Positions 1 to 64,000 of a DNA stretch of 64,000 bases are shown one piece after another. Each line of letters opens with the position of its first letter. Within the stretch, counting starts at the first letter, position 1. The DNA lies in NCBI GenBank assembly GCA_900215285.1, contig OCMG01000003.1, positions 248,001-312,000 of the forward strand. Direction: 5' to 3'. Position numbers and translations under genes: made by a program. Origin of the DNA: Ensifer adhaerens. GTDB taxonomy: Bacteria; Pseudomonadota; Alphaproteobacteria; Rhizobiales; Rhizobiaceae. The notes beneath the pieces are model-generated. The model was given only the letters and a program-made list of their open reading frames with translations. It did no database searches and was not told where the DNA came from.

Positions 1-402
1 CCCGAAGACGACGGCAATGGCAATCGCTCCATAGACGGGAAAACCCTGGTTGACCCAGAGCACACCGATCATGGCGGACGCCAGTCCGCTCATCGAGCCG
101 ACGGAGAGGTCGATTTCACCGAGCAGCAGAACGCAGACGATACCGAGCGAGATGATGCCGACGGTGGCGCAGTCGAACAGCATGTTCACGAGGTTGTTCG
201 GCGCCAGATAGACCGGGTTCAGGATGCTGAAGACCGTCGAAATGATGATAAGGCCGAGCGCTACGGGAAGCATGCCGAGATCGCCCGAGCGGATGCGGTC
301 GATGGAGGCTTTGGCTGCGCCCAGCAGCGTATCGTTGTGGCGGACGCGCTCATCGCTGCGGTCGAGAGCGGCATTTTGTGCCTTGTTCATGTCTACGCTC
401 AT
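1..402 (-). CDS. Sugar ABC transporter permease, 3' part outside window
   Basis: Inner-membrane permease of a CUT2-type (ribose/xylose/fructose) importer. Only the N-terminal 134 residues are inside the window. They hold a hydrophilic N-terminus, then membrane segments and the motif LLLGEIDLSVGSMSGLAS, typical of RbsC/XylH/FrcC permeases (EIDLS loop). The ATG shares an ATGA overlap with the stop of the upstream ATPase gene, so the two are translationally coupled. A second ATG lies four codons in. It is the last visible gene of the binding protein-ATPase-permease operon. The substrate cannot be read from the sequence; a monosaccharide is inferred from the family. Confidence 0.9.
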   Translation of the reverse strand, partial: MSVDMNKAQNAALDRSDERVRHNDTLLGAAKASIDRIRSGDLGMLPVALGLIIISTVFSILNPVYLAPNNLVNMLFDCATVGIISLGIVCVLLLGEIDLSVGSMSGLASAMIGVLWVNQGFPVYGAIAIAVVFG

Positions 403-1220
403 GCGGACAACCCGCCTTTCTCATGACTTTCGGTCGCCTTGCGCTCCTGGCGGCGCGAAACGGCGTTTTCGGTCGCGCCTGTAATCGCGGCGACGAGTTC
501 CTGATTGGAGGCATCCGGCGTGAAAATGCCGTTGTTGCGTCCCAGGCGCAGCACGACAATTCTGTCGGCGACAGCGCGGACGTCTTCCATGTTGTGGCTG
601 ATGATGATGACGCCAAGGCCGCGATCGCGCACGCGCTCGATCAGGTTCAGGACCTCGGCCGTCTGCGCGACGCCGAGTGCTGCCGTCGGCTCGTCCAGCA
701 TGATGATCTTCGGATTGAGCAGCAGCGACCGGGCAATCGCGACCGTCTGGCGCTGGCCGCCGGAGAGTGAGGCGATCGGTTCACGCACGGAGGGAATGCG
801 GGCGGCGAGTTCCCTGAGAAGCGTCCAGGCCCGAACTTCCATACCGACCTCGTCGAGACCCCAGGGCGACATTTCATGGCCGAGGAAGAGATTGGCCACG
901 ACATCGAGGTTTTCGCACAGCGCGAGATCCTGGAAGACGGTAGCAATACCAAGTTCGAGTGCGGTGCCGGGGCTGTCGATGGCGACTTCGCGGCCGCAGA
1001 ATTCGACCGTGCCGGAGGATGGCAGATGCACGCCGGCGAGAATCTTGACGAGCGTTGACTTGCCCGCACCGTTATCGCCGACAAGCGCCACGACCTCGCC
1101 GGCCTTGACCTCCATGTCTATGTCGGTCAGCGCCGAGACCGCGCCGAAATTTTTCGATACCTTGGTCAGCTTGAGGATCGTCTCGCCCTTCTGGGGCAGG
1201 CCGCTTTGTTCTTGCGTCAT
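399..1220 (-). CDS. Sugar ABC transporter ATP-binding protein (single domain)
   Basis: Cytoplasmic ATPase energising the neighbouring sugar permease. It has 273 residues with one ABC domain: Walker A GDNGAGKS at about 48-55, signature LSGGQRQ near 152-158, Walker B IIMLDEP near 172-178 and the switch His near 209. Most CUT2 ATPases (RbsA, XylG) have two fused ABC domains of about 500 residues; the single-domain form resembles FrcA of rhizobial fructose transporters. I chose the ATG at 1220 because GAGGGAC precedes it by a few bases; the open frame runs further up into the intercistronic hairpin. The stop overlaps the permease start (ATGA). Confidence 0.9.
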   Translation of the reverse strand: MTQEQSGLPQKGETILKLTKVSKNFGAVSALTDIDMEVKAGEVVALVGDNGAGKSTLVKILAGVHLPSSGTVEFCGREVAIDSPGTALELGIATVFQDLALCENLDVVANLFLGHEMSPWGLDEVGMEVRAWTLLRELAARIPSVREPIASLSGGQRQTVAIARSLLLNPKIIMLDEPTAALGVAQTAEVLNLIERVRDRGLGVIIISHNMEDVRAVADRIVVLRLGRNNGIFTPDASNQELVAAITGATENAVSRRQERKATESHEKGGLSA

Positions 1221-1242
1221 GAATAGTCCCTCGGAAACGGGT

Positions 1243-1277
1243 GAAGTGCCCGGCCGATAATACCGGCCGGGCACTTC
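1243..1277 (-). terminator. Intercistronic hairpin after the binding-protein gene
   Basis: Perfect 14-bp inverted repeat (1243-1256 and 1264-1277) with a 7-base loop, between the binding-protein stop and the ATPase start. There is no T-run after it in the minus direction, so it is more likely a partial terminator or an mRNA-stability hairpin. Such hairpins commonly give the binding protein a higher level than the ATPase and permease. Confidence 0.7.
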
Positions 1278-1288
1278 CTTGGGAGGAA

Positions 1289-2335
1289 TTACTTGATAAT
1301 TCCGAGCTTCTTGCAATCGGCTGCATATTCGCCGGTGCAGACTTCTTCGGGCGTCTGGATCTTCTTGTCGAAAATCTCGGCCTTGATGTTTTCCTGCGTC
1401 ACGACAGCCGGCACGAAGAGCTGCGACGGCGTGTTGTAAAGCGTCGTCTTCGCTTCCGGCTTCTCGCCCTTGATCAGCTGAACCGCGACGTTGGCGGCAG
1501 CAGCAGCGACGATTTCCGAAGGCTTGGAGATCGTGTTGTACTGGTCGCCCGCGATGATCAGCTGGAGCGCCGCGATCGTCGCGTCATTGCCCGTGACCGG
1601 CGGAACCGGCTTCACGCCGGCAGCCTTGAAGGCGGCAATCGCGCCGCCGCCGGTGCCGTCATTGGCGGCCACGACGCCCTTGATCTGGTTGCCGAAGCGG
1701 GTGATCTGGCCGGCGGCCCATTCCTGCGCCTTCGGCGGCGCCCATTCCGGCGTGTCGTATTCGGCGAGCGTCTTGTAGCCGGATTCCTTCAGGCCGCGAT
1801 GAATGCCATCACGAATGAGGCCGGCGGCGGCGTCGGTCGGCGAGCCGTTGATTTCAAGCAAGCCCGAACCTTCCGCAACGCCTGTCTTCTTGAGATGGTC
1901 GACCAGCGACTTGGTGATGGCGTAACCAATGCCTTCGTTGTCGAACGAGATGTAGAAATCGGCCGGCTGGCTCGGGATCGGACGGTCATAGGCGACCACC
2001 TTCACGCCCTGCGAATGCGCGATCTCGACGAGGCCTGCAGCTGCGGCGGAATCGACCGGGTCAAGGACGATGACCTTGGCGCCCTGGGTGATGACCGAAT
2101 TGAACTGCTGCTGCTGGAGCGAAGCATCCGCATTGGCGTTCTGATAGATAACGGTGCACTTGGCGCAGAGTTTGGCCATCTCGGCCTTGAAGCCGGGGTA
2201 GTCGTGCTGCTCGTAGCGCGTCGATGCCTGGTCGGGCATCAGGAAGGCAACGGTTGCCGCATCGTCGGCGCGGGCAACACCGGCAAATGCCAGGCCAAAT
2301 GCTACCGAAGCCATCATAAGGTTACGATATTTCAT
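1289..2335 (-). CDS. Periplasmic sugar-binding protein
   Basis: Substrate-binding protein of the CUT2-type importer; 348 residues, periplasmic. The signal peptide is MKYRNLMMASVAFGLAFAGVARA, with a signal peptidase I site after ARA. The mature protein is a periplasmic-binding-protein-like domain of the RbsB/XylF type, with blocks such as VIVLDPVDSAAAAGLVEIA and VVAYDRPIP. Two Cys pairs (LCAKC, and near the C-terminus VCTGEYAADC) could form disulfides in the periplasm. The ATG is preceded by GGAGGAG. It is first gene of the operon and divergent from a LacI-type regulator. The exact sugar is unknown; a pentose or hexose is inferred from the family. Confidence 0.92.
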   Translation of the reverse strand: MKYRNLMMASVAFGLAFAGVARADDAATVAFLMPDQASTRYEQHDYPGFKAEMAKLCAKCTVIYQNANADASLQQQQFNSVITQGAKVIVLDPVDSAAAAGLVEIAHSQGVKVVAYDRPIPSQPADFYISFDNEGIGYAITKSLVDHLKKTGVAEGSGLLEINGSPTDAAAGLIRDGIHRGLKESGYKTLAEYDTPEWAPPKAQEWAAGQITRFGNQIKGVVAANDGTGGGAIAAFKAAGVKPVPPVTGNDATIAALQLIIAGDQYNTISKPSEIVAAAAANVAVQLIKGEKPEAKTTLYNTPSQLFVPAVVTQENIKAEIFDKKIQTPEEVCTGEYAADCKKLGIIK

Positions 2336-2489
2336 AGTCTCCTCCTTCGACGCCGGTAAGCACCCGGCAATAGGAATCCCGTGGGCCGCCGAATATGTCC
2401 GAAGGGGAAGAGCAAAACGAAGGCGTTGCCGCCACCGTTCGCGTCTCAACTCGAATGCTCCTCCCGCGTCAACCTTTATCCGGTCGATC

Positions 2490-2529
2490 TGCTTCATCGA
2501 TGTTGCGCAGTTGCTCAATCGATGAAGCA
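2490..2529. promoter_or_regulatory. Candidate operator in the divergent sugar-ABC / LacI spacer
   Basis: A perfect 12-bp inverted repeat (TGCTTCATCGAT at 2490-2501 and its complement at 2518-2529) lies between the binding-protein gene and the LacI-type gene. Each arm carries an ATCGAT core like the central CG palindrome of LacI-family operators. It is placed to control both divergent transcripts. Binding by the adjacent regulator is inference. Confidence 0.55.
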
Positions 2530-2589
2530 TCAATTGTCAGCTTCCTCGTTTAATGTCAAGGTGGATGAAATTGGGGAGGGAAAATTTTC

Positions 2590-3612
2590 GTGAGTCGACA
2601 CAAGCAGGCCAAGCGAACCACGATCTATGACCTGGCGCATCTTGCCGGCACCTCGGCAAGCGCTGTCAGCGCGGTTTTGAATGGCAACTGGCGGAAGCGG
2701 CGCATCAGCAGCCAGCTGGCCGAGAAGATCACCCGCATCGCCGAGGAGCAGGGCTATGCGCTGAACATGCAGGCCAGCCTGCTTCGGCGTGAGAAGTCCA
2801 AGATCATCGGCATGATCGTGCCCAAATACGATAACCGGTATTTTGGCTCGATTGTCGAACTCTTCGAGGCGATGGCCCGCGAGCGCGGACTGTTTCCCAT
2901 CATCACCTGCACGCGACGCGATCCCGCACTGGAGATCGAGGCCGCTCGGACCATGCTGTCCTACCAATGCGACTGGATGGTTGCGACCGGGGCGACCGAT
3001 CCGGACCGCATTACCGAAATCTGCGCCGCAGCCGGCGTCGGCAGTCTCAATCTCGATCTGCCTGGCAAGCGCGCGCCCTCCGTGATTTCGGACAACTATG
3101 CGGGCGCAAAAGAGCTTACGCTGCGGGTCCTGAAGAAATGTGCGGCACGCTTCGGGAGCAAGGAACCGCTTCTCTTCGTCGGCGGTCGGGGCGCGGACCA
3201 TAACACGAGCGAGCGACTGCGCGGCTTCCGGGACGCACATGCGGCGTTTGGCGTGCAGGTCGACGAGCAACATCTGCTGGCCTGCGGATACGCCCCCGAC
3301 AAGGCGGAAGGCGCGTTACGCGATCTGATGAATCGCGGGGAGGACCTGCCGCGAGGCCTCTTCGTCAATTCGACGATCTCGCTGGAGGGCGTCATGCGCT
3401 GGATGACCGAAACGGGGCATTACGGCGACAAACAGCCAGTCATGGGCTGCTTCGACTGGGATCCTTTTGTAGCCCTTCTCGGTCACGACATCGAGATGGT
3501 CCGTCAGGATGTGCCGGCTATGCTGAACGAGGTCTTCAAGATCATCGACAGCGGCAGCGCCGAGAAGCCGCTGACGGAAATTCCTCCGATTTTTATCGGC
3601 CAGACCTTTTAA
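2590..3612 (+). CDS. LacI-family transcriptional regulator
   Basis: DNA-binding regulator of 340 residues. The N-terminal LacI helix-turn-helix (TIYDLAHLAGTSASAVSAVL, about 11-30, with hinge NMQASLLRREKSKIIG) is followed by a periplasmic-binding-protein-like effector domain to the C-terminus. The start is GTG with GGGAGG about ten bases upstream. It is transcribed divergently from the sugar ABC operon, so it most likely senses the transported sugar or a derivative and represses that operon. The inverted repeat in the 254-base spacer is a candidate operator. Family assignment is secure; the ligand is unknown. Confidence 0.9.
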   Translation: MSRHKQAKRTTIYDLAHLAGTSASAVSAVLNGNWRKRRISSQLAEKITRIAEEQGYALNMQASLLRREKSKIIGMIVPKYDNRYFGSIVELFEAMARERGLFPIITCTRRDPALEIEAARTMLSYQCDWMVATGATDPDRITEICAAAGVGSLNLDLPGKRAPSVISDNYAGAKELTLRVLKKCAARFGSKEPLLFVGGRGADHNTSERLRGFRDAHAAFGVQVDEQHLLACGYAPDKAEGALRDLMNRGEDLPRGLFVNSTISLEGVMRWMTETGHYGDKQPVMGCFDWDPFVALLGHDIEMVRQDVPAMLNEVFKIIDSGSAEKPLTEIPPIFIGQTF

Positions 3613-3635
3613 TCCGCTGATATTTCCCCGGCCCG

Positions 3636-3660
3636 AGCTGCAAGGGCGCGGCCTTGCCGG
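3636..3660. terminator. Weak hairpin between convergent genes
   Basis: In the 93-base spacer between the LacI gene and the convergent permease gene there is a short GC-rich inverted repeat (GCAAGG...CCTTGC). It has no T-run. It may help end both transcripts; support is limited to the symmetry and the position. Confidence 0.3.
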
Positions 3661-3705
3661 CTTTCGGCACGCCCCGTTCCGGATTGCTGGCTTGAGGGCG
3701 GGTTC

Positions 3706-4548
3706 TCAATGCGCGGATTGCTGCTTGGCGCGAGTGACGATCTGCGTCGGGTTGACGAATTGCAGGGCGATGACCAGCCAGACCAGCGTAGTGACCATGT
3801 AGATGACTGCCATGGCGTCTATGGACTGCGAGGCTCGCACGCCGGAGGCGAAGACGGCGTAATAAAGCGAGACCACCAGGGTCTGCGTCGTTGGGCCGGC
3901 CACGAGGAAGGTGAGCTCGAACATGGCAAGCGCCCTGACCAGAACGAGGAGCAGCGCGGCCAGCATGCCCGGCAGGAGAAGCGGGAACAGGATGCGCAGG
4001 AAGAGGCTCGTCGTCCCTGCCCCGAAGACGCGCGCGGCAGCCTCGATGCGCGGATCGATCTGCTCGATGAAGGGGATCATCACCAGCACGACGAAGGGGA
4101 ATGACGGCACGAGGTTGATCAGCACCACGCCCCAGAACGTGCCGCCGAGCCCGAACTGGTAGAGCACGGTTGCGAGCGGAATGCCGTAGGTCAGCGTCGG
4201 AATGAGCAGCGGCAACAGGAAGAGGAGAACGACGATCTTCTTGCCGGGAAAGTCACGCCGCGCCAGCGCGTAGGCCGTCACGACACCGAGCAGGCCCGAC
4301 AGGATCGTCACGGTGAAGACGATCTCGAAAGTCACCAGCACGACATCGGAGAGCTGGAACTCGCTCCACGCGTCGAAATACCAGCGCGTCGTCCAGCCGG
4401 CCGGAAGCCAGGTTCCCAGCCAGCGCGTGGCGAAGGAATTGACGATCACCACGGCTATCACCGCTGCGAGGTTGAGGACAAATAGGCCGGCGACGGCCCA
4501 GATGGCGAAGCGCCAGATTTTCGAGGTGAGGCCCTTGTCACGGATCAT
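3706..4548 (-). CDS. PotC-type ABC transporter permease
   Basis: Inner-membrane permease of 280 residues with about six hydrophobic segments. The binding-protein-dependent transport motif (EAAARVFGAGTTSLFLRILFPLLLPG, about 165-190) contacts the ATPase. It belongs to the family of spermidine/putrescine, iron and thiamine permeases (PotC-like). It is the last gene of a four-gene minus-strand operon: binding protein, ATPase, permease, permease. Only five bases separate it from the stop of the other permease. The genomic link to hexuronate genes suggests that the substrate may not be a polyamine. Confidence 0.9.
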   Translation of the reverse strand: MIRDKGLTSKIWRFAIWAVAGLFVLNLAAVIAVVIVNSFATRWLGTWLPAGWTTRWYFDAWSEFQLSDVVLVTFEIVFTVTILSGLLGVVTAYALARRDFPGKKIVVLLFLLPLLIPTLTYGIPLATVLYQFGLGGTFWGVVLINLVPSFPFVVLVMIPFIEQIDPRIEAAARVFGAGTTSLFLRILFPLLLPGMLAALLLVLVRALAMFELTFLVAGPTTQTLVVSLYYAVFASGVRASQSIDAMAVIYMVTTLVWLVIALQFVNPTQIVTRAKQQSAH

Positions 4549-4553
4549 CGGAA

Positions 4554-5432
4554 TCAGCCTTTCGTGCCGCCGGCAGGGCCGCGATAGAAGAGGGATCGTC
4601 CGGCCAGAACCAGCACGACCACGACAAGTTCGACGCCACCCATGATGAGCGCGATCGCCGAGCCCATGGAGTGATCGTATTGTTCAAAGGCCGCCTGATA
4701 GGCCGCAATCGAAATGACGCGCGTCGGGCCGGCAGGTGCGCCAAGTAGAACGGCAGAGGGAAAGACCGCATAGGCCTGCACGAAGGACAGGCAGAAGGTG
4801 ACGGCAAGCCCCGGCACCAGCAGCGGCAGGAAGATGCGCTGAAACCGCTGCCGTGGCCCCGCTCCCAGCGTCGCCGCCGCCTGTTCGATGGCCGGATCGA
4901 TGCCGGAGACATAGGAGAGCGTCAGCAGGAAGGCGAAGGGAAAGCCGGTGATCAGCAGCGAGGCGAAGACGCCCCAATAGTTGTTGGTGAGCTTCAGCGG
5001 TTCATGCAGGATGCCGAGCAGCATCAGCGTGTGATTGAACCAGCCGCGGGGCCCGAGGAATGTCAGCAATCCATCGGCGACGAAAACGGTTCCGAGCGTG
5101 ATCGGCAGGACGAGGATTGTGGTCAGCAGCCGCTGCCGGCGCATGAGCCGGACACGGAATGCGATCGGCACGGCGAGCGCGAGGTTGACGACGGTCACCG
5201 GCAGGGCCAGCCACAGGGTCGCGGCGATGGTGCCGTATTGATAGGGATCACTGAAGAACTTCGCATAGTTCGCATACCAGGCGCCATCCTTCGGTCGCAG
5301 CGAGTCGATCACGCCGAAGGCGAAGGGATAGACGAAGAGCGCGAGGATGAAGATGAGCCCCGGCAGGATCAGCAGCGTCGTGCCATCCAGCCCCTGCGCT
5401 GCAAGCCGGCTGCGAAGCGAGGGCGCGCTCAT
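4554..5432 (-). CDS. PotB-type ABC transporter permease
   Basis: First permease of the PotABCD-type importer; 292 residues, about six membrane segments. The cytoplasmic EAA-type loop reads IEQAAATLGAGPRQRFQRIF, followed by LPLLVPG. Its ATG overlaps the stop of the ATPase gene (ATGA), indicating coupled translation. With the next permease it would form a heterodimeric channel. The N-terminus ([17 protein letters not shown]) is cytoplasmic and has no signal peptide. Function as a permease is secure; the substrate is not. Confidence 0.9.
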   Translation of the reverse strand: MSAPSLRSRLAAQGLDGTTLLILPGLIFILALFVYPFAFGVIDSLRPKDGAWYANYAKFFSDPYQYGTIAATLWLALPVTVVNLALAVPIAFRVRLMRRQRLLTTILVLPITLGTVFVADGLLTFLGPRGWFNHTLMLLGILHEPLKLTNNYWGVFASLLITGFPFAFLLTLSYVSGIDPAIEQAAATLGAGPRQRFQRIFLPLLVPGLAVTFCLSFVQAYAVFPSAVLLGAPAGPTRVISIAAYQAAFEQYDHSMGSAIALIMGGVELVVVVLVLAGRSLFYRGPAGGTKG

Positions 5433-6547
5433 GCCGCGTCTTCCCGGAAGATCAGGGCACGACCAGGCGCGGGCGACAAATAGGCCGAAGCGCCGCGCGC
5501 CAGCGGCTCGTCGGCGCGGAAATAAAGCTCTGCCCCTGCAGCTGTGCGCGCCAGCCCGAAGAAGGCGCGACCGCGATATTCGATGCTGACGACGGTGGCG
5601 GCAATGCCGTTGCCCGTGGCGCTTGCGACCAGATCCTCGGGGCGAATGGCCAGCACGGCGCTCTGTCCGGCCTGCAGGCTTTCGCGCGCGAGCCCCTGGA
5701 ACCGGCTGCCATCGACCTCAATTTCGGCCTCATCGCCCGAAACCGAGACGATCCGGCCCGGCATGCGGGTGCGGAAGCCCATGAAATCGGCGACGGTGAG
5801 ATTGACCGGCCGCTGATAGAGCTCCTCCGGCGTGCCGATCTGCTGGATATTACCCTGGCTCATGACGACGATGCGGTCGGCAAGCGACAGCGCCTCATCC
5901 TGGTCGTGCGTCACATAGATGGTGGTGGAGCCGATCTGGTCGTGAATGGCGCGGATTTCGGCGCGCATTTCCAGACGCAGCTTGGCGTCGAGATTGGACA
6001 GCGGTTCGTCCATGAGGACGATGGGCGGGCGGATGACGATGGCGCGGGCAATGGCCACACGCTGCTGCTGGCCGCCGGAGAGTTGTCCCGGCAACTTGTC
6101 CGCCTGGCTTTCCAGCCGCACCATGGCGAGCGCGTCGCGAATGCGCTTCTCGGCCTCCGGTCCCTTGATGCCCTGCATGGCAAGGCCGAAGCCGACATTC
6201 TTGCGCACGCTCATATGCGGAAACAATGCATAGCTCTGGAAAACCATGCCGAAACCACGCTTCTCCGGCTCCAGTTGGTCGATGCGGCGACCGCCCAGAC
6301 GGATTTCGCCGCCGGTGAGTTCCAGCAGGCCGGCAATACAGTTCAGCGCTGTCGACTTGCCGCAGCCGGAAGGCCCGAGCAATGCGATGAACTCGCCGGG
6401 CTCGATGGCGAGATCGATCCCCGCCAGCGCATTATAGGCACCGAAGGACCGGCGCAGTCCGTCCAGTTCAAGACGTCCGCCAATGCGCGATGCGCTCAAT
6501 CCCGACGCACCTGATGCCGGACTCGCATGTTCTGCCACTGCGTTCAC
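5429..6547 (-). CDS. PotA-type ABC transporter ATP-binding protein
   Basis: ATPase of the PotABCD-type importer, about 372 residues. Walker A GPSGCGKS lies near 58-65, signature LSGGQQQR near 156-163 and Walker B IVLMDEP near 176-182; a C-terminal TOBE/OB regulatory domain follows, as usual for PotA, FbpC and UgpC. I chose the GTG at 6547 because GGAG sits six bases upstream; the frame stays open further upstream through a palindromic repeat, which is unlikely to be coding. It overlaps the following permease by four bases. An N-terminal stretch of about 25 residues precedes the usual family start. Confidence 0.88.
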
Positions 6548-6570
6548 TCTCTGCTCCACTCCGAATAGAA

Positions 6571-6653
6571 AGGCGATGCGGACAGGAGCCCGCATCGCTT
6601 TGTTTTGACGCAATTCCGGACGGGAAACCGGTTCCTGCTTTTCCTGGAATTGC
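6571..6653. repeat. Palindromic intergenic mosaic element, copy 1
   Basis: Two hairpins in tandem in the 118-base gap between the binding-protein and ATPase genes. Hairpin one has 9-bp arms at 6573-6581 and 6590-6598. After TTTGTTTTG comes hairpin two, with outer arms GCAATTCC (6610-6617) and GGAATTGC (6646-6653) and an inner GGGAAACCGGTTCC palindrome. The second hairpin and the T-rich linker recur at 50438-50527, whereas the first hairpin differs. I read this as a rhizobial-type intergenic mosaic repeat. Confidence 0.75.
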
Positions 6654-6665
6654 TTCGACTTCCAA

Positions 6666-7841
6666 TCAGCCCTTCTTGGAGCCGATTTTCTCGTCCCAGA
6701 TGCGGAAGGCTTCCACCATCTGCTTCGGCTGAAGTGGCACTTCCAGCGGGTTGTTGGCGATCCAGTCTGCATATTCGGGACGGCCGAACTGCTTGATCGT
6801 GTCCTGGCTCGCCTGCGGCGCCATATCCAGCGGCACATCCTTGACTGCAGGACCCGGATAGAAATATCCGGCGTCATAGGCGATGGCCTGCTGCTTCGGC
6901 TGCAGGATGAAGTTCAGCACATCCATCAGTACGGCGACCTTCTCGTCTGCCACGCCCTTCGGTACGACAGCGTAATGCGCGTCCGTGACCCAGTGGAAAC
7001 CATCGAGCTTGGCGACCTTGGCTTCCGCCGGCACGATGCCGAGCGCACGCGGGTTTATGTCCCAGCCGGTGGTCGAGACCATCATGTCGCGGGTGCCTTC
7101 GCCGAGTTCCTTGCAGACCTGCGTCGTGCCGCTCGGATAGTATTCAATGTTTTCGCCAAGCGCCGCCAGATATTCCCAGGTCTTCGCCCAGCCATTGGTC
7201 GGGTCGAGCGGATCCTTGTCGCCGAGCAGATAGGGCAGGCCCATCAGGAAGGTACGGCCGGGGCCGGAATTGGCGGGGCGAGCATAGATGAAGCGGTTCT
7301 TGTTCTGCTTCGCCCAGTCCATCAGCTCCTGCGCATTCTTCGGCGGGGTCTTGACCTTGTCGGGCATGTATTCGAGAAGCGGACCGGACGGATAATAGGT
7401 GACGACAACACCCTGATCCTTGGCGAGCGCCTGCATCTTCCAGGCCTGCGGGATATAGATCTTTTCCAGATCAGGAAGGTCTGCCTTGTGCGAGCCAAGG
7501 TCGAGCCAGAGGCCCTGATCGAGGCCTGCTGAGAGCGCATCCGTGCCGGTCAGCACGAGATCGATATCAACCTTGCCCGCGGTCTGCTGCGCCTTGATCT
7601 TGCCCGGCAGTTCCGGCGCCGGCGCCTTGGTGAATGCGAAGCGCGAGACCCACTCCGGCTTCTGCTTGGCATAGGCTTCGAACATGCCTTGCGTCAGCGC
7701 CAGATTGCCGGCCACGTCAGCCACCGTTATTGTGACGGGGCTTGCGGGCTTCTTGATTTCCGCGAGCAGGCGGCTGGGAAAGGATCCCAGGACAACCGCG
7801 CCGGCCGCGCCTCCGACAAATGTTCTACGCGAAATTTTCAT
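6666..7841 (-). CDS. Periplasmic solute-binding protein (PotD-like family 1)
   Basis: Extracellular solute-binding protein of 391 residues, first gene of the PotABCD-type operon. The N-terminus MKISRRTFVGGAAGAVVLGSF is a twin-arginine (Tat) signal with SRRTF, cleaved near RLLA-EIK, so the protein is probably folded before export. The mature part shows the family 1 architecture (YPSGTTQVCKELGEGTRDMMVSTTGWD near the hinge). The ATG follows GGAGGAG. It diverges from a GntR regulator which heads the uxuA-uxaC-uxuB genes, so a uronate, aldonate or oligouronide ligand is plausible. Polyamine, iron or thiamine binding cannot be excluded from sequence. Confidence 0.88.
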   Translation of the reverse strand: MKISRRTFVGGAAGAVVLGSFPSRLLAEIKKPASPVTITVADVAGNLALTQGMFEAYAKQKPEWVSRFAFTKAPAPELPGKIKAQQTAGKVDIDLVLTGTDALSAGLDQGLWLDLGSHKADLPDLEKIYIPQAWKMQALAKDQGVVVTYYPSGPLLEYMPDKVKTPPKNAQELMDWAKQNKNRFIYARPANSGPGRTFLMGLPYLLGDKDPLDPTNGWAKTWEYLAALGENIEYYPSGTTQVCKELGEGTRDMMVSTTGWDINPRALGIVPAEAKVAKLDGFHWVTDAHYAVVPKGVADEKVAVLMDVLNFILQPKQQAIAYDAGYFYPGPAVKDVPLDMAPQASQDTIKQFGRPEYADWIANNPLEVPLQPKQMVEAFRIWDEKIGSKKG

Positions 7842-7969
7842 GCTGGCTCCTCCATTTGTTTCAACGCCGGCACTGGGTGCCGCAATGATGAAATCGACTC
7901 CAAAACGATCTGAAATTCTCAGTCGGGCCCAACCTCCTCCGTCGTAGCCCTTGGCAAGTCTGCTTAACT

Positions 7970-7986
7970 GATATACTAGTACACTT
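7970..7986. promoter_or_regulatory. Candidate GntR operator between divergent operons
   Basis: The spacer 7842-8009 holds the palindrome TACTAGTA (7974-7981) inside an AT-rich stretch (GATATACTAGTACAC) about 30 bases before the GntR start. Short AT-rich palindromes near the start are usual targets of FCD-type GntR regulators. It could control both the transporter operon and the uronate genes. Inferred from symmetry and position only. Confidence 0.4.
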
Positions 7987-8009
7987 AACCCTGTCAACAG
8001 AGCCCTTTG

Positions 8010-8732
8010 ATGACACAGAACAGCCCTGTCTCCAGTTTCGACGATCCCTCCGCCGGCAAAAGGCCGGTTGGCCTCGTCCGCGTGACCACGGCGCGCGCCA
8101 TTTACGAGCGGCTGCACGCCGATATCTTGTCGTTGAAGATGCCGCCCGGCATGGCCTTACAGGAAAAGAAGATCGCCGAAGAATTCGGCGTCAGCCGCAC
8201 GCCTGTGCGCGAGGCCCTGCTGCGGCTGTCGGAAGGCGGGCTTGTCGATATCTACCCGCAGTCCGGGACCGTCGTGTCCCGCATTCCTGTTTCGGCCATT
8301 CCGGAGGCTGTTGTGGTGCGCAAGGCATTGGAATCGACCACGGTGGATAGAGCCACCGAAATCGCCGATTCCGCCGCCATTGCCCGGCTGGATGCCATCA
8401 TCACCCGCCAGCGCACCCGCTCGGCGCTCGGCGACACGTCCGGCTTTCACGAGGAAGACGAGGCCTTTCACGAGGCGATCACCCAGATCGCAGGCTATCC
8501 GGGCATCTGGACCATCCTCAAGTCGGTGAAGGTGCAGATCGACCGCGCGCGGCGCATCACGCTGCCAATCCTCGGGCGGATGGACAAGGTCATCCAGGAA
8601 CATGTCGACATCCGTGACGCCATTGCCGCCCATGATGCGGCAGCCGCCCGCGCGGCGATCCTGCATCACCTCAGCGCCGTCATTCCGGATGTCGCGGAAT
8701 TGCGCCTGAAACATCCGGACTACTTCCGGTAA
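8010..8732 (+). CDS. GntR-family regulator (FadR/FCD subfamily)
   Basis: DNA-binding regulator of 240 residues. A winged helix-turn-helix at about 30-95 (LQEKKIAEEFGVSRTPVREALLRLSEGGLV) is followed by an all-helical FCD ligand domain with the conserved acidic/His residues (FHEEDEAFHEAI, EHVDIRDAI, ILHHLSAV) that usually bind a metal and a carboxylate. The ATG at 8010 directly follows an in-frame TTG. It lies between the divergent PotABCD-type transporter and uxuA, so it probably represses one or both in the absence of a hexuronate-derived ligand, as UxuR and ExuR do in enterobacteria. The ligand is inferred. Confidence 0.9.
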   Translation: MTQNSPVSSFDDPSAGKRPVGLVRVTTARAIYERLHADILSLKMPPGMALQEKKIAEEFGVSRTPVREALLRLSEGGLVDIYPQSGTVVSRIPVSAIPEAVVVRKALESTTVDRATEIADSAAIARLDAIITRQRTRSALGDTSGFHEEDEAFHEAITQIAGYPGIWTILKSVKVQIDRARRITLPILGRMDKVIQEHVDIRDAIAAHDAAAARAAILHHLSAVIPDVAELRLKHPDYFR

Positions 8733-8784
8733 GCAGATTCGAACACAATAAGACAGGCAGGCCGAAAGGCGGGAGGAGACAACA

Positions 8785-9972
8785 TTGCGGCAGGGTTGGA
8801 GATGGTTCGGGCCGGAAGCACCGGTCACGCTGGACGAGGTGCGCCAGACCGGTGCGACGAATATCGTATCCTCGCTGCATCAGGTTCCCATCGGCAGGGT
8901 CTGGACCGAGGCCGAGGTCGCCGAGCGCAAGTCGCTGATCGAGACGACGCCGGCGGGCCGCTCGCCGCTCGTCTGGTCTGTGGTGGAAAGCATTCCGATC
9001 CCCGATGCGGTGAAGCGCATGGGTGGCAAGGCGAAAGCCGAGATCGAGGCGTGGATTGCCAGCCTCGAAGCCGTCGCCGCCTGCGAAATCCCGATTATCT
9101 GCTACAATTTCATGCCGGTCGTGGATTGGACGCGCACCGAACTCGATTACGAGATCGAGACCGGGGCTACGGCCATGCGCTTCGACCAGGAACGCTACGC
9201 GGCCTTCGATCTCCATATCCTGCAGCGCGCCGGCGCCGAGGCCGAGTATTCGGCCGAGGATCGCACGCGCGCCCGCGCCGTTTTCGAATCCATGAGCGAG
9301 GCGGAGATCGCCGAGATCACCCGCATCATTACCTCCGCGCTCCCCGGTTCCACCACTGAGCCGATGACCGTGCCAGGCTTCCGCGACAAGCTTGCACAAT
9401 ATTCCGGCATCGATGCCGCAAAGCTGCGCCAGCATCTCATCGAGTTCCTGGAAGCCGTTACGCCCGCGGCGGAAGCGCGTGGCGTCAAGCTGACGCTGCA
9501 TCCCGACGATCCGCCGCGCCCACTCTTCGGCCTGCCGCGCATCGCCTCCACGGCTGACGATTATGCGGCACTCTTCGACACCGTGCCCTCGCCTGCCAAC
9601 GGCATGTGCTACTGCACCGGCAGCCTTGGCGTCCGCGCTGACAACGATCTGCCGGCGATTGCCCGCCGCTTTGCGGAGCGCATCCATTTCGTCCATCTGC
9701 GCGCCACCAAGCGCGAGGGCGATGGCCGCTCCTTCCATGAGAGCGCGCACCTCGAGGGCGATGTCGACATGGTGGCAGTCTTGAAGGAGCTCGTCGCGGA
9801 GGATCGCAAGCGCGAATCCACCTCGCAGATGGTCTTCCGCTCCGACCATGGTCACCGGATGCTCGACGATCTGACGAAGACCGTAACCCCCGGCTATCCG
9901 GCCATTGGCCGCATGCGCGGGCTCGCGGAGCTGCGCGGCATTCTCTACGCGCTCGGCGCGGTCCCGAATTGA
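8785..9972 (+). CDS. uxuA: Mannonate dehydratase
   Basis: Dehydrates D-mannonate to 2-keto-3-deoxy-D-gluconate in hexuronate catabolism; cytoplasmic, Mn/Fe dependent. The 395-residue length fits UxuA. The N-terminus MRQGWRWFGPEAPVTLDEVRQ and blocks such as ICYNFMPVVDWTRT and LHPDDPP (metal and substrate site) are characteristic. The start is TTG, chosen because GGGAGGAG lies a few bases upstream and the protein begins exactly where UxuA proteins do. It lies 52 bases after the GntR gene and nine bases before uxaC, so it is probably co-transcribed with uxaC and uxuB. Confidence 0.95.
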   Translation: MRQGWRWFGPEAPVTLDEVRQTGATNIVSSLHQVPIGRVWTEAEVAERKSLIETTPAGRSPLVWSVVESIPIPDAVKRMGGKAKAEIEAWIASLEAVAACEIPIICYNFMPVVDWTRTELDYEIETGATAMRFDQERYAAFDLHILQRAGAEAEYSAEDRTRARAVFESMSEAEIAEITRIITSALPGSTTEPMTVPGFRDKLAQYSGIDAAKLRQHLIEFLEAVTPAAEARGVKLTLHPDDPPRPLFGLPRIASTADDYAALFDTVPSPANGMCYCTGSLGVRADNDLPAIARRFAERIHFVHLRATKREGDGRSFHESAHLEGDVDMVAVLKELVAEDRKRESTSQMVFRSDHGHRMLDDLTKTVTPGYPAIGRMRGLAELRGILYALGAVPN

Positions 9973-9981
9973 GGCACTGAC

Positions 9982-11397
9982 ATGGATAGCAAGAACGGCA
10001 TTCTCCATCCCGACCGGCTCTTTCCGGCCGACCCCGCCACCCGCACGGTCGCCCGCGACCTGTATGAGACGGTCAGCGACCTGCCCATCGTTAGCCCGCA
10101 TGGGCATACCGAGCCGTCATGGTTTGCCAATGACACGGCTTTCGAAGATGCCTCGGCGCTGCTGGTGATCCCTGATCACTATCTCTTCCGCATGTTGAAC
10201 AGCGTCGGCGTCAATCTCGATGATCTCGGTGTGCCGCGCCTCGACGGTAAGCCGGTGGCGAAGGGGCGCGACATCTGGCAAGCCTTTGCTGCGCATTATT
10301 CGCTGTTTCGCGGCACGCCCTCGAGCCTCTGGGTCGATCATGCCATGTCCGCCGTTCTCGGCTGCGACGAGGCGCTGAGCCTCGAGAATGCCGACCGGCT
10401 CTACGACCATATCAACGCGCAGCTCGCCAAACCGGAATTCCGCCCGCGCGCCCTGCTGACGCGCTTCGGCATTGAGACGATTGCGACGACCGAAGGCGCC
10501 CTCGACCCCCTGCCCCATCACCAGAAGCTGGCCGGCGATGGCTGGATCGGCAAGGTACGCACGACCTATCGGCCCGACAGCGTGACCGATCCGGACGCCC
10601 CCGGCTTCCGCGACAACCTGATCAGGCTCGGCGAGATAACGGGCGAAGACGTGACCCGCTGGGACGGCATGATTGCCGCGCATCGCAACCGCCGGGCCTA
10701 TTTCCGCCAGTTCGGCGCGACCGCGACCGACCACGGCGTTCCTTCCGCCTTCACCGCCGATCTTGCAGCAACCGAGAAACAGGCTCTGCTCGACAAGGCG
10801 CTGAAGGGGCCGCTTGTCCCCGCCGATGCCGAGCTGTTCCGGGGGCAGATGCTGACTGAAATGGCCGGCCTGTCGGCGGAAGACGGCATGGTCATGCAGA
10901 TCCATGCCGGCTCACGTCGCAACACCGATGCTGCGCTCTTCGCCACGCGCGGGCCGAACATGGGCGCCGATATTCCCGGCCGCACCGACTGGGTGGGCGG
11001 GCTCAACGCGCTCCTCTCCAGGCACGGCCATGCGCCAGGGCTGAAGATCCTGCTCTTCACGCTGGACGAGACGACCTATGCCCGCGAACTCGCGCCCATG
11101 GCCGGCTATTGGCCATGCCTGATGATCGGCCCGCCGTGGTGGTTCCATGACAGCCCGGCCGGCATTCGGCGTTATCTCGATCAGGTCTCGGAGACGGCGG
11201 GTTTCGCCAATCTCGCCGGCTTCAACGACGATACGCGCGCTCTGCTGTCGATCCCCGCCCGGCACGACGTCTGGCGGCGCGAGGTCTGCCGCTATCTTAG
11301 CGGGTTGGTGACGGAGCACCGGATGACGAAGCATGAAGCCGAAACCGTCGCGCACGATCTCTGCTATGCCAATGCGAAAAAGGCCTACAAGCTGTGA
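9982..11397 (+). CDS. uxaC: Glucuronate (uronate) isomerase
   Basis: Converts D-glucuronate to D-fructuronate and D-galacturonate to D-tagaturonate, the first step of the isomerase route. The 471-residue protein belongs to the amidohydrolase superfamily; the metal-binding HxH is in VSPHGHTEPSWF (His about 40 and 42), and the MQIHAGSRRNTD block is typical of UxaC. Its TGA stop overlaps the GTG start of the next gene (GTGA), showing translational coupling. With uxuA and uxuB it completes glucuronate to 2-keto-3-deoxygluconate; no KDG kinase or aldolase gene is visible here. Confidence 0.96.
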   Translation: MDSKNGILHPDRLFPADPATRTVARDLYETVSDLPIVSPHGHTEPSWFANDTAFEDASALLVIPDHYLFRMLNSVGVNLDDLGVPRLDGKPVAKGRDIWQAFAAHYSLFRGTPSSLWVDHAMSAVLGCDEALSLENADRLYDHINAQLAKPEFRPRALLTRFGIETIATTEGALDPLPHHQKLAGDGWIGKVRTTYRPDSVTDPDAPGFRDNLIRLGEITGEDVTRWDGMIAAHRNRRAYFRQFGATATDHGVPSAFTADLAATEKQALLDKALKGPLVPADAELFRGQMLTEMAGLSAEDGMVMQIHAGSRRNTDAALFATRGPNMGADIPGRTDWVGGLNALLSRHGHAPGLKILLFTLDETTYARELAPMAGYWPCLMIGPPWWFHDSPAGIRRYLDQVSETAGFANLAGFNDDTRALLSIPARHDVWRREVCRYLSGLVTEHRMTKHEAETVAHDLCYANAKKAYKL

Positions 11398-12842
11398 CGA
11401 CACGCCTGCAAACTCTGGATGACTTGCCGGCTCACGTCATCCGCCCGGCCTATCGCCGGGATGCGCTCACCACCGGCATCCTGCATCTCGGGCCGGGCGC
11501 CTTCTTCCGCGCCCATCTCGCCGTTTACACGGACGATGTGCTTGCGAAGGACAATCGCTGGGGCATCGAAGCCGTCAGCCTGCGCAGCACCGATGTGGTC
11601 GATCACCTGAGCGAGCAGAATGGGCTCTACACTCTGCTGACGCGCGACACGGCGGGCACGACCGCCCGCGTCATCGGCTCCATCGTGAAGGCCCGCGCCG
11701 CTGTCCGCGATCCCGTCGGATTGCTTGAGCGCTTGGCCGATCCCGCCATCCGCATCGTCAGCCTGACCGTCACCGAGAAAGCCTATGGTCTCGACCCGCG
11801 CACGAGGGGCCTCGATCTCGTCCATCCCGACGTCGGCGCAGACTTGGCCAATCCGGCTGCGCCGCGCGGTGTCATGGGCCACATCGTGGCAGGACTTGCC
11901 GCCCGCAAGGCTGCCGGCATCGCGCCCTTCACCCCGCTCAGCTGCGACAATCTTCCCGGCAATGGCGCGGTGCTGAAGCGCCTGACGCTGGACTTTGCCG
12001 ACCGCATCGACCCGGCGCTGCGCCGCTGGATCGAAGACAATGTCCCCTTCCCCTCCACCATGGTCGACCGCATCACCCCGGCCAGCACCGGCGAGACCTA
12101 TGCAGATGCCGAACGCCTGACGGGTCATAGTGACCTTGCGGCCATCGAAACCGAACCCTTCTCGCAATGGGTGATCGAGGATCATTTCGCCAATGGCCGC
12201 CCGGCCTGGGAAGAGGCCGGCGCGGTGATGGTCGAAGATGTCTCGGCCTATGAGAAGATGAAGCTGCGCATGTTGAACGGCGCGCATTCGCTTCTGGCCT
12301 ATCTCGGCTTCATCGCCGGCCATGAATTCATCCGCGACACGATGCAGGACCAGAGCCTGAAATCGCTGGCGGAGCGCCACATGAAGGCCGCCGCCAGAAC
12401 GCTCGACCCTCTCCCCGGCATCGATTTCGACGATTATGCGCGCGCCCTCATCGCCCGGTTCGAAAACCGTGCGATCGCCCACCGCACCTACCAGATCGCC
12501 ATGGACGGCACGCAGAAACTGCCGCAGCGGCTGTTGCAGCCCGCGGTAGAAGCCCTGACACGCAACGACGATGCCGAGACCTTTGCCATGGCGGTCGCTG
12601 GCTGGATGCGATACGCTCTTGGCGTCGACCGTGACGGCAAGGCCTATGAACTGCGCGATCCGCGAGAAACGGAAATTACGGGCCTTCTCGCATCGGCAGG
12701 CGCAAGCAGCGAAGGCGTGTCGCGCGCGCTCTTTTCCCTGCCGGGCCTTTTCCCCGAGATACTCGTGAAGAACCGGGCGTGGACAGCCAGAGTCGAGGGC
12801 AATCTGGAAGGGATCATGTCGCAGAACCGCATGCCGTCATAA
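11394..12842 (+). CDS. uxuB: Fructuronate reductase / mannitol dehydrogenase family
   Basis: NAD-dependent polyol/uronate dehydrogenase of 482 residues. The Rossmann part begins near GILHLGPGAFFRAHLAVYTDD, and the catalytic C-terminal domain carries KMKLRMLNGAHSLLAYLG with the Lys and Asn-His of the mannitol dehydrogenase family. In this operon it most likely reduces D-fructuronate to D-mannonate, the substrate of UxuA. The GTG start overlaps uxaC. Mannitol or other polyol 2-dehydrogenase activity is the main alternative, since family members are hard to tell apart by sequence; the operon context favours UxuB. Confidence 0.9.
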   Translation: MTTRLQTLDDLPAHVIRPAYRRDALTTGILHLGPGAFFRAHLAVYTDDVLAKDNRWGIEAVSLRSTDVVDHLSEQNGLYTLLTRDTAGTTARVIGSIVKARAAVRDPVGLLERLADPAIRIVSLTVTEKAYGLDPRTRGLDLVHPDVGADLANPAAPRGVMGHIVAGLAARKAAGIAPFTPLSCDNLPGNGAVLKRLTLDFADRIDPALRRWIEDNVPFPSTMVDRITPASTGETYADAERLTGHSDLAAIETEPFSQWVIEDHFANGRPAWEEAGAVMVEDVSAYEKMKLRMLNGAHSLLAYLGFIAGHEFIRDTMQDQSLKSLAERHMKAAARTLDPLPGIDFDDYARALIARFENRAIAHRTYQIAMDGTQKLPQRLLQPAVEALTRNDDAETFAMAVAGWMRYALGVDRDGKAYELRDPRETEITGLLASAGASSEGVSRALFSLPGLFPEILVKNRAWTARVEGNLEGIMSQNRMPS

Positions 12843-12915
12843 GCGTCGAACGCAGTCGCCGGACCCGAGATCATCAAGGGCCCGGGAAAGCCACATGACG
12901 TGAAAGCCGCAGTCG

Positions 12916-13542
12916 TCAACGCCTTTCGGCAGAGGCGATATGCTGTGCTGAGCCAATCAGGCTAGCGAGCACCTTCAGGATCTGTGTCTTGTCGCGTGTG
13001 GCAAGCCACTGGTTGAAGGCACCGACGAGCCCGGTATAGATGAAATTCGCAAGATCCTTGATCTGCTCGGGGCTGTAACTGTCCGCGTCGGTCGACGTCA
13101 GCAACGTCTCTTCATACAGCGACAGAAACTCATGATCCTTGTCACGGGCAAGCGTGGCCGCGTGAGGGTGGCGCAGCAGATAAAGCGTCATTTCCTGCAA
13201 CGCCAGCTGCTCGTCGGGCGCCTTCTCGATCTCCTCCCAAATGAAATAGAGGAGTTCGGGAATGCGATCATGCAGCGTTTGAGGCTTCATGAAGCGGGTT
13301 GCCAGCACCTTGCGGTAATTGGTGACAAGTTGCCCCATCGCCAGGAAGAAAACCTCTTCCTTGTCGTTGAAGTGATAGTGCAGAGTCGCAAGGTTGACGC
13401 CTGCGGCCTCCGCAATCTTGCGCGTCGTCGCGTTGTAAAGACCATCCGAAATCATGACCCTGAGCGCGGCCCCGATGATGAGCTCGCGCTTTCCGTCACT
13501 GTTCGGCCGGACGATTCGGGCCTGTTTCAATGAAGCTTTCAT
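12916..13542 (-). CDS. TetR-family regulator
   Basis: Regulator of 208 residues. The N-terminal TetR helix-turn-helix (about 18-65, ATTRKIAEAAGVNLATLHYHFNDKEEVFF) precedes a C-terminal ligand domain. The long N-terminal tail is basic. It is transcribed on the same strand as the amidase, 30 bases after it, so both may share a transcript. The likely targets are the amidase and the divergent Liv-type transporter, whose spacer has strong palindromes. The ligand is unknown. Confidence 0.88.
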   Translation of the reverse strand: MKASLKQARIVRPNSDGKRELIIGAALRVMISDGLYNATTRKIAEAAGVNLATLHYHFNDKEEVFFLAMGQLVTNYRKVLATRFMKPQTLHDRIPELLYFIWEEIEKAPDEQLALQEMTLYLLRHPHAATLARDKDHEFLSLYEETLLTSTDADSYSPEQIKDLANFIYTGLVGAFNQWLATRDKTQILKVLASLIGSAQHIASAERR

Positions 13543-13572
13543 GCCCTCATCTTCTTTGTCGAGCCGGAATAA

Positions 13573-14991
13573 TCAAGCCTTCTTCGGATCGATCGGCAGG
13601 ATAGGGCCGATATGACGTTCGAGGGCGGCGGCGGCAGACAGGCAGCGTTCCTCGCGATACCAGGCGCTGACGAGTTGCACACCCGCCGGCACGCCATTGA
13701 CGAAACCGGCCGGTGCTGAAATTGCCGGAAGCGCCAGACCCGCAATCGCCGAGAGCGGCTTGAAGGCAGCAAGGATCGTCGCCATTGTCGCGATATCCAC
13801 CAAATCATGATTATGCGGAAATGTCGGCTGGAAGGCGGTCGGCATCAGCACGACCGGGTATTTTTTCAAGAGCCTTGCCCAGTCGCGCTGAATTGCGATA
13901 CGCCGCTGCCAGGACTGGATGAATTCCAGCGGAGAGAGGACGGGAAGCGCACCGGCGGTATGACGGAAAGCCGTCTCGAAATCCTGTCCGCCGAGCGCGA
14001 ACATCACCTCGCGGATCGGGCTCGGGGCTTCGGCATAGAGCATTGCCATCCACAGCTCGGCCATTTCACCCAGATGCGGAAGCTCGACTTCCTCGACTGC
14101 ATAGCCTTCAGCCGCCAGCCAGGAGGCAGCCTGTCGTACAAGAGCGGTCATGGCGGGGTCGACGCCCTCCGCCGTCGTGCCTGTATAGACAGCCACGCGG
14201 CAGGGGGCGACGTCTTCCACGCTTGGGAGAGGAAGAGGGGCAAGGGTCGGGTCTCGGTAATCGGGACGCTCCAGGGCGGCAAGGCCGAGACGCAGGTCGT
14301 TCACCGAGCGGGCCATCAGACCCTCTGTCGCGCCCATCTGGAGGCAGAGCGATTTTTCCACCTGGGCCGAAGGACTGTGACCCGGAAGCCGGCCGACGGT
14401 CGGCTTGAAGCCATAGATACCATTGACGCTGGCCGGCAGCCGCAGCGAGCCCGCGACGTCGTTGCCGTGGGTAATGGAGCCGATACCGATGGCGGAGGCG
14501 ACAGCCGCCCCGCCGCTCGACCCGCCCGGCGTCAGGGACGGATTCCAGGGGTTCAGCGTCTTGCCGTGAAGATCGTTCTGGGTGAACCAGCGATAGCAGA
14601 AGGCCGGAACATTGGTGCGGCCGACCACGATGGCGCCCGCATGGCGTAGATTGGCAACGGGCGAGCTGTCTTCGGACGCGATTGCATCCTTGGCTGCGAC
14701 AAGGCCGACGGTCGTGGCATGACCGGCCGTATCCACGTTGATCTTCACCGTGATAGGAACGCCATGCAGCTGACCAACTGCATCGCCGCGCTTGAGCGCC
14801 GCATCTGCTGCGTCGGCCGCAACAAGCGCTTCGCCCGACATATCGTCCACGACGGCGTTGACGGCAGGATTGACCGCGCGCATGCGGGCAAGGACTGCTT
14901 CGGTCGCCTCGCGGCTGGAGATTTCGCCGGCGCGGATCGCTGCGGCGGTACGCGCGGAATCCCACGCCCAGATTTCGGTGCCTGTAGTCAC
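13573..14991 (-). CDS. Amidase (amidase-signature family)
   Basis: Amide hydrolase of about 472 residues with the full Ser-cisSer-Lys triad: Lys near 83 (ITVKINVDT), the glycine/serine-rich GGSSGGAAVA around 156-164, and the nucleophile Ser near 182 (GNDVAGSLR). The GTG start follows GGGAGGAAAAC. There is no signal peptide, so it is cytoplasmic. It stands back to back with an operon for a Liv-type importer, which points to import of an amide (or N-acyl amine or aryl amide) and its hydrolysis here. GatA is unlikely because there are no gatB or gatC neighbours. The substrate is not determined. Confidence 0.9.
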   Translation of the reverse strand: MTTGTEIWAWDSARTAAAIRAGEISSREATEAVLARMRAVNPAVNAVVDDMSGEALVAADAADAALKRGDAVGQLHGVPITVKINVDTAGHATTVGLVAAKDAIASEDSSPVANLRHAGAIVVGRTNVPAFCYRWFTQNDLHGKTLNPWNPSLTPGGSSGGAAVASAIGIGSITHGNDVAGSLRLPASVNGIYGFKPTVGRLPGHSPSAQVEKSLCLQMGATEGLMARSVNDLRLGLAALERPDYRDPTLAPLPLPSVEDVAPCRVAVYTGTTAEGVDPAMTALVRQAASWLAAEGYAVEEVELPHLGEMAELWMAMLYAEAPSPIREVMFALGGQDFETAFRHTAGALPVLSPLEFIQSWQRRIAIQRDWARLLKKYPVVLMPTAFQPTFPHNHDLVDIATMATILAAFKPLSAIAGLALPAISAPAGFVNGVPAGVQLVSAWYREERCLSAAAALERHIGPILPIDPKKA

Positions 14992-15092
14992 GTTTTCCTC
15001 CCATTCTCCCACCGGCAGCCCCGTCTTTCGACGAGAGGAAATGACCTCCATCAAAATTCGAAGCGCCTGACCAGTTGACGGACGTTTAATCC

Positions 15093-15130
15093 AATCATAT
15101 GATTTGGTCAATTGATTAGATCATCAATTG
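15093..15130. promoter_or_regulatory. Palindromes in the amidase / Liv-transporter spacer
   Basis: Two symmetrical elements lie side by side in the 170-base divergent spacer: a perfect 12-bp palindrome AATCATATGATT (15093-15104), and an inverted repeat CAATTGAT / ATCAATTG (15109-15116 and 15123-15130). Both resemble TetR-type operators and end about 30 bases before the binding-protein ATG. Control by the TetR gene at 12916-13542 is inferred. Confidence 0.5.
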
Positions 15131-15161
15131 CGAGTTGGGATTTCGTTTCGGGAGGAGAAAC

Positions 15162-16499
15162 ATGAAGCCTATCAATGGGAAAACTACGCCCGCCATCCAG
15201 TCCGCATCGCGTCGCGATGTGCTGAAGCTTGGTGCGCTGGGCGCTGCCACCGCAGCTTTCTCGCTGCATTTTCCGGCAGCCAATGCTGCAGGCGGCGATG
15301 TGCTGCGCATCGGCTGGGTCGGCGCATTGTCAGGCCCGGGCGCTCTCTTCGGCGAGCCGGTGGATTTCATCAAGGCGCAGATGGAGAAGCTCTTCAAGGG
15401 CGGCCTGAAGATCGGCGCGAAGACCTATTCCGTCGAAATCCTGCTGCGCGACAGCCAGAGTTCGGTCAACGTCGCAACCCAGGTCACCATCGACCTGATG
15501 ACGCGCGAGAAGGTTGACCTGATCGTCGCATCCGAAGCCCTCGCGGCCATCGGCGGCGGTCAGATGGCGATCGTCACCAAGACGCCGATCGTTTCCAGCA
15601 TCCTGCCGTCCGACGCCATTCTCGGCATTCGCGGCGGGCCGGACGGCTATTCCAACAAGGGAACGCCCTGGACCTTCCACTTCTGCTTCTCGACAACAGA
15701 TATCAGCGCCGCCTATGTCGGTCTGTGGGAGCCGGTGCGCAAGCGGCTCAACGATACGGTCGGCGTGAGCTTCGTCGACCAGCCCGCCTCGCGCGGCTTC
15801 GCCGATCCGACGCACGGCCTGCCGGCCACGCTGAAGAAGAGCGGCTACAAGATGATCGATGGCGGCATGTTCAAGATGGAGACGCAGGACTTCTCCAACC
15901 AGGTCGCAGCCTTCCAGCAAGGCAATGCGCAGATCCTGTCGGGCTTCATGTTCGCCGACCACTTTGCCGGCATGTGGCGCAGTGCGGCGCAATCCAAGTA
16001 CAAGCCGGAAATCGCGACCGTCGCAGGCGCCTTCCTCTTCCCCGGCGGGGTCGAGGCGCTGGGCGACCGTGGCGACGGCATGTCGACTGAGATCTGGTGG
16101 TCGCCGAAACTGCCTTACAAGTCGTCGCTGACAGGCCAGAGCGCCAACGAACTGGCGGCAGAATGGGAATCCACGACCGGCAAGCAATGGACCGCCGTTC
16201 TCGGCTACACCCATGCCGTCTGGGAAGTGGCGCTTGCCGGCCTCAAGGCCTCCGGCGATCCGAAGGACAAAAAGGCGGTGCAGGCCGCCCTTACCAAGCT
16301 GACGCTCGAAACCGTCGTCGGCAAGGTCGATTTTGCCTCTGCCAAGGTCCCGGGTCTCGCAAGCACTCCGCTGGTCGCCGGCCAGTGGCGCAAGGCGAAG
16401 AGCGGCAAGTTCAAATACGACCTCGTCGTCACCTACAAGGGCTCGGATTCGCCCTTCCAGGTGGAGGACGAGTTCAAGCTGCTCTCCGAACTGGGCTGA
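15162..16499 (+). CDS. Liv-type ABC transporter substrate-binding protein
   Basis: Periplasmic binding protein of 445 residues, first gene of the Liv-type operon. The leader has a twin-arginine motif (SRRDVLKLGALGAATAAF, Arg 17-18) and a cleavage site near ANA-AGG. The fold is type I periplasmic binding protein (LRIGWVGALSGPGALFGEP), closest in style to amide/urea and aromatic-compound binders of the HAAT family rather than to LivJ itself. The ATG follows GGAGGAG. It is divergent from the amidase, so the ligand may be the amidase substrate. No lipobox is seen. Confidence 0.9.
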   Translation: MKPINGKTTPAIQSASRRDVLKLGALGAATAAFSLHFPAANAAGGDVLRIGWVGALSGPGALFGEPVDFIKAQMEKLFKGGLKIGAKTYSVEILLRDSQSSVNVATQVTIDLMTREKVDLIVASEALAAIGGGQMAIVTKTPIVSSILPSDAILGIRGGPDGYSNKGTPWTFHFCFSTTDISAAYVGLWEPVRKRLNDTVGVSFVDQPASRGFADPTHGLPATLKKSGYKMIDGGMFKMETQDFSNQVAAFQQGNAQILSGFMFADHFAGMWRSAAQSKYKPEIATVAGAFLFPGGVEALGDRGDGMSTEIWWSPKLPYKSSLTGQSANELAAEWESTTGKQWTAVLGYTHAVWEVALAGLKASGDPKDKKAVQAALTKLTLETVVGKVDFASAKVPGLASTPLVAGQWRKAKSGKFKYDLVVTYKGSDSPFQVEDEFKLLSELG

Positions 16500-16537
16500 A
16501 GCTCATAGCGGAAAATTGAAAAGCGCGTGGGCGTCCT

Positions 16538-16579
16538 GCGCTGCGGGTATGGCTGATCATCAGGCCTGGCCCGCAGCGC
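16538..16579 (+). terminator. Intercistronic hairpin after the binding-protein gene
   Basis: A perfect 10-bp inverted repeat (GCGCTGCGGG at 16538-16547 and its complement at 16570-16579), with a smaller inner CTGAT/ATCAG repeat in the loop. It sits in the 118-base gap between the binding-protein and livG-type genes. There is no T-run; a partial terminator or a 3'-end stabiliser is likely. Confidence 0.6.
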
Positions 16580-16617
16580 TCGCCCCGTGTGCATTTGGGG
16601 TGGAGGAATTTCGAGAC

Positions 16618-17340
16618 ATGTTGGAAGCAGATGGCCTCTGCAAGTCGTATGGCGCCAAGACCGTTGTCGACAAGGTGAGCTTTTCGGTCGTTTCGGGCGA
16701 ATGCCTCGGCATTATCGGTCCGAACGGCGCCGGCAAGACGACCCTCTTCAATGCGCTCGACGGAACCGTGTCGATCAATGGCGGCGCGGTGAAGCTCGAC
16801 GGTCATGATGTCTCGCGTCTCACCCAATATGAGCGTGCCCGGCGTGGTCTGGGCCGCGCCTATCAGGTGCCGCGCACTTTTGTCGGTCTCTCTGTCTTCG
16901 AAAATGTCCTGGCGGGCGTCATGCACGGTCCGAGGCTGCGCGGTTCCGCCGCCAGCGCCGAAGCACGGGCCATCCTCGATACTGTCGGTCTCCTGCAAAA
17001 GGCCAACATGACGGCGGGTGCACTGCCGCTGCTCGACCGCAAGCGGCTGGAACTCGCCAAAGCGATGAGCGTCGGCACCAAGGTCATCCTTCTGGACGAA
17101 ATCGCCGGCGGTCTGACCGAGGAAGAAGTGCACCAGATCGTCGAGATCGTACGCACGCTCAAGAGGGACCGCGCAGTCATCTGGATCGAGCACATCGCAC
17201 ATGCGCTGATGGCGGTGGCGACGCGCATTCTGGTGCTCAATTTCGGCGAGAAGGTCGCGGACGGCGATCCGGCGGAAGTCATGGCCTCGCGCCTCGTTCA
17301 GGAAATCTATCTCGGGATATCGGTCGATGACGCTGCTTGA
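16618..17340 (+). CDS. Liv-type ABC transporter ATPase (LivG-like)
   Basis: ATPase of 240 residues for the HAAT importer. Walker A is GPNGAGKT near 34-41. The usual signature LSGGQ/LPYGQ is replaced by LPLLDRKRLELAKA, and Walker B reads ILLDEIAGGLTEEE, with Ile where Pro is normal (DEP). The H-loop is in VIWIEHIAHAL. The ATG is preceded by TGGAGG about eleven bases upstream, and upstream in-frame sequence runs through the hairpin, so I reject it. It overlaps livF by 14 bases. The altered signature is worth noting, but a heterodimer with LivF could still have a working site. Confidence 0.88.
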   Translation: MLEADGLCKSYGAKTVVDKVSFSVVSGECLGIIGPNGAGKTTLFNALDGTVSINGGAVKLDGHDVSRLTQYERARRGLGRAYQVPRTFVGLSVFENVLAGVMHGPRLRGSAASAEARAILDTVGLLQKANMTAGALPLLDRKRLELAKAMSVGTKVILLDEIAGGLTEEEVHQIVEIVRTLKRDRAVIWIEHIAHALMAVATRILVLNFGEKVADGDPAEVMASRLVQEIYLGISVDDAA

Positions 17341-18034
17341 GCTTGAACATGTCGATGTCTTCTATCGGGACCTGCAGGCGACCTTCGATGTCTCCCTGAC
17401 GGTGGACGAGGGCGAGACGGTCGCCATTATCGGCGCGAACGGCGCAGGCAAGTCCACGCTCTTGCGGGCCATGATCGGCCTGACGCAATGCCGCAACGGG
17501 CGTATCCGTCTGGCAGGCGAGGACGTAACGCGGCTTCGCTGCGACGTGCTGGCTCGACGCGGCGTCGCGCTGGTGCCGGAGGGGCGGCGGCTCTTCTCCT
17601 CGTTGACTGTCGAGGAAAACCTGCTGCTTGCCATGGCCCGCGCCCGCAAGGGACCTTGGACGCTCAGCCGCGTCTACGAACTCTTCCCGGCGATGAAGGA
17701 GTTCCGCAGCCATCGCGCCTCCGACCTTTCGGGCGGGCAGCAGCAGATGGTGGCGATCTCGCGGGCGCTGCTGACCAATCCGCGCATCCTGTTGTGCGAC
17801 GAGCTGTCGCTCGGTCTTGCGCCGAAGGTCATTTCGGAAATCTACGCCTGCTTCGACGGCATCCGCAAAGAGGGCGTGTCGATCGTGCTGGTCGAGCAGG
17901 ACACGGTGCGCGCGCGCTCCGCCTCAGACCGGCTCTATTGCCTGCTGAAGGGCAAGGTGCGGCTCGCCGCCCAATCCTCCAGCGTTACGCCCGAGGCGAT
18001 CCGCGACGCCTATTTCGGAGAGGCCCACGCATGA
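17327..18034 (+). CDS. Liv-type ABC transporter ATPase (LivF-like)
   Basis: Second ATPase of the HAAT importer, 235 residues. Walker A GANGAGKS is at about 36-43, the canonical signature LSGGQQQM near 130, and Walker B RILLCDELSLGLAP has the DELSLGL form typical of LivF. It overlaps LivG by 14 bases and the permease by four, consistent with a tightly coupled operon. It would pair with LivG to drive transport through LivH and LivM. Confidence 0.9.
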   Translation: MTLLELEHVDVFYRDLQATFDVSLTVDEGETVAIIGANGAGKSTLLRAMIGLTQCRNGRIRLAGEDVTRLRCDVLARRGVALVPEGRRLFSSLTVEENLLLAMARARKGPWTLSRVYELFPAMKEFRSHRASDLSGGQQQMVAISRALLTNPRILLCDELSLGLAPKVISEIYACFDGIRKEGVSIVLVEQDTVRARSASDRLYCLLKGKVRLAAQSSSVTPEAIRDAYFGEAHA

Positions 18035-18903
18035 GCTTGCTACCCACCATTCTCAACGGCCTGATGGTCGGCGGGCTCTACGGCCTCTTCGGCCTCGGCC
18101 TCGCCTTCGCGTTCGGCATCATGCGCATCGTGAATATCGCGCATGGCGAGTTCATCGTGCTCGGCGCCTATATCGGTGCATCGCTGCTTTCGGTCACGCA
18201 TCTGCCGCTTCCCGTGGTCATCGCACTGGTCGCCATCGTCACGTTCGGCCTCGGCTGGGCCTTGCAGACGGTGATCCTCAACCGCATGATCGGTCCCAAC
18301 CCGGTCCCCGCCATGGTAGCGACCATGGGCCTGTCCATCATCATCCGGAATGCGCTCGTCGAGTATTATGGCGCCGATATCCGCGCCATCGATATCGGTC
18401 CGTTACAGGATCAGGGCGTCTCGATCTTCGGCACATCCATCGGCGTCCTGCCGATCCTCATCTTCTGCACGGCCGTGCTGCTCTTTGTGCTGATGCATTT
18501 GCTTCTGACGCGCACGACACTCGGCCGCGCCTTCCGGGCGGCGGCGGACGATTTCGAGATCCTCGAAACGCTGGGCTTTAATCGCAAGCGTGTCTATGCC
18601 ATCGCCATGGGGCTAGCGGTGACGCTCTCGGCCATTGCCGGCCTGTTGCTCGCCATCCGCAGTTCCTATTCGCCCTATAGCGGCGTCGAGCGGCTGCTGA
18701 TCTCCTTCGAAGTTGTCATCATCGGCGGCATCGGCTCGCTGCGCGGCAGTTTCCTTGCCGGACTTTTCCTCGGTGTGGTGCAGCTCGTCGGCCTGCGGAT
18801 CAATCCGAATTCGGGGCCCCTCTTCGGCCATCTCGCCTTCTTCCTCATTCTTCTGGCTCAGCAGGCGAACCTGCCGGGTCTCTTCCTTCGGAGGCGGACA
18901 TGA
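18031..18903 (+). CDS. Liv-type ABC transporter permease (LivH-like)
   Basis: Inner-membrane permease of 290 residues with about eight hydrophobic segments. The motifs GLMVGGLYGLFGLGLAFAFGIMRIVNIAHGEF (in two halves) are hallmark LivH sequences, and RAAADDFEILETLGFNRKRVYAIA is the ATPase-coupling loop. The ATG overlaps the LivF stop (ATGA). It forms the channel with the LivM-type partner that follows. The substrate is presumed to be the same amide or acid as that of the binding protein. Confidence 0.92.
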   Translation: MSLLPTILNGLMVGGLYGLFGLGLAFAFGIMRIVNIAHGEFIVLGAYIGASLLSVTHLPLPVVIALVAIVTFGLGWALQTVILNRMIGPNPVPAMVATMGLSIIIRNALVEYYGADIRAIDIGPLQDQGVSIFGTSIGVLPILIFCTAVLLFVLMHLLLTRTTLGRAFRAAADDFEILETLGFNRKRVYAIAMGLAVTLSAIAGLLLAIRSSYSPYSGVERLLISFEVVIIGGIGSLRGSFLAGLFLGVVQLVGLRINPNSGPLFGHLAFFLILLAQQANLPGLFLRRRT

Positions 18904-19862
18904 ACGGTCCAGTCTTTTTGCGCAATGCGGGTCTGATCGGCGGCATTCTGCTGGTCGGTGCGCTGGCGCTGTCTGCCATTCTTCTTCCCGTTGATCGCCG
19001 GTTGCCGATGGAGATCTGCCTCGTGCTCGCCATGGCGCAAGGGTGGAACCTGCTTTGCGGCTATACCGGCCTCTTGTCATTCGGCCATCAGGCCTTCATC
19101 GGGGTGGGCGCCTACACGCTCTTCCTCGTGGTCAACACGCTCGGCATCTCGCCTTTCCTCGGCCTTGCCTTCAGTGCCGTGGTCTCAGCCGGTGTCGCGC
19201 TGGTGATCGCGCTGCTGCTCAAGGGCTCCCGCGACGCCTATTTCTCCATCGGCATCTGGGTTCTGGCCGATTGCCTCCGGCTACTGGTCGGTCAGTGGGA
19301 TCTGGTCGGCTCATCACAGGGCATGGTGCTGAATGCTCCGGATATCGATCCGTCAACCTTCGGCGATACGGTCTTCTGGGCTGCACTTGCACTCGTGCTC
19401 GTGACCCAATTCACCATCTTCGGCCTGCTGCGCACCCGCTTCGGGCTCGGCCTGATGGCGATCCGCGACAACGAGACGGCAGCGGCCAGCGTCGGCATCG
19501 CGCCCGGCCGCTCGCGTATCATCGCTTTCGTGGCGTCTGCCGTTATCTGCGCCGTGGCCGGCGCGATCTATTACCTGTCGGTGCTCTATGTCGATCCGGC
19601 CGGCGCCTTCGACATCGACTGGCAGATCCGCATTCTCTTCATCGTGATTGTCGGCGGTGTCGGGACGCTGGAAGGGCCGCTGATCGGCACCGCCCTTTAT
19701 TTCCTGCTGCGCGAATTCCTGCAGGATCATGGGGGCCTCTTCCTGATCGTTCAGGGTGCGATTGCTGCGATCACCATGCTCTTCGCCCCGCAGGGACTCT
19801 GGGGTGTTGTTCAGGCGCGCACGGGCTGGCAGCTTTTCCCCACAAAGTGGGTCACACAATAA
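18900..19862 (+). CDS. Liv-type ABC transporter permease (LivM-like)
   Basis: Second permease of the importer, 320 residues with about nine to ten membrane segments. Typical LivM blocks are NLLCGYTGLLSFGHQAFIGVGAY and the coupling region GLMAIRDNETAAASVGI. It starts in an ATGA overlap with LivH. The following DUF3237 gene lies only 19 bases downstream and probably shares the transcript. HAAT transporters move branched-chain amino acids, urea, short amides or aromatic acids; which applies here is open. Confidence 0.92.
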   Translation: MNGPVFLRNAGLIGGILLVGALALSAILLPVDRRLPMEICLVLAMAQGWNLLCGYTGLLSFGHQAFIGVGAYTLFLVVNTLGISPFLGLAFSAVVSAGVALVIALLLKGSRDAYFSIGIWVLADCLRLLVGQWDLVGSSQGMVLNAPDIDPSTFGDTVFWAALALVLVTQFTIFGLLRTRFGLGLMAIRDNETAAASVGIAPGRSRIIAFVASAVICAVAGAIYYLSVLYVDPAGAFDIDWQIRILFIVIVGGVGTLEGPLIGTALYFLLREFLQDHGGLFLIVQGAIAAITMLFAPQGLWGVVQARTGWQLFPTKWVTQ

Positions 19863-19881
19863 GCATTGACGGGAGGATGTC

Positions 19882-20358
19882 ATGACATCACGGCTCAAGA
19901 CCATCGCGCCGAACCTCACCTTCGCCTTCGACATTTATGTCGATCTCGGCCAGCCGACCTTTGGCGGGCGCGGCCGGCTCGGCGATAGGCGCATCTTCCC
20001 GATCATCGGCGGCGAAATCGCCGGCCCCATGCTCAACGGCCGCGTCTGCCCCGGTGGGGCGGATTACGCATTGGTGCGCAATGATCGCTCCACGTTGGTC
20101 AGCGCGCATTACCTGCTGGAAGCGGACGACGGAACGCCAATCTATATCCGCAACGAAGGGCTGTTCACCGCCCCGGTGGAGACAGTCGAGAAGGTCGATG
20201 CCGGCGAGCTTGTGACGCCGGACCAGTATTATTTCCGCGCAGCCCCGATCTTCGATGCGCCGGAGGGGCCGCATGTCTGGCTGAGCGACCGCCTCTTCAT
20301 TTCCTCCTGCGCCTTCAGGCCGACGGACGTCACGATTTCAGTCTATCGCGTTGACTGA
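19882..20358 (+). CDS. DUF3237 family protein
   Basis: Cytoplasmic protein of 158 residues (no signal peptide, no membrane segment). It matches the DUF3237 family pattern: N-terminal beta-strand region, GGEIAGPMLNGRVCPGGADY near 47-66, then YLLEADDGTPIYIRNEG and the C-terminal FISSCAFRPTDVTISVYRV. The family has no firmly established role in my knowledge. It is the last gene of the Liv-type operon, with GGGAGG before the ATG, which suggests a role in handling the imported compound or the amidase product. It ends next to the convergent hupT. Confidence 0.85.
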   Translation: MTSRLKTIAPNLTFAFDIYVDLGQPTFGGRGRLGDRRIFPIIGGEIAGPMLNGRVCPGGADYALVRNDRSTLVSAHYLLEADDGTPIYIRNEGLFTAPVETVEKVDAGELVTPDQYYFRAAPIFDAPEGPHVWLSDRLFISSCAFRPTDVTISVYRVD

Positions 20359-20363
20359 GGCTT

Positions 20364-20386
20364 ATCCCCGCGGATCAACCGGGGAT
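20364..20386. terminator. Hairpin between DUF3237 gene and hupT
   Basis: Seven-bp arms ATCCCCG (20364-20370) and CGGGGAT (20380-20386) with a nine-base loop lie in the 16-base gap between the convergent genes and extend into the last codons of hupT. It is a candidate bidirectional terminator; no T-run is present. Confidence 0.4.
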
Positions 20387-21733
20387 GACGACCCGAAACT
20401 CCGCACCACCCTCTGGTCGGCTTGCCGCCTCGATACGGCCTCCATGATCCTCGATGATGGTGAAGCTGATCCATAGGCCCAGGCCCGTTCCCTCGCCGAT
20501 TTCCTTCGTGGTGAAGAAGGGCTCGAAAATCTTGCCAAGATTTTCTTTTGCAATACCCGCTCCGTTATCGCGGATAATGACCTCAGCGCCCGCTCTTCCC
20601 TTGCGGAGCACGATTTCGATCAGCGGATCGGACCGGCCGGACACGGCATCCAGCGCATTGTCGATCAGGTTGACGAACACCTGATGCAGCTGCCCCTCAT
20701 CCGCATTGGAAAGCGTGACGGGCACCGTATCGAAGACGATCTCGGCCGACGAATTCTTCGACTTCGCCGCCAGTTGCACCGAGTTGCGCAAGAGCCGTTC
20801 GAGATCGACGGGCTGGCGTTCGCCGGCGCGGGTGAAGGAGAGGCGCCGCAGGTTCTTGACGATATCGCTGACACGGCTCGCGCCCTCGATCGTGCCATCC
20901 AGCAGCGGATCGATATCGGCCAGAATGGCGTCGATCTTCAACTCGCGCCGCAGCTTGCCCGCCTCGTCCTCTTCCGCGCCGCCATGCAGCGCATCGAGAT
21001 AGCGGACCAGGTTCTTCCGGTAGCGGTCGAGCGTGTAGATATTGGCATAGACGAAGCTGATCGGGTTGTTCAGTTCGTGCGCCACGCCCGCTACAAGCCG
21101 GCCGAGGCTTGCCATCTTTTCCTGCTCGATCAGCCGGCGCTGCGCGGTCTGCAATTCGCGATGTGCCTCGTGCAACGCTTCATATGCCCTTCGAAGCTCG
21201 CTGATCGGTCGTCCCGTCAGCACCGCGCCAAACTGGCGTGACGAACCATCGGCGAGCTTTGTGCAGCGCAGTGCCAGGCATTCCTCCGATCCGTCGGGGC
21301 GCAGGAAACAGATATCGGCCTCGACCAGCCGTCCGCCCTGCCCCGCGCCCACCATACGCGTCGCCTCCGGCCGATCGTCCGCCTTCACATAGTCGAAGAC
21401 GCTGGAGCCGATGACGGCGCTTTCGGAGCGACCGACAAGCGCGAGAAAGGCGGGGTTGACCTTCTTGATCACGCCACTGCTGGAGCAGACGATGAGAATA
21501 TCGGAAACCGAAGCGAAGACGCTGGAGATGAAGGATTGCGCCTCTTCGAGATCGGCATTCTTCCGCTCAAGATCGGCCTCGTTGCGCAGGAGTTCCGCAT
21601 AGACCTCGTCCATGCGGTGGATGACATCCACCCAGAGCGATTCCCCCGCGTCGTCGAGCGACGGGATCGCCGGCACGCTGATCTTGCTGATCAGCGCCAT
21701 GTCCTCGGGATGTCCTTCAATCAGTCTCGTCAT
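20375..21733 (-). CDS. hupT: Hydrogen-sensing histidine kinase HupT
   Basis: Sensor kinase of 452 residues, the HupT/HoxJ partner of the HupUV regulatory hydrogenase. There is no membrane segment, so it is cytoplasmic. Order: coiled-coil N-terminus (about 35-65), PAS domain (about 70-180), phosphoacceptor His near 219 in LVAGVAHELNNPISF, then a HATPase domain with DNGAGIAKENLGKIFEPFFTTKEIGEGTGLGL. It follows hupR with a short overlap; an ATG eleven codons inside (21700) is an alternative start. In known systems HupT is the kinase whose activity HupUV modulates when H2 is present. Confidence 0.9.
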   Translation of the reverse strand: MTRLIEGHPEDMALISKISVPAIPSLDDAGESLWVDVIHRMDEVYAELLRNEADLERKNADLEEAQSFISSVFASVSDILIVCSSSGVIKKVNPAFLALVGRSESAVIGSSVFDYVKADDRPEATRMVGAGQGGRLVEADICFLRPDGSEECLALRCTKLADGSSRQFGAVLTGRPISELRRAYEALHEAHRELQTAQRRLIEQEKMASLGRLVAGVAHELNNPISFVYANIYTLDRYRKNLVRYLDALHGGAEEDEAGKLRRELKIDAILADIDPLLDGTIEGASRVSDIVKNLRRLSFTRAGERQPVDLERLLRNSVQLAAKSKNSSAEIVFDTVPVTLSNADEGQLHQVFVNLIDNALDAVSGRSDPLIEIVLRKGRAGAEVIIRDNGAGIAKENLGKIFEPFFTTKEIGEGTGLGLWISFTIIEDHGGRIEAASRPEGGAEFRVVIPG

Positions 21734-23174
21734 CCGTGTCGCGCCGCAGATCGTAACGATCCATCTTGGCTCTCAGCCCGACACGAGACAAGCCCAATTC
21801 GTCCGCCGTGCGGCTGATATTGCCGGCATGGCGGGCAAGGCTCGCCTCGATGGCCGCCTTCTCGACCACCGCAACGATGTCCTTCAACTGCTGACCGGCC
21901 TGCGCCGGCTCACTCGCCGGGCCAGCCGCCGCGCCGTTGCGGATCGCCGGCGACAGCAGCCGGTCCGGCAGCGGTTCATTGCCCGGCGAAAGGACGACCA
22001 TGCGCTGGATCTCGTTGTGCAGCTCGCGCACATTGCCGGGCCAGCCATAGGCCGACATCAGCTCCAGCGTGCGGGGATGAAAGCCGGAGATTTCCCGCCC
22101 GAAGGCCTGATTGATCTGCATCAGCGTCTGACCGGCAATGGCCATGATGTCGCCGGCACGATCCTTCAACGCCGGCATGTGGATCGGAAAGGCGGCGACG
22201 CGGTAATAGAGGTCGCGGCGGAAGCGTCCGGCAGCGACCTCGGCCAGAAGATCGCGGTTTGTGGCGGCAATCACCCGGACATTGACCTTGCGGGTGCGCT
22301 GTGCCCCGAGCGGCCTGATCTCGCCCTCCTGAAGCACGCGCAGCAGCTTCACCTGAAAGGCCGGCGAGGTCTCGCCGATCTCGTCCAGAAAGATCGTGCC
22401 GCTATCGGCGAGTTCAAAAAGGCCGATCCGGTCCTGGTAAGCGCCGGTGAACGCACCCTTCTTGCAGCCGAACAGTTCGCTTTCCAAGAGATCGTCGGGG
22501 AGCGCGCCGCAGTTTTCGATGACAAAGGGTTTGTCGGCGCGGGCAGACTGGTGGTGGATGGCGCGCGCCAGCAGCTCCTTGCCGGTGCCGGAGGCTCCCG
22601 TGATCAGCACCGAGACATCGTAATCGGCGGCGCGTTTCGCGAGCGATATGGCCTCCGCGACCGGGCTTCCGTCGACATGAATGAGCCGGTCGAAGCCGTA
22701 TTTGCTGCGTTCCACCCGCCGCTTGTCGGACACGGCCTTCTGCAGCAGGTCGCTCTGCGGCTTGGCCTCGACGCTGACCTCGCCCGCCTGATGCTGCAGC
22801 CGCCACAGGTCCGCGCATTCGCGCATGCAGGCGGTGAGCTCGTCCGGGTTCCACGGCTTGGTGATGTAGCGATAGATGCCGGCCTTGTTGACGCCGTCGA
22901 TGATGTCGTCGCTGTCGGTATAGCCGGAAATGATCAGGCGGATCGTTTCCGGCCAGCGCTCGCGGGCGCGCTTGAGAAACGTGACGCCGGATTCGCCGGG
23001 CATGCGCTGGTCGCAGAGCAGGATCTGCACCAGCTCGCCCTCGAGCACGGCCTCGGCTTCCGCGGCATTCTTGGCGCAGATGACCTCGAACTCGTCGGAA
23101 AGCACGCGCCGGATCGCCTCCAGCGAACGCGGTTCGTCATCGACCACCAGAACCGTCGTGCTGGCATTGCTCAC
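21717..23174 (-). CDS. hupR: NtrC-family response regulator HupR/HoxA
   Basis: Transcription activator of hydrogenase genes, about 485 residues. A receiver domain with phospho-acceptor Asp near 55 (LLCDQRMPG) is followed by a sigma54-type AAA+ domain (Walker A GASGTGKE about 193-200, GAFTGA about 240-245, Walker B IFLDEIGE) and a Fis-type helix-turn-helix (NISRTADELGLSRVGLRAKMDRY). The GTG at 23174 has GGGGAG nine bases upstream and is preferred over an in-frame TTG eight codons earlier. An intact GAFTGA implies use of sigma54 RNA polymerase, which agrees with the -24/-12 promoters before hupS and hupG. It lies 86 bases after hypE. Confidence 0.92.
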   Translation of the reverse strand: MSNASTTVLVVDDEPRSLEAIRRVLSDEFEVICAKNAAEAEAVLEGELVQILLCDQRMPGESGVTFLKRARERWPETIRLIISGYTDSDDIIDGVNKAGIYRYITKPWNPDELTACMRECADLWRLQHQAGEVSVEAKPQSDLLQKAVSDKRRVERSKYGFDRLIHVDGSPVAEAISLAKRAADYDVSVLITGASGTGKELLARAIHHQSARADKPFVIENCGALPDDLLESELFGCKKGAFTGAYQDRIGLFELADSGTIFLDEIGETSPAFQVKLLRVLQEGEIRPLGAQRTRKVNVRVIAATNRDLLAEVAAGRFRRDLYYRVAAFPIHMPALKDRAGDIMAIAGQTLMQINQAFGREISGFHPRTLELMSAYGWPGNVRELHNEIQRMVVLSPGNEPLPDRLLSPAIRNGAAAGPASEPAQAGQQLKDIVAVVEKAAIEASLARHAGNISRTADELGLSRVGLRAKMDRYDLRRDTDDETD

Positions 23175-23260
23175 GTCATTCTGCTCCCCGCCGGGCAATG
23201 AACGCCCGGCCTCATGCCTGATCCAAACCCTAGAAACTCTTCGTCATTGCCGCAAGCGGC

Positions 23261-24316
23261 TCAGCATATCCGCGGCAATTGCTCGCCCGACAGCCAGTCG
23301 ACAATGCGCCCGCCGCCGAAGGAGGTTTCCATCTGCACGAAACAATGCGGATCTTCCACGACATGGCCGATCAGCGCCGACTCTCCGCCCAGCGGATGGG
23401 CGAGCATGGCCGCGAGCACAGCGTCAGCAGCTTCCGGTGCCACGATGGCCACGAGCTTGCCTTCGTTGGCAACGTTCAGCGGATCGAGACCCAGGAATTC
23501 GCAGGCCGCCGCCACTTCGGGCTTCAAAGGAATTTTTTCCTCGTCAATGCGGAAGCCGACGGAGGATTGATGGGCGATTTCGTTCAGCGTTGCGGCAATG
23601 CCGCCGCGCGTCGGGTCGCGCATCAGTCGGATGGACTGCCCGCCCACGGCCACCATCGCCGCCGTCAGCGTGTGGAGTGCGGCCGTGTCGGAAAGGATAT
23701 CCGTGTCGAATTCCAGATTCTCCCGCTTCGACATAACGGCCACGCCATGATCGCCGATCGAGCCGGACACGATGACGCAATCGCCCGGCCGCGCGGCATT
23801 CGAGCGCATGTCGATGCCGGCGGGCAGGATGCCGACGCCGGCGGTCGAGATGAAGACGCCATCGGCCTTGCCACGCTCGACCACCTTCGTGTCGCCGGTG
23901 ATGATCGGCACGCCCGCCTCGCGCGAGGCCGCACCCATCGTGTCGGCGATCTTCGCAAGGTCTGCGAGCGGAAAACCCTCCTCGATGATGAAGCTGGCCG
24001 AAAGATAGAGCGGTTTCGCCCCCGACATCGCGACATCGTTGATCGTGCCATGAACGGCGAGCGACCCGATATTACCGCCGGGGAAGAAGAGCGGCGAGAC
24101 GACATACCCATCCGTCGTCATCACCATGCGCCCCGCTGGCACGGCAAAGGCCGACTGGTCGTTGCCTGCGCGCAGCCAGTCATTGTCGAAGGCGGAGTGA
24201 AAGATATCCTCGATCAGCTGCCCCATGGCCCGCCCGCCCGCGCCATGCGAGAGATCGACGCGGCCGTTGCGGAGATCGAGCTTGCGCCTTGTCGGCTTCA
24301 CGACGGCGATATTCAT
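23261..24316 (-). CDS. hypE: Hydrogenase maturation protein HypE
   Basis: Makes the cyanide ligands of the NiFe site: HypF carbamoylates the C-terminal Cys of HypE, and HypE dehydrates it to thiocyanate. The 351-residue protein ends in PRIC, with the essential C-terminal Cys present. The PurM/AIR-synthetase-like ATP-binding region has LSHGAGGRAM, GNDQSAFAVP and RDPTRGGIAATLNE. The ATG overlaps the hypD stop (ATGA); the frame continues upstream within hypD and is not used. Confidence 0.96.
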   Translation of the reverse strand: MNIAVVKPTRRKLDLRNGRVDLSHGAGGRAMGQLIEDIFHSAFDNDWLRAGNDQSAFAVPAGRMVMTTDGYVVSPLFFPGGNIGSLAVHGTINDVAMSGAKPLYLSASFIIEEGFPLADLAKIADTMGAASREAGVPIITGDTKVVERGKADGVFISTAGVGILPAGIDMRSNAARPGDCVIVSGSIGDHGVAVMSKRENLEFDTDILSDTAALHTLTAAMVAVGGQSIRLMRDPTRGGIAATLNEIAHQSSVGFRIDEEKIPLKPEVAAACEFLGLDPLNVANEGKLVAIVAPEAADAVLAAMLAHPLGGESALIGHVVEDPHCFVQMETSFGGGRIVDWLSGEQLPRIC

Positions 24317-25470
24317 GCCACGCTCCTTTCGACTTCCTTGGTCTTCGCGTGCTCGCGGAAGCGGCCATAGGTCCAGTGCGCGGCACAGGCCCCTTCGGAC
24401 GAGACCATGCAGGAGCCCATGGGCGTATCCGGCGTACAGGCCGTGCCGAAAAGCTTGCAATCGGTCGGCCGCTTCACGCCGCGCAGGATCGCGCCGCAAT
24501 CGCAGGCCGGATTGTCCTTCGCCGCCGGTGTCACGAGGCCGAAGCGCTTCTCGGCGTCGTAGTGGCTATATTCCTCGCGCAGCCGCAGCGCGCCTTGCGG
24601 CACGTCGCCCAGCCCGCGCCACTCGAAGCTCTCGCGCTGCTCGAAGAACTCCGCGACCTCCGCCTGCGCCTTGCGGTTCCCCCCGGGTTTCACGGCACGG
24701 ATATACTGGTTCTCCACCACATAGCGCCCCTCATTGATCTGGCGCACCAGCATGAGGATCGCCTGGATGACGTCGAGCGGCTCGAAACCGGCGACGACGA
24801 CGGGCTTGCGGAAGTTTTCCGCGAATGCGTCATAGGGCTCGGTGCCGATGACGGTGGAGACGTGGGCGGGGCCGATGAAGCCATCGACCTTGACCGTACC
24901 GAGCTTGGCCACTTCCGGGCTTGCCAGGATGGTCTGGATCGCCGCCGGCGTCAGCACGTGGTTGCAATAGATCGAGAAGTTTTCGAGCCCCTTGTCGATG
25001 GCGGCGCGTAAAGCGAGCGCCGTCGGCGGGGTCGTCGTCTCGAAGCCGATGGCGAAGAAGACGACCTCGCGATGCGGCTCGGCTTCCGCAATGCGCAGCG
25101 CATCGAGCGTCGAATAGACCATGCGGATATCGGCACCCGCGGCCTTGGCCTTCAGGAGGCTCGACCCGTTGGAGCCGGGAACCCGCATCAGGTCGCCATA
25201 GGTGCAGAGCGTGACTTCGGGGCGCTGGGCGAGCGCAATCGCCGCATCGAGCCGCCCGATGGGCAGCACGCAGACGGGACAGCCCGGCCCGTGGATCATC
25301 CGCACATTGTCCGGCAGCAGGTCCTCCAGCCCGTAGCGGGAAATGGCATGCGTGTGGCCGCCGCAGAATTCCATGAAGTGGTAGCTCGCATCCGGGCGGA
25401 CCTCCTCCGAAATCTGTCGCGCAATGTCCTTGGCCAGCCGGCCGTCGCGATATTCGTCAATATATTTCAT
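24313..25470 (-). CDS. hypD: Hydrogenase maturation protein HypD
   Basis: Iron-sulfur scaffold on which Fe(CN)2CO is assembled together with HypC; 385 residues, cytoplasmic. Diagnostic motifs are FMEFCGGHTHAI near 33-44, GPGCPVCVLP near 65-74, the GFETTTPPTA block, and C-terminal Cys residues (CDCGAILRGVKRPTDCKLFGTAC) for the [4Fe-4S] cluster. The start overlaps hypC by four bases. Length and motifs are normal for the family. Confidence 0.96.
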   Translation of the reverse strand: MKYIDEYRDGRLAKDIARQISEEVRPDASYHFMEFCGGHTHAISRYGLEDLLPDNVRMIHGPGCPVCVLPIGRLDAAIALAQRPEVTLCTYGDLMRVPGSNGSSLLKAKAAGADIRMVYSTLDALRIAEAEPHREVVFFAIGFETTTPPTALALRAAIDKGLENFSIYCNHVLTPAAIQTILASPEVAKLGTVKVDGFIGPAHVSTVIGTEPYDAFAENFRKPVVVAGFEPLDVIQAILMLVRQINEGRYVVENQYIRAVKPGGNRKAQAEVAEFFEQRESFEWRGLGDVPQGALRLREEYSHYDAEKRFGLVTPAAKDNPACDCGAILRGVKRPTDCKLFGTACTPDTPMGSCMVSSEGACAAHWTYGRFREHAKTKEVERSVA

Positions 25471-25694
25471 GCCACCTCTCCCAATGCGGCTTCACGGATC
25501 AGTTCCAGCGTGCGCTCGGCTTCCTCCGGATCGATCTTGGCCAGCGCATAGCCGACATGCAGCACCAGATAATCGCCCACCTGCACGTCATCGACGAGCG
25601 CGGTGGAGACGATCTTGGACACCCCGTCCAGCGTCACCTTGGCCATGTTGTCGGGCAGCACTTCCTTCACCTGGACGGGAATGGCTAGGCACAT
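25467..25694 (-). CDS. hypC: Hydrogenase maturation chaperone HypC
   Basis: Small chaperone of 75 residues with the N-terminal MCLAIPVQV; Cys2 holds the iron with HypD and carries it to the hydrogenase large-subunit precursor. The OB-like fold region reads VSTALVDDVQVGDYLVLHVGYALAKIDPEEAERTLELI. It overlaps hypF by ten bases and hypD by four. A second family member, hupF, is encoded at 32622-32918; HypC is the general factor and HupF the one specialised to HupL under oxygen. Confidence 0.95.
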   Translation of the reverse strand: MCLAIPVQVKEVLPDNMAKVTLDGVSKIVSTALVDDVQVGDYLVLHVGYALAKIDPEEAERTLELIREAALGEVA

Positions 25695-27964
25695 GTCTCG
25701 ATCTCCTCCGAATGCGGTTTTTCTGTTTTTATGACGTGGCGCGCGAACGCGATTTGTCCCAGCGCAATTCCGCCGTCGTTGGCGGGGGCCAGGCGGGGCA
25801 GGAACACGGTGAGGCCCTGATCCTCAAGGCGGTTCACCAACCCTTCTGTCAGCACACGGTTCATGATGCAGCCACCGGAAAGCACGACGCGGCCCTGATC
25901 CTGCGGGCTGCGCGTCGCCGCGATCCAGTCGGCAAGCCCGGTAATCAACGTGCCGTGAAAGAGGTTGGCGGCCTCAACGCCGGTGAGGCGGTTTTCCGCC
26001 AGATGAACCAGCAGCGGCATGAAATCGAGCTGGCCGCCATCAATGCTGTAGCCACCAGCCAGCGCCTCCGGTGCGCTCACCATCGCCTCGAATTCCATCG
26101 CCGCCTGCCCTTCGTAATGCTGGATAAGGCGCACGCCGGCAATCGCCGCTGCGGCATCGAAAAGCCGGCCCATGCTGGAGGTGAGACCCACGCGCATGCC
26201 AAGGCCGAAGAGCGAAATCAGCTTCTCCGCCATGGGGTGGCTCGCAAACAGCGCACGGGCGAGATCTTCGCGCGCCCCCTGATGAAGCGTGCCGACGCCC
26301 ATGCGCCACGGCTCGCGCGCCGCCTTGTCGCCACCGGCGAGCGGCAGAGGGCGAAGCCCGCCTTTGTGTGTCCAGACGGCGCCATCGAGATCGATGCGCT
26401 CGCCACCCCAGATCGCGCCGCCCGGCCCATATCCATGCCCGTCGAGTGCGAGACCTGTGACGGCGCCATCGAGATGATGTTCGGCGGCCACGGCGGCGAT
26501 ATGGGCGACATGGTGCTGAACGCGGATCAGCGGCAGGTCCAGCGTTTCCGCCAGCCGCACCGAACGGAAATCGGGATGGAGGTCGCAGGCCGCGTAGTCC
26601 GGGGTGACATCGAGGATGGAACAGAGATGCGCCACCGTTTCGCGCTGGAAACGGATCGCCTCCGAATTGTCGAGCCCGCCGATATGCTGCGACAGAAAGG
26701 CCTCGTGCCCGCGCGTCACGCAGATCGTGTTCTTCAGGTCGCTGCCGAGCGCAATGATCGATGGTCCATCCGAACCGAGATCGACCGGCTCCGGCACGAA
26801 ACCACGGGCGCGGCGCAGATAGGCCGGTGCGCCCGCGACAATCTGCATGACGCTATCATCGGCGCGCACGACGATGTCGCGGTCATGGGTAACGACAAGA
26901 TCGGCAATGCCAGACAGCCGGCGCTGCGCATCCTCATTCGACGCAACCAACGGCTCGCCGCCGGGATTGGCGCTGGTGGCGACGAGAACCGGGACCTTAC
27001 CGCCCTCCTCCAGCGCTGCCAGCAGGAGATGATGCACGGGCGCATAGGCCAGCATGACGCCGAGCCGGTTCAGCCCCGGCGCGATGCCCTGCGGCAGGTT
27101 CCCCCGGCTTGTGGCCAGCACGATCGGATGGGCCGGGCTTTCCAGCAGCGCCGTTTCCGCATCCGTCAGATCTGCAAAGTGGCGGGCGGCGGCAATGTCG
27201 CGCAGCATGACGGCAAACGGCTTTTCATCCCGTGCCTTGCGCTGCCGCAGCGTTGCAATCGCGCTTGCGTTTTCCGCGTCGCAGAGCAGATGAAAGCCGC
27301 CAATCCCTTTCAGCGCGACGATCTTTCCGGCACGGATCGCCTGCGCGATCTCGGCGACCGAGTGGCTCAGCTTCGGCCCACAGGCGGGACAGGCCACCGG
27401 CTCGGCATGGAAACGGCGGTTGAGCGGGTTTTCATAATCGGCGCGACAGTCGGGGCACATCGCAAAGTCCGCCATCGAGGTCTGCGCGCGATCGTATGGC
27501 AAGCGCCGGGTGATCGTCAGGCGCGGGCCGCAATGGGTGCAATTGACGAAGGGGTAGTGAAAGAAACGGCTCCTCGGATCGAAAAGCTCATCGAGACATT
27601 CCCGGCAGGTGGCAGCATCCGCGCCGATGCGCGTAGCGCTCTTACCCGCAACGCTTTCGCGGATTTCGAAGCCGGGCAGGCCGTTCGCGTCAATCTCCTC
27701 CGCCTCGATCGCATCGATCCGTGCCAGCGGCGGGGCATCGGCCGCGACCACGCGGGCGAACCCGTCCGCGCCCTCGCCTTCCACTTCGATCAGCACGCCG
27801 GCATTGTCGTTCAGCACGAAACCGGAGAGCCCCATCTGCCGGGCGAGCGCGAAGGCGAAGGGCCGGAACCCGACGCCCTGCACAACGCCCCGGACGCGCA
27901 GGCGGAAGCGGCGGATCGTCCGCTCCCCGGCCTCGGCGTCAATGATGGTGAGCCGGTTCGCCAT
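25685..27964 (-). CDS. hypF: Carbamoyltransferase HypF
   Basis: Transfers the carbamoyl group of carbamoyl phosphate to HypE, providing the cyanide ligands; 759 residues, cytoplasmic. Domains in order: acylphosphatase (VRGVVQGVGFRPFAF, about 28-42), two zinc-finger-like Cys pairs (CRECLDEL...CTHCGPR and CPDCRADY...CPACGPK), a YrdC-like domain (about 200-380) and a Kae1/HypF C-terminal domain with the metal motif HHVAHIAAVAAEH. Length and domains are complete. It starts three bases after hypB ends. Confidence 0.96.
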   Translation of the reverse strand: MANRLTIIDAEAGERTIRRFRLRVRGVVQGVGFRPFAFALARQMGLSGFVLNDNAGVLIEVEGEGADGFARVVAADAPPLARIDAIEAEEIDANGLPGFEIRESVAGKSATRIGADAATCRECLDELFDPRSRFFHYPFVNCTHCGPRLTITRRLPYDRAQTSMADFAMCPDCRADYENPLNRRFHAEPVACPACGPKLSHSVAEIAQAIRAGKIVALKGIGGFHLLCDAENASAIATLRQRKARDEKPFAVMLRDIAAARHFADLTDAETALLESPAHPIVLATSRGNLPQGIAPGLNRLGVMLAYAPVHHLLLAALEEGGKVPVLVATSANPGGEPLVASNEDAQRRLSGIADLVVTHDRDIVVRADDSVMQIVAGAPAYLRRARGFVPEPVDLGSDGPSIIALGSDLKNTICVTRGHEAFLSQHIGGLDNSEAIRFQRETVAHLCSILDVTPDYAACDLHPDFRSVRLAETLDLPLIRVQHHVAHIAAVAAEHHLDGAVTGLALDGHGYGPGGAIWGGERIDLDGAVWTHKGGLRPLPLAGGDKAAREPWRMGVGTLHQGAREDLARALFASHPMAEKLISLFGLGMRVGLTSSMGRLFDAAAAIAGVRLIQHYEGQAAMEFEAMVSAPEALAGGYSIDGGQLDFMPLLVHLAENRLTGVEAANLFHGTLITGLADWIAATRSPQDQGRVVLSGGCIMNRVLTEGLVNRLEDQGLTVFLPRLAPANDGGIALGQIAFARHVIKTEKPHSEEIETCA

Positions 27965-27967
27965 CGT

Positions 27968-28957
27968 TCAGGCGACCTTCGCGGAAGCCGCCCGGCGCGC
28001 GGCGGAGGCTTCGAGCCAGGCATAGAGCGCCTCCATGCCCTCGCCGGTGCGCGCCGAGACGATGAAGGTCTGGAGCTTCGGATTCACCCGCATCGCATTG
28101 GCGATGCAGAGCCCGGTGTTGAAATCGAGATACGGCAGAAGGTCGGACTTGTTCAGCACCATGATATCGGCGGCGGCGAACATGTCGGGATATTTCAGCG
28201 GCTTGTCCTCGCCCTCGGTGACGGAAAGCACGGCCACCTTGTGCGCCTCGCCGAGATCGAAGGCGGCGGGACAGACGAGATTTCCAACATTCTCTATGAA
28301 GAGAACGGAGTTTTCCGCCGGCTCCAGCGTCTCGATGGCATGGCCCACCATATGGGCGTCGAGGTGGCAGCCCTTGCCGGTATTGATCTGCACGGCGCGC
28401 GCGCCGGCCTCGCGAATGCGCATGGCATCGTTGGAGGTCTGCTGGTCGCCTTCGATCACGGTGATCTCGATGCGCTCCTTCAGCTCGCGGATCATGCGGG
28501 CAAGCAGCGTCGTCTTGCCGGATCCGGGGCTGGAGACAAAATTGAGCGCGAAAATGCCGCGCTGCGCGAGATGCGCGCGATTGGCGGCGGCCAGTCGGTC
28601 GTTTTTCGAGAGAATGTCGCGCTCGACCTGGATGATCTTTTCCTGGCTCATGCCCGGCACATGCACGCCCGCGATACCTTTGCCGTAATGCGACGCGCCA
28701 TCCTCGTGATGCACATGATCGTGGTCGTGGTGATCATGATGGTGGCCGTGGTCATGATCGTGCCCATGGTGATGGTGGTGATCATGCCCGCCATGCGCGT
28801 GGGAGTGGCTATGGCCATGACTGTGCGAATGGCTGTGGCCGTGCCCATCATGATGGTCATGATCATGGTGGTGATGGTCATGCTTGTGACCGGCCGCACC
28901 CTTTTCCGTTCCGTCATCGATCACGGGATCGGTCCCGCATCCGCAAACCGTACACAT
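27968..28957 (-). CDS. hypB: Nickel-binding GTPase HypB with long His-rich segment
   Basis: GTPase that delivers nickel to the hydrogenase with HypA; 329 residues. It opens with the high-affinity nickel motif CTVCGCG. Residues 24-90 hold 37 histidines interleaved with Asp, Gly and Ser, a metal-storage segment longer than in many HypB proteins. The SIMIBI GTPase domain follows: P-loop SSPGSGKTT near 142-150, EGDQQT, GNLVCP and NKSD. The ATG overlaps the hypA stop (ATGA), and GGAGGTGATCTG precedes it. The His-rich segment suggests a nickel buffer for growth at low nickel, as known for rhizobial HypB. Confidence 0.97.
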
Positions 28958-29298
28958 CAGATCACCTCCAAATCCCTGATCTTCAATTCGTCGCCCGCCG
29001 TCATCTGGACGCGCGAGCGGCCGCATTCGGGACAGGCCCCGAAACGCTCCTCCAAAGGCACCGTCTTTTCGCAATCGAGGCACCAGCCTTCACCCGCGAT
29101 GCGGTTGATTTCGAGTTCCGCCTCTTCCGCCAGACTGCCGCGCCGGATCGCATCGTAGCAGAATAGCAGCGCTTCCGGATCGACATGGCTCAAACGCCCG
29201 ACATCGAGCCGGATCACGCGAATGCCACTCGCGCCATGGTTCACGGCGGTTTCGCAGGCGATCTCCACGACGCTTTCCATCAGCGACATTTCATGCAT
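28957..29298 (-). CDS. hypA: Nickel-insertion protein HypA
   Basis: Small metallochaperone of 113 residues: N-terminal MHEMSLMES with nickel-binding His2, and a zinc site of two CxxC motifs (CLDCEKTV and CPECGRS) about 70-95. It works with HypB to insert nickel into HupL after HypCDEF have supplied Fe(CN)2CO. The gene overlaps the hupK stop by eight bases and runs into hypB. In Rhizobium leguminosarum a promoter for hypB lies inside hypA; I find no clear Fnr box in this copy. Confidence 0.95.
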
Positions 29299-30403
29299 GG
29301 GCGATCTCCTTCACCGTGATGTCAAATGCGACGCAGGGGTCGAAGAGCGCGGCCAGCTTGGCAATGCGCAGGCGGGCCATGTCTCCCGCGCCTATTCTTG
29401 TCGAAAGCAGCGTTTCGACGAAAGGCCCGGCGGGATGAAAATTCCATTCGGTCGGCGCAAGGATGCGATATTGCGCGATGCGGTCCTCGGCATCGAGCCG
29501 GGCGGCATGATAAAGCCGCCCCCGCGCGCATTCGACCGCACCATAGCCATGGCCGCTCGCGACGCCGTCGCACATGAGGGCATCGAGTTCAACCGCGCGG
29601 CCCTCGGTGATGGCGTCGAGCTGGCAAAGCGATGCCGAGAGGTCGGCAATCCGGGCGCTCAAACGGGCAGAGAGCGCCCTGCCGGCGTCGCTCGTCTGCC
29701 GCTGGCGCATCCGGCTATAGGCGCCTGTTTCGATGACGCGGCCGGGGAGCGAGGGGCGCTGCGCGTAAGTCTCGGCTTTCACAAGAAGGCCGACCACCTC
29801 ATCATCGTCCTGACCGTCCAGCGCTTCTACCGGGCGGCGCGGGAAGACGTCGTCGCGCGCCAGATCGAGCGAAATCGTCTCCAGCAGGCTGCCCTTCACA
29901 GGATCGCCACCGGACGCCGGAACGCCGATGGCGCTGGCGGCCTGGCGCAGGGCATCGCGGGCATCGGCGAGCACACGTGGACTTTCCCATCCGGCCTCTG
30001 CCAGGCCGATGATGGCACGGGAGGCCTTCAATGCTTCGCGCAGATGCTGACCCGCCGAGGCCTGCGCCGTCGCGGTGAGCTTGCCCGGCCATTGCATGAC
30101 CAGCGGGCGCAGGGTTTCGAAAATGCGCTCCGCGAGCAGGCCCGCGGCGGCAAAGGTCCGGTCCGTCTCGCTGATGGCTTCCACGCCTGCCCGTGCCAGC
30201 GCGAGCCTTGACGCGGTTGCCTGCGCAAAGCCGCAGAGCGAGAAGATCTGTCCGGCGAGCCGCGGGGCTTCCGACGGCGCCCGGCCTTCGAAGAGACGCG
30301 CCAGCGCTGGCGGACGGGCGCTCTTGACCTCGACAGCGCAGACCGCATCGCGGGCGAGGCTGACGGAAATGGCGACGGAGCCTGCGGCAAGCGGCGTGTT
30401 CAT
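29291..30403 (-). CDS. hupK: Hydrogenase accessory protein HupK
   Basis: Protein of 370 residues distantly related to the hydrogenase large subunit and thought to be a scaffold for the NiFe cofactor in aerobic-type hydrogenase systems. The C-terminal [22 protein letters not shown] and [21 protein letters not shown] echo the HupL C-terminal DPC motif, whereas the N-terminal CxxC pair of true large subunits is missing. It overlaps hupJ and hypA. Position (hupJ-hupK-hypA) and sequence fit HupK. Its precise chemistry is not settled. Confidence 0.9.
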
Positions 30404-30942
30404 GGCTCCACGGGCTCCGGTCTGGCCGCGAGCTTGCCGCGCAGCAGATCGCGTCGGCTGGGCCGCGCGGGCGGCGGCGGCGGGGGCGGCGGCGGTTCGA
30501 GAGCGCTCATGTCGAAGAAGGTGCGCACGATTTCGGCGGCGACTTCGTTTGCCTCGTCCATGCTGGCAAATTCGAAGACCGGCGAGAAAAGCGAGCAGGA
30601 ATCGACGCGTCCGAAACCCTCAAGTTCGCCGACAATGAACTCCACCTCGCCGGCGGGAAGGTTCAACCGGACGCTCTTGCCCGCCGTAATGGGCTCGATT
30701 TCCGTGCCCGGCAGGGGTGTTGCAATGAGGTTCATGAACCAGGGCGTCGTCACGACCCCCACGGCCCGCCCGCCCCAGGCGCGAAAGCCGGTGGCGGCGA
30801 CGGAAAGCGCCGGATTGCAGATCGGCACGTCGGCCATCGCGGTTTCCGCGATGAACCGATAGCGCGTTTCAAGCGCCGTAGCGATCGCCGCGGCTCTGTC
30901 GTCCAGCATGTCATCCTGCATCCCGGGCGCCGCCAGCATCAC
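30400..30942 (-). CDS. hupJ: Hydrogenase assembly chaperone HupJ (HybE family)
   Basis: Assembly chaperone of 180 residues, HybE/HupJ family ([33 protein letters not shown] typical, in two halves). It is thought to act in maturation of the small and large subunits before Tat export. The C-terminal third carries a run of nine prolines (coded by 30469-30495) before [11 protein letters not shown], a stretch likely to need EF-P for translation. It overlaps hupI by four bases and hupK by four bases. The proline run is GC-repeat DNA and could be length-variable. Confidence 0.9.
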
Positions 30943-31160
30943 GCGTTCTCCGCACCCAGCGCCATGAATTTCGACTGCAGCGCATCGCAGTTCGGACAGC
31001 GCCAGTCTTCCGGCAGCTCGGCAAAGGGGGTGCCGGGCTCGATCTGCCAGACGGGATCGCCCTCGGCCGGGTCATAGACATGCCAGCAGATGCCGCATTC
31101 CATCTTGCCGTCAATGCCGGCCTCTTCGCGCTTGCCGAAATTCTCGAAGCCACCGCTCAT
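30939..31160 (-). CDS. hupI: Rubredoxin-like protein HupI
   Basis: Rubredoxin of 73 residues with both CxxC pairs: CGIC near 22-25 and CPNC near 55-58, framing the typical [18 protein letters not shown] core. In hydrogenase operons HupI is linked to maturation of the small subunit iron-sulfur clusters in the presence of oxygen. An N-terminal extension of about 18 residues precedes the core, as in other HupI. It overlaps hupH and hupJ by four bases each. Confidence 0.95.
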
Positions 31161-32005
31161 TTGAAATAGGCCTCCTCGATCTCGCGGATGCGCACGGCGC
31201 TGTCCTGGAAGTCCTCTTCCGCCGCAATCGCCACGGCCGGGATCGTGCAGATCTCCAGCGTGTCGAGAATGATCGTGTCCATGGCATTATAGAACTGCAC
31301 GGACCAGACATTGCGTGCGCCCGTCGCCAGCACCCGGCAGGTGCCATAGCCGCGCGAGGTGAGCTGAACCGGGCCCGCACCCAGCGTCTCCTGCAGGAAA
31401 TCCATGTCTTGCGGGCTCATCGGCAGCAGCGAGAAGGTGATCGTATGCGCCTCGTCGCCAAGCTTGTGCGACGCCATCTTGCCGGAAATCTCATGCAGGA
31501 CCGGCATGACATTCATCGCGCCCGCCGGCGGCTGACCGTAAGCGAGGGTCGACGGAAGTGCTGCGCAGGCCTCGGCGACAACGGCGGGGATCGAGGCGAC
31601 CTCGACATAGTCGGCGACGAGCCGGTCGGCAGCGTCAGTGAAGCGAATGCGCCAGACGCCGGCCATCAGCGCTTCCTGGATCTGCGCGGTGATGCCATTC
31701 GCCAGAACAGCAACGCCCGAAACCTCGCCCTCACCCAGCGTCTCGGTGATGAGCATGCGGTCGTCTTCGGAATAGTCGGTGATGTCGTAGAGCTGGCCCG
31801 GCGCGCCCTTCTTCTGCCGCTCCAGCGCATCGGCGATCTTCGGCAGCAGGGCCGCCGTGTCGCGACAGCGATGGATCATTTCTTCTGCCGTGGCTGTCGC
31901 CAGGAAGCTCAGCTTGCGCGCGGCAACAGGAACCTCGGTGCCGATCGGCATCACGGTCATTGCAGTGTCTTCGCCCTCGGGGGCAACCCAGAACCCGGCC
32001 TTCAT
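31157..32005 (-). CDS. hupH: Hydrogenase expression/maturation protein HupH
   Basis: Accessory protein of 282 residues, HupH/HyaF family (C-terminal QFYNAMDTIILDTLEICTIPAVAIAAEEDFQDSAVRI, in two halves). In Rhizobium leguminosarum HupG and HupH protect or assist maturation of the hydrogenase when oxygen is present. The ATG overlaps the hupG stop. No signal peptide; cytoplasmic. The repeated internal blocks (ITAQIQEALMAGVWRIRFTD and the later WSVQFYNAMD) suggest two related halves. Confidence 0.92.
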   Translation of the reverse strand: MKAGFWVAPEGEDTAMTVMPIGTEVPVAARKLSFLATATAEEMIHRCRDTAALLPKIADALERQKKGAPGQLYDITDYSEDDRMLITETLGEGEVSGVAVLANGITAQIQEALMAGVWRIRFTDAADRLVADYVEVASIPAVVAEACAALPSTLAYGQPPAGAMNVMPVLHEISGKMASHKLGDEAHTITFSLLPMSPQDMDFLQETLGAGPVQLTSRGYGTCRVLATGARNVWSVQFYNAMDTIILDTLEICTIPAVAIAAEEDFQDSAVRIREIEEAYFK

Positions 32006-32451
32006 GCGTCGATCCTCACGCCACCATGTGTAATCTCGACCCGCTGCGGCGCGGGCGTCTTCATCGGCTCTGTGCCGGGCTCCAGCCAGTCACCGATGCT
32101 GTCCAAATATTCCGACCAGTCGCGGACCTTGGGCAGGATGCCCATGATGTCGCTGCGGCGGGTGACGACGAGGCTCGGCATGATGACGACATGGAAGCGC
32201 GCCTTCAGCTTGTCCTCATGCCCGCGCCGCACCACGCCACCGCGCAGACGCCCTTGAAATGTCTGGAGGATTTCCGGAAGCACGACGGCGACGTCATTCG
32301 TTTCGCTGCGCTGCTTCGGATCACCGGTAAAGAAGATGATCGTGTGATCCACCTCCTCCGCAGCGGGCGCCAGAAAGGCGTCGATATTGGTTTCGTCCAG
32401 AAGCGGCAGATTCATGCGCTCGCTGAGCGCACGGACAAGTGCTGACGGCAT
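32002..32451 (-). CDS. hupG: Thioredoxin-like hydrogenase chaperone HupG
   Basis: Chaperone of 149 residues, HupG/HyaE family, with a thioredoxin-like fold lacking the CxxC motif (HTIIFFTGDPKQRSETNDVAVVLPEI). HyaE-type proteins bind the Tat-targeted small subunit precursor. The ATG has GGGAGGAAG upstream; the frame extends upstream but over promoter sequence, so I do not use it. An exact-consensus sigma54 promoter ends about 45 bases before the start, which makes hupG the head of its own transcription unit inside the hup cluster. Confidence 0.93.
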   Translation of the reverse strand: MPSALVRALSERMNLPLLDETNIDAFLAPAAEEVDHTIIFFTGDPKQRSETNDVAVVLPEILQTFQGRLRGGVVRRGHEDKLKARFHVVIMPSLVVTRRSDIMGILPKVRDWSEYLDSIGDWLEPGTEPMKTPAPQRVEITHGGVRIDA

Positions 32452-32496
32452 GGGCTTCCTCCCCTGAAGGCCAGTATTTTTCCTTGGAAAGGACTT

Positions 32497-32513
32497 TGCA
32501 AAGGCCGTGCCAG
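32497..32513 (-). promoter_or_regulatory. Sigma54 (-24/-12) promoter of hupG
   Basis: On the minus strand the sequence CTGGCACGGCCTTTGCA matches the sigma54 consensus YTGGCACGRNNNTTGCW at every defined position. The -12 GC is at 32498-32499, giving a start near 32486, 35 bases before the hupG ATG. It lies in the 170-base hupF-hupG gap. Confidence 0.85.
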
Positions 32514-32569
32514 TTTGGGGGAAGCGAAGATTACACTGAAATGTAAGGAGAATTTGCAGCGGCTCAAAT

Positions 32570-32605
32570 TTGCCGTTGATCAAGACTGGAAAGAAGGTTT
32601 CCAGT
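32570..32605 (-). promoter_or_regulatory. Fnr-like half-matching box and hairpin behind hupF
   Basis: TTGATCAACGGCAA (minus strand, plus positions 32570-32583) matches the Fnr/FixK anaerobox TTGAT-N4-ATCAA at eight of ten positions. Beside it is a perfect inverted repeat ACTGGAAA / TTTCCAGT (32585-32592, 32598-32605), 17 bases after hupF, which may end or protect the upstream transcript. Either role is tentative. Confidence 0.35.
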
Positions 32606-32621
32606 TTTGAGAATTTGCTTT

Positions 32622-32918
32622 TCACATGTCGCGCAGATGCGCCGGCAGTTCGGGCTCGCGATTGATCAGATCGGCAAAGAGCGCATCGAAGTTCCGGCCC
32701 TCGACGGCCTCGGAAAGCCCGGTGAGCGCGTCATCGATCGCACGGGCTTCCGCCTCGTCCAGAACGCGGATGGCGGAGCCGAGATGTGACAGGACCCAGG
32801 TGCCGACAGGCTGCTCGCCGATCAGCATCATCGAAAGCGTATGCGTCTGCCCATGCCGTTCGCAGACGGCCTCGACGGGGCCGGAGATGACGACCTGCAT
32901 GGGGATACCGATGCACAT
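32622..32918 (-). CDS. hupF: HypC-like hydrogenase chaperone HupF
   Basis: HypC-family chaperone of 98 residues beginning MCIGIPMQVV with the conserved Cys2, longer than HypC by a C-terminal extension (about 75-98). HupF binds HupL and stabilises it during assembly under oxygen in Rhizobium leguminosarum. It lies between hupD and hupG and is separated from hupG by a promoter-bearing gap. The frame is complete and the Shine-Dalgarno is modest. Confidence 0.93.
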   Translation of the reverse strand: MCIGIPMQVVISGPVEAVCERHGQTHTLSMMLIGEQPVGTWVLSHLGSAIRVLDEAEARAIDDALTGLSEAVEGRNFDALFADLINREPELPAHLRDM

Positions 32919-32945
32919 GGGAGTGTCCTTGTTTATTCATGGAAA

Positions 32946-32973
32946 AGGCCCGGCGATTTGTCTCGCCGGGCTT
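32946..32973 (-). terminator. Hairpin with short U-run between hupD and hupF
   Basis: Arms CCCGGCGA (32949-32956) and TCGCCGGG (32963-32970), extendable by two to three pairs, six-base loop, followed in the minus direction by TTTT. It looks like a weak intrinsic terminator or attenuator between hupD and hupF. Confidence 0.5.
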
Positions 32974-32978
32974 AGGTC

Positions 32979-33566
32979 TCAGGCAGAAAGCGCCGCACTT
33001 TCAGCACGTCGCTCGTAGCGCTCGAAATCGATATCGTTTTCCAGCAGCGGCGGAACCACCTCGCCGGGCGCGCGCGCCTCGACACCGATGCCCCATTCGC
33101 GCAGGACATCGACCGCCACGCTAAGCGCATGCGGGATCACCGCTCGCACCGGCTCCGTCACCGGCCCGCCCCAGTCTTCGAGGTCGACCGGCTGGCAGCC
33201 GATCAGCGCGAGACGTTCGGGATAGCCACCCATGAGATCGGCGGCGCTCAGGACCTCCTGGAACCCGGTCTGGTGCAGGCTCATCTTTTTTGCGCCGGTG
33301 AATTTCGGCACTTCGTCATCGCGCACCAGCTTCAACGTTCCGGGAACCAGCCCGTAATCGATGGCGTCAAAGACGATCAGGTAATCGGCCTCGGTCACAT
33401 AGTGAACCAGATAAAGCCCCTGCGTGCCGCCATCGAGAATCGTGACATTGTCGGCCACCCTGTAGGCCTGATGAAAGGCCTCAACGGCGCGAACGCCAAA
33501 GCCCTCGTCAGCCCAGAGAATGTTGCCGATGCCGAGGACGAGAACCTTTGGCTGATCGTGCGCCAT
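32979..33566 (-). CDS. hupD: Hydrogenase maturation endopeptidase HupD
   Basis: Nickel-dependent protease of 195 residues that removes the C-terminal 15 residues of HupL once the NiFe site is complete. Ni-ligand motifs are present: GIGNILWADEGFGVRAVE (Glu near 21), VFDAIDYG (Asp) and MSLHQTGFQEVL (His). The ATG overlaps the hupC stop (ATGA); the longer upstream frame is inside hupC. The length is normal for the HybD/HupD family. Confidence 0.95.
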   Translation of the reverse strand: MAHDQPKVLVLGIGNILWADEGFGVRAVEAFHQAYRVADNVTILDGGTQGLYLVHYVTEADYLIVFDAIDYGLVPGTLKLVRDDEVPKFTGAKKMSLHQTGFQEVLSAADLMGGYPERLALIGCQPVDLEDWGGPVTEPVRAVIPHALSVAVDVLREWGIGVEARAPGEVVPPLLENDIDFERYERRAESAALSA

Positions 33567-34288
33567 CAGTCGTCCTCCTCGTCCTTGAACAGCCGCTCGC
33601 CGGAGATCATCGAGGAGATGATGCTTTGCCGGCTCATGATGTCCTCGCGCACGGCCACATAGATATGGACCAAGACGAAGGTAAGGATCACCCACATGCC
33701 GAGATGGTGCAGCGTGTGGATATCCTGGCTGTTCGGGAAGATCGAGAAGACCCAGCCGAAGAGCTTGTATTCCCAGCTGTCGCGGCCCGTGCCTTCGCTG
33801 TAAAGCGCAAAGCCGGTGATCACCATGAAGAACATCGGCAGCGTCACCATGAAGAACATGGTGAACTGGGCAAGCGGATTGTGGCCGACATATTTCTTCG
33901 GCTGGCGGGCGATGAATGTGTACCACTTCACCTCATGCAGCCATTCGCTCCAGAAGCGGCCGCTCCAGAAGGGCACGTAGAAGATCTGGCGCGCGTGCTT
34001 GTTGCCGACAATGGCCCAATAGACGCGCAAGATCAGGAAGATCGCCAGAACCTGCCCCGCCGCGAAATGCGTGAAGCGGATATAGCCCATCAGGAAGTTG
34101 GCGCTCGCTTCCCCCGGTTGCGACGGCAGAGGTGAACCGATGAAATAGCCGGTCAGCGCCAGCGTCAGGATGGCGAGCGCATTGACCCAATGCCAGATGC
34201 GCACGGGCGCTTCATAGACGTAGACGCTCTTGCGCTCGATCGCCTGTTCGCCATGCGCGTCGGCGGCCTTGGTTTCGGAATATGACAT
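33566..34288 (-). CDS. hupC: Ni/Fe-hydrogenase b-type cytochrome HupC
   Basis: Membrane cytochrome b of 240 residues that anchors HupSL to the inner membrane and passes electrons to the quinone pool. About four membrane segments; family motifs VRIWHWVNALAILTLALTGYFIG near the N-terminus and LHHLGMWVILTFVLVHIYVAVRED near the C-terminus contain the His heme ligands. The start follows hupL by 15 bases with GGGAGGATGGGG upstream. It confirms that HupSL is a membrane-bound respiratory hydrogenase. Confidence 0.95.
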   Translation of the reverse strand: MSYSETKAADAHGEQAIERKSVYVYEAPVRIWHWVNALAILTLALTGYFIGSPLPSQPGEASANFLMGYIRFTHFAAGQVLAIFLILRVYWAIVGNKHARQIFYVPFWSGRFWSEWLHEVKWYTFIARQPKKYVGHNPLAQFTMFFMVTLPMFFMVITGFALYSEGTGRDSWEYKLFGWVFSIFPNSQDIHTLHHLGMWVILTFVLVHIYVAVREDIMSRQSIISSMISGERLFKDEEDD

Positions 34289-34303
34289 CCCCCCATCCTC
34301 CCC

Positions 34304-36094
<1,791 letters not shown>

Positions 36095-36116
36095 TGAAGT
36101 ATCTCCCCCGGAAGTC

Positions 36117-37199
36117 TCAGGCGTCGGTCTTTTCGCGTTTCGTGGTGACGCGCTTCACCGCCGTGATGGCAGCATGCGCGACGATGCCGGCGCCGACGAC
36201 GCCCGCGGCCGTGCGGCCGATCTGGTCCGCATTGGCCTCGATACCGAACTGGTTGATCGTCGTGAGGCGGTCGTAGAACGAGCCCTTGTCCCAGAAGCCG
36301 TCTTCCGAACAGCCGATGCAGCCATGGCCCGACTGGATGGGGAAGGAGACGCCGCCGTTCCAGCGCACGGTCGAGCAGGCATTGTAGGTCGTCGGGCCCT
36401 TGCAGCCCATCTTGTAGAGACAGTAGCCCTTGCGCGCGCCTTCGTCGTCCCACTCCTCGACAAACTGGCCGGCATCGAAATGCGGACGGCGATAGCACTT
36501 GTCGTGGATGCGCTGCGAATAGAACATCTGCGGCCGGCCCTGACGGTCGAGTTCGGGCAGGCGGCCGAAGGTGGTGATGAAAGTCACGACGCCGGTCATG
36601 ACCTCGGCGATCGGCGGACAGCCCGGAACCTTGATGATCGGCTTGTCCTTGATGACCTTGTCGATGGGGGTCGCCTGTGTCGGGTTCGGCTTGGCGGCCT
36701 GCACGCAGCCCCAGGAGGCGCAGGCGCCCCAGGCGATGATCGCCATGGCGTCCTCGGCCATCCATTTCAGCTTCTCGACGAAGGGCCGGCCGCCGTCGAT
36801 GCAGAACATGCCGTCTTCGTTGAGCGGCGGATTACCTTCGACGGCGAGAATGTACTTGCCCTTGTATTTCTGCTTGGTCTCTTCGAGGATCGCTTCGGCC
36901 TGCTTGCCTGCTGCCGCCATGATCGTGTCGTCATAGTCGAGAGAGATCATCGAGAGGATGACATCCTTGACCAGCGGATGGGCCGAGCGGATGAAGCTCT
37001 CCGAACAGCAGGTGCATTCCAGACCATGCATCCAGATGACCGGAACGCGCTCCTTGGTTTCCAGCGCCTGTTCCATGGCCTTGGCGCCCGCGGGACCGAA
37101 GCCGAGGCTCGCCGCCGTCAGGCTGCAGAATTTCGTGAAGCTTCGCCGGGTGATCCCCTGACGGCGAATAACATCGTAAAAGGTTTCGGTTGCAGCCAT
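36117..37199 (-). CDS. hupS: Uptake [NiFe] hydrogenase small subunit HupS (six-Cys proximal cluster)
   Basis: Electron-transfer subunit of 360 residues. A Tat leader with [19 protein letters not shown] ends near AGAKA. The proximal-cluster region has ECTCCSES (Cys 62, 64, 65), WGACASWGC (Cys 160, 165) and PGCPP (Cys 194). These six correspond with a constant offset of 45 to Cys 17, 19, 20, 115, 120 and 149 of Ralstonia eutropha HoxK, the [4Fe-3S] ligands of O2-tolerant enzymes. A C-terminal hydrophobic segment ([18 protein letters not shown]) anchors it. The ATG follows GGAGGAG, about 60 bases after a sigma54 promoter. Confidence 0.97.
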
Positions 37200-37267
37200 G
37201 CTCTCCTCCGGCATTTTCGAGTTTGTTCCATCCGCGCCGACCCTCCGGCGGACATGATCAGATGAAC

Positions 37268-37284
37268 AGCAAGAACCGGACCAA
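37268..37284 (-). promoter_or_regulatory. Sigma54 (-24/-12) promoter of hupS
   Basis: Minus-strand TTGGTCCGGTTCTTGCT fits YTGGCACGRNNNTTGCW at all but two defined positions and has the exact ten-base spacing between GG and GC. The predicted start is near 37258, about 60 bases before hupS. An IHF-like site (ATTCAATCGGTTT, two mismatches) lies about 30-40 bases upstream at 37312-37324, the layout expected for a HupR/HoxA-activated promoter. Confidence 0.75.
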
Positions 37285-37487
37285 TTTGCAGAGAGCGCCG
37301 CGCCAAGGTCGAAACCGATTGAATTTTCAGGATTTATTCTGCCCATTGCAGAAGCTGACCTCCACGACCGGCTAGCGCTGGTAAAAAGAAGCAGCCGCGT
37401 CTGGAAAGTGGATGACCGCGGGATGGAAAGGCGGTTTTCAGCGAACGGTTCAGATTTGATGGGAGGCAAGTCCCGGCGGGACATCAC

Positions 37488-38927
37488 TCAATGCGCGGTG
37501 CAGACCATGCAAGGGTCGAAGGAGCGGATGACATGCTGGAGCGCTGCCGACTTTGCACCGAGCGCTCCGGTCTCCACGCCTTCCAGCGCCTGTTCAAGAG
37601 GTCCGGGCAGGCCGGTGCGGTCGCGCGGCGAGAAATTCCAGGTGGTGGGCGCAATGATCTGGTAGCGTTCGATCTTGCCATTGGTGAGCGTCACCCAATG
37701 GCCGAGCGCGCCCCGCGCCGCTTCCACCAGACCCGCCGCACGGGCATCGTCCGGCACGGCAAAATGGGTGGAGAAGGCCTCCTTGAGCTTCAATTGCCGA
37801 AGCCAGCCCTGCATGGAATGAACAAGAATGGCTGTCTCGATCAGGCGGGCGATGACACGGGTGCGGACCGAAGTTCCACCGTCGCGGGCGATCAATTCGG
37901 TAATCAGCGGGTGACCGGCGACGGTGAGCCGCGCGGCGGCCCCGGTTTCCATTGGCCTGCCGTCGATCCGCGGGGCTTTTGCCCAGGAATAGGCCCCGCT
38001 TTTCAGCGCATCCGGCCTCGTTTCGGCATCGAAAGGCGTGTCGGCGGTGTCGCTGAACCAGGAAAAGGCAACGTCCTCAGAAATCCGGCTGCCGTCAAAC
38101 GGCGTCACGCCACCGAGGCCTGCAATGCCCGCCAGGAAGAGCGAGTTCTCAGCCTCATGGTAAGCGCCATAGGACAGAAGCAGGCCCGGTCCGCGACCGA
38201 GACCGCGCAATGCCAGATCCTCGGCGAGATTGAGAAACGCGCTGAAATCGCCGCTGCTTCTGGCGCGAAAAGCCTCCAGATCGGCTTCCGTCTGCATCGA
38301 GAGAATATCGTCCAGCGAGACGCCGAACAGCGTCTGCTCGAGAAAGACCTGCGTGTCGGCAAGGATGGCGGCAAGCCGCACCCGCTCCCCAATATCGATC
38401 GCCTTCGTCACGCCGCCCGGCTGGAAGGCCAGCGAATGCGGCCACTTGCCGGCAATGATCCCCATGATTTCGAGAAGCCGGCGACGGGCGGGCAGATATT
38501 CGGCGGATGCATCACCGCTGACCGCCTTGAACCGCCCGGCGGCCGCCTCGAACCAGTCGCGCCCGGCATATTCGGCGCGCGCGAAATCCGGCATGAAAAA
38601 GAGATAGAAATGCGTCAGATGGTCGGCGATATTCTCCGCCGCATGGGCCAGATTGGCCGCGAGATAGCCATTGGGTGCAGCCCGCCCGCCAGCGAGATTG
38701 CGCAGCGCTGTGGCCGCGGCAATCGATTGCGAGACCGAACATATGCCGCAGATGCGCGGCGCAATGACAAGCGCATCCGAAGGCGGGCGACCGCCAAGGA
38801 TCGCCTCGAAGCCGCGATAGAGCGTCGTCGTCACCTCTGCACGGGCGATCACGCCATCCTGAATGTCGAGCGCGACTTCCAGATCGCCCTCGACGCGGTT
38901 GAATGGCCCGGCAATGACACGGGTCAT
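37488..38927 (-). CDS. hupV: Regulatory hydrogenase large subunit HupV (HoxC)
   Basis: Large subunit of the cytoplasmic H2 sensor, 479 residues. It keeps both NiFe Cys motifs (PRICGICSVSQS near 60-72 and DPCMVCTAH at the very end), but the chain stops at that His: there is no C-terminal extension, so no protease processing is needed, as in known HupV/HoxC. It overlaps hupU by four bases. With HupU it signals H2 to HupT. The 288-base gap to hupS contains the hupS promoter. Confidence 0.96.
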   Translation of the reverse strand: MTRVIAGPFNRVEGDLEVALDIQDGVIARAEVTTTLYRGFEAILGGRPPSDALVIAPRICGICSVSQSIAAATALRNLAGGRAAPNGYLAANLAHAAENIADHLTHFYLFFMPDFARAEYAGRDWFEAAAGRFKAVSGDASAEYLPARRRLLEIMGIIAGKWPHSLAFQPGGVTKAIDIGERVRLAAILADTQVFLEQTLFGVSLDDILSMQTEADLEAFRARSSGDFSAFLNLAEDLALRGLGRGPGLLLSYGAYHEAENSLFLAGIAGLGGVTPFDGSRISEDVAFSWFSDTADTPFDAETRPDALKSGAYSWAKAPRIDGRPMETGAAARLTVAGHPLITELIARDGGTSVRTRVIARLIETAILVHSMQGWLRQLKLKEAFSTHFAVPDDARAAGLVEAARGALGHWVTLTNGKIERYQIIAPTTWNFSPRDRTGLPGPLEQALEGVETGALGAKSAALQHVIRSFDPCMVCTAH

Positions 38928-39946
38928 TTCGGGCCCGCCTTGCCGCGCTGCGGATCGGTCGTCACCCGGTCGGAGGTGGCGTTCTTGCGCACGCGCTCGG
39001 GCGTCGCGGATTTGGAAAGCGCCGCCAGCGCCACGAACCAGGCCTTGGGCATGTCGAGCGGCAGGCCGACCGGAATGCCGGCGACCTTGGGCGTCTTGAG
39101 GAAACCGTTGGCCGCCTCGAAACCCGGCGAAGTACAGGCTATGCAGGAAAAGCCGCCATGGGTGCAGGAGCCGCCACCATTCCAGGCGCGCTGGTTGCAA
39201 TCGCCCACGGCCTGGGTCGCCTTGCAGCCGAGATGTTCCATCATGCAGCCGAGGTCGGAGAGCTTTTCGGCGCTCGCCTTGAACTCGTAATATTCGTTGC
39301 GGTCGCAGCCGTGATGCGCGAGCGTCTTGGCATAGAAGCGGGGCCGGCCGAGCTTGTCGAGATCGGTGGCGGTGAACTCGTCGAAGGCAATCGCCCCCAG
39401 CGTTTCCATGATCCAGCCCGGATGCGGCGCGCAGCCTGAAATGTTGATCACCGGCATGCCGGACAGAGACCGAAACTCGCGCCCGAGCGCCCCGCCTTCA
39501 AGCCCGTCGCCATATTGCAGGCCGCTGACCTCATCTGAAAAGGGCATCGCAGCGGGTATGCCGCCAAAGGCCGCGCAGGTGCCGACCGCGACGCAATAGT
39601 TGGCGCGCGGCGCGAGCCGGCGCACCCAGTCGAGCGTTGTCTTGCCGGTGCCGGCCATGCGGCTGTAGAGCCCCGTGCCATCCGGCCCCATCATGATCGA
39701 GCCTTCGATGCAGAGGATATCGAGCGGCCGCCGGCCTTCTGCGACGTCTTCGAAGATCTCGATGGCCTCGCTGCCCGATTCCTCGCTCAGCGACGGATGC
39801 CAGAGAAGTTCGATCCCGAAGGACTGCAGCTCGCGCATGAAGCCCTTCGCGCCCACCTCCAGCACGGACATGGTGCAGCCGCCGCAGCTTCCGGCCTGGA
39901 GCCAGAGCAAGGTCTTGTTGGTGCGGGATGGGGTGACTGCATTCAT
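38924..39946 (-). CDS. hupU: Regulatory hydrogenase small subunit HupU (HoxB)
   Basis: Small subunit of the H2 sensor, 340 residues. It starts MNAVTPSRTNKTLLWLQAGSCGGCTMSVLEVG without a Tat leader and without a membrane anchor, so the complex stays in the cytoplasm. The proximal-cluster Cys are CGGC (about 21-24) with GTCAAFGG, lacking the two extra Cys of HupS. The ATG at 39946 is chosen since the protein begins where HoxB proteins do; upstream in-frame sequence belongs to the AraC gene region. It lies 38 bases after that gene on the same strand. Confidence 0.95.
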   Translation of the reverse strand: MNAVTPSRTNKTLLWLQAGSCGGCTMSVLEVGAKGFMRELQSFGIELLWHPSLSEESGSEAIEIFEDVAEGRRPLDILCIEGSIMMGPDGTGLYSRMAGTGKTTLDWVRRLAPRANYCVAVGTCAAFGGIPAAMPFSDEVSGLQYGDGLEGGALGREFRSLSGMPVINISGCAPHPGWIMETLGAIAFDEFTATDLDKLGRPRFYAKTLAHHGCDRNEYYEFKASAEKLSDLGCMMEHLGCKATQAVGDCNQRAWNGGGSCTHGGFSCIACTSPGFEAANGFLKTPKVAGIPVGLPLDMPKAWFVALAALSKSATPERVRKNATSDRVTTDPQRGKAGPK

Positions 39947-39984
39947 GCCGTCTTTGTCGCACCGGTCCGAAAAGACGTCAACGG

Positions 39985-40860
39985 TTAGCCGCCGACTGAG
40001 GCGTACATGCCCGATGTGCGGAATTCGGTTGGGCTCACTCCATACGCCTTGCGGAAGACCTTGGAGAAATAATTGTTCTCCGACATGCCGCAACGCGCGG
40101 CGATTTCCTTCACGCTCATGTCGCGATTGGCGATCAGCAGGCGTGCGGCCCGGCGCATGCGCTGTTCCTGCACATATTCCGCCGGCGGCAGGCCCGCCAT
40201 GGTGGCGAAGCTGCGTGAAAAATGCGCCCGGCTCAGGCCCGCCACCTCCGCCAGCCGATCGACGTTCAGATCGCTGCTCAGGTTCTCGGCGATGAACTGC
40301 AGCGTCCGGGTGATGGCATTCTGTTCGCGCAGGATGCGGTCTGACGGGCCGAAGACGTCGTCGTAAAGATGCATCGCCGCTTCGTAGGCAATCGCAGACG
40401 CAAAGCCGGGCGTCTCGCCCTCGCCTTTCATGAGCCGCAGCGTGCAATCGGCCAGCCGATCGATCGTCTGTGGCTTGAGCTTCAGCACCGGCCCCTGCGC
40501 GTTCAGAACCATTTCATGGATCCTGAGCGCATCGATGCCGTTCATCGATATCCAGAAATATTCCCAGCGGTCGCCCTGCTCCAGCCAGTAGCGGTGATTG
40601 TGGGGAATGATGACGAGCAGCGTTTCACCAGCATGAATTTTCATATTGCGGTTTTCGTAACGCAGCGACCCACGCCCGGAGATCGTATGCTGCAGCACCG
40701 TGAAGGGGGTGTTGCCGCGCAAGCGACCGTCCCAGGAATAGATGGCATTCTCACGGATTTCATAGCCTGCGCTGGTCGGCATCGTGTGCAGCGTGACGCG
40801 CGAGCGCAACAGCGAGACTGTTCGCATGCCCGGGCCATGGTCGATCAGGTCGGTCAGCAT
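39985..40860 (-). CDS. AraC-family regulator
   Basis: Regulator of 291 residues: an N-terminal cupin-like AraC arm (TVLQHTISGRGSLRYENRNMKIHAGETLLVIIPHNHRYWL, shown in two parts of the sequence) and a C-terminal double helix-turn-helix (LAEVAGLSRAHFSRSFATM and IAARCGMSENNYFSKVFRKAYGVSPTEFR). It diverges from an aldehyde dehydrogenase gene with AraC-type direct repeats between them, so that gene is the probable target. It also stands 38 bases upstream of hupU on the same strand, so read-through into hupUV is possible. The ligand is unknown. Confidence 0.9.
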   Translation of the reverse strand: MLTDLIDHGPGMRTVSLLRSRVTLHTMPTSAGYEIRENAIYSWDGRLRGNTPFTVLQHTISGRGSLRYENRNMKIHAGETLLVIIPHNHRYWLEQGDRWEYFWISMNGIDALRIHEMVLNAQGPVLKLKPQTIDRLADCTLRLMKGEGETPGFASAIAYEAAMHLYDDVFGPSDRILREQNAITRTLQFIAENLSSDLNVDRLAEVAGLSRAHFSRSFATMAGLPPAEYVQEQRMRRAARLLIANRDMSVKEIAARCGMSENNYFSKVFRKAYGVSPTEFRTSGMYASVGG

Positions 40861-40943
40861 GATTTTACCCTTGAACGGCGGAAGCCCGAAAATTCATGTC
40901 ATCCTTCGGTCCTGCGATCAAGAGCGGGATGCCTTCGTCAAAT

Positions 40944-40974
40944 TTGATCAAATCATGTTGAATTATGATCAAAC
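40944..40974 (+). promoter_or_regulatory. AraC-type direct repeats before the aldehyde dehydrogenase
   Basis: TGATCAAA occurs twice in the same orientation (40946-40953 and 40967-40974), 21 bases or two helical turns apart, within the 169-base divergent spacer. The first copy is part of the palindrome TTTGATCAAA. Paired direct repeats at this spacing are the usual AraC-family binding arrangement. Confidence 0.6.
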
Positions 40975-41029
40975 CTTGACTAATCTCAACAGCATTGACG
41001 ATCCTTCCCATCAACCGCAGGAGCTCCTG

Positions 41030-42466
41030 ATGAAGCAATACGGCCAGTTCTATATCAATGGCGCCTGGGTCGATCCCGTTGATGAGCAGGGCGTACTCGA
41101 GGTGATCGATCCGTCTGTCGAAGAGGCCTTTGCAACGATCGCGCTCGGTGGCCGGGGCGATGTGGATCGTGCCGTGGCAGCGGCATCCAGCGCCCTCGAA
41201 GGCTTCTATCTTACAAGCCCCTTGGAGCGTCGCGAGCTTCTGAAAGCTGTGTTGTCGGTGTACCGCAAAAGGGCGGAAGATCTCGCCTGGGCGATCTCGC
41301 ACGAGATGGGCGCGCCGAAAAAAATGTCGCTGGAGAACCAGGTGGGCAGCGGCGCGGCGCATATTCAAACCATGATCGACGTCCTCAAGGACTATCGCTT
41401 CGAGCGGATGATCGGCAAGACGATGGTGTGCAAGGAAGCCGTCGGCGTCGTCGCCATGATCACACCGTGGAACTGGCCGCTCAATCAGATCACCTGCAAG
41501 GTTGCACCGGCGCTCGGCGCGGGCTGCACGATGGTTCTCAAGCCCTCGGAGGTGGCGCCGATCAGCGGGCTGGTCTTTGCCGAAATCATGCATGAGGCCG
41601 GCGTTCCCGCCGGCGTGTTCAATCTCGTGAACGGAGACGGCCCGACGGTCGGCGAAGCCATGGCATCGCATCCGGACGTCCACATGATCTCGATCACCGG
41701 ATCGAACCGCGCCGGCGTTGCCGTGGCGAGGGCTGCGGCTGCGACCGTCAAGCGGGTGCATCAGGAACTTGGCGGGAAGTCCGCCAATATCATCCTTGAG
41801 GACGCCGAGGTCGACTTCGCCGCCGCCGTGCGGCAGGGGACCCTCGAATGCTTCGACAATACCGGGCAGTCCTGCAACGCGGCAACGCGCATGCTGGTGC
41901 CGCAAGAGCGAATGACACTGGCCGCCTCGGTAGCCGCAGAGGCGGCCGGTTCTGTGACCGTCGGACCGTCCGATCGCGACGGCGTCCGTCTGGGGCCGGT
42001 TGTCAGCCAGATGCAGTATGACAAGATCCAGGACCTGATTGCGTCCGGCATTTCCGAAGGCGCGTCGCTCGTGGCTGGCGGGCTCGGCCGACCGGAGGGG
42101 CTCAACCGGGGATATTTTGTCCGCCCGACCGTATTTGCGGACGTGAAGCCCGGCATGCGCATCGAACGCGAGGAAATTTTCGGCCCGGTTCTGTCCATCG
42201 TCGGCTACAAGGACGAAGACGAGGCAATCCGCATCGCCAACGACACGATCTACGGCCTCGCCGCCTATGTTTCGTCATCCGACCTTGGCCGGGCTCACCG
42301 GGTCGCGCGGCGGCTTCGCGCCGGCAATGTCCATATCAACTATCCGGCCTGGGATACCCATGCGCCTTTCGGCGGCATGAAACAGTCCGGAAACGGGCGC
42401 GAATATGGGGAGTTCGGTCTTGACGACTTCCTCGAAATCAAGGGGATCATCGGATACGCGGAATGA
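41030..42466 (+). CDS. NAD(P)-dependent aldehyde dehydrogenase
   Basis: Oxidises an aldehyde to a carboxylate in the cytoplasm; 478 residues, aldehyde dehydrogenase superfamily. The N-terminal fold has ITPWNWPLNQI (cofactor site), the general-base Glu in HQELGGKSANII, and the nucleophile Cys in FDNTGQSCNAATRML; the C-terminus has EEIFGPVLSIVGY. The ATG follows CAGGAGCTCCTG; an upstream extension of the frame would cross the operator and is rejected. It is divergent from an AraC regulator. Substrate not predictable; the QSCNAATR form is common among broad-specificity bacterial enzymes. Confidence 0.9.
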   Translation: MKQYGQFYINGAWVDPVDEQGVLEVIDPSVEEAFATIALGGRGDVDRAVAAASSALEGFYLTSPLERRELLKAVLSVYRKRAEDLAWAISHEMGAPKKMSLENQVGSGAAHIQTMIDVLKDYRFERMIGKTMVCKEAVGVVAMITPWNWPLNQITCKVAPALGAGCTMVLKPSEVAPISGLVFAEIMHEAGVPAGVFNLVNGDGPTVGEAMASHPDVHMISITGSNRAGVAVARAAAATVKRVHQELGGKSANIILEDAEVDFAAAVRQGTLECFDNTGQSCNAATRMLVPQERMTLAASVAAEAAGSVTVGPSDRDGVRLGPVVSQMQYDKIQDLIASGISEGASLVAGGLGRPEGLNRGYFVRPTVFADVKPGMRIEREEIFGPVLSIVGYKDEDEAIRIANDTIYGLAAYVSSSDLGRAHRVARRLRAGNVHINYPAWDTHAPFGGMKQSGNGREYGEFGLDDFLEIKGIIGYAE

Positions 42467-42857
42467 TCCGCCGTGGCCGGTCCGGTTGCACATTTTAACG
42501 GATTATCTGCAAAAGCCGCAGGATTTTCCTTCAGCCATCGAACCACATGGGTCCTAAGGGTCTTCATTTGTGCCTGAGACAGGCAAGGTCGGCGTCTTGC
42601 CGACCGGCGACATCGAAGGGAGCCCGCCTCGACGTCGGGGTGACCTCAGACCGTGCCTATCACGCCCTTCGATGGACGAACCGCAACCTCAATCTCGCTC
42701 CAGGAGGCAGCATCGGTACCATCTCCTCAGCCGGTCTTTTGCCTCCGCATGAAGCAGTTCTTGTCGGAGTGCAATACTTTCTCGAACGATCGTTTTTTTA
42801 TGCTTGCAAAAAAATACGATCGTTCGTAAATACGAGCCGGAGATTTTGGAGAGCAGC
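42467..42857 (+). other. 391-base intergenic stretch before the RND regulator
   Basis: No convincing gene. The first 290 bases show no clear motif beyond short GC-rich symmetry. The last 80 bases hold the TetR operator and promoter of the RND efflux operon, described separately. Confidence 0.6.
42783..42832 (+). promoter_or_regulatory. Promoter and TetR operator of the RND efflux operon
   Basis: CGAACGATCGT (42783-42793) and its complement (42816-42826) form an 11-bp inverted repeat, 22 bases apart, each arm having a CGATCG core. The right arm fills the 17-base spacer between a -35-like TTGCAA (42804-42809) and a -10-like TAAATA (42827-42832). Binding of the adjacent TetR protein would directly block polymerase. 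Confidence 0.65.
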
Positions 42858-43412
42858 GTGGGCCGTAACCGCAGAATCACGAAGGACGATATTCTGGATG
42901 CTGCGGAGCGCGTCGTCATGAAGCTCGGCGCCTCGGGGCTGTCCATCGATGCGGTGGCGCAGGAAGCCGGCGTCAGCAAGTCCACCGTGGTCTACGACCA
43001 CAAATCAAAGAGCACGCTTCTGTCCGCGCTGATCGACCGCCGCCTCGGTATGGAGCAGGAGCGGCAGGAACACGCGATCGCTGAGGCGCAAGACACCCCG
43101 CACCCGGAGCTTTTCGGCCGCATCAAGGCTGCAGAACGCGAAATTGACGACGTCGACCGCGCGGTCGCCATGGCCATAAGCGCCTCCGTATCGCACGAGG
43201 CAGCGCTTCACCAGCAGATGCGCGAATGGACGACGCAGGATCTCAACGCCATGGCTGCCGGACCCAAGCCACAGGCGGCGCTTCTCGCCTATCTCGCCCT
43301 GACGGGCTTCCAATGCAATTCGTTCTTCGGTTTCCATCAGTGGAAGCCTGAAGAACAGGTTCAGATTCTGGATAGTATCCGAACCATGTACACCACCTAT
43401 CGCGAGACATAG
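42858..43412 (+). CDS. TetR-family repressor of RND efflux operon
   Basis: Repressor of 184 residues: helix-turn-helix at about 8-52 (ITKDDILDAAERVVMKLGASGL, LSIDAVAQEAGVSKSTVVYDHKSK, given as two parts) and a C-terminal TetR domain. I use the GTG at 42858 because GGAG precedes it by about six bases and a promoter with start near 42839 lies just upstream; the earlier TTG at 42804 is the -35 element. It precedes the membrane-fusion gene by 46 bases, so the gene is autoregulated with the pump in the usual AcrR/AmeR style. Ligand: probably a pump substrate. Confidence 0.88.
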   Translation: MGRNRRITKDDILDAAERVVMKLGASGLSIDAVAQEAGVSKSTVVYDHKSKSTLLSALIDRRLGMEQERQEHAIAEAQDTPHPELFGRIKAAEREIDDVDRAVAMAISASVSHEAALHQQMREWTTQDLNAMAAGPKPQAALLAYLALTGFQCNSFFGFHQWKPEEQVQILDSIRTMYTTYRET

Positions 43413-43458
43413 TATCGAAGCCGTTGAAGGCCGATCCGCACACTGAAGGAATACCGTC

Positions 43459-44679
43459 ATGTATAACGGTCAAAACCTGCGGCGCCTGGGGGCCTGCATT
43501 CTCGCCGCCTCGGTCCTTGCAATATCGTCCTCCGGTGCCCGGGCCCAGGACGCCATGCAGATGCCTCCACCGGCCGTCGGCGTACTGGAATTGAAGGCGC
43601 ATTCGGTTCCCGTGATCAGCGAACTGCCCGGACGTGTCGCGGCAACCCGTACATCCGAAGTGCGCGCGCGCGTCTCCGGCATTCTGCAGGAGCGCGTGTT
43701 CCAGCAGGGGACCTTGGTAAAACAGGGAGATGTGCTTTACCGGATCGATCCGCGCCTGTTCCGCGTCCGCGTCGACAGCGCCGAGGCCTCGCTTCGCCGC
43801 GCCGAAGCCACCCGCGACAACGCCAAGGTCCAGTTCGAACGACAGAAGACGCTGCGGGAACGCAACGTCGCCAGCGGCATCGACTATGACAGTGCCGCCC
43901 TGACGCTCGCTCAATCTGAAGCCGATGTGGCGCTTGCCCAATCCGCCCTTGATGAAGCCAGGATCAATCTCGACTACACGGAAGTGCGCGCGCCGATTTC
44001 CGGCATCATCGGCGGAGCTCTGGTCACCGAAGGCGCACTGGTGACCGCCGACGGAACATCGAACCTTGCTCTCATCCAGCAGATCGATCCGGTCTACGTC
44101 GATTTCACGCAGTCTGCGCAGGATCTCATCGCGCTGCGCAGAGCGGTGGCCGAAGGCAAGCTGGAAAGCCCGAAGCCGGGTCAGGCGAGCGTCACACTCG
44201 TCTTCGATGGCGGCGACACCTATCCCGAAAAGGGCAAGCTGCTCTTCTCCAGCGCCAGCGTCGATCCGACGACCGGTCAGGTTACCCTTCGCGCCGAATT
44301 TCCCAATCCGCGCACGGAGCTTCTTCCGGGGATGTATGTCCGCATCCGGATAGAACAGGCCGTGCAGCAGGGCGCGATCACGGTCCCGCAGCGTGCGGTT
44401 CTCAGAACGCAGGACGGCAGACCTCAGGTCTACATCGTGGAAGCCGATGGCACAGCCAAGCTGCGCGACGTCAAGCTTGGACAGTCAATCGATCAGGATT
44501 GGGTCGTCGAGGCCGGCCTGAAGGCGGGCGAGAAGCTCATTGTCGATGGCGTACAGAAGGTGCACCCCGATTCCAAGGTTGTTCCGCAGCCCTGGAGCCC
44601 CGACGCAAAGCCGCTGGCTGGCAGCGACCAGGCGCCCGAAAAGCCTGAAGACAAGTCTGCAGCGGCTCCGGCGAAATAG
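43459..44679 (+). CDS. RND efflux periplasmic adaptor (membrane fusion protein)
   Basis: Periplasmic adaptor of 406 residues, AcrA/MexA family. A signal peptide (RRLGACILAASVLAISSSGARA) without a lipobox Cys suggests a soluble or peripherally bound adaptor rather than a lipoprotein. Order: lipoyl half-motifs (RVSGILQERVFQQGTLVKQG and later VRAPISGIIGGALVTEG), a coiled-coil hairpin (about 105-160), beta-barrel and membrane-proximal domains. The C-terminal tail is rich in Ala, Pro, Lys and Asp. It links the inner-membrane pump encoded next to an outer-membrane channel that must be encoded elsewhere, as none follows. Confidence 0.93.
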   Translation: MYNGQNLRRLGACILAASVLAISSSGARAQDAMQMPPPAVGVLELKAHSVPVISELPGRVAATRTSEVRARVSGILQERVFQQGTLVKQGDVLYRIDPRLFRVRVDSAEASLRRAEATRDNAKVQFERQKTLRERNVASGIDYDSAALTLAQSEADVALAQSALDEARINLDYTEVRAPISGIIGGALVTEGALVTADGTSNLALIQQIDPVYVDFTQSAQDLIALRRAVAEGKLESPKPGQASVTLVFDGGDTYPEKGKLLFSSASVDPTTGQVTLRAEFPNPRTELLPGMYVRIRIEQAVQQGAITVPQRAVLRTQDGRPQVYIVEADGTAKLRDVKLGQSIDQDWVVEAGLKAGEKLIVDGVQKVHPDSKVVPQPWSPDAKPLAGSDQAPEKPEDKSAAAPAK

Positions 44680-44690
44680 GACACGGAAAC

Positions 44691-47846
<3,156 letters not shown>

Positions 47847-47853
47847 GCAGAAA

Positions 47854-47918
47854 CCGACCGGAGCCCCCCAAAGCCGGTCGGCTTAAGCCCCACCCTCTTC
47901 CTTTGCCGGGGGTGGGGC
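47854..47918 (+). terminator. Tandem hairpins after the RND operon
   Basis: Two stems follow the pump stop: CCGACCGG / CCGGTCGG (47854-47861, 47874-47881) and GCCCCACCC / GGGTGGGGC (47887-47895, 47910-47918). There is no T-run, so termination may be partial or Rho-assisted. Confidence 0.55.
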
Positions 47919-47939
47919 ACCCTCGCTGGTGATAGCACC

Positions 47940-47964
47940 GGAACAGACGCCCGAAATCCGGGTT
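47940..47964 (+). promoter_or_regulatory. EcfG-type (general stress response) promoter
   Basis: GGAAC (47940-47944), 16 bases, GGTT (47961-47964), against the alphaproteobacterial EcfG consensus GGAAC-N16/17-CGTT; one mismatch. The predicted start is near 47971, about 27 bases before the DUF892 gene. A stress-protein gene directly behind it supports the call. Confidence 0.65.
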
Positions 47965-47997
47965 AGATGCGCCGAATGCTAACGGAGGGACGGCTTC

Positions 47998-48513
47998 ATG
48001 GCCGAGAATTCACAAATCCGCGACATCTTCGTAACCGGGCTTCGAAACGCCCATGCGATGGAAAACCAGGCTTTGTCGATCATGAAACCGCAACTGTCGC
48101 GGATCGAGAATTACCCGGAGGTCGCCCAGCGCCTGGAGGTCCACATCCGGGAAACGGAAGGCCAACTTAAAAGGCTCGCAACCATTCTCGATGCTCTTGG
48201 CGAGGGCAATTCAACCCTCAAGGACACGGCGCTTTCGATCACCGGCAGCCTTGCGGCGCTCGGTCACGCCATCTCAGGCGACGAGATCCTCAAGAACAGC
48301 TTCGCGAACTCCGCTTTCGAGAATTATGAAATTGCCGCGTACCAGTCGCTCATCACGGTTGCCGCCCATGGCGGGTTCTCCTCCGCGGTCGAGACCCTGC
48401 GGACCAGCCTTGACGAGGAAATCGCCATGGCGCGCTGGCTCAACGACAATCTTGAGAGGCTCACGCTCAAGTTCGTGGCTCGCCGGCAGGCGGATCTGAC
48501 CGCAAAGGTCTGA
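47998..48513 (+). CDS. DUF892 (YciE/YciF-like) ferritin-like stress protein
   Basis: All-helical protein of 171 residues. DUF892 motifs include DIFVTGLRNAHAMENQALSIM near 9-29, HIRETEGQLKRLATILDALG near 49-68 and FENYEIAAYQSLITVA near 105-120; Glu and His spaced along the helices suggest a ferritin-like di-iron site. Family members are induced by osmotic or general stress in many bacteria, but a biochemical role is not fixed. AACGGAGGGACGGCTTC lies just before the ATG, and an EcfG-type promoter is upstream. The gene is monocistronic as far as I can see. Confidence 0.88.
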   Translation: MAENSQIRDIFVTGLRNAHAMENQALSIMKPQLSRIENYPEVAQRLEVHIRETEGQLKRLATILDALGEGNSTLKDTALSITGSLAALGHAISGDEILKNSFANSAFENYEIAAYQSLITVAAHGGFSSAVETLRTSLDEEIAMARWLNDNLERLTLKFVARRQADLTAKV

Positions 48514-48785
48514 ATAGCGTCCGATTTGCTTCAACCCGGCAAAGGCAATGACCGGTGACTGGAGGAAGGCTGACGCCGCCCGGCCCTTCGCGAAGGTTAA
48601 TAACCATCGGTGGTAAGTGCCGCTCCGAATGGCTGCGAGATCGACGGCGGGCGAACAACCTGCCTTTCCTGCGCGGCGTCGGTCCAGGCGCTTGTATTTT
48701 AGTGAATTAAGTTACAATCTCCGGCCCGGTGCGCCGGGGGTGACTTATAGCAAGATCTTCGCTCAAATTTCGCCTGTTCCTGCTT

Positions 48786-50432
48786 TTGCTCGTGGCGATC
48801 ATACCGCTGGCGGGCGCTCTGGTTGTTGTGCCCATTTCCATGAAGGAGGCGCGTGTCAGGCAGATCCACGCCGAGGCTTATCGCATGGGCGAATTGGCGG
48901 CGCTGGAGATCAACCGCCTGATGATCGGCCTCGAGGACACGCTGGTTGCGATATCCGTGGCTTCAGCATTGGATGGCAACAATCTCTCCATGTGTGGCGA
49001 TTACCTGGCCAAGGTCAGCCACCAGATGCCGCAATTTGCCGGGATTGCCGTTCTCGATGTGGCTGGAAATGTACGGTGTCGGCAAAAGCCTGGGGGAGAA
49101 GGCTCTCAACTCGGCGACCGCGATTATGTTCGCGAAGCTCTCGCGGGACGGCGCGCGGTCGGAACCTATCTCGTAGGCCGACTGAGCGATGCCAGGATCC
49201 TGCCGATTGCCGTTCCGATCGTGGATGACGGCGTCGTCAAGGGGGTCGTCGCGGGTTCGCTCAATCTCGAGTGGCTTCAGGGGCGCCTGAGCGACCGCAA
49301 TTTTCCACCGGGCGGCAATATCACGATCGCGGATCGGAAAGGTGTGATCCTGGCTCGTTATCCGGACCCCGGGCGTTTCGTCGGCACGCGCATTCCCCAG
49401 GATTATCAATATCTCGTCAGCGCGGACCGTCCCGGCACGCTTGAACTCACCAGCCAGGACGGGACACGACGGATCATGGCCTATTTCCCGCCTGGAGACA
49501 AAGCCCGCAATCTCTATGTCAGCGCCGGGCTTTCCACGGAAGAAGAATTCCGCACCGTCACCCGAGCGACCTATATCGGCATAGGCGTCATCCTGTTCAC
49601 ATGTCTGGCTGTCTTTCTGGCCGCCGCACTTACCGCGCGCCACTCGATCCAGATGCCTGTCAACCGGCTGCTGGAAACCGTCCAGTCCTGGCGCGGCCAG
49701 GACGAAACCGCCCGCACGGGCATGAAGGCGGAAGAGGGCGAATTCGGTCAACTGGGACACGCCATCGACGCCTATATGGACGAGCTCGTGAGCGCGCGGA
49801 GACAGCGCCGGCGCGACGAGGAGCGGCAAAGGCTGCTGATGGGAGAGCTTGATCATCGCGTCAAGAACCTCCTGACGACAGTCCAATCGGTGGCAAGACA
49901 GACCTTCCGCTCGGCCGGCACCGACCAGACGGTCATCGAGACCTTCAACCGGCGCCTGGGCGTCATTGCGGATGCCCATGCGCTTCTGATGCGGGGAGTG
50001 GAGCAATCCGCCTCGCTCACCGACCTCGTGGCCCTGGCCATCAAGCCGTTCGACCTTGCAACGCCATCGCGCTTCCGTGTCGAAGGTCCAGACCTCGTGC
50101 TCAATTCACGTGCTTCACTGGCACTGGGCATGGCTCTCCACGAATTGTGCACCAACGCGGTGAAATATGGTGCGCTGGCCTCGGAAAGCGGGCATATCCA
50201 GATTCTCTGGAAGCAGGACGACACGGTCGAGCCGCCGGTGCTGGATCTCTGCTGGCAAGAGATCGACGGCCCTCCGGTCAAGCCCCCCGAAAAGAGCGGT
50301 TTCGGAAGCTTGATGATAGAGCGCATCCTCTCATCGCAGGTCGAAGGCAAGGTCGAGATGGTGTTTGCGGAAGACGGCCTCGTTGCGCGCCTGCGCGCCC
50401 CGCTGCATCCGCCAGACGCTTGGCAAGCTTAA
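48786..50432 (+). CDS. HWE-family sensor histidine kinase
   Basis: Membrane sensor kinase of about 548 residues. Order: N-terminal membrane segment, periplasmic Cache-type sensor (about 30-250, with LGDRDYVREALAGRRAVGTYLVGR), second membrane segment (YIGIGVILFTCLAVFLAAAL), HAMP-like linker, then an HWE/HisKA_2 core with His near 357 (GELDHRVKNLLTTVQSVARQTFR), MALHELCTNAVKYGAL and the WxE motif (CWQEIDGPP). The start is unclear: the TTG used here cuts into the first membrane segment, while coding-like sequence extends upstream to 48747 with no ATG, GTG or TTG. No partner regulator is adjacent. Confidence 0.85.
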   Translation: MLVAIIPLAGALVVVPISMKEARVRQIHAEAYRMGELAALEINRLMIGLEDTLVAISVASALDGNNLSMCGDYLAKVSHQMPQFAGIAVLDVAGNVRCRQKPGGEGSQLGDRDYVREALAGRRAVGTYLVGRLSDARILPIAVPIVDDGVVKGVVAGSLNLEWLQGRLSDRNFPPGGNITIADRKGVILARYPDPGRFVGTRIPQDYQYLVSADRPGTLELTSQDGTRRIMAYFPPGDKARNLYVSAGLSTEEEFRTVTRATYIGIGVILFTCLAVFLAAALTARHSIQMPVNRLLETVQSWRGQDETARTGMKAEEGEFGQLGHAIDAYMDELVSARRQRRRDEERQRLLMGELDHRVKNLLTTVQSVARQTFRSAGTDQTVIETFNRRLGVIADAHALLMRGVEQSASLTDLVALAIKPFDLATPSRFRVEGPDLVLNSRASLALGMALHELCTNAVKYGALASESGHIQILWKQDDTVEPPVLDLCWQEIDGPPVKPPEKSGFGSLMIERILSSQVEGKVEMVFAEDGLVARLRAPLHPPDAWQA

Positions 50433-50437
50433 GTTTA

Positions 50438-50527
50438 GATCGTTTCAGTGTTTCACGGAAACGATCTATCTCTTTGTTTTTGCGCAATTCCGGACGCGAA
50501 ACCGGTTTCCACTTTCGCTGGAATTGC
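50438..50527. repeat. Palindromic intergenic mosaic element, copy 2
   Basis: Hairpin one has arms GATCGTTTC (50438-50446) and GAAACGATC (50458-50466). A T-rich linker follows, and then hairpin two with outer arms GCAATTCC (50484-50491) and GGAATTGC (50520-50527) and an inner GCGAAACCGGTTTCC. Linker and hairpin two match copy 1 at 6571-6653 closely; hairpin one does not. It begins six bases after the kinase stop and may act as its terminator. Confidence 0.75.
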
Positions 50528-50566
50528 TCTAGGCCGGGATGCAGTAGCACCCGATGGCCGGGTGGC

Positions 50567-51889
50567 TCACACCAGCGTCGGTCGGCGCACGGCGCAATGC
50601 ATCACGCATTTCTGGATCTCTTCGAAACCATCGAGCCCGTACCAGAAGACCTTCCACCTCTCCTGTTTGAAGCAGCCGTCCGACTGGGCGTAATAAAAGA
50701 TGTTCACCTGGTTGTTATGGCGCGAGCGCCAGAACAGACTGGGTGTTTCCTCCCGCATCACTCTCCAGACCGCGCGTCCCAGCCCTTCGCCCTGAGCGTC
50801 GTCAAGAACAGCAAACTTGTCGAGATAGGCGATACCGTCCTCCTTGGTGAGGATCACGGCGGCACGATAGTTGTCACTGACATACGCGCGAAATAACTGC
50901 GTCGTCTCGAAATAATCGTCCACCAGCTGACGCCCGAAGCCGGATTCGATCAAGGACCGCAGCCGCGGCAGATCAAGTTCGTCCCAGGAGCTGGCGCGAA
51001 GCACGCCCTCGCCGCGCCGCACGAGCGTTCCGGAGCCCTTGTGGGTGAAAAGTTCATTTGCGAGATTGGCGGGACTGGTGATGGAAATCGAGGATTCCAG
51101 CGGCAGCCGGTAGAGCAAATCCTTCATCTGGCCAAGCGGGAAGGTGATCGATGCGCTGAGCGAGGATTGCCGGGCGAACTGGTCATATTCGGTGGACAGG
51201 TTGATGGAGTCGATGACACGTCCATTCTCGCCGATCAATCCGCCGTCGGCGGTCAGGAAAATGACCTTGAACGGCTGGAGGACCTGCACCATCTCCTCGA
51301 TCGCGCAACCTGAATCGATCTTCAGGATTTGTCCGCCGACGGTCTCGCCCAGGCTGCTGATCACGGGAATCGAGCCCGCGTCCAGGCTGGACTCGATCAG
51401 CGCCAGGTCTACCGCGCGCACCTTTCCCAGCAGACCGAGGGCGTCGCGGTCGACATAGTCGGCTTCGAAGACACCACCGATGATCGAGGTGGCGCGCGCA
51501 CCCTTCTGCTGAATTGTCTCCACGAGCCGGAGGTTCAGGTTATGGAATGTCCGGCGCAGGAGCGACAGCGCCTCGGCCGACGTCCGCTGGCCCACCCGGC
51601 TTTGTCCGACGTCGAGCCCCAGATCGGAGAGTTCGGCTTCCAGCCTCGGCCCGGCGCCGATCAGCACGACCGGCGTGAGACCCACGTCCTGAAGGAACGA
51701 CAATGAAGACGCAATCGCCTCCAGGTCTTCGTCGAGCACGGCATCGTCCAGACTGACCACAGCGAAGCGCTTGGCGTCGAGCTGCGAGAAGCGTTTGAGA
51801 TACTGATTGATCTCTTTCGCACTCGCCATCACCGACAGCAAACGCACAATGGTCTGACGGGTTTCACTTCGGGGAATGGATGAACTCAT
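50567..51889 (-). CDS. N-acetylglutamate synthase-like protein (degenerate kinase domain + GNAT)
   Basis: Protein of about 440 residues with the NAGS/K layout: an amino-acid-kinase-like domain (about 20-290) and a C-terminal DUF619/NAT acetyltransferase domain (about 300-440, [22 protein letters not shown] as acetyl-CoA loop). In true kinases the first strand carries K-x-GG; here it reads [15 protein letters not shown], and the phosphate loop is [14 protein letters not shown] without His. I infer loss of acetylglutamate kinase activity, with the acetyltransferase retained (ArgA role). The ATG at 51889 is one choice; an ATG nine codons earlier is another, and neither has a strong Shine-Dalgarno. 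Confidence 0.82.
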
Positions 51890-52042
51890 GAGAGGCTCGC
51901 GAAACGACGATTTCATCGCTCTAATCACGACCGGATGCGTCAGGCAAGCCGCCGATGGGGAAGTTGCTTCTTTTCCGCACCGGGCAAGGGCCCGAAGCAG
52001 GCAGCTCGCGACGTCTTTCACGAGGTCCATGCGGAATCCGTC

Positions 52043-53296
52043 TCAGCGATTGTATCGCGCGATGGCGAGATCGGTCGCGTCGATCTCCGGCTTGCGACCG
52101 GAAACGAGGTCGGCGATCACGCGGGCAGAGCCCGAACTCATCGTCCATCCAAGCGTCCCGTGGCCGGTATTGAGGAACAGTCCGGAAACCTTCGTCGGGC
52201 CGATTACCGGCGTACCATCCGGTGTCATGGGGCGCAGGCCCGACCAGAACGCGGCTCTTGAAACATCGCCGCCGGGGAAGAGATCGGTGACCGAATGTTC
52301 CAGCGTGAGCCGACGCGGCTCGCCGAGATCGTTTGTATAGCCGGAGATTTCGGCCATGCCGCCGACGCGAATGCGATCGCCAAGCCGTGTGATGGCGATC
52401 TTGTAGGTCTCGTCCATCACGGTCGATTCCGGCGCGCGCGTGGCATCGACAATCGGGATTGTCAGCGAATAGCCTTTCACCGGATAGACTGGCAGACGAA
52501 TGCCATGCGGACGCACCAGAAGCGGCGAAAAGCTGCCAAGGGCCACGACGACAGCATCCGCATCGATGCGGCCATGGGCCGTGATGACGCCGCGCACCCG
52601 GCCACCTTCGACATCGATACTGCGCACGATGCTGCCATAACGGAACTGCACGCCCATCTCGACGGCCCGGCTGGCAAGCGCATTGGTGAACTTGAAGCAA
52701 TCGCCGGTCTCGTCCTTCGGCGTGAGCAGTCCGCCAACGATCTTCTCACGGACATGTTTCAGCGCCGGCTCGGCACGAACGCAACCCTCCGGGTCCAGCA
52801 CTTCATAGGGGATACCGTCGGCGGCCAGCGCCTGCACATCCTTGGCAGAGGCGTCCAACTGCTTCTGCGTGCGGAAAAGCTGCAACGTGCCCTGCATCCG
52901 CTCGTCATAGGCAATGCCGGTCTCGGCCCGAAGTGCCGCGAGTGATACGCGACTGTAATCGGCGAGCCGCAGCATGCGGCTCTTGTTGATCGCATAGCGC
53001 CCGGAGGTGCAGTTGGAGAGCATCTTGATCATCCAGGAGATCATCGCGGCATCCACCTTGGGCCGCAGGATCAGCGGGGCGTGTTGCATGAACAGCCACT
53101 TCATCGCCTTCATCGGAATGCCGGGCGCAGCCCAGGGCGAGCAATAGCCGAAAGAGACCTCTCCGGCATTGGCAAAGCTGGTTTCGAGCGCCGGACCGGG
53201 TTGCCGATCGACAACCGTCACTTCATGGCCAGCCTTGGCAAGTTCGTATGCCGAGGTCACGCCGACAATACCGGCACCGAGAACAATTACTTTCAT
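52043..53296 (-). CDS. dadA: D-amino acid dehydrogenase small subunit
   Basis: FAD enzyme of 417 residues oxidising D-amino acids (classically D-alanine) to 2-oxo acids, peripheral to the inner membrane. The FAD-binding [28 protein letters not shown] is at the N-terminus, followed by [20 protein letters not shown] typical of DadA, and a C-terminal [24 protein letters not shown]. The ATG marks the family start; the upstream frame is promoter sequence. It is divergent from an RpiR-type regulator. No alanine racemase (dadX) gene is adjacent. Confidence 0.93.
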
Positions 53297-53670
53297 CTTT
53301 CTGATCCACTCTGGAAGGAAATGCGTCTGCTCCGGGAGCCCCACCGGATCATGATGGACATGTGTGCCGAGGTACCGATCGCGACGGGTCTCCCCGCTTT
53401 GACGGCATACAAGGTGTAAAATGATACATTCATACCAGTCAATATCCATGCGATCCAATTCTATCATTGCGTACCGCGACACTCTGACCTCTAAAGGCGC
53501 CGCATGCGCTAACCGGTTGGCGTGGAAAGACAGTCCCGGCGAAGTGAATGTTACGCTTCAATCATGATCAACCTTGTCGCGGTCCCACCAACAGAGATAG
53601 AAGGAAGCTGCCCGCCGGAATGTCTCTCCGCCGGCAAGGCCACCTGCGCTTTCCGAGGATGCTAGCCGCC
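53297..53670. other. 374-base divergent spacer dadA / rpiR-type gene
   Basis: No gene seen. It contains a separated inverted repeat AATGATA / TATCATT (53420-53426 and 53462-53468), 35 bases apart, in an AT-richer part that probably holds the promoters and operator for dadA and the RpiR-type regulator. Confidence 0.45.
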
Positions 53671-54522
53671 ATGACAGAACTCGCCCAGGCCATCGCGTCA
53701 GCCGGAAAGTCGCTCACCAAGCTTGAGCAGCGGATCGCCAATTACATCCTAACGCGTCCGGAAGCGGTCGCCATCGAATCGAGCGCCGAAATCGCCAAGA
53801 CCCTCAATGTCAGCCCCATGACTGTCAGCCGCTTCTTCAAGAAACTCGGCTACGAAAGTTCCTCGGAAGCCAAGTCACAGATCAAGGTTGAACTTTACGG
53901 CCCGAGCACCAGCCGTATCGGCCACAGATTCGATGATTTCAGCACGGCACGGACGTCTCGCGATCCGCGAAGTGACCAGCATGTGGCGCTTGCCGGCATC
54001 AATCATGCACTCAAGCATCGGGAGACCATGCGGTGGAAAGAGGTCGTGCGGACAGTGGCGGAGTCTGACGGCGTCTTCGCCGTCGGTCTGCAGACCATGC
54101 ATTATCTGGCGGCGGGCCTAGCCATGCGCCTTCGATATGTGCGCAACAATGTCGTGGCGCTGGACGGGTCGGATGGTGTTTACGGGGAATTTTTCTCCAG
54201 CGACGCAGCGACCAAGGCGCTCATCATCATCGATACGTTCCGCTATGGAGCGAATGGCCCCAGGCTGGCCAGGGCGGCAACGGAGCGCGGCGCCGAGGTG
54301 ATCGTCTTCTGCGACGAATTCTGCGAGTGGGCGAACGAGATCACCGACAAGGTCATCGTTTTTCCCAGCGAGTCCTATTATTTCCTCGGTCTGCCCGTGG
54401 GGATCAACTTCGCCTTGAACCTTCTGATCCAGGACGTCATTGGCGCCCTGGGCGGCCGCGCCAGGGCACATATCGAACGGCTCTCCGTTTCCCAGGACCT
54501 CTTCAGCAACTTCATCGAGTAA
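53671..54522 (+). CDS. RpiR/MurR-family regulator
   Basis: Regulator of about 283 residues: N-terminal RpiR helix-turn-helix (about 10-75, IESSAEIAKTLNVSPMTVSRFFKKLGY) and a C-terminal SIS domain (about 120-260, GVFAVGLQTMHYLAAGLAMR and ALIIIDTFRYGANGPRLARAA). SIS domains normally bind phosphosugars, but many proteobacterial members regulate amino-acid or organic-acid genes. It is divergent from dadA, the likely target. Two ATGs, at 53659 and 53671, are possible; the latter fits the family better. Upstream codons to 53548 are probably not translated. Confidence 0.87.
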   Translation: MTELAQAIASAGKSLTKLEQRIANYILTRPEAVAIESSAEIAKTLNVSPMTVSRFFKKLGYESSSEAKSQIKVELYGPSTSRIGHRFDDFSTARTSRDPRSDQHVALAGINHALKHRETMRWKEVVRTVAESDGVFAVGLQTMHYLAAGLAMRLRYVRNNVVALDGSDGVYGEFFSSDAATKALIIIDTFRYGANGPRLARAATERGAEVIVFCDEFCEWANEITDKVIVFPSESYYFLGLPVGINFALNLLIQDVIGALGGRARAHIERLSVSQDLFSNFIE

Positions 54523-54553
54523 GCCGTTCATGCGTGCCGTGCCGACAGGGCCG

Positions 54554-54587
54554 CCGCAGGCCGATCAGCACACGCAAAGGCCTGCGG
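54554..54587. terminator. Hairpin between convergent RpiR and SDR genes
   Basis: Perfect 9-bp arms CCGCAGGCC (54554-54562) and GGCCTGCGG (54579-54587) with a 16-base loop lie in the 137-base gap between convergent genes. A bidirectional terminator is likely, although no T-run follows. Confidence 0.5.
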
Positions 54588-54659
54588 GACTGAACACAGT
54601 CCTGCAGCGGGCCGGCTGGATATCGTTTCCGCTGTCGACGGATAAATCGGGCGTGCTCA

Positions 54660-55580
54660 TCATGGGTCTGCCGAAAGGGCCGCTCTCGCCAATGCCTCCA
54701 GGTCAGCATCCGCCCGGAAGCCGAGCGAGAGCGCAGATGTTGCATCAAGCGGCGGCATCGCTCCAAACAATGTGCGCAGGTTCTCGTCGCCGCCCCAATC
54801 GACGGAGACGGCACGCCCGGTCACACGGGCTGTCGCGGCAGCCACATCCTGCAGGGTCGCATGCAGCACAGGAGGCTGGACGATGGTGGCAGTCGCATTC
54901 TCAAGCGAAGCGGCCTTCAGCAGGACATCGACCGCCGCCGCGCGCGACATCCACCAGCAGGTACTTTCGGCCGCGACCGGACAGGCAAAGCGTCGACCTG
55001 CGGCGATATGGTGGAAAATCTGGCTCATAAAGGCCGAACCATGGCCGCTCTCGGCCTGCGGACGCGCGACGATCCCTGGAAAGCGCAGGCTGATGGCGGA
55101 CAATGCGCCGCGCCGGGTCATGTCCACCAGCAAGATCTCCATCATGCGCTTGTGTGCGCCATAGGTGATGAGAGGGGCCGTCTGCGTTTCCTGCGTCACC
55201 GTTGCATCGGTCAACGCGCCATAGACCGCGATCGAGGAAGCAAAGACGAAGCGTGCGCCGGGCCTGCGCGCCGCAACCTCGTTGGCCAGCGAAACGGGTG
55301 CCAGCAGATTGACCTGCAAGGCCGCATCTTGTTCGCGCTCCGCTAGGCTGCCGGGGAGACTTGCAAGATGGAAGACGACGTCGAAGCGGGGCTCGAGCAG
55401 AATGGCCCGGAAGCCCGGATCGGCGAGGTCGCCGGCCACGCATTCCGCGCCGACGACTTGAACTCCATCGACAGACCGATCGGTGAGGACCAGCCTCGCC
55501 TGCGGCGGCAGCCAGTCGGCAAGTCGTGCGGCAAGGCCGCGACCGAGAAAACCGCCTGCACCGGTGACAAGAACGCGCAT
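54660..55580 (-). CDS. NAD-dependent epimerase/dehydratase (extended SDR, DenD-like)
   Basis: Cytoplasmic oxidoreductase of 306 residues. The N-terminal NAD site is VTGAGGFLGRGLAARLA, the catalytic Ser-Tyr-Lys lies in FVFASSIAVYGAL and ITYGAHKRMMEILL (YxxxK), and SLRFPGIVARP is typical of the D-erythronate dehydrogenase (DenD) branch. It is the last gene of the catabolic operon and its ATG shares one base with the stop of the FAH gene. It could oxidise a hydroxyacid product late in the pathway. The substrate is inferred only at class level. Confidence 0.85.
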   Translation of the reverse strand: MRVLVTGAGGFLGRGLAARLADWLPPQARLVLTDRSVDGVQVVGAECVAGDLADPGFRAILLEPRFDVVFHLASLPGSLAEREQDAALQVNLLAPVSLANEVAARRPGARFVFASSIAVYGALTDATVTQETQTAPLITYGAHKRMMEILLVDMTRRGALSAISLRFPGIVARPQAESGHGSAFMSQIFHHIAAGRRFACPVAAESTCWWMSRAAAVDVLLKAASLENATATIVQPPVLHATLQDVAAATARVTGRAVSVDWGGDENLRTLFGAMPPLDATSALSLGFRADADLEALARAALSADP

Positions 55581-56557
55581 CAGGCCTTCACCACCTTCTG
55601 GTCAATCACGCCGAAAGGGGCATCCCCATCCGGCGTGCGCGCTTCCATCCGCACACGGTCTCCGAAACTGAGGAAGGGCGTACGCGCAGCCCCCTCATCA
55701 AGCATCTCGATGACACGAATCTCCGAGATGCACGAAGACCCCGCAGCGCGCTCGGAATTGGAGACGGTCCCGGAGCCGACAATCGTTCCCGCCGAAAGTC
55801 GGCGCGTGCGGGCGCAATGGGCGATGATCTCGCCGAAGGAGAAATGCATTTCACGGCCGGTCACGCGGCCGACTTCGCGACCGTTGATTTCGACATGGAG
55901 GGCAAGGTCGGCGCGGCCGTCCTGCCAGGCGCCCCCCAATTCATCCGGCGTGACGGCGACAGGCGCGAAGGCTGTCGAGGGCTTGGCCTGAAGAAATCCA
56001 AAGCCGGCGCGCATCTCGCGCGCGCCGACTGCGCGTAGCGACCAGTCGTTGATCTGCACCAGAAGGCGCACGGCATTCAGCGCAGTCGCCGCATCGGTCC
56101 CCATCACAACATCACCAAGAATGACGCCGAATTCTCCCTCCATGTCGATCATCAGCGCCTCGTCGGGAAATTCGACATCCGCGAGCGGACCCCGGAAATC
56201 GTCGCTGGCGCCCTGATAGACGAGCGGGATGGTCTCGAAGTCCGGATTGACAGGGTTGTCGAATGCCTTGTCCATCAGTCGGCCGTGATTGAGAAAGGCG
56301 GACGCGTCAAGCCATTGCGGGGCACGCGGCAGTGGCGCGAGACACCGGCGCGGATCGAACGCCGTTGCAAAAGGTTCATCGCCAGCATTCAGGCGGGCGG
56401 AAAGGGCTTCAAGTCGGGACGCGACACTGGTCCAGTTCTCCAGAGCCGCCAGCAGAGAGCCTGCGATGCCTGTCGCGGGAGCAGCGCGGGCAAGATCACG
56501 CGACACGACCCACAATTGCCCGTCGCGGCTACCGTCATGATAGGTGGCGAATTTCAT
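55580..56557 (-). CDS. Fumarylacetoacetate hydrolase family protein
   Basis: FAH-fold enzyme of 325 residues (hydrolase, hydratase or decarboxylase of 2-oxo-diacids from ring cleavage). The metal-binding acids are in LMIDMEGEFGVILGD near 135-150, followed by LLVQINDWSLRAVGAREM and SAGTIVGSGTVSN, all family hallmarks. The ATG at 56557 matches the family start. It sits among ring-cleavage genes, so it probably processes a C-C hydrolase or extradiol product. Related members include 2-keto-4-pentenoate hydratases and acylpyruvases; the sequence alone does not decide between them. Confidence 0.88.
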   Translation of the reverse strand: MKFATYHDGSRDGQLWVVSRDLARAAPATGIAGSLLAALENWTSVASRLEALSARLNAGDEPFATAFDPRRCLAPLPRAPQWLDASAFLNHGRLMDKAFDNPVNPDFETIPLVYQGASDDFRGPLADVEFPDEALMIDMEGEFGVILGDVVMGTDAATALNAVRLLVQINDWSLRAVGAREMRAGFGFLQAKPSTAFAPVAVTPDELGGAWQDGRADLALHVEINGREVGRVTGREMHFSFGEIIAHCARTRRLSAGTIVGSGTVSNSERAAGSSCISEIRVIEMLDEGAARTPFLSFGDRVRMEARTPDGDAPFGVIDQKVVKA

Positions 56558-56610
56558 GGCCTTGATCCTTGGTTCTATTCCTGCTTTCGGCCCGTCAGCC
56601 CGCAACGTTT

Positions 56611-57192
56611 TCAGTGGCCGACGAGGCTTGCGGCAATGGCCGGGTCGTAGACGCCGGAGACGAGCACGAAGAGCATCCGGCACGGACGGCCGGAGCGATT
56701 GGCCCAGGCATGGTTCGTGCCGCGCTGGATAACCACGGAGCCTGGCTTCAGCAGCACTTCGCCGTCGTCCACGATCAGCGTCATCTCCCCTTCGATGACG
56801 ATGCCGTAATCGACCGATTCCGTGCGATGCATGAGCGGATGCGGCGAGGTTTCGCGCACGGTCGAGGCGTCCGCGTCGCCGATCTGCGTGAAGGCCTCGC
56901 CCATGCGGCTTGCGCCGTCCTTCAGGAAGTCTTCCGTATCCGGCGGGATATCGACGAAACGGATGCGCGTGCCGCCCGGCGGGGGCGGAAGGGTGAGCGG
57001 CCCAAGCGTCGGATCGGCCCCGTTATCGACCGGAGCAGGGCTCTGCGATGTCGCCCAGACCTCGTGAAAGACGGTGCCGGGAATGGCGGCAACCTCGACA
57101 ACAGTTGGGAGCGGACCGACTTCGCTCAGGAAGGCGGTTCCATCCTGGCGGTGGCCGGTGACGATGCGGGTGATAGGCGGAAAAGATGTCAT
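56611..57192 (-). CDS. Cupin-domain protein
   Basis: Protein of 193 residues with a C-terminal cupin_2 barrel (about 115-185: HRTESVDYGIVIEGEMTLIVDDGEVLLKPGSVVIQRGTNHAW, given by its positions; His residues of the two cupin motifs are present). The N-terminal half lacks a second complete cupin motif. The start overlaps the MFS stop (ATGA). In aromatic operons such proteins are isomerases, dioxygenases or lactone handlers; which applies here is unknown. Confidence 0.85.
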   Translation of the reverse strand: MTSFPPITRIVTGHRQDGTAFLSEVGPLPTVVEVAAIPGTVFHEVWATSQSPAPVDNGADPTLGPLTLPPPPGGTRIRFVDIPPDTEDFLKDGASRMGEAFTQIGDADASTVRETSPHPLMHRTESVDYGIVIEGEMTLIVDDGEVLLKPGSVVIQRGTNHAWANRSGRPCRMLFVLVSGVYDPAIAASLVGH

Positions 57193-58307
57193 GCTGCTTT
57201 TGCCTTGGTGAAGAAGGTGATGGAGACGGCGGCGACGAAGACGGCGGCGATGCCGAGCGCGCCGAAGCCCAAATTCTCACCCAGCGCCCCGCCGATGATG
57301 GGACCGAGTGCCGCACCGATCATCAGCATCGCCGGCGTGGCGGCCACTGCACGACCCGAGGGATCGAGCCGGGCAAGCAGGCCGAAGGCGAAGGTGTGGG
57401 TGAAGATTTGAACCGCCACAAAGACAGCCGCGGCCGGCGCCCAGAAGATGAAAACGGTTGCCCCGGTGACGACCAGCGCCAGCACCGCCTGCACGGCCGG
57501 ACCGATCTGCACGATCACGCTGGCTGACACGCGGTTCTGGAGCAATGTGGCAAGTGGTGCGGGAAACAGAAAATTGACGATGCCCAGCGCGATCAGCACG
57601 CCCAGGACATGGGCGGGCTCGAAGCCGCGTGATTTGCCGATGACCTCGACGAAGGAGAACACCATGGACTGGTTGAACGTCATGATGCTGACGCCGAATA
57701 TGGTAAACCATGTCGCGCGGTTGAACGGTACAACGGTGTGCGCCTCGACCGAAGACGGATTGCGAAACAGCAGCGCGCATGCCAGTGCGGCCAGCGTCAT
57801 CGCGCCGCTGAAGACCTGAAACAGGGCCGGTCCGCCATGCGCGATCAGCAATTGCGGGATGGCGCCGAGGAGGACAATTCCGAAAAGACCGATCGCGAGG
57901 CCGGCCAGCGCAAACAGGCGATGCGGATTGGCGGAACGTCCCATTGTGCCATGGACCATGGAGAGCGCCGACCCGACAGAAAGACCGGCCAGCAGATGCA
58001 GCGCCGCCAGCGGCACGAAGCCGGTTTGGGTGGAGGCGAGGAAGAAGGACAGAGCCGCCATGCCGAAGCCGCAGACCGCGACGAGGCGCTGATTGACCCG
58101 GTTGAACCGATGCGCTGCAAAAGCACTGGCTGCAACGGCCCCGAGCAGGAAGAGCGTTGCAAGGCTCCCGGCCTGCTGCGGGCTGAAACCGAAACGCTCG
58201 ACCAGCGCGCCCACCCAGACCGGCAGCGCAATGAGATCGAGCATTCCCGCGCAATGGGCGATAACGAGAGCGACGATGGCCCCCTTCCTGAAAGTTTGTC
58301 CTGACAT
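57189..58307 (-). CDS. MFS transporter
   Basis: Inner-membrane transporter of 372 residues with about twelve hydrophobic segments. The MFS gate-like sequence after TM2 is AFAAHRFNRVNQRL. The ATG follows AGAGGAGAGATC. A 103-base gap separates it from the FAD-monooxygenase gene upstream and might hold an internal promoter (TTTGTTTGTTTTGTAATG region). It most likely imports the aromatic or heterocyclic substrate of the operon or exports a toxic intermediate. The shorter-than-average length is within family limits. Confidence 0.88.
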   Translation of the reverse strand: MSGQTFRKGAIVALVIAHCAGMLDLIALPVWVGALVERFGFSPQQAGSLATLFLLGAVAASAFAAHRFNRVNQRLVAVCGFGMAALSFFLASTQTGFVPLAALHLLAGLSVGSALSMVHGTMGRSANPHRLFALAGLAIGLFGIVLLGAIPQLLIAHGGPALFQVFSGAMTLAALACALLFRNPSSVEAHTVVPFNRATWFTIFGVSIMTFNQSMVFSFVEVIGKSRGFEPAHVLGVLIALGIVNFLFPAPLATLLQNRVSASVIVQIGPAVQAVLALVVTGATVFIFWAPAAAVFVAVQIFTHTFAFGLLARLDPSGRAVAATPAMLMIGAALGPIIGGALGENLGFGALGIAAVFVAAVSITFFTKAKAA

Positions 58308-58410
58308 GATCTCTCCTCTGCCCAGTCAGTGCACACAGGCGTCTGCAACCTCCTCAATCGCAGCGCCAGTGCGTTCTATTTGTTTGTTTTGTAATGTTTT
58401 ATCGGATTCC

Positions 58411-59541
58411 TTAGATCGCACCCGCCAGCGTCTTCATGGAGACCTGCATGATCGCGGCATGCTCCTCGCGGTTTCCGTTATTCATTTCGATATCGGCCAG
58501 CTTGCCGGAGTTTTCGACGACCATGCGGCAGCGTTCGTAGCGCCGCTCTTCGAAAGCCGAGAGAGCGGACGTGAGATCGGCGCCTGCCGACACTTCCTCG
58601 GCGAGCACCATGGCATCCTCGATGCCGATACAGGCACCGGCGGCCAGATGCGGGGTGGTCGCGTGAACGGCATCGCCGATCAGCACGACACGGCCGTTGG
58701 ACCACGGTCGCGGCAGGAGCATCTGCTCCAGCGGCCGGTAGACGATCTGGTGCTCGGAAGAGAGCTCGGAGGCGATCTTGCGGATGATCGGCGAGGGGAA
58801 GCGTTCGAGCAGGGCACGCAATGCGGGCACGAACGTCTCCGGCGGGACATGATCGTTGGTGGGGCGGTCTTCTGTCAGGAAAAGATAGACTGTGTCCTTC
58901 GTCACCCGGTTCATGCCGACCTTGAGGTTCGGTCCCATCCACATGGCTACCGTGTCGATGCCCTCCGGCTTCGGCAGCACGGCGCGCCAGACCGACTGGC
59001 CGATGAAGCGCGGCTTCGGCGCCTGCGGAAACACCTTTGCCCGCACCGCCGAATAGAGCCCGTCCGCGCCGATCACGAGATCGTAGCGGCCCTGCGATCC
59101 GTCGGAGAAGGTGACGGAAACGCCGTCTGCATCCTGCCGGAGATCGGTGAAGGTCAGGCCGAGCCAGATATTCGTGGTCGAGGCCCGCACGGCTTCGGAG
59201 AGGATCTTCGCCAGCGCCGGCCGCATGATCGCGCCGCCACCAGGCAGGTCCGGCCCCGCCACACGCGGCGTCGGCAGCGTCACGAGCACCTGATCCTGCG
59301 GCCCGCGCATCTCGACTCCATCGGTCGCAAAGCCTTCTTCGAGGAAGCGGTCGATCAGGCCGAGTTGCTTCAGCACCCGAAGCGTCGAGCCGTGAAGGCT
59401 GATGCCGGCGCCATAGGAGCGCCATTGCGGATCGATCTCCACGAGATCGACGGACAGACCGTTGCGGGAAAGCTGGAGTGCTGCGGTCATGCCGGCAAAG
59501 CCGCCGCCGATGACCAGAACTGTCTTGATGCCTGAATTCAT
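58411..59541 (-). CDS. FAD-dependent aromatic-ring monooxygenase
   Basis: Flavoprotein hydroxylase of 376 residues, class A (salicylate / p-hydroxybenzoate hydroxylase type). It has the FAD site VIGGGFAGMTAALQLSRNGLSV at the N-terminus, the DG motif VIGADGLYSAVRA near 155-167, and GDAVHATTPHLAAGACIGIEDA near 280-300. It uses NAD(P)H and O2 to hydroxylate (or decarboxylate and hydroxylate) a phenol or hydroxypyridine. The ATG overlaps the Rieske gene by four bases. Upstream in-frame sequence lies within the Rieske gene. The substrate is unknown. Confidence 0.9.
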   Translation of the reverse strand: MNSGIKTVLVIGGGFAGMTAALQLSRNGLSVDLVEIDPQWRSYGAGISLHGSTLRVLKQLGLIDRFLEEGFATDGVEMRGPQDQVLVTLPTPRVAGPDLPGGGAIMRPALAKILSEAVRASTTNIWLGLTFTDLRQDADGVSVTFSDGSQGRYDLVIGADGLYSAVRAKVFPQAPKPRFIGQSVWRAVLPKPEGIDTVAMWMGPNLKVGMNRVTKDTVYLFLTEDRPTNDHVPPETFVPALRALLERFPSPIIRKIASELSSEHQIVYRPLEQMLLPRPWSNGRVVLIGDAVHATTPHLAAGACIGIEDAMVLAEEVSAGADLTSALSAFEERRYERCRMVVENSGKLADIEMNNGNREEHAAIMQVSMKTLAGAI

Positions 59542-59903
59542 GCTCGCTTCTCCTCCTGCGCCGCGGGCACGAAGATCTCCCCTTCGTCGCCGATCGTCAG
59601 CGCGATGCGTGTCAGATTTTGTCCCAGGCAGGGGCCGAGGACGCATTCGCCGGTTTCCATGTCGAACAGCGCGCCATGCGAATGGCAGGCCATGTGGGTC
59701 TTGTCGCCATTGAGATAGGCGTCGGTCTTCCAGGCCATGGGCGTGCCTCCGGGATAGTGCGGGCAGGCGTCAAGCCAGGCATGCAGCACACCGTTCCGCC
59801 GCAACACGACGACCTTGCGCCTGTATCCCTCCAGCGGCCCGAAGCCCCGGGCCTCGCCTTCGCGGATATCGTCGGTGTGGCAAAGCAGCATTGTGGATGC
59901 CAT
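59538..59903 (-). CDS. Rieske [2Fe-2S] ferredoxin
   Basis: Small Rieske protein of 121 residues with ligands CPHYPGG (Cys 47, His 49) and CHSHG (Cys 73, His 76), the full C-x-H...C-x2-H set. There is no signal peptide or oxygenase alpha domain, so it is a soluble electron carrier. It overlaps the FAD monooxygenase gene by four bases. It may pass electrons to a partner oxygenase or keep the VOC dioxygenase iron reduced. No dedicated ferredoxin reductase is present in the operon. Confidence 0.9.
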   Translation of the reverse strand: MASTMLLCHTDDIREGEARGFGPLEGYRRKVVVLRRNGVLHAWLDACPHYPGGTPMAWKTDAYLNGDKTHMACHSHGALFDMETGECVLGPCLGQNLTRIALTIGDEGEIFVPAAQEEKRA

Positions 59904-59922
59904 GCTCCTCCCTCCCGAGCCT

Positions 59923-60867
59923 TCAGGGCTTTGCGCCGGGCGGCGGGCCGCCGGGAGCCCACTTCTCGCGCATCTCGAAGAGCACGATCTGCGAGGCTTC
60001 CGGCCCCATCTGGGCTTCGCGCGCGACCCATTCGTCATCGTGCTTGTCCATGTCGGCGTCATATTCGAAGTGACATCCGAGCGGGCTGTTGAAGTACCAG
60101 AACCAGTTCGAACCGAACTTGTGGCGACCGGGCCCCCAGAAGCTCTGGTAACCCTTCTTCACGAAGCGGGTGCCGGCCACCATCAGCTCTGTCGGGCCAC
60201 CCATGTGGAAGGCAAGGTGCTCGCAGCCCTTCATGTAGTCCGGCGTGCGGATGAAGAAGAGCGTGTGGTGGTCGTCATTGGCCTTGGGCCGCAGGAACGG
60301 ACCCGCGCCCTTCAGTACATCGGTGATGACGAAGCCGAGGCGGCCGCAATAGAAGTTCGTCGCAACCTCGATATCCGGAACGAAGAGCACGACGTGGCTC
60401 AGCACGCGCGGTGCGGCCGGCATCTCTTCCCAGACGCCGATCTCGTTCGGTTTGCGCTGTGCGGGCGCGCCCGGCGCATTGATCTTCTCGGCCGGCATCA
60501 CGAGTTCGCGACGCTTCGTCACCTGGAATTTCAGCTCAAAACCGTGATCGTCCTTCGTCTCGATGGACCCGTCGGCGAGGCGCGTGACCCGGCGATCCTT
60601 CGACAGTTCCGCCTCGATAGCGTCAATGTCCGCAGCGGCGCGCACGCCATAAACCTGCTGGCGCAGCATATTGGAGGTCGGCAGCGGCGGCGGCAGCGTC
60701 GGGTCGGACTTGTGGCGGATGATCAGGCCTGTTCCATCCAGCGCCTCGAACAGTCCACCCTTTTCCGTCACGTCGATAGGCTTCAGGCCAAAGGCGGTAA
60801 GATATTCGATGGAGGCGGCGAGATCGTCGACGCCGAAGACAAGATAGTCGGGACCGATAATGTTCAT
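59923..60867 (-). CDS. VOC-superfamily extradiol-type dioxygenase
   Basis: Ring-cleaving dioxygenase candidate of 314 residues with two VOC modules (about 5-120 and 152-270). The C-terminal module keeps a plausible 2-His-1-carboxylate metal site: His 158 (VLSHVVLFVPD), His 217 (CEHLAFHMGG) and Glu 268 (CHFEYDADMD). This is the pattern of type I extradiol enzymes such as 2,3-dihydroxybiphenyl dioxygenase. It is 29 bases after the EthD gene and 19 before the Rieske gene. Substrate unresolved; a catechol-, hydroquinone- or hydroxypyridine-like diol is likely. Confidence 0.85.
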   Translation of the reverse strand: MNIIGPDYLVFGVDDLAASIEYLTAFGLKPIDVTEKGGLFEALDGTGLIIRHKSDPTLPPPLPTSNMLRQQVYGVRAAADIDAIEAELSKDRRVTRLADGSIETKDDHGFELKFQVTKRRELVMPAEKINAPGAPAQRKPNEIGVWEEMPAAPRVLSHVVLFVPDIEVATNFYCGRLGFVITDVLKGAGPFLRPKANDDHHTLFFIRTPDYMKGCEHLAFHMGGPTELMVAGTRFVKKGYQSFWGPGRHKFGSNWFWYFNSPLGCHFEYDADMDKHDDEWVAREAQMGPEASQIVLFEMREKWAPGGPPPGAKP

Positions 60868-60896
60868 GGGTTCAAAACCTCGAAGTCGGCGCCGGA

Positions 60897-61565
60897 TCAA
60901 CCGGCGTTGAGAACGTATTCGTTGGCGATGGCGATGGAGATATTGCCGGCTTCCGCCGGCAGGCGGTCGCGGATGGCGTCGCGAGCGCCTTGCGCAAAGG
61001 CGAGCCCCGCCGCTTCATCAGGCAGCCGGAAGATGTCGACTCCCTTGACTGGATGCGGTACGGCCGGAAGGCAGCGGCTCTGTCCGAGGACGGCTCCGGC
61101 ACCCGCACCCAGCGCGTCTCGCAGCGCTGGCATGGCCGGCATGGCTCCATGCCAGAAGACGAAAACCTTGACGGGGCTTGACGCCTGACGGTCGGGCTCG
61201 GCGATGATCTCTTCGTTGACCGGAACACCGACAACGCGCTCAGGATCGACCATGCGCGGCTCATCGGGCAAGAGGTGCGTCTTGTAAAACTCCGTCTCGC
61301 GGCCGGCCTTCAATGCCGCCAGGTTCTGGGTCCAGATCTCGGTGACAAAGTCGAGACCGATGGCAAACGGCTCCGGTTGACCTTCGTTTCCCGGAAAAAT
61401 GCCGTCGAAGACATGGTTCTGGACATAGCGCCCCGGCGCATTTTCCGGATCAGCGGCGATGTAGTCCAGTACCAGCTTGCCGTGGACATTCTTCATGTGG
61501 TGGCGGTGTTCGGCCAGGCTTTGACCGCGTGTGCGGCGACCGACCATCAGGATCTTGAAGCTCAT
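60897..61565 (-). CDS. EthD-domain protein
   Basis: Cytoplasmic protein of 222 residues with two ferredoxin-like EthD modules. The first has FKILMVGRRTRGQSLAEHRHHMKNVHG near 3-29, the second begins near 130 (VKVFVFWHGAMPAMPALRDALG). EthD proteins include small lyases, isomerases and monooxygenase partners in aromatic and polyketide pathways. Its ATG overlaps the hydrolase stop by four bases. Its role here is unknown. Confidence 0.82.
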   Translation of the reverse strand: MSFKILMVGRRTRGQSLAEHRHHMKNVHGKLVLDYIAADPENAPGRYVQNHVFDGIFPGNEGQPEPFAIGLDFVTEIWTQNLAALKAGRETEFYKTHLLPDEPRMVDPERVVGVPVNEEIIAEPDRQASSPVKVFVFWHGAMPAMPALRDALGAGAGAVLGQSRCLPAVPHPVKGVDIFRLPDEAAGLAFAQGARDAIRDRLPAEAGNISIAIANEYVLNAG

Positions 61566-62734
61566 GCTGCTTCTCCCGCAGCGGTGCGACCGCCCAGCGT
61601 TTCGGCAACCCAGTCGGCGATATAGGCGCCGGCATTGGCGGAATTGTCGAAGCTCGAATGCTGGACGCCGCCGGTGCGGGCGTCGAAAATCTTCAGCTCG
61701 CGCTTCGGGCTGTTGACCAGTTGGTCATAGGTCGCGTGCGCCCATTGCAGCGGGATCTGGCTGTCCTTCTCGCCGTGGGTGACGAGGAACGGCACCTTGA
61801 TACGGTCGAGGACGCCATCGAGATGAACGTTTTCAGCGATGCGCATGAAGTCATCCATGTCCTTCGCCCCCCAGACCCACATAACGTGGCTCCAGTAATG
61901 CGGGACCGGGAAATTGCCTTCCTTTGCAAGGCGCTTCTTCTGCACGTCGCGCCAGTCATGGTTTGCGCCCCAGACGACGCCGCAGGCAAAGCGCGGCTCG
62001 AAGGCGACTGCGCGCGGACAGTAGTAGCCGCCCAGTGAAACGCCCTCCATGCCGATGCGCTTCGCATCGACCTCCGGGCGGGTTTCGAGCCAGTCGACGA
62101 CGCGGCTCGCCCAATGTTCGCTGTCGAAGCGGGCTTTTAGATCGTGAAGGCGTAGCGCCTCGCCGGTGCCGGGCTGATCGACAATCAGCGAGGCAACGCC
62201 GCGCTTGGCAAGCCAGCCAGGCAGGCCGACGAGGAACTTCATTTCCTTGGTGCTGTCCAGGCCGTTCACCTGAACGAGGAGCGGCTGCGGACCGGCAACA
62301 CCCTCGGCCGGGACGTAGAGTGCGGAAAGATGCTTGCCCTCATAGGGAATTTCGACGCGGCGGCAGGTCGAACCAGAAAGCCGCAGACCCTTTTCGAAGC
62401 TTGTGAGAAAGCGCTGGTAGAGCGCCACGCGGCCGTCGGAGCCGTGTGCCAGCATGCGCTCGGCGGTCAGCATGTAATTGGCGGCGCGGATCAGCTTGTC
62501 ACCTGCCGAGATAAGGCGTCCGCGCACCTCGTCTTCGTCGGCAAGACCGACCAGCTTGTCGGCCATATCGATCCAGGTCTGCCGGAAAGCCTGCGTTCCT
62601 GCAGCGTCGGGGGCCTTTGCGGCCTCCTGAAGAGGAGCGCACATCTCCTCGATCTCGCCCATCCGCGCGCCCATCTCGATCGACAGATTGACCGAAAGGT
62701 TCCAGACATAATTGGTGGGGAAGTACTTGAACAT
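61562..62734 (-). CDS. Alpha/beta hydrolase, C-C bond hydrolase type (DHPON-hydrolase-like)
   Basis: Hydrolase of 390 residues with an N-terminal helical cap region (about 1-120), then an alpha/beta core. The catalytic triad is visible: Ser 233 (GVSLGGYY), Asp 324 (HGEKDSQIP) and His 359 (GGVQHSS). The layout resembles 2,6-dihydroxypseudooxynicotine hydrolase, which cleaves a C-C bond beside a dihydroxypyridine ring, and related family members. It is first in the catabolic operon, preceded by GCGAGGAGATGTC. Acting on a side-chain ketone or a ring-cleavage product is inferred. Confidence 0.85.
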   Translation of the reverse strand: MFKYFPTNYVWNLSVNLSIEMGARMGEIEEMCAPLQEAAKAPDAAGTQAFRQTWIDMADKLVGLADEDEVRGRLISAGDKLIRAANYMLTAERMLAHGSDGRVALYQRFLTSFEKGLRLSGSTCRRVEIPYEGKHLSALYVPAEGVAGPQPLLVQVNGLDSTKEMKFLVGLPGWLAKRGVASLIVDQPGTGEALRLHDLKARFDSEHWASRVVDWLETRPEVDAKRIGMEGVSLGGYYCPRAVAFEPRFACGVVWGANHDWRDVQKKRLAKEGNFPVPHYWSHVMWVWGAKDMDDFMRIAENVHLDGVLDRIKVPFLVTHGEKDSQIPLQWAHATYDQLVNSPKRELKIFDARTGGVQHSSFDNSANAGAYIADWVAETLGGRTAAGEAA

Positions 62735-62872
62735 GACATCTCCTCGCGGGCTCGGCCCTTTGGCCGCAGTCGTCGGGAGACCGTGAGAAAACAGGACCCA
62801 TAGGCCTGTCCGCGTCACTCCTCCCGAAGGCAGACTTAACGAAGATCAAGCCGTTTACAAAATTGCTTCGAT

Positions 62873-62891
62873 GAATGATTTATATTCATTC
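62873..62891. promoter_or_regulatory. LysR-type box between hydrolase operon and LysR gene
   Basis: The inverted repeat GAATGA / TCATTC (62873-62878 and 62886-62891, seven-base spacer) contains the T-N11-A form typical of LysR boxes. It lies 24 bases before the LysR start in a 180-base divergent spacer. Confidence 0.55.
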
Positions 62892-62914
62892 GGTAAATAC
62901 CAAAGAGGCGTCCC

Positions 62915-63829
62915 GTGCGATTCAAGAATCTCGATCTCAATCTGCTGGTCGCACTCGACACGCTGATCCGCGTGCGCAATGTCAGCCGGGCCGCAGACGA
63001 AATGTTCATCACCCAATCGGCGATGAGCAACGCGCTCGGTCGGCTGCGTGACTATTTCGACGATCCACTGCTGATTCAGGTCGGCCGCACGATGGAGCTG
63101 TCACCGCTCGCGGCATCGCTCGAGCCTTCGTTGCGGGACATCATCGTGCGCATTGAAGCGGCCATCGTCACGACGCCCTCCTTCATGCCGGAAGAGGCCA
63201 CGCGCACGATCAGCCTCATCGTCTCCGACTATACGCTCCACACGGTCATGCCGCTTTTTCTCGAACGTGTCAGCCGGCAGGCTCCGAGGCTGCATATCGA
63301 CTTCAAGCCCCAGCAGAACCTGCCCCATCTGCTGCTGGAGCGGGGCGAGGCCGACCTTCTGATCGCCCCGACGGTGTTCCTGTCCCCCAATCACCCATCG
63401 GAAGTATTGTTTCGGGAGCCAATGTGCTGCGTCGTCGCCGAGGATGGTCCTTTCAAGGGCGTCAAGTTGACGGAGCAGGAGTTTCTTTCGGCCGGCCACA
63501 TCGCGATGCAGCCTCCGAACGGGGGAGACAGTTTCGCGCAGCGCATATGCGATCAGCTGGGTCTGAATATCCGCATCGAAGTCACCACCTATTCCTTCAC
63601 GTCGCTTCCGCTCCTGGTGCGCCAGTCGCGGCGAATTGCACTGGTCCAGCGCAGCCTCGCCGACAGCATGTTGCCGCTTGGGGGCCTGCGCATCGCGGAG
63701 CCGCCGGTGACAATGCCCGCCCTCGAGCAGTCGATGCAATGGCACAGCTATCGAACACGTGACCCGGCGCTGAGCTGGATTCGCGAGCAGATTCGCCAGG
63801 CCTCGGCCAGCATCCACGTGCCCGAGTAG
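62915..63829 (+). CDS. LysR-family regulator (NodD-like branch)
   Basis: Regulator of 304 residues. The N-terminal helix-turn-helix (MRFKNLDLNLLVALDTLIRV, RNVSRAADEMFITQSAMSNALGRLRDYFDDPLL as its continuation) is of the NodD/NahR type, and a periplasmic-binding-like effector domain follows (about 90-300). The start is GTG. It is divergent from the catabolic operon, so it is the probable activator responding to the aromatic substrate or an intermediate. NahR and NodD bind aromatic acids and flavonoids, which suits this context. Effector not determined. Confidence 0.9.
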   Translation: MRFKNLDLNLLVALDTLIRVRNVSRAADEMFITQSAMSNALGRLRDYFDDPLLIQVGRTMELSPLAASLEPSLRDIIVRIEAAIVTTPSFMPEEATRTISLIVSDYTLHTVMPLFLERVSRQAPRLHIDFKPQQNLPHLLLERGEADLLIAPTVFLSPNHPSEVLFREPMCCVVAEDGPFKGVKLTEQEFLSAGHIAMQPPNGGDSFAQRICDQLGLNIRIEVTTYSFTSLPLLVRQSRRIALVQRSLADSMLPLGGLRIAEPPVTMPALEQSMQWHSYRTRDPALSWIREQIRQASASIHVPE

Positions 63830-63845
63830 CCCCGATGGGGGCTAC
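63826..63845. terminator. Bidirectional hairpin covering two stop codons
   Basis: Perfect 8-bp arms GTAGCCCC (63826-63833) and GGGGCTAC (63838-63845) with a four-base loop. The TAG stop of the LysR gene and that of the convergent RidA gene both fall inside the arms. It is a compact shared terminator; no T-run. Confidence 0.6.
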
Positions 63846-64000
63846 GCCTGCAGCGCTGTGACTTCCACCTCGACCTTGAATTCGGCCCGTGTGAACCCGC
63901 TGACGATCAAGAGGGTCGAAACCGGCATCGGCTCCAGCGTATAGCGGTCGCGAACCGCCATGTAGGGCGCGAAATCCTCGCGTCGCGTCACAAAGCCGGC
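63842..64000 (-). CDS. RidA family protein, C-terminal part
   Basis: The last 52 residues of a gene that enters from the right edge. The sequence ends RYTLEPMPVSTLLIVSGFTRAEFKVEVEVTALQA, the usual C-terminus of RidA/YjgF proteins (PxxTxxxVxGL...VEVEVxA). RidA enzymes hydrolyse reactive enamine/imine intermediates to ketones and ammonia; catabolic operons often keep a dedicated copy. The start lies outside the window. It is convergent with the LysR gene, so its link to the operon is unclear. Confidence 0.85.
   Translation of the reverse strand, partial: AGFVTRREDFAPYMAVRDRYTLEPMPVSTLLIVSGFTRAEFKVEVEVTALQA

Follow-up and report, generated by a model that had tools for sequence, protein, structure and literature searches.

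The closest described systems to the locus analysed here are the fde cluster of Herbaspirillum seropedicae SmR1 and the ifc cluster of Variovorax sp. V35. The fde cluster, which acts on naringenin, comprises the regulator FdeR and ten genes, and to our knowledge flavonoid-responsive regulation has been demonstrated for FdeR of H. seropedicae only. PMC8552027 describes FdeED with a Rieske protein that has no reductase of its own. Judging from the sequence in which PMC11303751 lists its accessions, FdeE is UniProt D8J0W9; IfcA is found under LC777269 (PMC11069340). The ifc cluster combines cupin and DHPON-hydrolase-like genes with fdeC-like and fdeE-like ones, and its intermediates include 8-hydroxydaidzein and a hydroxy-pyranone; IfcB matches FdeC at 65.8% and IfcA matches FdeE at 36.3%, and ifc genes have been reported in Bradyrhizobium and other Proteobacteria (PMC11069340). 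The C-C bond that DHPON hydrolase itself cleaves adjoins a dihydroxy ring (PMC11069340).

Gene content and layout of the operon

The window (the whole 64,000-nucleotide stretch of Ensifer adhaerens DNA analysed here) contains nine closely packed minus-strand genes spanning 62734 to 54660, with a LysR gene transcribed divergently at 62915-63829. All ten ORFs are open and intact, which, together with the short gaps or overlaps and the colinearity in relatives, confirmed the earlier note's observation of an ordered nine-gene ring-cleavage operon with its own LysR regulator. The features are as follows.

62915..63829, plus strand: LysR-type regulator, FdeR-like by position, divergent from the operon (Pfam HTH_1 and LysR_substrate)
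62851..62880, no strand: conserved non-coding block between regulator and operon, a candidate regulator site or promoter region
61562..62734, minus strand: alpha/beta hydrolase, 2,6-dihydroxypseudooxynicotine-hydrolase-like (Pfam Peptidase_S9/FrsA-like; 2jbw match; 77/80 loci)
60897..61565, minus strand: two-domain EthD protein, extra to the usual set (Pfam EthD; 18/80 loci)
59923..60867, minus strand: VOC extradiol dioxygenase, FdeC-like (Pfam Glyoxalase/dioxygenase; 78% to P0055)
59538..59903, minus strand: Rieske [2Fe-2S] protein, FdeD-like (Pfam Rieske 1.2e-10; CPH...CHSH in the translation; 74/80 loci)
58411..59541, minus strand: FAD monooxygenase (FMO), FdeE-like (Pfam FAD_binding_3; 57% to P0144; 78/80 loci)
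57189..58307, minus strand: MFS transporter (Pfam MFS_1; 64/80 loci)
56611..57192, minus strand: cupin (Pfam Cupin_2; 52/80 loci)
55580..56557, minus strand: FAH-family hydrolase (Pfam FAA_hydrolase and FAA_hydro_N_2; 66/80 loci)
54660..55580, minus strand: SDR, extended epimerase type (Pfam Epimerase 1.4e-23; 51/80 loci)

The intergenic distances in transcription order are -4, 29, 19, -4, 103, -4, 53 and -1 bases, the Rieske and FMO genes overlapping by 4 bases, and a spacer of 180 bases separates the LysR gene from the hydrolase gene. The hydrolase start was set at ATG 62734, which is conserved in the DNA alignment, and a longer GTG ORF was not adopted; the FMO start was corrected to ATG 59541.

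We consider this operon very probably to be a Rhizobiaceae variant of the fde/ifc flavonoid A-ring meta-cleavage pathway of Herbaspirillum and Variovorax. The earlier note had been unable to match the set to a named pathway, a statement that no longer stands, given that the set corresponds to the fde/ifc clusters and that two homologues are called 'naringenin degradation protein' by their source, namely FdeC (P0055, 78% identical to the window VOC enzyme) and FdeE (P0144, 57% identical to the window FMO). The assignment is indirect, drawing on these names, gene set, order and motifs, because the comparison ran through named homologues and not H. seropedicae's own sequences; no Herbaspirillum record was among the matches listed (best 120 proteins per protein search; best 80 loci in the genome scan). 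The names on P0055 and P0144 come from a metagenome source, and transfer by similarity is possible. With fde, the window shares a divergent LysR regulator and an FdeE-type FMO adjoining its Rieske partner, and the alpha/beta hydrolase, MFS, cupin, FAH and SDR genes stand in the order seen in Burkholderiales loci. A lone Rieske protein (FdeD) is expected, given that the operon is read as an fde/ifc variant. The points in common with ifc of V35 would be 8-hydroxylation, fdeC-like cleavage, pyranone-acting cupins and the DHPON-hydrolase-like gene.

What distinguishes the variant is an added EthD gene, encoding a two-domain protein, and the location of the fdeA-like and cyclase genes outside the operon. 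The PF04199 cyclase, which we take to be FdeG, is absent from the window operon, and its sole homologue at E <= 1e-15 lies at G000:C2:73904-74656 (56%). The operon also lacks a Phenol_MetA_deg gene and begins with the hydrolase gene, not fdeA; the sole homologue at E <= 1e-10 is found at G000:C3:15329-16210 (61%). We infer that the Phenol_MetA_deg gene is FdeA-type from PMC8552027, whose table pairs FdeA with a homologous 'phenol degradation protein'. Two published points count against the assignment: naringenin degradation in H. seropedicae was reduced when fdeA was mutated, according to a review (PMC9686724), and a C-ring-opening route has also been proposed for this species (PMC11303751).

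Among the literature matches listed for fde-type operons in Rhizobiaceae, there was no report of this operon. With this assignment, an operon described as 'uncharacterised' becomes a flavonoid pathway open to testing, in a family in which many members use flavonoid signals in their dealings with plants. Most conserved genes gain a predicted step, and the predicted intermediates come with exact masses.

Proposed hydroxylation, ring cleavage and later steps

The order of FAD hydroxylation with a Rieske partner, VOC extradiol cleavage and C-C hydrolysis suggested by the earlier note was supported. The window FMO, a proposed flavonoid 8-hydroxylase, carries GxGxxG at 12 and GDAxHxxxPxxxxG at 289 and lacks the F motif, which is the pattern reported for FdeE (PMC9422121, PMC11303751); the GD-motif pattern was not matched in the FdeE-named P0144. 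In a tree of 77 locus FMOs and three other rows, from which L028 was left out because of a stop within its matched FMO stretch, the window FMO and P0144 were placed together on one supported side (74 rows, 99/97), and FMOs from five loci formed a separate second group. This placement bears on whether the operon, within the same pathway class, acts not on a flavanone or flavone but on another phenolic with a 1,3-dihydroxy-acyl ring (isoflavone, phloretin-type dihydrochalcone, acylphloroglucinol or chromone). The class varies in range, with IfcA being isoflavone-specific and FdeE broad (PMC11069340, PMC11303751), and both the added EthD gene and the divergent regulator might point to a different substrate. 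However, the window FMO sits with P0144 in the tree, apart from the five-locus group, and we regard such a substrate, which overlaps with our fde/ifc assignment, as possible.

The FdeC-type VOC enzyme has an intact 2-His-1-Glu site, as in the fde/ifc clusters. Its residues His158, His217 and Glu268 (P0116 numbering), which are presumably the metal ligands, are invariant in 29 sequences and aligned with BphC 1han.

The best solved match of the hydrolase is 2jbw, the 2,6-dihydroxypseudooxynicotine hydrolase of the nicotine pathway (E 1.9e-18, 70 bits), in agreement with the DHPON-hydrolase likeness noted earlier. The match is distant, but both proteins are of alpha/beta type, with the GxSLGG serine, an Asp and a His, which we take to be catalytic, aligned between them. 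This match is what favours the degradation of an N-heterocycle (hydroxypyridine or nicotine-type), along with distant FMO matches to the 6-hydroxynicotinate and 2,6-dihydroxypyridine hydroxylases. Those hydroxylases are outranked by 3rp6 (an unspecified flavoprotein monooxygenase) and 8rqh (tropone 2-monooxygenase), the neighbours of the hydrolase in the window are flavonoid-type with homologues bearing FdeC and FdeE names, and a hydrolase of this type is also present in the ifc isoflavone hot spot (PMC11069340), all of which leaves an N-heterocycle very improbable. Of the two substrates that the earlier note had thought plausible, the N-heterocycle has nothing beyond distant enzyme kinship behind it, whereas the acyl-phenol came close because the flavanone A-ring is an acyl-phloroglucinol.

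In the fde/ifc pathway as we propose it for the window, the FdeR-like LysR protein would sense a flavonoid and switch the operon on, and the MFS protein would transport the substrate. The FdeE-like monooxygenase and the Rieske protein would hydroxylate a 5,7-dihydroxyflavonoid at C8, and the FdeC-like VOC enzyme would cut the 7,8-diol at C8-C8a, yielding a 2-pyranone with a 2,4-dioxo acid side chain. The DHPON-hydrolase-like enzyme, a proposed retro-Claisen C-C hydrolase, would then hydrolyse C4a-C5 to release oxaloacetate and 4-hydroxy-6-aryl-5,6-dihydropyran-2-one. Opening of the pyranone would fall to the cupin and oxidation of the C5-OH to the SDR, and the FAH-family enzyme would convert the resulting 1,3-diketone into 4-hydroxybenzoate and acetoacetate. 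Experimental support for 8-hydroxylation and ring cleavage comes from homologues only, and we infer all steps after ring cleavage by fitting them to the published ifc pyranone intermediate.

Relative to X3 of ifc (C11H8O4; reported at 203.0353 in PMC11069340 and computed here as 203.0350), the pyranone that we propose (C11H10O4, m/z 205.0506) is the dihydro, 6-aryl counterpart, and the two tested balances of the proposed chemistry close. For the other predicted species, the computed m/z values are 287.0561 (8-hydroxynaringenin), 319.0459 (after VOC cleavage), 223.0612 (after the cupin), 221.0455 (after the SDR) and 137.0244 (4-hydroxybenzoate). The proposal bears on a gap stated in section 16 of PMC11069340, where the gene turning X2 into the pyranone X3 is given as unidentified. 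The role proposed for the cupin is that of IfcD, which acts on a pyranone (PMC11069340 section 17). The best solved match of the FAH-family hydrolase was 3lzk (E 3.7e-87), and the SDR had a below-cut-off match to D-erythronate dehydrogenase. In V35, knockout of the DHPON-hydrolase-like gene left daidzein degradation unaffected (PMC11069340), so that its step can be called essential only tentatively. A block at a later step would not appear in such a substrate-loss readout.

The source genome offers an outlet for 4-hydroxybenzoate: it encodes a 4-hydroxybenzoate hydroxylase (above cut-off), and two intradiol dioxygenase genes lie side by side at C4:1172508 and C4:1173139. This outlet and the retention of cupin, FAH and SDR genes in the operon argue against a detoxification or signal-quenching module that is directed at antimicrobial or signalling flavonoids and does not serve growth. 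The Variovorax cluster does relieve daidzein toxicity, although it also serves growth (PMC11069340 section 18). The congeneric genome G117 has no cupin at E <= 1e-8, and therefore complete breakdown may not always be kept. We find such a module somewhat doubtful; its chemistry would be compatible with the fde/ifc assignment.

Conservation in relatives

The 80 loci fetched with the VOC alignment (L001 and L002 were excluded from the counts) were scored by tblastn, with presence defined as E <= 1e-8 over more than half of the query; some loci were truncated by contig ends, and a match could come from a paralogue at another place in the locus. All eight core genes (hydrolase, VOC, Rieske, FMO, MFS, cupin, FAH and SDR) were present in 43 of the 80 loci and were colinear on one strand in 40 of these 43, and thus the grouping of the genes is not chance. 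The Phenol_MetA_deg gene and the PF04199 cyclase also recur in relatives, in at least 24 and at least 44 of the 80 loci, respectively; these counts are lower bounds because, on inspection, some of the ORFs selected were overlapping antisense ones (family u7). L035 and G117 are apparently one assembly, with the same match places.

The EthD protein and the regulator

The EthD gene, found between the hydrolase and VOC genes, is the least widespread member of the operon, and its product is lineage-restricted. The model (pLDDT 91.8) has a dimeric alpha/beta-barrel fold, and alignment and model place the invariant His23 and His28 within helix 17-38. The EthD alignment profile gave three matches among solved structures, at E 0.61 or worse and none meaningful, and the literature matches listed for its role included no report of this operon. 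The closest known system is the chalcone isomerase (4d06) of Eubacterium ramulus, in which the catalytic residue is His33 and which the model matches at the fold level only. It is conceivable, but unlikely, that EthD is a new flavonoid-breakdown enzyme, a dimeric two-domain isomerase that would open the C-ring of a flavanone or the post-cleavage pyranone by retro-oxa-Michael reaction with His28 or His23 as base, so that this lineage would couple A-ring and C-ring cleavage in one operon. We dropped the idea that EthD replaces the cyclase, given that 13 of the 18 EthD loci also hold a PF04199-family ORF of cluster u0 (L006, L009, L010, L016, L018, L037, L039, L049, L053, L058, L067, L079 and L081); PF04199-family homologues elsewhere in the genomes of the window, L035 and L036 also count against such a swap.

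The divergent LysR gene with its spacer corresponds to a feature of fde in H. seropedicae by position only. A LysR match was present anywhere in the locus in 67 of the 80 loci; its conservation is modest (median identity 45%), which weighs against the fde/ifc reading, as does G117, where no LysR match was found beside the operon. T-N11-A boxes numbered 12 versus 9.3 in shuffles (P 0.20); this lack of enrichment likewise weighs against the reading, and the boxes were dropped as proof of an FdeR site. Across 14 aligned loci, positions 62851-62880 had a mean column identity of 0.91-0.94, compared to 0.51-0.79 over 62741-62830, marking this block as the candidate regulator site or promoter region.

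Layout of the operon and its spacer

The nine minus-strand genes are a real operon, with a divergent LysR gene beside it. All ten open reading frames called in the earlier note were intact in the window sequence, and the regulator gene that it placed next to the operon was confirmed on the opposite strand.

Genes of the operon, in transcription order, and the divergent regulator gene
62734-61562, minus strand, alpha/beta hydrolase (first)
61565-60897, minus strand, EthD protein (second)
60867-59923, minus strand, VOC protein (third)
59903-59538, minus strand, Rieske protein (fourth)
59541-58411, minus strand, FAD monooxygenase, FMO (fifth)
58307-57189, minus strand, MFS (sixth)
57192-56611, minus strand, cupin (seventh)
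56557-55580, minus strand, FAH-family (eighth)
55580-54660, minus strand, SDR (last)
62915-63829, plus strand, LysR gene, divergent from the operon

The gene spacings computed from these coordinates are, in the same order, -4, 29, 19, -4, 103, -4, 53, and -1. Pfam bore out the domains of the ten proteins, and the FMO was placed in the PRK06847 subfamily (519.6 against a cut-off of 372 bits in NCBIfam, the sole row over cut-off among the matches listed). In the spacer between regulator and operon, block 62851-62880 had a mean column identity of 0.91 to 0.94 across 14 aligned loci, mostly Rhizobiaceae, and was as conserved as the flanking coding sequence; the value for 62741-62830 was 0.51 to 0.79 in the same loci. 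We read the block as a candidate regulator site or promoter. T-N11-A boxes were not enriched in the spacer (12 versus 9.3 in shuffles, P 0.20).

Relationship to the fde and ifc genes

The earlier note had matched the set to no named pathway, a claim that did not hold, given that the genes fit the set of fde, the naringenin degradation operon of Herbaspirillum seropedicae SmR1, and ifc, the isoflavone cluster of Variovorax sp. V35. The VOC enzyme shares 78% identity with a protein named at source "naringenin degradation protein FdeC" (P0055), and the FMO 57% with one named "naringenin degradation protein FdeE" (P0144). From the named homologues, the motifs, and the published descriptions of the H. 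seropedicae proteins, the operon very probably encodes an fde/ifc-type pathway that cleaves the flavonoid A-ring. The excerpts of the papers cited here describe fde as ten ORFs (PMC9422121) and FdeE as a broad-range flavonoid 8-hydroxylase (PMC11303751) that performs the first hydroxylation with the Rieske-type carrier FdeD (PMC8552027). Naringenin, chrysin, and daidzein are ligands of the LysR regulator FdeR, which acts on the spacer between fdeR and fdeA (PMC10799723).

The window FMO contains both GxGxxG (at 12) and GDAxHxxxPxxxxG (at 289) and has no F motif, which is the pattern reported for FdeE (PMC9422121); the GD-motif pattern was not matched by P0144 itself. A maximum-likelihood tree built from 80 FMO rows put the window FMO and P0144 together on a 74-row side with support of 99/97, and the closest rows to the window FMO were from Rhizobiales/Rhizobiaceae. 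Outside that side were the FMOs of five loci (36-39% identity to the window FMO) and the source genome's own FMO paralogue. Four gammaproteobacterial loci (L046, L048, L060, and L071) have window-type hydrolase and VOC genes beside a distinct FMO group (36-39%), perhaps isoflavone-type enzymes. His158, His217, and Glu268 (P0116 numbering), which we take to be the metal ligands, were present in 29/29 aligned VOC sequences and align with BphC 1han. The top solved-structure match of the hydrolase was the 2,6-dihydroxypseudooxynicotine (DHPON) hydrolase 2jbw (E 1.9e-18), with the serine motif, Asp, and His aligned, presumably as catalytic residues.

A proposed route of A-ring cleavage

For naringenin, two routes have been proposed, C-ring opening versus 8-hydroxylation followed by A-ring oxidation, and protocatechuate is the end of both (excerpt of PMC11303751). 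In the scheme that we propose, the FMO and Rieske protein would hydroxylate naringenin at C8, the VOC enzyme would cut at C8-C8a to yield a 2-pyranone bearing a 2,4-dioxo acid side chain, and the hydrolase would cut C4a-C5, giving oxaloacetate and 4-hydroxy-6-(4-hydroxyphenyl)-5,6-dihydropyran-2-one. The cupin could open the pyranone ring, the SDR could oxidize the 5-hydroxyl, and the FAH-family enzyme could cleave the diketone, leaving 4-hydroxybenzoate and acetoacetate; the order of these three steps is a guess. Both balances tested for the scheme closed. The source genome (5.19 Mb, 6 contigs, with the window at C3:248001-312000) encodes a 4-hydroxybenzoate hydroxylase scoring over cut-off and two adjoining intradiol dioxygenase genes.

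According to an excerpt of PMC11069340, the ifc cluster carries out daidzein 8-hydroxylation followed by the action of an FdeC-like dioxygenase, and the pyranone intermediate X3, 2-hydroxy-5-(4-hydroxyphenyl)-4H-pyran-4-one, is a substrate of cupins, with a reported m/z of 203.0353 (203.0350 by our computation). X3 is the isoflavone-type equivalent, in unsaturated form, of the pyranone proposed here, a correspondence that favors a cut at C8-C8a with C5-C8 being lost. However, the ifc hot spot also holds a DHPON-hydrolase-like gene whose disruption in V35 left daidzein degradation unaffected (excerpt of PMC11069340), which by analogy would speak against the proposed hydrolase step.

Distribution and modular halves

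Loci were gathered by a contig scan with the 29-sequence VOC alignment, and the window proteins served as tblastn queries (E <= 1e-8, more than half of the query) on the best 80 of 470 confirmed relatives, a sample biased by its selection on VOC similarity. Matches were found for the hydrolase in 77 loci, VOC in 80, Rieske in 74, FMO in 78, MFS in 64, cupin in 52, FAH in 66, SDR in 51, and LysR in 67. All eight core genes (the nine without EthD) had matches in 43/80 loci, and EthD in 18/80. The core was colinear on a single strand in 40 of the 43, the exceptions being L055, L069, and L073. The 80 loci belong to members of the Rhizobiaceae, Rhodobacterales, Burkholderiales, and Pseudomonas, among others. 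In sampled species genomes, the VOC enzyme had a match at E <= 1e-80 in 13/151 of the same family and in 7/398 drawn phylum-wide, the source genome included in each; the trait is patchy. FMO relatives at E <= 1e-60 occurred in 55 of 72,556 plasmid records and showed 60-80% identity in 11 of those 55. Three Agrobacterium vitis loci (L058, L067, and L081) have all ten genes, EthD among them; the two aligned, L058 and L067, have a longer spacer between regulator and operon.

Two genes that recur among the relatives' loci, one for a Phenol_MetA_deg protein (PF13557) and one for a cyclase (PF04199), are both missing from the window operon. We take the cyclase to be FdeG; the PF13557 gene we infer to be of FdeA type, given that an excerpt of PMC8552027 lists FdeA as homologous to a "phenol degradation protein." Mutation of fdeA lowered naringenin degradation (excerpt of PMC9686724). 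The sole FdeA-type homologue of the source genome at E <= 1e-10 (C3:15329-16210, 61%) adjoins a different ring-cleavage cluster, one that includes a dioxygenase of LigB type. Its sole cyclase homologue at E <= 1e-15 (C2:73904-74656, 56%) forms a set with a second FAH gene, an ABC transporter of NMT1 type, and a LysR gene at 8367-14608 of locus L113 (C2:64500-83500), and repB/repC-type genes lie close by.

The front and back halves of the operon are separable modules, as follows from the arrangements in two congeneric genomes, G014 and G117, and from the lack of any cupin at E <= 1e-8 in G117 and G084 among six genomes searched. G014 keeps LysR, hydrolase, EthD, VOC, Rieske, FMO, and MFS, but where the window has cupin-FAH-SDR it shows a LysR gene (31%), then roughly 3.6 kb, then the cyclase (57%) and FAH (53%) genes; its cupin lies at C10:149592-150158 (65%). 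G117 also keeps the front half, with no LysR match adjoining it within the stretch read (L116, G117:C40:42500-61500). Window-type cupin and SDR were absent after MFS in the stretches read of L116 and of the G014 locus (L115, G014:C10:155000-174000). The spacing of the FAH-cyclase-LysR set behind the G014 front half resembles that of the L113 set.

The second ring-cleavage cluster of the source genome, at 7279-15188 of locus L112 (C3:8000-27000), comprises an MFS gene (54% to the window MFS), an alpha/beta hydrolase, an FMO (39.5% to the window FMO), a LigB-type extradiol dioxygenase, a BKACE enzyme, and a distant window-type hydrolase (25%), and a Phenol_MetA_deg gene adjoins it. This cluster appears to be the LigB-based equivalent of the fde scheme.
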